NCBI RefSeq assembly: GCF_000003605.2
Contig: NW_003148270.1
Span: forward strand, 50,540 to 88,600
Source: Saccoglossus kowalevskii
Taxonomy: Eukaryota > Hemichordata > Enteropneusta > Harrimaniidae
Direction: 5' to 3'
Length of the DNA stretch: 38,061 bases
Part shown: in pieces, positions 1 through 38,061 of the stretch
Numbering within the stretch: position 1 is the first letter of the stretch
Layout of the letters: each line of letters opens with the position of its first letter
Made by a program: the position numbers and the translations under genes
Notes under the pieces: model-generated
The model's database searches: none
What the model was told of the DNA's origin: nothing
What the model saw: the letters and a program-made list of their open reading frames with translations, nothing else

Positions 1-1808
1 CACCAGAGGGCGCAGTTCATGTGGGTCCATATCCAAAAAATGATCAGTAGGGTCAACTTAATATGTATACAAAGTTTCACGCTTTTAACCCAAAGCGCAC
101 GATTTTTAGCTTATCCGCCCCACTATAACCATTATTTAATTTCGAACGACACTTCCAAACCATCATACTTTGTTTCGTTCGCGAACGTAACTTGAACTAT
201 GACCTTTTGTTATGTGAACGTTCCAGGGCTGCTACCTCATTTCAACAATATGATTATCGAGACATTTACGTGATACAGGCAATGCTAACTCCTTAGGGCA
301 GAGAGCAGAGACACCAGGAACATATTGATGCCACGGCCATGTATTTAAAATGTGAGCGTGCAGACGGGCGATATTTCTGGGTTCACGCGCTCGAAAAATT
401 AAGCGGAAATTATTCAACATGCGGTTGCAAAAGCGAGTAAAAATAATGATCGAAAAGCATAAGCGACCAGGAGGTTGGTGTAATTAGTGCTGTACATTCA
501 GGTCCTTTGTAAAAATACGATTGGCCAAGATCTAAGGCGATGGTCGATCGAAACAGACTTGTTTTGCAAGTTTTAACGGCTACGTTCTGCTGAAGATATA
601 TGACTTCACTTTCGGAGTTATTACCGAAGATAACGTACGACAGCAAAAAAACAACATTTGGTTATGTGAAATGGATTAGCATTTATGTAGGTCCAATCAG
701 TACTGTTGTATCGTCTATTTCGTCAACCGAACGTTACTACCCGGACCTGCTCGACGATTATTATTGCAAATGTCATTTCTTTCTCCCTGGTCAATTAATC
801 CAGAATCAATTGGGTATAAGTACGTTATTTTAGAATTATTTTCATTTGGTTTCACGTGATAGTTATTCTGATTTATCATATAGCATTACAAACAGGAAGT
901 CCTCGGCATGGGTCAGAGTACTAGTACACCCCAGACCACTCGTTTTGATGTATGGTCCGGATGTGGCTTGTGGGTAAGAATAGAAAATGAATTACGATGA
1001 GGTTGTGATTATTTGGATTTTTGAGAACGGATTGTTACTATTGAAATGAAATTATAACGTCCAGGGGTGAATTGTTAATAGGTGAAGTGATTTTAAAATA
1101 CATAAGTAGTTCATCGTCTTGCGTACACCGCAACAACAAAGGTTTATTTTTCAACACGGATCTCCAGTCAAGAGGATGACGTTTGGACGTAACCCCGGAG
1201 TTTAACCATAGACAATATAGTAAGAAGGACAAGCAACTCCAGCGATTCTATTTTAGCAGGGTAGGCTGGAAAAAAGTTAAGCTGATTCAAACTAACCGTT
1301 AACATAAACTAAATGTTTATTTCGATTTCTCGTTAAATGCGTGTTTTTAGGCGGCGAGAGTCGTGAACTCTCCGAAATGCGTAATTTCGTTGACGAGAGT
1401 CGCCTACCGTATTCCAATCGGTATTCTAAATGGCCGTTGCTGATCACGAGTTCCCGTGTGTAGATGATTTGCTCGATGTTTTTTTTTGGATTTTGATGAC
1501 GGTGAAAATGATAGTGAAGAAGATCCAAAAGCAGGAGACACAGTAATTCATGTTAACAACCATGTGTGTGATTCAGAGCCCGGGCATCAACATCGAAAAT
1601 AGCGAAGATTTGCGTGTTTTTTTTGCGATCGTCACGTAAAAGAAACCCTTTGAAACGCTAACAAAAAACTGAAAATAGTGAAAATAAAATTATAAAGAAA
1701 ATCGTGCCCCATTTATACACAAGTATTCGAATTATTTTGTTGAAATTATTAATAAAAACAGGATATAACGTAGGTAGACGTGCATTCAGGCTGAAAGACT
1801 GGACGTGT
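1..1808. other. No gene supported at the left edge
   Basis: Only short open frames without recognisable motifs occur. I see no LDLa exon, RNA gene or repeat here. Confidence 0.6.
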
Positions 1809-2370
1809 AGTCAAGATGGCGACAGACGTGAAAACGGAATGAAAGTCTATTAAAAAAATGCGAGACAGAGAACAACAAGAAACAAGCGTGCATCATGAAA
1901 ACAATAATATTCGTGTATTTTGTCGAATACGGGGTACAAACTTACACATGCATTCCGTTTGAAAGAGTGCGAATAGGTAGTCAAGATGACGACAGACATG
2001 AAAACGGACGGATTGAAAGTTAATTTCAAAAAAAAGTGTAAGACAGAGAACAACAAAAAACGAGCACAGTCGGTTGAAAATAACTTAGTAATAAGAAGAT
2101 TCATGCATCATTATATCTAAAATATTCGAGTATTTTGTCAAAAACGGGGTACAACCTTAGAAATGAATTCCGGTTGAAAGAGTGTGAGCTATAGTCAAGA
2201 TGGTGACAGACGGGAAAACATACGGATTCAGTCTGTTTGAAAAAAAATGCGTGGCAGAGAACAATAAAAAACGAGCGTAGTCGGTGAACAATAACATAAT
2301 AAGAAGATTAATGCATCATGAAAACAAAAATATTTAAATATTTTGTCGAAAGGGGTACAAACTGAATATA
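1809..2370. repeat. Three-unit tandem repeat (170-214 bp units)
   Basis: Units begin AGTCAAGATGR at 1809, 1979 and 2193. Each carries gacagac, gacagagaacaa-type, gcatcat and attttgtcgaa-type blocks in the same order, followed by ggggtacaa. Unit 2 is the longest. Confidence 0.8.
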
Positions 2371-4766
2371 GCATGTACGGAACCGAAAATTACTGCCGTC
2401 TAAAACTAACTTTTAATTATATTCAATTAAACAGGAACATATATATTAAAAAGTAATATTTACTAGTGAACCGCGTTCACGAGAACATCTGATCACTATT
2501 GTGTGCTCGAAAGATGCGTATTGCAGAAAGAAAACGACTCGTTTGGGGAAAGATACTTGTAGTTCGATACGAAAGCAGTGACATCGCATCGTAGTAAATA
2601 TGACGTCATTGTTTACTTGCTCATTGTAATATTCCAGCCCAGCTTGCATTGGGCATACGACGTTTGACATTGGTGTTACTATACTACTATACTGTCTGAT
2701 TGGGAGTAAAACACGAAAGTGGAAGAGCTGTCCATGCATCGACCAATCAGACAAGAGCTCACAAACACCAACGAAATATTTGTTGCTGTACATAACAAAG
2801 GGGTTTGGCACTAAAAACATTGGAACGTTTATAGGCTTAACATTGGATTTAGATCGTGTTATAATCCAAATCCCCTAGAAAGAGTTGTGAGCACAAATTT
2901 GTATATGCTTCATTATGTGATTACTGTACAATAGTGAATAGTGCTTGATCATGAAACGCATTATTTGATATATTTTGTTTTCAAAAACGATAATGTCAAT
3001 GATTATTTACCATTTTATTTTTACCAGGTGTAAATACATTTTATAATATCAATATTTAGTTTGTGTTTTGCTTTTTCAAAGTGTTGCGATGATGAACTCT
3101 TTTTAATACATGTTCCTGGTGGATACACTTTACAAAGTGTGTGTCTAGTAAAAACACTTTTAAAAGTGTAGAGACAATAAGCACTTTTTATACATATTTC
3201 TGGTGGAAACACTTTTCACAACGTGTTCCTAATGCAAACACTTTACATAATGTGTTATATGCAAAAACATCCCTGATAATAAAAGCGTTTTCAAAATATA
3301 CACTTCTCGCAATTATGCAGATTATAAACAGTGGGACAAGCTGTTAAACACTTTAAATGTTTTATCGCAAAAACTTTAAAAATGTTTTATTTTAAAACAG
3401 TGGAGATTTTAAGAAAAACGCTTAATGTGTTTAATTATGGGAAAAAAAACCACCTAGATTTACAGTGTGGTATCTTATACTCGAATTAAATAAATGTCAA
3501 TATCGTTCATACGGTATAATATATTTCAATCTCAAAACCTCCTTAAATTCTGAAATTATGAATTCTAATCCATCCATGTAATGCTCACTTGACTATTGAG
3601 TACCACCATAGACTGAGTCAATGCTTGCTCTAAAACGACTTCTTATGTGGACCAATTGTCTTCTGTTAAATGTATACAAGTTGGAGTTGCCCCTAATAGC
3701 TGGCGTTACGTTGGTCTTATTTTGATTTCGATGCTGGACTGTTTCACGCTCGGCAATTGACAAATAGCCAGGTTCTCACATACTGTATATTTTACGATTA
3801 TCATTATTTTGTTAAGGTAGAGTAACTGTTGACGATGACTTATGGGTTAGAGATTTGATTTTTCAAAATCTCTGGATGGAAGCGTCAAATGTTATCCCGA
3901 AATATCCCTTACCATACCAAACATCATAGGTTCCATAACAAATCAAAAGAAATTCTTTATATATTCAATGCACATAGTTGGCAAACTCTTTTGTTTATCA
4001 GTGACAATTTCGCAATTGATTTTCCATTATTTGTCTTAACACATTTAACGTGAACATACAGCAGAATTTTTTTCTGCCATTTCCAATACCAGTGAATCGG
4101 CCAATTTTGTTTGGATTAGTGCCACATTTAAATCTTAAGTGATAAAGATGTAAATTGATTTGAACTTAATTTTCACTGACCTTAAATTTCACTACTTTGT
4201 TTTAACTGTTTTCACGAATCTGTCAAGAAAACAATTTGTTTTCTTGTTATTGCACATGATCATGTAGATTTTATTTAAAGAATTTAAGCGAAATTAAAAT
4301 CCAGTGAATAATTAATGCATTTACAGTATTTTGAATAATTCATTTTAAAACAATCAATTATATATACCTTAGTGGTTTAAGTCACTTTTTTAGTATTGCC
4401 TGCTTAAAGTAGAGTCCCGAATTTGTAACAATGTGTTACCAACAAAGTGTTCACCAATCTATACCTTAATTATGTATTCATGAACTACCAAGGATTTTAA
4501 TCAACATACATGAGTTTCGTTGCCATTTGTACATTAATATAAGACTTATCTAGACAAGTGTTATTTTGAATTGCATGTGCTTGTACTATGTAAATGGTGG
4601 GACATAACAAATGTTTTTGACAATCGTTAAATTGTTAAAATTTTGCATTTGTGTCGGTAGAAGGAAAAAATGACAAAGATTTATTATTTCTTGGGTGTTT
4701 GTAATGATACTCTTTTTTTATTTATACTATTTATTACGTATGTATCAGTATTCCACAATACCAGAA
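2371..4766. other. Region downstream of gene A without supported gene
   Basis: Apart from the palindrome cluster and the duplicated flank, I find nothing. A 124-codon open frame on the minus strand at 2446-2820 has no motif I recognise and no splice context. Confidence 0.55.
3110..3410. repeat. Cluster of short ACACTTT/AAAGTGT palindromes
   Basis: Several short inverted repeats recur every 30-40 bp, such as ACACTTTACAAAGTGTG (3126-3142) and ACACTTTTAAAAGTGT (3154-3169), followed by decayed versions to about 3400 (aacacttttcacaacgtgtt, aacactttacataatgtgtt, aacactttaaatgttt). Confidence 0.75.
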
Positions 4767-4772
4767 TTTATT
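4767..4772 (-). terminator. Poly(A) signal AATAAA of gene A
   Basis: AATAAA on the minus strand lies just after the exon 19 stop. A signal at nearly the same distance follows the gene B stop. Confidence 0.5.
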
Positions 4773-4784
4773 CAAAGTAAAACG

Positions 4785-4903
4785 TCACTTTTCTTCGCAT
4801 GATTTTTCATCAGAGTTGTCCCCACAGTTATCATAACCATCGCATTTCCATGACAACGCTTTACATAATCCATTATCGCAACGAAACTGGTCTTCCCCGC
4901 AAA
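4785..4903 (-). CDS. Gene A exon 19: terminal LDLa module 16 (six Cys)
   Basis: The acceptor is ATCAG in phase 1. The module reads [18 protein letters not shown], then [10 protein letters not shown], and ends CEEK and TGA. It is 119 nt long including the stop, exactly like the gene B terminal exon. An AATAAA lies 13 nt after the stop. Because exon 18 has lost its donor, this exon reaches the protein only if exon 18 is skipped. Confidence 0.7.
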
Positions 4904-7900
4904 CTGATTAAAAAAGAGTAAAATTTATTGACTTATTCATACGAATAATAACCGCGCGAGTTTGGTGATGTCAAGAACGCCGGACACAGTATCGTATTTA
5001 TTACGATTCAAGTCTAAAATAAATTAGTGTTTATAAAATGCTAATGATTCGTCGTCATCAGTAGGAAACCCGATAGTCTGTCGTAGTATTAAATAAATTT
5101 AACAGTCAATCAGAGCCCACAAATTGTTAGGAAACCGAAAACCTTGATGTTTTCCCGTTTTATTCATTACTATCAATGCATTGTGTGTTTATTTAAAGAC
5201 ATATTTACATTTGTGCCAAAAAAGTATCGTCGGCTAATATTTTTGAATAAGTACAGAAATGTTTGTAAAGCTGGTCACCACGACATTAACAATTCTTTGC
5301 AACAAGAGTACAACAACATACTGGATCACTCGAGACATGAAACACAGATAATGCATATTCAGTACGTAAACAAAATGAATAATAAATACCGGGCTTTGAA
5401 TGTCATGTCTTGAAAGCGAAGCACGGAAGGTATTACAAATTAGATGGTTTTAGTGTATCCAAAACATTCCTGCCATTAAAGACTTTGAAAATATTATAAT
5501 GATTGCAGTGCTCTGTTATGCGGACTGCTCTGTTGAACACAACGTTGTGTTGTTTTTCACGGACAATGACGATATAATTATTTGCTGTGCATTTCGTGTT
5601 ATATGATAATATAATTGATTATATTATTCATACTTATTCACAATTGTTTTCGTCTGAACCGTCTCCACAGTCGTCGTTGCCGTCACAGAGATAGTATATT
5701 GGAACACAATATCTCGTCTGTGAACACCGCATGGTAAACGCACGACATTCTGCAAAATGAACGAGATGACAACCATATTACAATCATCAAATTGACAGGT
5801 TATCTATTGTATTGTATTGAAATCAACGTGTAAGAACAATCCACTCACCACAATCCTTCTCGTCGCTTTTATCGGAGCAATCAAAGTTCATGTCACAGAC
5901 AGGAGAGGGATGATCTGGTCGTCGCGTCAATTCATAACCATTGTCACAGACAAAAGTCGCTATAAATATAAAATGTTCAGATTATACTCAAACAGCGAAT
6001 AAAGATGAAATCAAATGTACACAGCAATTATTTACAATGTAGTATGGAAGATGAGTCAAATAATACTTACTTTGTAGATATACTTTTATTTTTTAGATAG
6101 CAAACTTGATCTTCGTATTTTAGAGGGCATTGACAGTTTAACAAAAAAACGTTGGACAGTGCATTTACGAGTTCTTTAGATAACACGGTGATAATTCTCA
6201 ATTTGATTATCGCAGGACAAAATAGTAGTAACACGTATATATGACAGTGATATGTTTGAAAAAAATAACTTACCGCAATCCTGTTCGTCAGAATTATCGC
6301 CACAAGAGTCATATCCGTCACACCGATCATAATACCACTTACAAAGACCATTATCACATCGAAATCTGTCAGCACTGTCATCACATGCTAATTTTAACAA
6401 ATGAGATATGTTTGGCCATGATAAAGTGTTTACAATTCATTATGCCTATATTCTGTACATTAACAAATTTAAAATGAAACTATCAGACAATATATGTATA
6501 TGTATATAACATTTCTATGGGATTTCTACGTTTGAAAATCTCACAAAACGCAATTTATTCAAGAACAAAAATAAAAACAAAAACAAACAAAAAAACATGC
6601 ATTCATATTGGTAATCAAAAAGGCACACAATTTTAGTTTCTTAGCAATGAGCTAGACAGCTCTGTGATATACCTCATAAACATAGAATGACTGGAAACTT
6701 ACGACAATCTTGCTCATCACTTTGGTCAACACAATCGGGATATCCATCACAAGAAAAATTTCCTTGGGCTAGAACCTGTCCATTATCGCACACAAAGTAC
6801 ACTACAGCAAAAAATGTAATATTTACGGCTTGGTATGTACTTTGAATTGTGCACTCACAATTGTGTTATAACTTTAATATGAAGTCGTCATGCCAATCTC
6901 TTATCCATGCGTAACGTCATTGTCGTAATATGTTACAACAATAATGAATTCCTATAGCAACATGTTGGATGAGGAAAATGATCAATGTCAATTCGGCGGT
7001 CGTCGTCGCACCGCGTTTTGTTCTATAAGGGATTTATAGCGACATATACAACGCGTATAAAACACTAAAATTCGATAACGCGCTGTGCGGCGACCACCGC
7101 CCCTTTAACCTTAACATATTTATCTCAAACGTCTGAGTCGTTTTGATGTATTGGGCAACAATGAAAACATTCATTAAATGTGCCAAACTTTCTGTTCGAT
7201 TAGGGTCTATAGTATGAGTAACGCGATCATAATAGGTTGTCTCCGCATTTTGTTTATGATTAGAAAAATAATATTATGCCACACCAAACACATTTTGCAA
7301 CAGATTGGTGCTATGAAAACTTCCAAAAATAGAATAAATACACGATGAATATTTCATTTTTTTTACATTAACATTTTTAAAATATGAACTGAAGTCTGCC
7401 ATAAAGAACATCAATATTAATATAGTTTCATGTTATGATGTAACTCACCACAATTTTTCTCATCACTGTTGTCACCACAGTCATCGTAGTTATTACATAT
7501 GCTTTGCTCAGGTTTACATAAACCATTATCACACTTGAACGCGCCTACATCGCATTCTAGAAACATGAGGTATCACGGGTAATGGAAAAAAACAAACAAT
7601 CACTAGCTGAGTTTAATAACGATTCCTTTCATACAACATCAAAATATAAACGCTACACACGACAACAACAACAGAAACAACAATATAAATTGTAAATTAA
7701 ATCAAACAAAACAATGATTTTGTCTGGTTCTCTGTATGGGACCATTGATGTGTGACTTATGCTTGATGTAAGAACGCAGTACAAGATATGTTGTGATTCA
7801 ATCGTACCTTAGAAATGACGTTAAACTGGCAGACGGAATAATGATATACATAAGTATTTTTACTGCAAATGTATAATGTTCGTGAAAATATTGTATAATT

Positions 7901-10900
7901 GAATCTTACCACAATTCTTCTCATCCGATTTGTCTTCGCAATTAAACCAATAATCGCACTCAGAATCGAAAGGAACCAAACTTCCGTCGTCACACTGAAA
8001 ATCAGCTGAATAGACAATTGGAGACGAGTTAATACTCATGAGTGAATTTCTGGCAGGTTACAATTTGAAGTGTAACGATAGCAAATGTATGCGAAAATAA
8101 TATTTTGATTTCTCTTTGTGTGTAAAATGAGAACATGTGGTTACTTTGTGTTGAAATAGGACAACAGGGTTATTTGTTATATGTGGTGAGACTACATGGT
8201 TGCATTGGCATTGTCTTTGAATCAAAGGCCACGCTTCTTAGAAACATAGAAAGTTGTGGTTTTCATAACGTAGTCTCTTTTGCCATCCCCATGAATGCTA
8301 TATTAATTTTCTATGACAATGAGCAGATACCAGAAAATGATATTTCATTGAGGAACTGCAAAACAGTAATGTTGACATACAATCACAAAACTGTTTATCA
8401 ACAATCAAAGATGTCGAGAAATTAATATAGCTGCTACATATTTATAATTACTAATAAGCAGTCATTGGATACGTCAAATAGAATTTAATGATTGGCCGTT
8501 TTCATCGATGATGTCATTGTTTTTTTTGATTCAAGGCTACAGTCACATGTGTCTCAGTGATCTTTGTACATAGAAAAAAAACTTTTGTAACATTCAAAGC
8601 ACAATATCGTGTTAATATCAAAAAAACTCACCACATAATTCTGTACTTTCATCAGATCCATCACTACAGTCTTCAGCGCCATTACATCGCAGCCAAAGGC
8701 CGACACAACTACCATCTCCACACGTAAAATCGTAGTACTCGCATACTATATATATATATATCGATATGATTATGTATAATATTTGAATGGTATTGTTCCG
8801 TCGAAAGCAATATAAACAGGCATTTAATTTTAATGAATTGCGAGACTTATCGTCACTTGTATTGTTGACAGAACGTGTTACCGACGTAGTGCAAAATACA
8901 AATATCGTCATATCTCAGCAAGCGTTATGTTCGGTGTTTCTTGTTTGCTGAATTACATAGCAGTGGTGTTGAATGATAAACGGGTCACATGTTAATGTTG
9001 GTTTTGAGTGAAGTGTAGTATGACACAAGTAGTATGTTTGACCACTAACATGGCCAATATCACATTTTTAATGCTCTGAAAGAGTTTAAGACTCGATATG
9101 GTTCAATTCTACTCACTAATTGTAATGACTAACGTTTCTATATTGAAATATTCAATTTGTGAATAAACATCATTGAACAAAAGTACATTTACGACCACAC
9201 CACCAATTTACTACTACCACCACATAACATTAACAAACACTAGCATCACCAAGTACCCCTTATTATCAACGAACACACAAGGCAGGATGGGGGATATTAA
9301 AGACAATACTTCTACAGTTCCAGTAGAAGTTATTCAGAATTTCAAAAATAATTTCGTCCATATATATGTAAAGTGAGAAATTGTTCAAAATATAACGGAG
9401 TTTTTTAAACCGACCACATTAACAATAAGTGTGTGGTTCCCCGAAAGGTGTGTGACGTTTATACACGATTCAATGTATCATAATGCACCAAAATGTATAT
9501 CAGATATGTAAATCAATTATGCAAATTATATAACACACGACAGCGCATTACGAGGTTATGTATCATACTTAACGTCACTGTATTTCAGAGTAATTTATCT
9601 ATATAATGCAAGACATCGTAACTCATCTGACATTGCACATATTAAGGATGAACTATTTAAAAGTACCAACGATATTCAAGAGTGATTACTAGTCTTAACA
9701 CAAACTTTAAAAAATATCATATGCTAAAATTTGAATTTTGTAGAGCTATGGAGTATTAACAGTGTGGAATGAAACATAAAAAAAAATATGCTGTGATGGT
9801 TCTGCGTGTGAAGGTGTGTTAACATCTTAAATCACAATCAATCTTACCACAGTTGTCTTCATCGCTGTTATCACCACAGTCATCATAGTGGTTACACACT
9901 GAATGACTTTCGTCAATACATCTTCCGTTTGTACATTGAAATTGATCATCTTTGCATTCTATAATAACACAAATAAATATCATAACATGCCCATAATTTG
10001 TAATCGATTATGTTATTGTTAAAGGTTATCGAAGAATCATCTATTACTCCATTGCGTGTCATTGTCCAGGTATGCAAAATATAAAATCATAATAAAATAT
10101 AAACGATTTTACTTAACGTGTTTATCGACTAGATACGTCTGTGGAACACCTACTTAGTGGGTCATTGTGTGTATTTTACAAAAAGCCGAAATAACGCATG
10201 TTGATTCATTATCGTTAAATTATATTTTTTTTTCAAAGTCTCGTATTGAAGTCAAATCGATTCTATATTCTACAGTTTCTCACATATGCTAAACACTTCA
10301 TTTTTGGCTAAATAAATATTTATGTTATCATTTGTCACTGTTAAATATTATTATATCTTACACCTGTTTTTCACATTGGTAAGTAAAGTTCGCCAAATAT
10401 TAAATGATACACACGGCTGTAAGGATTCATTAAAACAATTCATGAGCACAAAACAGTTGACAAGTACATTACAATACATATTTATTCTGGTTGTGGCTCC
10501 AATTTACATAATCTGTTTGGTGTTCGTCGTTACTGAAATACTCACCACAATTGAGTTCATCTGTGAAATCTTCACAAATAGGCCAACCATTACATCGTTC
10601 CCATGGACCAAAACATCTACTACTGTTTTTACACTTTTCCATGGGAGGACGACAATCAGCTGTTAACAAACATAATTTCATTATTATAAATTCCATTCAA
10701 AGTTGTTTTTCACTTTAAATAGATGTTTTATAGTAGAACAGCTTATTTTATATTTCCTGGGAAAATTTTCATTATACTTGTACACCTACCCTAGAAACAA
10801 AATGTATTCATTGGTCTATAAGTGTGAGGAAATCGCCGACACATTTCGACCCTTTGTATTTAATTTGGTAGCATGAACAAGAACCGCAAAGATCACTATA

Positions 10901-13900
10901 TGGTTCGAGTGTTTTGTTAGTAGTAAATACCGCTATCTTGATTGACCAGGCGAGTCCTAAAATAAGGTTGAGTGGGATGAAAGGTGACCGTAAAATGATC
11001 ATAAATTTATTGTGTTAAATCGTGAAGCTATTGTCTCAAGGCACCATGAAAATGGCATTCTTTTCTTTGTTACAACTCCACAGATCACAATGTTAAAGAA
11101 AACTTTATTTTGTTTGCCACTTTTTAAAACCCGTAGTTGTTAAATAATTTGAAAACAATAACAAGTACTCCATCATTCGCTATATATATTTTTCAGCCTA
11201 TGTCACCAGACTCAAATTTAAGATATGATAAGATATATTATCTCTGCCACAGGAACCTATGTTAAAAGCACTATAATACTTACAAAATGACCACTATCCA
11301 CTAAAACACAATCATCATTTTCTCAATAATTAAGCTGGTGGCCCCAACCCTTTTAAAGTCAATAAGTGAACTAAATGTACCTTAATGCACCTATGTTACA
11401 GTTGAGTAAAGAGATGATTATCTTAATTGTCTGGGACTACTTTTGATACTTTAGATTATTGTCACTTTGTGAGTACTTGTGATCATGACCTCGTGTGTTT
11501 GGATAAAGAACCCACGATTTTGGGGTCAAACGTTAGAATTCCATACTGTTTGGATTCGTTCATTGACATCTTTGCAGGCGCATTTAACATAGGAGACTCG
11601 GATATCCTGATGACGAACTGATTACAGCTAATTGCTTAGAGTATTTAGTTATAAAATTTGGGTATTCGGATTAGAAAATCACTTACGATACACCGGATTA
11701 AAGCTAATGATGAGAAGAAATAATAACGAAAGGCATACCGGTACTGTCATAATATTTAGAGAAACCGACTTTATAATTATAATTATTAGTATTATAATAT
11801 TTTCAGGTGAGGATGTTGTGGAACTGAAACACTATGGATAAAGACATAATTAGCTATAAGATTATATATGATACGCATCGGTGATGTATTTCAAAAACCC
11901 ATTGATCATACAGTAATGAATTGGAGACGAAAACAGGAATGCGTGGAATGGTTATTGCATCTACTGACAGTTTTAGCATGTTTTCCGAGCCGATGGTACA
12001 CAATAATACGAAACTTGTTTGGCGTAACGGTGAACTATATTGAAAGTGAAAAGTATTTCGTGCAGACAATAAGCATTTGAGGCATTGTAGGTGTGTGGAA
12101 TAATACATTGCCATTGACAGAATACTTACATTATTTTGCTCATGCGATGAGAAAATCGAGAAGCACAGAACATCACCCCGCCTCAATAATACTTTGCGGG
12201 TCTAGTGACATTGAAACTCATTAGTGTTATAAAGGCATATTTTCAGCGTTAAAATTGTTATTCGTTGTCACTTCCTTATGTGTATTGTTTTGACGCGTCT
12301 ATTCATTTCAGTACTTGAGTTTGAAAAATAAGAACAATTCAGCCTTTCGTTGAATACTTCACGTAAATAGTTATGGCATAAATCATCACTAACAATCAAA
12401 ACTAATAGTAAATTGCAATCTCGACAAATCCCGTTGTTGTAATTTGGCCACGCCATAACTTCCGTCATCGTGATATTATTTCTGACGTGAGGTCAAAGAA
12501 TAATCAATCTTTTATTTGTAAGGTTTTATGTTCGCGTTTCTTGTGTTATTATTATTCTCCATTATTATTCATCTGTCACTGAAACGCCGTGAGTTACAGC
12601 GTGCTGTAATTTTGAGGTATTTTACGGGATATTTTCAGCCTACCATATTAGGAAATATGAATTCCAAATATGGAATGATTACGCGTGTAAGCGTACTCTA
12701 ATAATAAAAACAAACATGACTGCCACCAGGGTTTGACCGAACTCCATAAAAAGATGTTCGCTAATTTTGTTTTAAACTTTTTAGATTTCGGCAATTCCAT
12801 GATGTATCCTTGGTAGGAAAAGATGTATAATAATACGGTTATTACGAAGCTACCTCTAAGTATGCACCAGACAGTGCGCGTCGGTCCAAACTGCCGCTGT
12901 ACTGTCTTCGTGCATACTTTGAGGTATTTTCGTAATAACCTTATATGACAACTCTGTGACATGAGGCTGTAACAAGGTTTTGTAAGCTACACTTAATAGA
13001 AATAGATAGAAAAATAACCACTTATGCAAAATTATACCACAATAAGGATTCATAATAATTCATGAATACATTCTCAGTTTTCTATACACTTTTTCACACT
13101 TGATTTGTGAATATTATTTTCAGCGTGCAGATTTTGATTTGGAATATTGTGAATTATATTCTATTAATCTGGTAAAATTGGAACTATTTATTGGCTGTAT
13201 AAATGGAATATATGTTGCCCTTTGCTGCTGATAATGCATCACAATTATATTATATTATATTATATTATATTATATTATATTATATTATATTATATTATAT
13301 TATATTATATTATATTATATTATATTATATTATATTATATTATATTATATTATATTATATTATATTATATTATATTGTATTATATTATATTATATTAGAT
13401 TAGATTAGATTAGATTAGATTAGATTATCATTGTATATTATTGTCGTTTATTGGTTTGTAATTTGGATGTAAATAATGCCTTATTATTATTTCATCTTTG
13501 CACAATTAATTGTTGGGAATACTTACGACAATTAACCTCGTCTTCTCCATTAGCACAGTCAGGAATTCCATTACAAACTTGGTCCATATGAATACAGTCT
13601 TCATCATTGCACCGATACATTAAGTCTCTTAAACATTCAGTAACATAAGCACCAGGAATGGAGGCTAAAAATAAAATGATGCATTAAAAAAACAAGAATA
13701 AACGTACGCTCCTAGCTTCGATGGCATGAGTTTAAGTAACATAATTTACTACTTTTTTAATCACAGGAAACCTGCCTGAATACTATCGGCAATATTAACT
13801 TGACCTATATAGCTCGATAAGTATTTACAGCTGCTTATACAGAAACTTTCAAATAGAAATCTTATAAATTTGAGCAATAACAATTTATATAGATATACAT

Positions 13901-16900
13901 AAAAGAAAATAACCAGAATATAGTGTAATTTAACGGACACTGAGGCGGCTTATTTTCGGAGCCAACATGATAGAAAACGATCATGTCTCAGTAATATGAT
14001 ACAATAATTCATAGTGCGAAAAACATACAATGCTACACCATAACATACCAACAACATTACCGAATATGAATTGAAGCTGATCTATATAGTTCTAACGAGA
14101 AATTATTGTTTTTTTCAGCAATCTGTTTAATTCATTTTTAATTCATTCTAAAGGTTCCTCACCCTTTTTCGAAACAGGCTACTCTGGATCGAACTAAGAC
14201 ATATGACTGGAATTGGTTAAGTTCATATCGGTGATTTACTCTGCTTTAAAAAAAAACTGTTTTCTAAAAGTTTCTTGTTTGTTCGAAGTTGTGTTTTATT
14301 GCTTGTAAAATCAGTGTTTTTATTATATTTTTTTATCATAAGCCATACTAATTTCTTATTATATAATGTGTGGCTGTATGTATTGTATTTTTCTTTACGA
14401 TGGCAATCTAGGTAACGTTGTTCAACAATCTAATGTTGAATTTATGAGTGTCTTGACAATCTGATGTGGGACGAAGGAACCAATTTAATACTAACGGTCA
14501 TGGCGACGTCCTTATATTTCACTATTTTGAGCTTAACAAAAAATAACAGTAAGTTTAATTTGTATTTATCAGATGAAAACTTGATGTATGAAACATAAGC
14601 AATCATGACTTTTGATGAATCTTGGATACAGATACAAGTATTTCCAGTGACTAGATGTTTTATTTCAGTGAATCATCTGGCTTGGTATGTGACTGAAAAC
14701 TGAAATTCTTTCTCCTACATAAGTTTGTTGTTTTATTTCAACATATGTCAAAATGTGTCTCAAATAATATACATTCATCTGCCACCGGCAGGTTATTATT
14801 ACTTTTCATACCTTAAATTACATGAATTGAATTGTTGATATTATTTTCTTAATTATTAATTTTATTTAGATATTCATTAAGAAAATCGTACTCTGTTGTT
14901 CCAACGAAAAGATCAAACAAAGAATGTGTAATTACTTGCACATACGTGATTTCAGAAAAGCCGTTTACAGAATTTGCGGTTTATAAACATATAAACATTT
15001 ACGAATTTGTAAACTGTCGTTTGCCCAATTCGAACGTTCACCGCTCCTCACAGAATACTCGCTTCTGAAACATGCGACCCGGTTTACGCATGTACGCGGG
15101 CGTATCAAACAGAACATGATTGGTTGTGTGGCACATCGTGAACCACAGGGTGCATTATTATCCAATCATATTGTCTCATTTGAATTCGAATGAAACGATC
15201 GGTAAATATTTGTTATAACATAGGTATTGCTTTTCTGAAGTAACAGCGTAAAAAATAATGTATTGATAATCTTATTCAAACATTTGACTTACAACAATTT
15301 TCTTCATCTGAATTATCACCACAGCCATCGTTACCATTGCATATTTCTTTCTCTGGTACTAAGATACCATTCTTGCATTCTTTTAAATCTGCATATTGAA
15401 AGTATGAAATATGGTAGTTTTCCATGTGAACAGTAACTTACACAAGTATTACACTGAGAAAATGATTAACGTAGTGAATGTTCGCCACAAATCAAATACG
15501 CACATGTAGTTATATTTATATTCTACTATTATTTAATTTTTGTGCATATATTAATATAAGCACATTGTATGTAACAATAACTCGATTCTTCATTTAATGT
15601 GCATAATACAATAGTGGTTCAAATAATACATACAGTTGAACTGTTGGATATAAGTTCATTGCATTTCTGGTGCGTTCTGTATTCATTTGCATATTGAATA
15701 TAGCCACCACTGAACAAATCTGATGACTTGGAGGGAAATCAATATATTCACTGTTCACTAAGTTCATTAATTCAATCAGTGGATTTTTTTTACACATTTT
15801 AGACATTTCGGCAACCGGCACTACCAAGTTGAAGTTTGTTAGAAACGAAGAAGTATGTCGACGCGAAGTTAACACCAAATACACTTTTTGACGAATGTAT
15901 AGTGTTTTTAGTATATCTAGATGTGATGGCACAATATTTAATTACAAGCATCGATCAATCAGATTGGGAATTGAATATCAGGGTTTAAATATCACAAATA
16001 TACATGATAATAATAATGGTTATTCTTTTCTTCAATACCCATATCGTGTAAATCATAAGCATCTCAACACTTGAATTACATATTCCCCATTAGGTTTAGT
16101 TTAAGAAATATATAAAGCATATCAATATCAATTCTATAGGTCTGGTAATACAAAACAAAACAAACAAGACAAGACAAACAAAATGACGTGTGACATAATT
16201 CTTAATTTGATATAATTAATATATCAAGTTTGAGCATAACCTGGTCATATTTGACTGAGATCATAGTCCCGTGCCCCAGAGAAGCTTGATTTTGATATAT
16301 TTATAACATTAAACTAATCGTCATTTGTTCACATTGACGAGGATCGTCATACCAATTTACCTGCATACTATGGCATGACAAAAATAAAATTTAAACAAAA
16401 GTGTTGTGGCTCCTGATTTCCTTCTTATTTTACTTGTTATCTCTATAAAATACCCATTCCATTTTACAAAATATAATAACTGTAGTACATGTTTCCATTA
16501 TCACTAGTTACGTCACAGCGAATATATCTACGTCAGCGGCGTGTCATTAACTGATTAATATGCATCAAACATTGATGAATGTTAAATGTATAATCCACGT
16601 TGCAACAAAAGTGTCTAAAAACGACTGATTTTCGCTTTTGACATTCTTGACTTTGATGATTTTTAGCACGGAAATCTTGAATCAACTCTTGACAAAACGA
16701 ACCTGCGTATGCATTAAAATAAGTGTAATTGCCGTGTAAAGTTTGAATGCGACCCATCAAAGTGTGTCTAGCTATCGGAACGCAGAACACATGTGCGGAT
16801 ACCCACCAAAAGAATATTTTAAATATTCTTATACACTAACCATACCCTGGGTAATTGTTGGAATAACTACACACGTTACACCAGTAATCATACAGAGTTA

Positions 16901-17728
16901 ACTATCGTGATATAATATACAATAACTATTTACCACAACCGTCTTCATCAGACCAATCACAACAGTCGTTATATCCATCACACCGGCTCCATTCATCATA
17001 ACAACTACCATCGGCACACTTATACCCTGGTTCATTACACTCAGCTTGGGGTTCTGTCGACAACATTAATATTGTGTGTCATTGAGAAAGTTTAATTTTC
17101 AGCGTGCATAAATACATTATCTTGCTGGGAAGTCCTTATGATAAATAATCCAAGTGGACTTGCATCAAACACTTTCAACTTTAGGTTATGTTGACAACAT
17201 TAATATTGTGTGTCATTGAATTGATTCTCAACACGTAGAATGTGCATCCGGTCGACAAGACGGTCCCGACAACAAATACATTATCTTGCTGCGAATTGCT
17301 TGTAAAAATGTAATAAATAATCCAAGTGGACTCGTATCGGACATGTTTGAATTTTCCTGATAATGTAGATCACGTTTGGAACATTATATGTAAATGTGCC
17401 AATCTAGTTTTATGATGCATGTGCAATACTCATCGAACACGTTCTATCTAAGACACACATATTTGATTAGAATGTAACGACAATTGGACATATGTATTTC
17501 CTACCCTAGGTAATGTGGTCTTTCCCAGATACCATGTGATTTGAGTGTTTTTCTATGAGTACAGAATCAACTGAAACTACACAATATGTCAGATTCTGAT
17601 ATTAATCATTAAGAATTATTGAATATGAATAGCTTACCACATCGAGATTCGTCGCTACCATCTGCACAATCTTCAAGGCCATTGCACACAAGGAACGGTG
17701 GAACAACATCTCCATTTGAGCACTCAAC

Positions 17729-17823
<95 letters not shown>

Positions 17824-20800
17824 ATGTGTCCGTACTAATGAAATAAATGTGCACTTACAAACGAAGTCTTCACAATTAAGCTCATCAGAGCCATCGGGAC
17901 ATTGTGGATAACCATCACAAACAAAATATATAGATATCATCCTTCCAAACTCGCACTCAAATCGTGGCACAGCTGAAATGAAGGGATTTACCAGCATACT
18001 CAAAAACATGATTTAAGGCATAATTGAATACACTGCAAAAACAGTCAGGTAACCCATCACATACTCACTACATTTAGTTGGTGATTCATCGCTATCAACA
18101 ATACAGTTATAGTTAACAGTTTGATTATTTATTTCATCTACTTGGTGATTCATCACTGCCCTCAAAACAGTCGCGTAACCCATCACATACTTACTGCATC
18201 CGGTTGGTGATTTATCACTGCCATCAGGGCAGCCCGGTAACTCATCACATACTTACTACATCTACTTGGTGATTCATCACTGCCCTCAAAACAGTCGCGT
18301 AACCCATCACATACTTACTGCATCCGGTTGGTGATTTATCACTGCCATCAGGGCAGCCCGGTAACTCATCACATACTTACTACATCTACTTGGTGATTCA
18401 TCACTGCCATCAAGACAGTCGTGTAACCCATCACATACTTACTGCGAATAAGTACTGATAAATAATTTTAAACTCATAGTCGCTGTCGACATAGGAAGCA
18501 AAGTAAGCAAATAACACCGAATAAACGGCAAGGTAAATATAGTAAATACGTACTGCGTGCGTGACTCGAACCGGCGCTCGCGTACGGCACCCAATCGCCT
18601 TGCTTCACGCCACTACACGTCTTCCCCTCGGCCACCTGGCATCTCCCAAAAAAGGATGCTTAATAACCGAGCTTATTACGTACAGAGAACATGAAACCCG
18701 TCCACGCGATCCGCGCCACATAGCGTGGCCAGAATGCGGCAAAGGCCTTCAGATCTGGCTGTAGTAGGATGGTGAAAGTAATGGTACAGCATTATAACAG
18801 TGAATAAGTACTGAGAAATAATTTTAAACTCATAGTTGCTGTCGACATAGGAAGTAAAGTAAGCAAATAACACCGAATAAACGGCAAGGTAAAGACTATG
18901 TCTAATTATAGTAAATACGTACTGCGTGCGTGACTCGAACCGGCGCTCGCGTACGGCACCCAATCGCCTAGCTTCACGCCACTACTCGTCTTCCCCTCGG
19001 CCACCGGGCATCTCCCAAAAAAAGGATGCTTAATAACCGAGCTTATTACGTACAGAGAACATGAAACCCGTCCACGCGATCCGCGCCACACAGCGTGGCC
19101 AGAATGCGGCAAAGGCCTTCAGATCTGGCTGGCTGACATACTTACTGCATCCATTTGGTGATTCATCACTGCCATCAGGGCAGTCCGGTAACCTGTCACA
19201 TACTTACTGCATCTACTTGGTGATTCAACACTGCCATCAAGACAGTCAGATGACCCATCCCATACTTACTGCATCCAGTTGGTGATTCATCACTGCCATC
19301 AATACAGTCAGGTAAATTGTCACATACTTACTGAATCTAGTCGGTTATTCATCACTGCCATCAAGACATTCGGGTAACCTGTCACATACTTACTGCACTT
19401 AGTTGGTGATTCGTCACTGCCACCAAGTCATTCAAGTAACTCATCACATACTTACTGCATCTACTTGGTGATTCATCACTGCCATCAAGACAGTCAGGTA
19501 ACCCATCACATACTTGGTGTACTGGTACACATACCACTCCATCATGACAAACAAAGTCTCCCGGGTAACAAACTGACATAGAAATAGTATGTGTAGTTCG
19601 TGAGAAGTGGTCAATATAATCAAATGAACGTATTAGTTGTTTTATATTAATTCGAATTGTAATTATTGACAAGGGATGACCACTATTATACATTATAATT
19701 GTGTGTTGAAAGCTAAGGTTGATATCGGAAATATCGTTGCAAATACATGACTATCAATGATATAGTCTTCTCCAATGACATCTCAATAAATATGCAATTC
19801 ACCTCCACGCATATACTAAGTACAGATACTAAGTAACTATAATAATCTCAAGGACAACAGTAACACTTATTTATTAGTCTGATAATTTAATATGTAATAT
19901 ATGATACTTTATGATTATTTTTATTGTAAAAATAAAATGTCAATGTGACGCACACCGAGTACAAATTTGTTTCCTACCTATTGCCACTGTTTGTTTTTTT
20001 TTGACATGCGGAATGATATGATGATAAACCACCGAATAAAATACGTTATTTGTGCATTTGGGGATAATTGTTGCATACTAATAACTTCTCATAGTTGAAA
20101 CTTACTTATATTAATAGAAGAAATAATAAATAATGTGTCTATACATGTGCCATAGATACAGTGATAGTATGTACAATTAATTACATTAAAGAAACAGCTT
20201 GTATTTTTTTTAAAAAGTTTGCGAACTCAAATTTAAAACATATTTCGAAAATCCCCGTTACTGCCATTTTAAATGTGTGTTTTTTTCTCCAATTTTTAGC
20301 TCCGCTGTCGATAAAGTTGACGACGCAGAGCTCTTCATTTAACTAATTGTCCGTCGGCGTCCGGTTTAGTATGTAGTCTGTAGTATGTCGTCAACTTTTA
20401 ACATTTTTTTTTCTTCTTCATTAAAACCGCTAAACCAAATGCTTTCATATAATTTTGATGAATATTTTTGTTATTTTTGGTAAAAAGCAATATTTTCAAC
20501 TCCTTGAAAGTCCAATTATTCTGATAGTATACATAATGTTCATTTTTAGATGATAATCAAATTTTGCATTGCGAATGGCGAAGCTATCTCAGCTGACAGG
20601 CTATTCTACGGCCCACCTCATCTCACTACGAATGGTGGATTGAAAACGGGAACATTCAAACGTTTCCATAATGCGCGGCTCTTACGTTGAACTTCGAGTG
20701 CGGGTTAAGAATGACATAGCCGAAAGTGATACAAAGAGGTATCCTGATAAAAATGCGAAATTATGATCTGTGGCTGTATAGGCGATATAATATGGGAAAG

Positions 20801-22747
20801 ATGAACTTAACAACTACAGTTTGCTCAATTCAAATTCAGTATAGATATTTTAAAAATCCTCCTACTGCAATGTTTTTTTTTAAATTCGTTGTTGTAATTT
20901 GTTTCAATTCAGTAATAATATCACACAGTGCAGTCTATTGCGTCATGCGATTCTTCATCCCACCTCACCTCACTTAAAGCGTAGTGTTGCAAGCTGGAAC
21001 ATTAGAACGTTTACATGAAGAGCGCGACTCTTACGTTCAGCGTTCTAGTTTTAATGATGAAACGCGCGTCTAACATGGGAGAGAACGTGTTTACCTTGAA
21101 AAAAATGGTGAATTCATGATTTGTGTATGTATATACGATATAACACAATGCAACACAAAACTAACTAACGATTCATACTGTCCTAAATACTGTACCTTGT
21201 TTTGGTTCTAGACACGTCATACCACAATCAGTATCACAACATTTCTGGTTGAAAGGACATTCTGCGTCATGTTGACATTTAATGTCACACGACAGACCAG
21301 TGTTTGTGAATGGACAACGGCCTGGCTTTAAACCTGAAACAGTGGATACAATAACTTAGGTTATCTAGTTTCACTAAAATGCGCTCAATAAAATATCAAC
21401 ATCTCAGTCTCATTAAAAAAACATGGCTTTTACTGGCAAATTTGTAAACATTTTTTAATTATGCCATCAAATCTAAATAATGAATAAATAAATGATAGCT
21501 TACATCAATCGTTAACGATAACTTGTGTAAATCTGTACAAGTCGTGATTCACACTCAAACGAAAGTTTGTGATTCACTACCGTGGTGCTTATCTGCCCCA
21601 CCGTAACCTTTATGCGAAGTACATATCACAATCAAATAGAGGAACAGTAATCAAATCACCAAATTCATTGATAAGTCGGATGTTTACATACATTTGTCAA
21701 TGAGTAATACTTTAATTTTGAATGGTGAGTTAACTGTCGATACATTTTACACACTAGTACCTACAATTTATCCGAAAACAATTCACACAATCATTTGTAT
21801 ACAGTTTTTCCTAAGTCTTAACACAGTGCTGTATAGTACTATTTACCTTTACAAACTGGTGGTGGTTGGTTAGGAGCCGTAGCTGTATAAGCAATAACAT
21901 TTCCATACATATTGACACATACGCATATGCCTGTCATCGAACACTGTGTTGGTGAAAAACTGCCATCTTTCTCACACTGAATTTCTATGTCGCGAAACTG
22001 ATCGTTTTGACTTGCCGCCAAAGCAAACTCATGACAGTATTTAGGATCCTTCTCCACGTTAATGGCGTTATCTAGAATCATAAATCATCAAAATTATCAT
22101 AATTGTTTTACACAATTTTCTGCTTATATATATGTAGTGAGTTATAATAATACTAAATGTCGGCGAAATGTATTTGTGTCCGCGCGATCTTTTGCGTTCT
22201 ATGGGTCAATTTTTGTTCTGTCATGCACAACATAATTCATGCGTCCGATGTAAACAAAATAAACTTATTAAATGCGAAATAAATATTACGCCCAATAAGA
22301 AAGACTTCAATGATGTTCGTTACTATATCAAACTCATTCGTATTAATTATAATAATGTATGACATGTTCCATATACTGTTAAAAAAATAATGTCGTAGTG
22401 TGTGGGTATTGGGTGTAAACTCGGCGTGCCAGTTGTTCCATGCTATCTTTTGACAAGTATATCAAATTGAAAGATAGTATTCGTACACTCGAGAGAAAAA
22501 TACCGTGCTTTCTAAAATGCTGAAAAATTAGATATTCATTAATGTTCGAAAACTACTAACACCGGCAATTGCCTCAACTAATATTTTAATTGCGTATAAC
22601 ATGTCCAGGTCGTGTAATGCATTTGCTTATTATTGCAATGAGTCGCAGCAATAAACTATATGTGTACAAGTACATACCTTGATTTTTAGCTGCACATATT
22701 TGATACAGTATACAAAACACCAGCACAACACTTCCTATTCTCTTCAT
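4785..22747 (-). CDS. Gene A: secreted Tg1-WAP-LDLa multidomain protein, whole spliced gene
   Basis: This is a spliced gene assembled by eye from 19 candidate exons, listed separately. The predicted order is signal peptide (residues 1-20), thyroglobulin type-1 domain (24-98), WAP domain (99-144), then single-exon LDLa modules to the end. All internal exons are multiples of three and begin and end in phase 1, the pattern of exon shuffling. Junction codons are all sense codons. Using the stop in exon 18 the coding length is 2091 nt (696 residues); skipping exon 18 and ending at exon 19 gives 697 residues. No transmembrane helix or cytoplasmic tail is seen, so the product should be secreted. Tg1 and WAP domains often inhibit proteases and LDLa modules bind calcium and protein ligands, but the role of this protein is unknown to me. 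Exon calls are firm; which 3' end is used is not. Confidence 0.85.
5634..5749 (-). CDS. Gene A exon 18: LDLa module 15 with lost donor and in-frame stop
   Basis: The acceptor is TGCAG and the six-cysteine module ends DGSDENNC. In gene B the exon ends TGTG/GTAAGT. Here the same place reads TGTGAATAAGTATG, so the GT donor is gone and the frame runs into a TAA two codons after the last cysteine. Either this is now the last coding exon, or the exon is skipped and exon 17 joins exon 19 (both phase 1, so the frame is kept). No AATAAA was seen close downstream, which slightly favours skipping or a distant poly(A) site. Confidence 0.75.
5849..5959 (-). CDS. Gene A exon 17: LDLa module 14 (four Cys, lacks Cys1 and Cys3)
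   Basis: The exon has 37 codons, acceptor TATAG, donor GTGAGT. It reads [16 protein letters not shown], then [17 protein letters not shown]. The central loop is basic and proline-rich. The gene B counterpart at 35927-36037 shares both the loop and the missing cysteines. Confidence 0.83.
6274..6387 (-). CDS. Gene A exon 16: LDLa module 13 (six Cys)
   Basis: The exon has 38 codons, acceptor ATTAG, donor GTAAGT. It is a standard module, with [19 protein letters not shown] and [11 protein letters not shown]. The gene B counterpart at 36378-36491 has the same length. Confidence 0.87.
6703..6801 (-). CDS. Gene A exon 15: LDLa module 12 (four Cys, lacks Cys1 and Cys3)
   Basis: The exon has 33 codons, acceptor TGTAG, donor GTAAGT. 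It reads [15 protein letters not shown], then [16 protein letters not shown]. The gene B counterpart (36799-36897) also lacks Cys1 and Cys3, so the loss predates the duplication. Confidence 0.83.
6992..7108. mobile_element. Short GC-rich inverted-repeat element (MITE-like), intron 14
   Basis: Arms at 6995-7017 and 7077-7101 (GGCGGTSGTCGYCGCAC-type) flank an AT-rich core. TTAA lies at the right end; the left flank reads TCAATT and may be a decayed TTAA. It is GC-rich against the AT-rich intron. No counterpart is visible in the gene B intron, so it probably inserted after the duplication. Confidence 0.55.
7449..7556 (-). CDS. Gene A exon 14: LDLa module 11 (six Cys)
   Basis: The exon has 36 codons, acceptor TCTAG, donor GTGAGT. 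It is a standard module, with [12 protein letters not shown] and [14 protein letters not shown]. It matches the gene B exon at 37917-38024 in length and most residues, and is the first exon of the block shared with gene B that is visible here. Confidence 0.87.
7910..8005 (-). CDS. Gene A exon 13: LDLa module 10 (four Cys, lacks Cys1 and Cys3)
   Basis: The exon has 32 codons, acceptor TTCAG, donor GTAAGA. It reads [12 protein letters not shown], then [16 protein letters not shown]. Only Cys2, Cys4, Cys5 and Cys6 are present. Confidence 0.8.
8632..8745 (-). CDS. Gene A exon 12: LDLa module 9 (six Cys)
   Basis: The exon has 38 codons, donor GTGAGT. The acceptor AG directly follows a short (TA)n run. 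It is a standard module, with [13 protein letters not shown] and [18 protein letters not shown]. From here to the 3' end complete and Cys1/Cys3-less modules alternate, until the last two, which are both complete. Confidence 0.85.
9848..9958 (-). CDS. Gene A exon 11: LDLa module 8 (six Cys)
   Basis: The exon has 37 codons, acceptor TATAG, donor GTAAGA, phase 1-1. It is a standard six-cysteine module, with [11 protein letters not shown] and [13 protein letters not shown]. Confidence 0.85.
10546..10659 (-). CDS. Gene A exon 10: LDLa module 7 (six Cys)
   Basis: The exon has 38 codons, acceptor AACAG, donor GTGAGT, phase 1-1. Six cysteines are present. The last part reads [16 protein letters not shown], where the Asp-Cys before the final loop is Ile-Cys, so calcium binding may be weaker than in other modules. 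Confidence 0.8.
12583..12946 (+). repeat. 362-bp dispersed repeat with terminal hairpin, copy 1 (intron 9)
   Basis: The segment matches the reverse complement of 24032-24393 over its whole length. Its 3' end folds into a hairpin: arms 12837-12867 and 12910-12940 pair over about 27 of 31 bases. No coding sequence or tRNA boxes are seen. Probably a non-autonomous mobile element of unknown class. Confidence 0.75.
13243..13427. repeat. Pentanucleotide array (TATAT)n then (TTAGA)n, intron 9
   Basis: About 30 units of a 5-bp TTATA-type repeat, with one interruption (TATTG near 13373), change into about six TTAGA units at the right end. The apparent open frame through it is a by-product of the repeat. 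Confidence 0.95.
13527..13664 (-). CDS. Gene A exon 9: LDLa module 6 (six Cys)
   Basis: The exon has 46 codons, acceptor TTTAG, donor GTAAGT. A linker SIPGAYVTE precedes six cysteines; the acidic end reads [16 protein letters not shown], with Glu in place of the Ser of the usual SDE. The long ATATT-type array starts about 100 bp downstream of its donor. Confidence 0.82.
13665..16933 (-). other. Introns 7 and 8 of gene A
   Basis: Apart from exon 8 (15293-15388), these 3.2 kb show no further LDLa, WAP or Tg1 signature and no clear repeat. Confidence 0.6.
15293..15388 (-). CDS. Gene A exon 8: LDLa module 5 (four Cys, lacks Cys1 and Cys3)
   Basis: The exon has 32 codons, acceptor TGCAG, donor GTAAGT. 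It reads [16 protein letters not shown], then [11 protein letters not shown]. Cys1 and Cys3 are missing together, as in modules 2 and 3. Confidence 0.8.
16934..17053 (-). CDS. Gene A exon 7: LDLa module 4 (seven Cys)
   Basis: The exon has 40 codons, acceptor GACAG, donor GTAAAT, phase 1-1. It has the six usual cysteines plus one extra next to Cys5, in [10 protein letters not shown]. The odd cysteine could stay free, be a variant, or pair with another chain. Confidence 0.82.
17054..17345. repeat. Two-copy tandem duplication in intron 6
   Basis: The segments at about 17054-17187 and 17188-17345 share gacaacattaatattgtgtg, acattatcttgctg and ataatccaagtggact. The first copy abuts the acceptor of exon 7 (GTCGACAG); the second has GTTGACA at that place. 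Confidence 0.8.
17638..17727 (-). CDS. Gene A exon 6: LDLa module 3 (four Cys, lacks Cys1 and Cys3)
   Basis: The exon has 30 codons, the shortest module, with donor GTAAGC. It reads [11 protein letters not shown], then [16 protein letters not shown]. The acceptor AG is the end of a perfect (TTTA)24 tract. Phase 1-1 matches its neighbours. Confidence 0.8.
17729..17824. repeat. (TAAA)24 microsatellite forming the intron 5 acceptor
   Basis: There are 24 perfect tetranucleotide units (TTTA on the gene strand). They occupy about three quarters of the 131-bp intron 5 and end in TTTAG, the acceptor of exon 6. Confidence 0.95.
17859..17972 (-). CDS. Gene A exon 5: LDLa module 2 (four Cys, lacks Cys1 and Cys3)
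   Basis: The exon has 38 codons, acceptor TTTCAG, donor GTAAGT. The core reads FECEFGR, then [18 protein letters not shown]. Cys2, Cys4, Cys5 and Cys6 are kept and the first and third cysteines are absent. Calcium-site acidic residues are intact. It is followed by an intron of only 131 bp. Confidence 0.8.
18446..18761 (-). repeat. SINE-bearing segment, copy 1
   Basis: The segment matches 18802-19131 closely. On the minus strand it holds a class II tRNA-like promoter: A box TGGCCGAGGGG (18624-18634) and B box GGTTCGAGTC (18563-18572), with the spacing of tRNA-Leu or tRNA-Ser. This points to a tRNA-derived SINE; a working tRNA fold is not evident. Confidence 0.7.
18802..19131 (-). repeat. SINE-bearing segment, copy 2
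   Basis: Near-identical direct repeat of 18446-18761 with the same A box (about 18993-19003) and B box (18932-18941). It has a 14-bp insertion relative to copy 1 near 18893. The two copies are separated by 40 bp and both sit inside the minisatellite. Confidence 0.7.
19456..19572 (-). CDS. Gene A exon 4: LDLa module 1 (six Cys)
   Basis: The exon has 39 codons with acceptor GTCAG and donor GTAAGT, phase 1-1. All six LDLa cysteines are present, with [13 protein letters not shown] carrying the calcium-binding acidic residues. Its 3' half, donor included, is the source or relative of the 61-bp tandem repeat that fills the following intron. Confidence 0.85.
19573..21195 (-). other. Intron 3 of gene A (1.6 kb)
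   Basis: It holds the diverged tandem pair at 20560-21170. The rest shows no gene signal. Confidence 0.6.
20560..21170. repeat. Diverged two-copy tandem duplication in intron 3
   Basis: Copies about 345 bp apart share cccacctca, ggaacatt.aaacgttt, cgcg.ctcttacgtt and gatataa blocks (about 20610-20800 and 20957-21145). They contain GC-richer patches than the rest of the intron. Confidence 0.65.
21196..21333 (-). CDS. Gene A exon 3: WAP (four-disulfide core) domain
   Basis: The exon has 46 codons between a TTTCAG acceptor and a GTACAG donor, phase 1-1. It begins GLKPGRCP and has eight cysteines in WAP order, including [10 protein letters not shown] and DCGMTC. WAP domains are small secreted folds; many inhibit serine proteases or are antimicrobial. 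Which of these applies here cannot be told from the sequence. Confidence 0.88.
21847..22071 (-). CDS. Gene A exon 2: thyroglobulin type-1 domain
   Basis: The exon has 75 codons between a TTCTAG acceptor and a GTAAAT donor, phase 1-1. It contains six cysteines in thyroglobulin type-1 spacing: KYC, EIQC, then GSFSPTQC, the doublet CVCV and a final PVC. The central Trp of the usual CWCV motif is Val here. Known Tg1 domains stabilise extracellular proteins and several inhibit cysteine proteases; inhibition is not shown by this sequence. Confidence 0.85.
22678..22747 (-). CDS. Gene A exon 1: start codon and signal peptide
   Basis: The exon has 23 codons plus one base. It starts [20 protein letters not shown], a basic n-region, hydrophobic core and small-residue cleavage site, followed by KNQ. 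It ends at a GTATGT donor in phase 1. The split codon completes as Asp with exon 2. This is the only upstream segment that gives an ATG in the frame of the downstream modules, so I take it as the translation start. Confidence 0.85.
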
Positions 22748-22791
22748 TTTGCATTATAGACAAATATTCATTGTCCCAATGCTCAACAAGA

Positions 22792-22798
22792 TTTTATA
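22792..22798 (-). promoter_or_regulatory. TATA-like box upstream of gene A
   Basis: The minus strand reads TATAAAA 45 bp before the start codon. This would place transcription start about 15-20 bp before the ATG, giving a very short 5' UTR. In AT-rich DNA such a match is weak evidence on its own; its position is what makes it plausible. Confidence 0.35.
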
Positions 22799-24031
22799 TT
22801 AATAGTAATAGCAAGAAATTATTTTAGTAAAAACTCGGTTATTGCCTGTCGGAAATAGCGTCCCATGTTTCTCAATAACAATATTAATTTCCTGAAAAGA
22901 CAATTAACTGTACCTAATTATAAACTGACCTGTGTGTATTCAAGCTACCATGGTGTATTTTATGATTAATAGGCATAATTTCAATTGTTACTGTAATTGT
23001 CCACGTTAGTACAAATTTTAGCAGTATATACATCAGAGATAAATCAATAGTAAAACGAGTTATACTGTTAAGGATGCTGTATACGTTTTTTTGCTTTGAA
23101 ACCCAAAATTCTAATATTTTGTATTTCTCAATATTGGACTCCAAGGAGAAAACAGTCAGTAGGAAAAAAAAGTGAATTGGATGTTTTATAGGGTGTACAA
23201 ATTCATTTTTGCTAATTAAAAACAAAAGCACATGTAATTGTTTTTAAAGCTATGTTTTAATTAATCACCCAAAGACATAATAGACAGATAATTTGCATAA
23301 TAGTCACCACCCATAGCAAATATAAACAGTCTCGTGCATTCAGTACAAGCTCGGGCTAGTGATATTAGTAAATATTAGTAGTGTGAGCATGAAGCCAAAG
23401 AAAGACTTGTTTTAGCTTAATGAACTGAGGTACAAGTTACACTTCAATAATACACGCATTCACAGTGACGCATTCCATATACGATAGTCCACAAATTTAA
23501 TTTCTTTGAAATTCTCGCTCTTCAAGCAGCCGACTATGAAACAGTCCCGCAGTCGACTATGAAAGGGATGAAAGAATGCGAATCCAATAAAATTTAGAGA
23601 TGAAGGTACTAACGTTAGTACCTTCCATGATTTATTTGATCAGACTATGGAGGTAGAAAATTTGAGCACATGGCAGACTTATTTTTCGTGACCAAATTAC
23701 AGATAATTACTGGTAATTGACTTCTATTTTATTCTGTCTGTAATATAATATGATTGGAGAAAGTTGGAAGGCTATTTCCGATTGCCCATTAACAAATAAG
23801 TACGAAAAGTCATTTCCGTGTCATTGCTATAAACATATGAATTAATGTTTAGCATATATATACTGAGTATATATGTTTCTATTGAGAAATGCAAGGACTA
23901 GGTGTTGGTGTACATAATAATATAGTCATGCATTTTGAATGATATACTTGTCAAAATACGAATTGCAATGCGCCAACTACATAAACTGCCATTACGTGGT
24001 TATACGTTATTTTCACACGTAATGTGTAAGT

Positions 24032-24393
24032 AATATGAGGTTATTACGAGAATACCTCATTGTATGTAGGAAGACAGTACAGCTGGAGTATCGACCGGCG
24101 CGCAGCCTGAGTGCGTACTTTGAGGTATTCTTGTAATAACCTTAATATTATACATCTTTTTCTTCCATGGATACATCATGGGGATGGCAAAACCCAAACA
24201 AAGTTTAGAATCAGCCAACTTCTTTGTGTGGAGTCCGGTTAAACCCTGATGGCAGTCATATTTGTTTGTATTATTAGAGAACGCTTACACGCGTAATCAT
24301 TCCAAAATTAAAATTCGCATTTCTTTATATGGTAGGATGAAAATACCCCGTAAAATACCGCACAATTATGGCACGCTGTAACTTATGGCGTTA
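24032..24393 (-). repeat. 362-bp dispersed repeat with terminal hairpin, copy 2 (intergenic)
   Basis: Reverse-oriented copy of 12583-12946. Hairpin arms lie at about 24038-24059 and 24121-24142 (tgaggtattcttgtaataac and its complement). The hairpin is kept while the loop has diverged, which suggests it is a structural part of the element. Confidence 0.75.
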
Positions 24394-25296
24394 TGATTGC
24401 AGATGTATAATATTATACAATATATTCAAAACATGCAGTATGAATTCAAGTGATTATAATGTTGACATTATTCTGATTTGTGCAAACTACTATTAGTGTG
24501 TTGATTTGAGATTTATAACTACAGCGAATTACATTAACTGCGTGAGTTGCAACAAAGCGATGCGATACAAAACGGTGTGAGAAAAGATGCATGTATGCAT
24601 TTGTCAATATGCATGAACAGTGATGACACAGTATTAGCTTCCAAACAACCTTCATTATGTTTCGGTGCATTTAAATATTGGGTTGTAGAGTGGGTTAGAA
24701 ATAGCGTGGTATTATTTAAGTCTTGTTATCGTGTATCTGGTAAATTGTTATATTAATCAACATGCCTCGTTACATACCATCTACTCAGTAGATTGTATTG
24801 ATGTGGATACGGCTAAGTTTTAAAATTAATATCCATACTGAAGTGTCCATTGGATCACTATGTCAAAGTGTGCATTCATGTGTATAGTTTAATTGTGTGG
24901 TACGAACTTGATAAATCCTAGATAGTCTAAATACACACGTAATTAGATTTTAATTGGAGACAATGCGCTATTCAATTTAGCTTAGTGTTAAATACATATA
25001 TTCACACTCACTGGGATTGTTAATAGCCACTGTATTAAACCTTGTATGTCTACATTGTATGTCGGCTGGCACGTTGGACAGTTAATATTTCTGCAGTTTG
25101 TGTGAACGCAATCTGGTTACCATAGTGATTATGCTACACTTTCGATCTCGATTTTTAGTTAACCCAGCTTGGTGAATGTCTGTGCATAGTAACTATTCGG
25201 GAACAACGAAATCACCTTAACAACGGCACTATGAGGACGTCACCTTGTATGCGTGGACAATTCAGCCGTGTCATAGTTTGGCATAACTATGTCCTT

Positions 25297-25468
25297 TGGT
25301 TAAAGCGGGAGGGTCGTCACCTGCGCAAGCGTGGGAATTGAGTCCGAAGCGAAGATGACAACAGACGCTAAAAACGCAAAGGCTCATGAGTAGACGATTG
25401 TTTGTAAACAATGACACGCTATGACCAACTGATGCATGCGCATGTAACGACACTCCCGCTTTAAGATA
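25297..25468. mobile_element. TTAA-flanked MITE with inverted repeats of about 27 bp
   Basis: TTAA followed by AGCGGGAGGGTCGTCAC at 25300-25320 is mirrored by ACGACACTCCCGCT followed by TTAA at 25447-25464. Inverted repeats match at 17 of the first 18 bases and weakly to about 27. The TTAA duplications fit the piggyBac and Kolobok superfamilies. No coding capacity (about 165 bp). Confidence 0.75.
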
Positions 25469-27341
25469 CAGCTGTACAGTAGAATCTGGGCGAATGCTCG
25501 GTTTTCCACCTTTCAAAGACGGTGGAATAATCTAGTCTGGTGGACAAGTCTATAAAAAGGGGTCAAAATCAAGCCTCGTGGCTGGCGTTTTACTACTGGG
25601 GTCCCCTCCATGTAGCACGGGGTTCCAAGGAGGAACGTGACGAAGTGTTCGCTATTCGATGTTTGCGGGTAAAGACGAAGACTACATTAAAGACCGACTT
25701 TCCACAGTTTGAAACATCTGCTTTGGTGTTAGAAGACCACATGTACGGGGACTGCCGATGACGGAAAAGTATAGTGAAGAGTAATAATGTGTGTGACCAC
25801 ATATTGGGATGTCGAACTTTGCGTCAAGTAACTGGTTATTAGTAACAGGTCCCACGAACACATTAGAATAGGCGCATAGTTATTCCTTATGTTTTGTTTC
25901 GCATATTTCACACTTGGTCCAAACATATGTAGTCTTTGCGAATTTACAACAGAGATAGACCATTAGTCACCTCATGCCCTCGTGTGTATTATTACTCAAA
26001 TAAATTTGGTTAGTTTGACCGTGAAAAGTATTCTATTGTCTGTTGCATGTATTCACACCACACTATTACTTCGTTCTACAACTACTAGATACTATGATTG
26101 TAGTTTCTGTCTTGGTTTCAAGAACCCACACAAGTTGGAATATCTGCATTATTTAGCATTAATTGGTTCGCCCTAGTCTCATCGCAATTTTCCGGCCAGT
26201 TTATGCAAACTGATGCAGTGACCTCTTGACACACTATACGAACTCCGCGCATAAAAATGCGCATTGTTATAACGAATCACAACCTGTCAAATGGATGTAA
26301 AACAACATTTGTTCATATGTACAAGACATCACAGGCAACCCAGTAAATTATTCAAATGACTTGTTATTGTATCGATTGAATCAGATTTGAAGCCTGACCA
26401 CTGTTTATTCATAAACTCTGGTCAGTTATGTAAAATCGCATGGCCAGAGATCATATAATGTTCTTTCAACCAGAAATGTTGTGATAATGGTTTTTGTTTT
26501 ACGTGTATAGAACCAAAACAAGGTACTGTACAGTATGTTGAAAGTATTAATAGCTTGTTTGCAGTTAGTTGCATGTTACGTTTTAATTATCGAGCGATGA
26601 AGGCGCCCGGTCACCAGTTCTATTGATCCTGTTTCATCACCACCTTGTAAAAATTGCTTTGGAATTCGAATAACGCAATTAAAGTAGTACGCATATTTTT
26701 ATTTAACCTTTAATTGGTCACGTAATTGTAAAAGTACATGCGACTGGTAGGATAATGATTAACATAGTAGTTACCATGCATTGTATTCGGTGTTATACCT
26801 TGTTGAAAAATGAGAAAATGTTTCTAGGGAAATGCCCCATCCCAAATAATCAGTATGCGTTTTTGAGAAATCAACTAGTGCGCTATTGTTTGTCTCGTTG
26901 AGGGCATCGATCGTCTGTCAACAATTTCAATTTTTTGTTTTGAAAACTTCCAGCTTGCAATTGATTGCGTCAATAACTTGGTATCTCCAATTCTCTAGTT
27001 TTTGAAGAATAGTTTTTACCATTCTTGGTTATAAAATTATTTATTGAAAACTAACAGCCGATTTGTTAATGTGTCATATCTGCTGCTACTGCAAAAACTG
27101 TTACCATTGTTACCCCAGCCCTTTTTAATATTGCTTCAATTTCTTTAATTTGACAACCGTACATTTTGTAACAAGGGTGAAAATCAATAATTATCATCCC
27201 AACTTTTATGAATGTCATACTGTGTAATCGCAGCAACGTGTCAACACAGTTATGTAGATAAATTTGATTCAAGTGAGAAACAAATCTTACAGAGTTTTCA
27301 ACATATCATGGAAAATTTGGTTCATTCACACATATCATTTA

Positions 27342-27475
27342 GTCCAGTGGATTTAGCCCTCAAACCGGCCAAACCGGGAAGTTAATAGTACATTAACAAG
27401 TTTGGTATCAGAAGATAGGGAATTTTTTGTAGATTTACCAAAAAACAAACAAACCAAGAACTGATAACATGGGCA
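27342..27475 (+). repeat. Left terminal inverted repeat of the 5.3-kb element
   Basis: It begins GTCCAGTGGATTTAG, has a short CCAAACCGG duplication not found at the right end, and ends near CATGGGCA. Confidence 0.7.
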
Positions 27476-28409
27476 ATTTTTATTTTACACGGGTAGATGT
27501 AAGGGTTAGTGTTTTTCGTACATTTTAGATTTTTCTTACATTTATATTTTGTAATTAATATTACTTACAGCCTACACATTATTTCATATAGATATTGCTA
27601 GTGTTTTCTATACACTTTTCATTTAGATAAACTGAAGAATCTATAGAACAGAAATTTGCTGATGTCAGCATTTTTTACAATTATATTAACCTTGTCAAAT
27701 AGTCAACCAATCTTTTGTTTTACCAGATACTCATCAGTATAACAACATATTTTTTCTTTATTTTTAAGCATTAGCATATAGGAAACTAAGCAGTGTTTGA
27801 ACTTTTAATGACTCGTTTGTAATTTCCAGGGCTTTTTAAAACCCTGTTATTCCTAAAATATAGCTGAATCCTGTTACACAAGGAAGATTGTTATGGTAAA
27901 CACTTTGCTATGATTACTTCTCTTTTTCCTTTCTGTATTAATTGCTCTGTTTAGAGTAATCATATTTTAATATAGTTAAAACAAGTCATTTGCAAATCCT
28001 TGCATGACTGTCAATCACAATAAATTGCTCAGTTTGTAAAGTCAAATTGACTTTTGATTATCATCACGTAATTTCCTTATATGGCAACCAGACGAACCTT
28101 AAGTAGCACAGGATTATGTCGCAATTTCTTTGCTTGAACACTTTCTGAATGCAAATACTGACAACTTTTACCATGATTTGAGGGATTTTGTGCGTACTAT
28201 ACGCGTCTTGTTTATGCTTGTGATAAATTTAGATTCGTACAACATAGCAACAACAAAACTCAAGATCCACGAAGATGAGTGGATGTAACAGATACAAGCC
28301 AGACTTCTCAGCATCAGCAATTTTACATGATTTCCACTATCATGCAAAAAATGAAGACCCTGAATCCGAAAAAAAATCGACTCATTAAAACGGCTGCACA
28401 ACTTATTAA

Positions 28410-29204
28410 AATGATATAAAATCGTCCAGAACACCTAGTCAATTATACCCAAACACTGAAGTAATGCAATGCACTGAGAAGGCCATTAAGTACCTTCCAT
28501 CCACCCTGAAAGTTTTACTTCAAGATATGTTTGTTGGAAAAGACACTGATGTTAAGGTGGCATCCATGGGGCAGGCCATCAAGCGGTCAGTTTGCCCACG
28601 AGTTATAGTGACTCCACTACAAATAGGACTTGCTGTTCAAATGCATCGCGAGTTTGGCTCACGATTTCTCATTGATTTACTCCATAGTCATGGGTTTTGT
28701 TCATCATATGCAGAGGTACAGAAGTTTGAACGTAGTGCCACCTTTCCCCAAGGAACTGACAATCCTGGTCTTAAACAACATTTTATACAACATGTAGCTG
28801 ATAATGTTGACCATAATGTTTAGACCATTGACGGGCTGAACACGTTTCATGGTATGGGCATAATAACGACCATAACGCCAGGGATAATGTGGAACAACAC
28901 CCAGAAATCACTTGAAATCCAACATAATGAGCCCACAAGTAGCAGTGTGAGGAATATCGTTCTCAGACTGGGTGGTCTACATGTGAAAATGAGTTTTCTG
29001 GGTTGCATTGGACATTTGATGAGTGGCCCTGGACTTAAGGACCTATTGGAGCCAATTTATGCCGAGAATGCTGTTGGACATGTGTTGAGTGGCAAGGCCA
29101 TTTCCAGGGCTATTAGGGGTCACATTCTAGTGGAAGCAGCATTATATGCATTGCTTTTGTCAATGATGTATGACCTTCCATTACCAAGAAGATACCAGTC
29201 CTAG
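28410..29204 (+). pseudogene. Fragment: N-terminal conserved region, one in-frame stop
   Basis: The frame stays open from 28410 to 29204 except for TAG at 28821, where relatives as I recall them have a residue such as Arg. It contains FVGKDTDVKVASMGQAIKRS, FGSRFLIDLLHSHGFCSSYA, DNVDHNV and FHGMGII, then a helical stretch with GHVLSGKAISRAIRGH. Confidence 0.75.
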
Positions 29205-29666
29205 AGAATTAACAGATATACCCGAAAATGGCGATTCCAGTAGTGCAAATCAGCCACAAACACAAGATACAACGAATGAGTTGAAAGGAGCAGGGACCAT
29301 CCTAGAGAGGCTGCATGCACATGAGACACGGCTATATCAAGTTTGTTGTAGACGGTTTGTTCGGAGGACGTACTGACTCTAATACAGGGAAAAATCAACC
29401 AATTCAAGGAAACACTCGCTTCCCTTAGAACATCCAAGTAATGGCTACAGTACATAGAGATGATTGAAATACTCTAGTAGTTCATTAAAGCTGAAAAACA
29501 ATGGTAACTGGTCACTCCATCTAAAAGCTCTTTCAGACATGCTTCCTTACTTTGCTGCATCTGGCCATAATCTCATGCAAAGTCAGTGTACATTTATATA
29601 TCGGATTATGTCAAAACTACCATAAAGTATTGCTGATGTATTTCGATCTTCCTGAATGAATACCAT

Positions 29667-30122
29667 GTGGTTAGTGGGACAGACTTGGCAGGTATATCGA
29701 CTGATCTTTCAATTGAACAAGTGTTGATGTGGAGTGTCAAACCAAGTGGGCTGACAAGGGGTAGAGGTATGTCAGAAATACAACGTACCGGTTGGCTAAT
29801 ATCAATACCTGTATGTGCAGAAGTCAACCGTGCAATGCAAGAGTTCACTGGTGTTTCTTACATCACAAGTGAGCAACACAAAGAGAGTGCAAAGACCAGG
29901 CAAATTAGAGATCATAATGACCTAATGGAGTTGGTACAGTTTCTTCGTGAAAGAAATCCATTCACGAACAACTCTTCTTTATGTAGTATAGCTACTGGAG
30001 TTGTTGCTGATGACACAGTAAATGTCGACAATGCTGGGTCTATTGGTGCTGAAATAATAAAGTCTATGATTGGAAAAAGCGAGAGTGATTTTTCATTCAT
30101 TAAAAAAGAACAGACTGTGTGA
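29667..30122 (+). pseudogene. Fragment: middle conserved region
   Basis: It contains DLSIEQVLMWSVKPSGLTRG, RGMSEIQRTGWLISIP, EQHKESAKTRQIRDHNDL and SIATGVVADDTVNVDNAG. The frame returns to that of 28410-29204. The stretch between 29376 and 29667 has only short remnants such as LKALSDMLPYFAASGHN. Confidence 0.7.
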
Positions 30123-30958
30123 AAACATCATTAAAGCTTGATGCAGATGAAGTACAGGTTGATCCCCAGTTGTTATTTCAAAGACTTGTTTCCATTGCAA
30201 GGGGAATTGTATCAACAGACGAGTTTTCTAGTATTTTCACATATGAGCTATGTACTCATCCACCAGTATTGTTTGCCTCTGATGGACTGATTAACAAGCC
30301 AGCTTTAGCCGAAGCAGTCTGGAAGTGTGTTGGTCCCATTACTAGTGACATGTCCATTGAGGTTAATATGTAATTGATGGAGGTTCACTTTTACAGAGAA
30401 TTCCATGGCCACGAGGACTAACATATAAGGGCATCTGCAAACTTTACCTTGATTACATTGACCGCAAATATGGTAAAGCATCAACAGTTGTTTTTGTTTG
30501 CTATCCAGATAGGCCATCAACAAAAGACACAACTCACCTTAGGTGTTAAATAAGGAAAATGTCTACTGGTGTTTAGTTTGATTCTGACATGGTTATGAAT
30601 AATGAAGAAACAACAGTTCCTTGCAAATGCAGCAAATAAGCAGCGGTTCATTAATATCCTGGGAACTGAACTGGAAGAGAAAGGAATCAAGGTTCAAAAT
30701 GCTGAAGAAGATGCAGATGTCCTTATTGTGATGACAGCTGTAGACTCTGCTGTCAATGCACCAATGGAAGTTGTAGGTGAGGACACGGACTTGTTAGTGT
30801 TGTTGATCTACCACGTCAACTTAAATAGTCACAAACTGTATTTAAAACCAGGGGCACTGCGTCAAAGTCAAAGTGTGGGACATAAAATATACCAAAGACA
30901 AACTATGACCACTTGTTTGCAAAAACATATTATTTATACATGCTGTCTTGGACTGTGA
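30119..30958 (+). pseudogene. Fragments: PIN-like acidic-motif region
   Basis: Three frames are used: 30119-30373 (ending before VIDGGSLLQRIPW), 30370-30549 (GGSLLQRIPWPRGLTYKGIC, then PDRPSTKDTTH) and 30602-30958 (NKQRFINILG, AEEDADVLIV, VVGEDTDLLVLLIYH). The spaced acidic motifs resemble a PIN/FEN-like nuclease fold, where acidic clusters bind metal. That assignment is inference from motif look, not from a search. Confidence 0.6.
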
Positions 30959-31032
30959 CACCACATCCAAGATGGCTTAGGAAAGAGGTCTGTTATTGAA
31001 AAAATTTCAAACCAACAAGCAGTTTCAATGTC

Positions 31033-31431
31033 ATGCTTCGGTGTTTGACCAAGATGGTGCTTCAAAAGACGACATTGTGGAATCAGAAGAAAAAGCTTTT
31101 GTCCGATGAAACATTGGATTCACTCAGAATGGGAAAATTCTTTCAGAAAGTTGCTACAATCATTACATGTGTAGGGCCTTGGAATATTCCACCAACACCT
31201 GCAGCTGTAGGTTACCATAGTCAACGGGTATACCACCATGTTCTGATGTGGAAAGAGCAAACTTATGTTATTCCAGAAGAATGGGGCTGGAAAGTGAAGA
31301 AGGGAAAATTGCTTGCTATCCAAACTGACAAGCCTCCTGCACCTGACAAATTACTAAAGTTATCAGATGTAAATGTAAATGTAAAGCAGACTGTCGAACG
31401 ACACGTTACACATGTAGAAAACATGGACTAA
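31033..31431 (+). pseudogene. Fragment: C-terminal region before the Cys cluster
   Basis: The first third is out of frame. From about 31117 the family sequence resumes, with MGKFFQKVATIITC, PPTPAAVGYHSQRVYHHVLM, EEWGWKVKKGKLL and KPPAPDKLLK. A frameshift near 31365 separates it from the cysteine cluster. Confidence 0.7.
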
Positions 31432-31544
31432 AATGCTCCCCCATGTGTGATGAATGTAGAGGTGTAAGCTGTAGTAATTCACCCAATCTGGATCCTGATG
31501 ATGATCAACTATATTATTATAAACTTAGAATTATACTGACTTGA
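31362..31544 (+). pseudogene. Fragment: TSO1/CXC-like cysteine cluster
   Basis: In the third frame the sequence reads RCKCKCKADC, then CRKHGLKCSPMCDECRG and SCSNSP, and ends at TGA (31542-31544). The spaced Cys-x-Cys pattern with RKHGL resembles the zinc-binding tesmin/TSO1 CXC domain, known to bind DNA in other proteins. It could be the DNA-binding end of the element's protein. Confidence 0.65.
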
Positions 31545-31881
31545 TTTGATGATTGGCCAACCAACCAACCTATTTTCATACCAATCCCAAACAGAATGAA
31601 GGTATGACAAAACACAAGTCTGATCATGTTAGTTTGTAACTGTCTCATTCTACCACAAACTTAGATATAATCGATACCTCACAAGTCTTGCAAAACACTC
31701 TTTTGATATTACCACATCAAACCTTGACTTGAGCTACCTTCATTATGTGATCATTGCCGCATTCCACATACCTGTAACTGTGAAATGTACTTCATATATA
31801 TTACCATTGTATCACCAATCTTTACATGATACAATCACATACACTTTGATAAACATGATTTATTTGTGTGTTTTTATGCAG

Positions 31882-32029
31882 GGTGCGAGTTATGCAGACC
31901 GACTGCAGCAAAGTATCAAGTTGATTTGGCGAATGATGGATCTAAATATGCCCCAAATATTCCTGAAATTGTGTTTTGTAATAATGAAAATGATATATGA
32001 CAATAATTGCAGAGATTTCTATATTGTGT
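31882..32029 (+). other. Possible extra 3' exon inside the 5.3-kb element
   Basis: A pyrimidine-rich stretch and TGCAG at about 31875-31881 precede an open stretch with CELCRPTAAKYQVD and PNIPEIVFCNNENDI before a TGA. It looks like an acceptor plus short coding exon, but no matching donor is certain and the motif is unknown to me. Confidence 0.25.
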
Positions 32030-32532
32030 AGAATTTATATTGATAAAATGCCAATGGAACAAGACTAATACCAGAGCCTGTATATTTCTGAAAATATCAC
32101 CACTTGGTGGCGCTGTACATGCCTATAGAGGGCGATTCGCCATGCGCAAAAACATGTTTAGCTGACTAAGTGTGGTAAGTGTGATAAATATGTGGATATT
32201 GACGATTATCATCCCATATGCATTTGCATATATACGTCTTACTGCATCAATAAAATGGCTTAATATTTCCATTATCAGTACCTGAAAAAAATAACTTTCA
32301 CTCTGTCCGGTTTTGGTAGTCTTTTGATATGTTGTTGTATATGACGTCATCATGCATGTTGAAGTGATCTGTTACAGATGCAGATTTATATATTACATTT
32401 ATTGTTTTAAAAATATTGTTGCTATACAGTAATACATTTCAATGGTAATTAGAGGTTATTAGAGATTATTGCATCTGCGGTAGGTAAAATCAGTGCTAAA
32501 TACAATAAATCTTCAACATGCTCTAAAAAAAG

Positions 32533-32649
32533 TGCCCAATGGTTTAGATCTTGGGTTTTTTGGTCATTCTCAATGACCTTAGCCAACGTTTGAAACAAAA
32601 TTCGCTAATGTACTATTTTACTCCGGGTCAAACCCTAAATCCACTGGAC
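32533..32649 (-). repeat. Right terminal inverted repeat of the 5.3-kb element
   Basis: The reverse complement begins GTCCAGTGGATTTAG at 32649 and aligns with the left repeat for 117 bp. Confidence 0.7.
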
Positions 32650-34859
32650 CAATTCGCATATACAATAATAATGAAGATCATCTCATGCTAGGAGATGAAA
32701 TTCGAATAAAATAATTCCCCGATTTCTGGATCCTTATAAATTGTAATTTGACGGTGTTGAGAAATAAAACCACTATATGTCATCAGATTTACAGGTAGGG
32801 TATGCTATGTCAAAAGGTCATGCAAATGAAACAACAATGGGAAATTAGAGACCTTAAGGATGTTGTGATTTACGCCGCCGTTTTGAAAATATTTTTTCTG
32901 AATATTATCAAGCCTTGGACTATACGAACTCCCACCCCAAGGTCTAATCCAAATGTCTTATCAACTATTGCCTAATCATAATGTTTTTCACTTGTATACT
33001 TCTATACATTACGGCATTTGAAGGCGAACAAGATTTGTTGGTTGACCAAACACCAAATCCCATGTTAAGCACATGTAATGACATCTACAAATAATGAGTA
33101 TCGCACATAGGTGAAAGTCAACAATTCAGCAAAAGCTGAAAAACGGCATTTTTGGTCAAAATGTTAGCATGACAATCTATTTTGTGTAGCGCATGGTCTG
33201 TTGACATCATGGCTAAACTAAATGTGCATTGAACTCCTGAGTTTTGCATAACGCGTTCAAGGTTGCTGTGGGGTTGTTTTTGAATGACCGAGGCATATCA
33301 TCTTGAATAATTTTTGTTTAAAGAAAGTTCCAGAATTTGTAAATTCCACCAGGAACGTGCACAACTTGCAATAATGCAACACAAACAAAAAACAAAGCTT
33401 ATTGAACTTGTAGAACATGCTGATAAACTAAATATTGTTTCATCGGAGTCTGGCGACCGTGGAATATCGAGTTAAGCCCGCCCTACTTTGCAAACCAGTT
33501 ATGCTTATAGTTGAAATTTACTTTTGCATTCTTTTCAAAAAAACATCAGGGTTTTAAATAACACTAATAATAATTATGTGCATGTCATATATGTATTTCC
33601 TACAAACTATATGTACAGACTGTTTTCTGTGAAGTTTTACTTTTGCGGATATCATCACTGCAAATATAAACATGGCAATTAAATGACTTTGTTATCATCA
33701 TCGATCGAACGTCTGCTGGGAATAAGTATGGAAGACTAAACGAACAGTTTCTCACATGATGAACAGTTGTTTCGTCCAAAAGTCGAAGATATTTCGCCAT
33801 TGCAATACTAGCTAACCATTTCATATGCCTGTTGGTCCGAATGAGAATATTCCGCTTACCACACGATGCTAATCGGGTGCATAGAGAATTAATTAATTCA
33901 ACCCATCTTCAAGCGCCAAACACCGCTGTCATCCGGGTACTTTGTTACGCTTTCTAGTGGCGTCCTTGCGAAACGCGGCAACTCAAAATTCAAAATTAGA
34001 TGTGTACCATTCTAGCATCCGGAAACTACAGACCACGTGATGTAACCACACATGTATATTCCGCTTTCATATTAACAGGCTGCACATTCCAACATCTGCA
34101 GAGATATTGCGATGACCGAGAAATTAGTTTTCACATTTGTTGTAAACATTGCTTAGAGGCGCGTACAATGACACAAAAAGATTACGATCCAAACAAATGA
34201 GTTATGACCCAACTATTAACCCAACAGAATAGTCAACCAATCACCAACTGACTGATTTTCGTTGCATCGTATACCAATAAAAGTAGTACCACTCCATGTT
34301 AACCACACATAATCGTCAATATTTAGGCGCCTCTGTGTTAACCCGTTCACCAACACGTGCTTCAAAAAACGAATGACATAACTCAATGTTCATTACATTT
34401 ATAAGTATATATATATAAGTAATATATTAGTAGTAAATTTCACGTGATGAAGACGCATTTAAATTTGAGTAATCAGTATGTACAAATAGCTTTTATTTTG
34501 CGCATCCGATATGAAGAGAGTTTTGGCTTTACACTGTTTCGGCGATGAGGTAAGAGGAGATGTAACATTCTTTATTCGATTTACTATTACTAACATTGGA
34601 AAAATAGTAAACAGTCTGATATAACTACTTTATTATGCGTATCTGTACAATTTACACTTGATGAATGAATATGCAAACTATTCTCCCAATTTGTGTTTTG
34701 TAGTTTGTCAGGATAGTTTAAAGTACAATAAATCCCTAACATTTAAAATTTCTTGCATTATTGAATGAGGATAAAACACAATAAAACATCGGGAATATAA
34801 TTTTTGAGAATCATACTACCTACATATTGAGAAAATTTCAAATTTAAAAGGCACGAACT
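32650..34859. other. Intergenic region between the 5.3-kb element and gene B
   Basis: I see no supported gene or clear repeat in these 2.2 kb. Confidence 0.55.
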
Positions 34860-35269
34860 CCGATAGCTACGAGTATTCAATTTTAAAACCTCCTCAATAA
34901 CTGAATAATTAAAATATATTTTTTAAATTATGTTGTAATAATTTTAAATCATTTCCGTCTACCTAAAGTAGAGTTCTAAATGTGTAACCTTTATTCTAAT
35001 TATCTATTCATGAATTTACAGAAATGTTAACCGACATGCATGTGTCCAGTTGCATTTTTACATCAATATAAGACAATATAATATATCGTGACAAGTGTTA
35101 TTTTAAATTTCATGTGCTTGTACTGTGTAAATGTGGGACACAACGCTTGCCTTTCAGACACAATCTTTGCATTGTTAACAATTCTCATTTGTATTGTATC
35201 TTTATTTATTTATATTTATACTATTTATTACGTATCTATATTAGTATTCAACAATACCAGAATTAATGA

Positions 35270-35275
35270 TTTATT
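35270..35275 (-). terminator. Poly(A) signal AATAAA of gene B
   Basis: AATAAA on the minus strand lies about 16 nt after the gene B stop codon, a position similar to that in gene A. Confidence 0.5.
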
Positions 35276-35291
35276 ATTGGAAATTAAAACG

Positions 35292-35410
35292 TTAAATTTC
35301 GTCACATGATTGTTCATCAGAATTGTCCCCACAATCGTCATAACCATTACATTTCCATGACAACGGTTTACATATTCCATCATCACAACGGAACTGGTCT
35401 TCTCTGCAAA
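35292..35410 (-). CDS. Gene B terminal LDLa exon
   Basis: The acceptor is ATCAG in phase 1; six cysteines, ending [11 protein letters not shown] and TAA. The length of 119 nt equals gene A exon 19. No membrane anchor follows. Confidence 0.87.
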
Positions 35411-37833
35411 CTGATCAAAAAAAGTAAAAAATATTGAAATCTGCATTCGAATAATAACCCCAGAAGTAATCTCAAGAGCGCTCGATACAGTATCGCAGTT
35501 ATAATGATCAGTGTTATAAAATGCGAATGTTTCGTCGTCATTAGTAGCGAGAATACTGGACGACAAGAACTTCTAAAAAGAAAATTATACCAAATATTAA
35601 TTAACATAATTTTACTCCTGGATTATTACGTATTAAAGTCAGGCTTGTCGTAGACGAATCTTTGTAATACCTCTTATTTGCTGTTAATAATTGCTTATAT
35701 TATTCATACTTACCACAGTTTTTTTCGTCTGAACCGTCTCCACAGTCGTCGTTGCCGTCACAGATATTGTATCTTGAAACACAATATCCTGTATCTGAAC
35801 ACTTCATAGTAAACGCACGACATTCTGCAAGATGACCAAATTGGCAAACATATTGCAATCAGCAAATAGGAAGTTATTCTAGGTAGGTATTATAATGAAA
35901 TCGGCGTGTAAGAACAATTCACTCACCACAGCCCTTCTCGTCGCTTTTATCGGAGCAATCGAAGTTCATGTCACAAATAGGAGAGGGAGAGTCTGGTCGT
36001 CGCTTTATTTCATCTCCATTGTCACAGACGTGAATTACTGCATAATATAAAAAATATTCAGATTACACTGAATTAGCCATTAGTAGTAAAAGTGTACTAG
36101 AAGGCACAACAAGTACTTACGAAGCAATGGGACTCATCTAGTATATGCAGTGTGTGCTAGTAAGTCATATAAAACCTCTAGTAAATATGCATGCTTTTAT
36201 TTTTGAGATAGCAAACTTATTCTCAGGATTTTCAGAGGCCATTGATAGTTTAAAAATCACATGACAGTTCATTTCCAATATCATCATACCACAGGGAAAA
36301 TTTTCAATTCACAAATTGCAGGACCTAACAATATTAACACGTATATATAACAGTGATACATTTGAAAAATAACTTACCACAATCCTGCTCGTCAGAATTA
36401 TCGCCACAGGAGTCATATCCGTTACACTGATCATAATACCACTTACAAAGACCATTATCACATCGAAATCTATCATCACTCTCATCACATGCTAATTAAA
36501 ACGAATAAGACATGATAGGCCATAAAAAGTGTTTGCAATTTATTGTGCATGTATTCTTTACACTAAAAATGTTAAATGAAACTAACTGACAGTATGTGTA
36601 TATAACATTTCTCTGGGATTTCTACGGTTGCAAATCTCACAAAACGCCATTTATTCAAGACCAAAAATAAAAACAAAAACAAACAAAACGACATATGCTC
36701 ATATTGGTAATCTCAAAGACACACAATTTTAGTTTCTTAGCAATGAGCTAGACAGTGCTGTGATATACCTCATAAACATAGAATGACCAGAAACTTACGA
36801 CAATCTTTTTCATCACTTTGGTCAACACAATCGGCATATCCATTACAAGAATAATTTCCTTGAGCTAGAAATTGTCCATCATCACATACATAGTACACTG
36901 TAGAGACAAATAATATTTACGGCTAGCTATGCACTTTCAATTCTTCAGTTATTCATTGTGTTATATATTACGCTAGTATAGATACTAATTCTTAATATGA
37001 AGTATTATGTTAATATTCACTAATATTGTGTCAATATTTCCAACATGAAGTTATTATACATGATATACTAGTATTGAGTCGTTATGCCATATCGCCTCAT
37101 ACATTATCACTGAATATTGTTGCTATATCAAGATTGCTAACATCAGAACTAAACAAATTATGTCCTCTTTGTGTCGCTATTTATATATATATGTACTTTC
37201 AGATATATATATCCGTTTAATTATGTTAAAAGATACCTCTTATTATTAAATAGCTCCATCACTCAACAATAATTAGAATGAGCGAGTTTGATCAATCAGG
37301 TGCATTTATTGGCTAAGCTTGTATGCGATTCTGAAAAAGATTTATTTTTTATTGCTGGCAATATTCTAATATGAATTGGGAGCAAACTGTGACACCAAAT
37401 CTAGTCGTTGTATTGTTATGCTTCTAAAATAAATTGTTCAAATGTCTTGAAACAGATTCAAATATAAGGTTATGGATTGTAAAATATGAAGATTAAATAG
37501 TGTCCAACAAATTAATTTGTAAATGGTAAATTTATTTTAAAGATTTCAGTGAAAATATTATAAAATAAAATAAATTCAATCGAAATACTATGTGAATCTG
37601 TGGATGTGGAAAATATTAAGATGTGAGGTCTGCAGTTCTTTGTTTTTTAATTAGTTTATTCCTGAAAAAAACTTGTATTTTAAAGACTGCAAACAATAAA
37701 ACACTCACAGTGCAAGGCTAGTTCACCAACATGTCTATTCTCTTGCTCGAGTGTGAAAGTACATGGTTTAGTCACTAACTCTTATTTTTTTGAATATTAG
37801 AATTTGGAAAAGTTTTTCTGTAAAAAAATAAAC

Positions 37834-37880
<47 letters not shown>

Positions 37881-38024
37881 TATATCTATATATATGCATC
37901 TGATAGCGTAACTCACCACAATTATTCTCATCACTGTTATCACCACAGTCATCGTAGGTATTACATATGCCATACTCAGGCCTACATAAACCATTATCAC
38001 ACTTGAACGCGCCTTCGTCGCATT
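35292..38024 (-). CDS. Gene B: 3' part of a tandem paralogue of gene A
   Basis: Six LDLa exons (listed separately) are visible before the window ends. They match gene A exons 14 to 19 in order, length, phase and in the pattern of complete and Cys1/Cys3-less modules (6-4-6-4-6-6 cysteines). Introns are also alignable, for example the stretch rich in aaaaacaaaaacaaac before exon 15 in both copies. All donors are intact, so gene B reads cleanly into its terminal exon and TAA. The 5' end, including any Tg1 or WAP domain, lies beyond the right edge. The product is probably secreted like gene A, by inference only. Confidence 0.85.
35714..35824 (-). CDS. Gene B LDLa exon (counterpart of exon 18, donor intact)
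   Basis: The exon has 37 codons, acceptor TGCAG, donor GTAAGT. Six cysteines, ending DGSDEKNC. This is the reference for the damaged gene A exon 18. Confidence 0.87.
35927..36037 (-). CDS. Gene B LDLa exon (counterpart of exon 17; lacks Cys1 and Cys3)
   Basis: The exon has 37 codons, acceptor TGCAG, donor GTGAGT. It reads [19 protein letters not shown], then [10 protein letters not shown]. The acceptor of gene A exon 17 is TATAG instead. Confidence 0.83.
36378..36491 (-). CDS. Gene B LDLa exon (counterpart of exon 16)
   Basis: The exon has 38 codons, acceptor ATTAG, donor GTAAGT. Six cysteines; almost identical to gene A exon 16, with [16 protein letters not shown] at the end. Confidence 0.87.
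36799..36897 (-). CDS. Gene B LDLa exon (counterpart of exon 15; lacks Cys1 and Cys3)
   Basis: The exon has 33 codons, acceptor CACAG-type (ACAG), donor GTAAGT. It reads [17 protein letters not shown], then [10 protein letters not shown]. It has four cysteines, as in gene A. Confidence 0.83.
37838..37897. repeat. (TA)n microsatellite in gene B intron
   Basis: About 60 bp of TATATA with a few C and G interruptions. The corresponding gene A intron lacks it. Confidence 0.9.
37917..38024 (-). CDS. Gene B LDLa exon (counterpart of gene A exon 14)
   Basis: The exon has 36 codons, acceptor AATAG, donor GTGAGT. It reads [19 protein letters not shown], then [10 protein letters not shown]. Six cysteines are present. 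A (TA)n tract of about 60 bp lies just downstream in the intron. Confidence 0.87.
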
Positions 38025-38061
38025 CTATTAAACATCAAAAGCAGCGTTAATTAAAAAAAAA

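Follow-up and report, generated by a model that had tools for sequence, protein, structure and literature searches.

The imperfect inverted repeats in the window, by which we mean the whole stretch of 38,061 nucleotides of Saccoglossus kowalevskii DNA that was analysed, are the two ends of a decayed, multi-copy DNA transposon. The ends are shared by other copies, enclose a gene and have a 3-bp duplication on their outer side, hence the assignment to a DNA transposon. The window copy spans 5,312 bp (27340-32651), has the ends TAGTCCAGTGGATTTAG and is flanked by the 3-bp target duplication ATT. We consider it, with a probability of roughly 80%, a decayed member of a multi-copy cut-and-paste family of the Academ superfamily, in the nuclease branch known as AcademX. 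It is set beside AcademX by published description, and the filing is held at this level for that reason and because profile searches left the nuclease unconfirmed.

At 27342-27356 (+) and 32635-32649 (-) the outer 15 bases, GTCCAGTGGATTTAG, agree exactly, and no other site in the whole window carries this sequence when up to 3 mismatches are allowed; in a shuffle control, 18 of 100 shuffles contained at least two such sites. Gapped alignment with strict scoring pairs 27339-27481 with 32527-32652 (score 42.0). With looser scoring the 400-bp flank pair reaches 72.5, compared to a maximum of 48.0 among 979 random 400-bp pairs from the same window. The imperfect repeats with identical outer 15 bases that had been described in the sequence-only reading are confirmed. 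The true ends of the element are 27340 and 32651, two bases outside the 15-bp identity, with ATT adjoining on each side. Separately, one marginal similarity to the terminal inverted repeats (TIRs), with a score of 33, was seen for the repeat pair at 12563-12949 and 24030-24412, in a comparison whose control included the TIR itself; we give it no weight.

A search for other copies with the same ends and a target-site duplication (TSD) had been proposed earlier, and a 3-bp duplication is found in 15 of the 16 copies with both ends placed, 7 of these 15 being diverged families, where the end placement of L018 and L037 needs small gaps and the ends of six copies (L018, L035, L037, L041, L042 and L043) were chosen in the knowledge of the duplication. 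The remaining copy, L016, has no duplication despite both ends being placed. When both ends were shifted by 1 to 8 bases, a 3-bp duplication appeared in 0 or 1 of the 16 copies, and pairing the flanks of different copies gave 3-bp identity in 4 of 240 cases. A 3-bp duplication is also made by PIF/Harbinger elements (PMC2213677) and is likewise given for Zator (PMC10045372), in the portions of these papers available to us, so that an origin in another superfamily with 3-bp TSDs (PIF/Harbinger, EnSpm/CACTA or Zator) has to be weighed; the finding of 13 different sequences among the 15 duplications and of no matching Pfam transposase model makes such an origin very improbable. Moreover, the gene between the ends, described below, carries a nuclease-like domain and a CXC-like tail. 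We know of no PIF/Harbinger, EnSpm/CACTA or Zator element with this combination, which counts further against them.

The left end occurs at a minimum of 24 places in the genome, the window included (at least 23 others). Of these others, 20 were fetched, and in 16 the alignment covers over 900 bp of the element, extending into the gene and in the same order, bearing out the earlier proposal that shared ends around the gene would make it a transposon. Of the 21 focal copies (the window copy and L015-L034), 9 have both ends placed; no right end or no left end was located in the remaining 12, and the fetched stretches of L020, L026, L029 and L031 stop short of the right end. Among the 16 copies for which both ends were located, six measure 5.2-5.7 kb. 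Ten diverged loci were chosen by protein, one of which (L036) runs off its contig and has an 830-residue open frame that covers the DDE region and reaches the beginning of the nuclease-like part. Seven of the remaining nine carry long TIRs of their own, with TAGT-like ends, and show a 3-bp duplication, and the other two (L038 and L039) gave no clear pair of ends.

These copies also bear on whether the inverted repeats could have nothing to do with the gene, as would be the case if a host gene had two MITEs next to it. A 500-bp MITE-like element, L030, does have both ends and no gene, and a hand comparison of the gene-place and left-end lists, the latter being a lower bound, found the left end near 18 of the 25 gene places at ≥70% identity and none near the other 7. 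Gene copies lacking the ends had been named as evidence against a transposon; of three of these 7 places that were inspected, two (L048 and L049) start inside the element, at positions 667 and 338, and are truncated, and for the third (L050) the expected end region gave no match. In the 16 fetched places the left end is followed by a portion of the gene in the same order, a common structure which already argues against two independent MITEs, and the 3-bp duplications flank the unit as a whole. We therefore regard the two-MITE explanation as having a negligible chance of being correct, and treat the repeats and the gene as one transposon.

The gene in the window copy is broken, as the sequence-only reading had noted, and is split between 28410 and 31544 into pieces that alternate in frame (Table 1). 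Given its stops, its frameshifts and the 373-bp loss that includes the second presumed catalytic Asp, the window copy cannot make an intact enzyme. The same 373-bp loss at 28901..28904 is found in L019 and L022, and the target duplication of L019 differs from that of the window copy. Hence the sub-lineage formed by these three copies probably depended for its movement on other copies, acting in trans.

Table 1. Features of the transposon copy in the window (positions are those of the window).
Feature	Position	Strand	Basis or remark
Left target-site duplication ATT	27337..27339		same letters as 32652-32654
Left terminal inverted repeat, outer end TAGTCCAGTGGATTTAG	27340..27481	+	alignment; end recurs at ≥23 other genome places
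Putative transposase piece, C-terminal ADNVDHN (first presumed catalytic Asp region), then stop	28410..28823	+	D of VDHN kept in 21/22 loci
Putative transposase piece TIDGLNTFHGMGI ... LRLGGLHVKMSFLGCIG	28824..29204	+	open frame and motif table
Deletion point, FDQPLWW (second presumed catalytic Asp) segment gone	28901..28904		373 bp of L018 missing
Putative transposase piece with AGISTDLSIEQ (presumed catalytic Glu region)	29637..30122	+	E kept in 17/20 loci
Linker piece, transposase to nuclease-like region	30104..30373	+	open frame
Nuclease-like piece 1: YVIDGGSLL ... TVVFVCY	30367..30549	+	other copies mostly VFDGY or similar
Nuclease-like piece 2: NAEEDADV ... VVGEDTDLLVLL	30599..30958	+	motif table
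Nuclease-like piece 3, different frame, one inner stop: LFIHAVLDCDTTSKMA	30876..30977	+	frame 0 translation
C-terminal piece beyond nuclease-like region	31000..31431	+	open frame
Cys-rich CXC-like tail CKCKCKADCRTTRYTCRKHGLKCSPMCDECRGVSCSN	31347..31544	+	motifs; no Pfam match at E 1 or better
Second deletion point	32336..32341		about 141 bp of L018 missing
Right terminal inverted repeat, outer end TGGTCCAGTGGATTTAG	32527..32651	-	alignment of the two ends
Right target-site duplication ATT	32652..32654		duplication count over copies with both ends placed

Along the gene the motifs follow the order of a DDE-type transposase signature, acidic XPG/FEN-like motifs and a Cys-rich, CXC-like tail. Among loci with letters at the respective position, the D of VDHN is kept in 21 of 22, the D of FDQ in 19 of 23 and the E of IEQ in 17 of 20, and both the DDE-like and the nuclease-like motifs are conserved among the copies and the diverged families. 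At the motif level this is consistent with a DDD/E transposase in which these residues would be the catalytic acids. The signature, which the sequence-only reading overlooked, is not visible whole in the window because the segment with the second Asp has been lost there. A nuclease-like core for the transposon, as first suggested, finds no support, since a distinct DDE-type transposase signature lies upstream of the nuclease-like part in other copies and in relatives, the latter having an additional N-terminal CxxC...HxxC motif.

The terms ‘PIN-like’ and ‘CXC-like’ used in the sequence-only reading are fair descriptions of the motifs, and are left without support by Pfam, NCBIfam and PDB sequences, searches of which gave no match above the curated cut-off and only scattered hits (lowest E 0.0026 and 0.0043). 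A profile from a 13-fragment alignment gave no match at all, a silence that carries little weight because at least one fragment (L018:7360-7812) is plainly misaligned in it. The nine genome matches to Pfam XPG_I (PF00867) include none at the left-end, gene or diverged nuclease-part places, and comparison with an XPG segment using hhalign scored 15.3, within the range of 60 shuffles (best 17.1), the XPG profile being a thin one of two sequences. For PF03638 (CXC/TCR) there are 11 genome matches, none of them in the focal family; one, C362:67306-67416, has a diverged match to the nuclease part some 5 kb away.

We propose a model in which the DDE-type transposase would bind the element's TAGT... 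ends, cleave them and attach them to a target that is cut with a 3-bp stagger, giving the 3-bp duplications. The nuclease-like domain encoded by the same gene may act on DNA ends or flaps when the element is excised or joined, and DNA binding may fall to the Cys-rich tail, together with the N-terminal CxxC...HxxC motif in relatives. The occurrence of a DDE transposase and a nuclease-like domain in one gene raises the question of why a cut-and-paste element should carry a second nuclease. With the element recognised as a transposon, anonymous multi-copy genes become transposase genes, and should therefore be masked and left out of counts of host genes. A simple key to further families is given by the TAGT-like ends, which are conserved, together with the 3-bp footprint.

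Outside this genome, searches of IMG/VR and GTDB contigs (by protein and by pattern in each case) and of phages yielded no confirmed relatives. The GTDB contig pattern search matched two bacterial stretches. Four viral stretches matching one pattern were rejected, as 11 window pieces compared with them by tblastn produced chance-level results (best E 0.43).

Comparison with known nucleases shows likeness to XPG/FEN1 in the order of the acidic motifs, which in the element family run DGGSLL, VFDGY, DADV, EDTDLL and GCDTTS with GxGK, and to which we assign what we take to be the equivalent FEN1 residues. The human XPG stretch APMEAEAQCA...TDDSDIWLF runs parallel to SPGDADVDIV...GQDTDLLIL of L037. 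In contrast, neither Pfam XPG_I nor profile comparison detects the nuclease-like region of the element. The spacing of the tail, CxC...CxC...C...C, resembles the family pattern of the CXC domain (TCR, PF03638) of tesmin/LIN54.

The sequence-only reading had called the transposon undescribed, which is doubtful, as Academ and AcademX are already named; in the available part of the published description, AcademX has 3-4 bp TSDs and a nuclease and AcademH has 9-10 bp TSDs and a helicase (PMC10045372). ‘Undescribed’ is thus probably wrong for anything beyond a new family of the already named Academ-type transposons. The alternative, a DNA transposon superfamily separate from Academ and so far without description, combining DDE, a nuclease-like domain, a CXC-like tail, TAGT ends and a 3-bp TSD, would fit the lack of any Pfam or NCBIfam match above cut-off. 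A literature search that returned no paper joining Academ with XPG, or a DNA transposon with PIN and CXC domains, points the same way with little weight, some of the Academ literature being outside its reach. As TSD length, nuclease and size agree with the traits of AcademX and Academ in the accessible parts of the published accounts, we think this alternative unlikely, and think the same of a separate superfamily or new Academ sister branch (TAGT ends with DDE, a FEN-like nuclease and a CXC-type tail) as the source of many multi-copy ‘uncharacterized’ invertebrate proteins.

The filing under Academ accords with these accounts as far as they were available: the element resembles AcademX in its 3-bp TSD, its TIRs around the gene, its DDE-type motifs, its nuclease-like domain and its length of about 5.5 kb, the mean for bivalve Academ elements being 5565 bp (PMC10294476). 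For the nuclease trait the XPG/FEN motif order fits, an identity resting on motifs with model and profile searches negative. The helicase of AcademH, which goes under the same superfamily name, has no counterpart among Pfam matches in the gene pieces scanned. Finally, the TSD is 3 bp in 15 of the 16 copies with both ends placed, in the 3-4 bp range given for AcademX and unlike the 9-10 bp given for AcademH.

The two inverted-repeat arms proposed from the sequence-only reading are real, and their outermost 15 bases are identical (element end sequence: TAGTCCAGTGGATTTAG). At up to 3 mismatches this 15-base end occurs at just two sites window-wide, namely the two arms, both exact, and the flank pair scores 72.5 under loose gapped scoring against a maximum of 48.0 for 979 pairs drawn at random within the window. 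The broken gene said to lie between the arms is likewise present, as a series of pieces in differing frames.

A search of the own genome (572 Mb, 4830 contigs) found the focal left end at at least 24 places including the window (25 match rows, two from one copy), and 20 of the 23 other places were retrieved for comparison. The same reading had proposed a search for further copies sharing ends and gene; 16 of the 20 retrieved loci align over more than 900 bp, extending into the gene, with 82-90% identity to the window across the aligned parts of the copies. L015, L025 and L033 are left-end remnants only (273, 348 and 291 bp respectively), and the 500-bp element at L030 has the two ends but lacks the gene. 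An unbroken gene is absent from all focal copies retrieved, the longest genuine open frame being 391 aa in L031 (a longer L027 frame crosses N). The element belongs to a DNA transposon family that is real, old and multi-copy.

Among the window and the retrieved focal loci, nine copies allowed placement of both ends, and the target-site duplication called for by the earlier reading was seen as 3 bp in eight of these: window ATT, L017 TCA, L018 AAA (left end placed only with a 6-bp gap), L019 TTG, L021 TTA, L023 TAT, L024 GTA and L030 GTT. The ninth, L016, has an altered left end and no target duplication at its placed ends. Ten extra loci of diverged families were chosen by protein, of which L036 is cut by a contig end. 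Seven of the remaining nine, at 25-44% protein identity, have long inverted repeats of their own, differing in sequence, together with a 3-bp duplication (L035 TAT, L037 CTT, L040 TTG, L041 TCT, L042 AAT, L043 ATA and L044 CAG). Their outermost bases are similar (TAGT), except for one right end with CAGT and one left end minus one base. For L038 and L039 (protein identity 44-58%) the end search gave no clear pair. Pooling all families, a 3-bp duplication is found in 15 of 16 copies, with 13 different sequences. In six copies (L018, L035, L037, L041, L042 and L043) the ends were chosen with knowledge of the duplication, and the remaining focal ends were placed by blind pattern scan. When the two ends were shifted by 1 to 8 bases, 0 or 1 of 16 duplications remained, and swapping flanks between copies gave 4 of 240.

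Positions of the element, its missing segments and other repeats in the window, and of features elsewhere in the genome
Feature	Position	Details
Window element	27340-32651	5,312 bp
Left TIR	27340-27481 (+)	
Right TIR	32527-32651 (-)	
Segment missing versus L018	~28901	373 bp
Segment missing versus L018	~32341	141 bp
Inverted pair, unknown repeat	12563-12949 / 24030-24412	~390 bp; 80-84% complementary by pieces; one stretch marginally similar to focal right TIR
Inverted pair	21188-21355 / 26363-26530	168 nt; 76% complementary; ~5 kb between
Segmental duplication	4547-7559 / 35084-38027	pieces 77-90% alike; contains a 54-nt motif with 16 copies window-wide; presumably resembles an LDL-receptor class A repeat gene, minus strand
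Arrays of 62-bp unit	18135-18445; 19136-19515	five and six copies
L044, diverged relative	1700-5111	very long inverted repeats, 798 bp, 92%; Cys-rich-tail matches in both arms
C1712 (small L015 contig, with focal left end), two nuclease-part matches	929-1417; 7972-8460 (-)	more diverged, 28-29%; open frames

The larger of the two losses takes away the putative second catalytic Asp. L019 and L022, among the copies closest to the window (89.5% and 89.4%), align through the same point and likewise lack the segment, and L019 has a target duplication of its own. A loss common to three copies suggests a non-autonomous sub-lineage amplified after the deletion, the simplest reading being a deletion derivative spread by the enzyme of other copies.

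In L031 and L021 the motifs run ADNVDHN...TIDG...TFHG, then an FDQPMWW or FDQPLWW segment, then a stretch like LRLGGLHVQMSFLG. An 830-aa open frame in the diverged relative L036 spans the DDE-like region, the IEQ motif and the beginning of the nuclease-like part. Motif conservation was tallied over the window plus the 32 loci L015-L046, counting those with aligned letters; these are related copies rather than independent samples. In the DDE-like region the Asp of VDHN is kept in 21/22, that of FDQ in 19/23, the His of GxxH in 24/25 and the Glu of IEQ in 17/20. In the nuclease-like part Asp is kept in 12/14 (DGGSLL), 11/15 (VFDGY), 12/13 (both positions of DADV), 16/17 and 16/18 (EDTD) and 18/22 (GCDTTS). 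The nine tail cysteines are kept in 16/21, 16/21, 20/21, 19/21, 20/21, 20/21, 18/18, 16/17 and 14/14. An N-terminal CxxC...HxxC motif is present in the diverged relatives L036, L037, L039 and L040, with weaker matches in L038 (E 0.24), L042 (E 1.0) and a short piece of L035 (E 0.75); a search of the focal copies did not recover it.

The nuclease-like domain suggested earlier holds in the order and spacing of its acidic motifs, which are like those of XPG/FEN nucleases; the element's DADV...QDTD parallels the EAEA...DDSD pair of XPG (host XPG segment, human XPG chain). It was not recovered by family-model or profile searches: Pfam XPG_I gave no match at these copies in the own genome, a rough profile from 13 fragments gave none in the PDB, and profile-profile comparison with the XPG segment scored inside the shuffled range. 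With all three silent, the putative nuclease is proposed at the level of motifs.

We put at about 0.8 the probability that the focal family is new within an already described kind, AcademX. According to PMC10045372, AcademX has target-site duplications of 3-4 bp and AcademH of 9-10 bp, linked to nuclease and helicase. Set against that account, by description rather than aligned sequence, and with the nuclease counted as putative, none of the features tested conflicts with AcademX, so that the suggestion of an undescribed transposon is unlikely. Size is also comparable: bivalve Academ elements average 5565 bp (PMC10294476), and 6 of the 16 copies here measure 5.2-5.7 kb.
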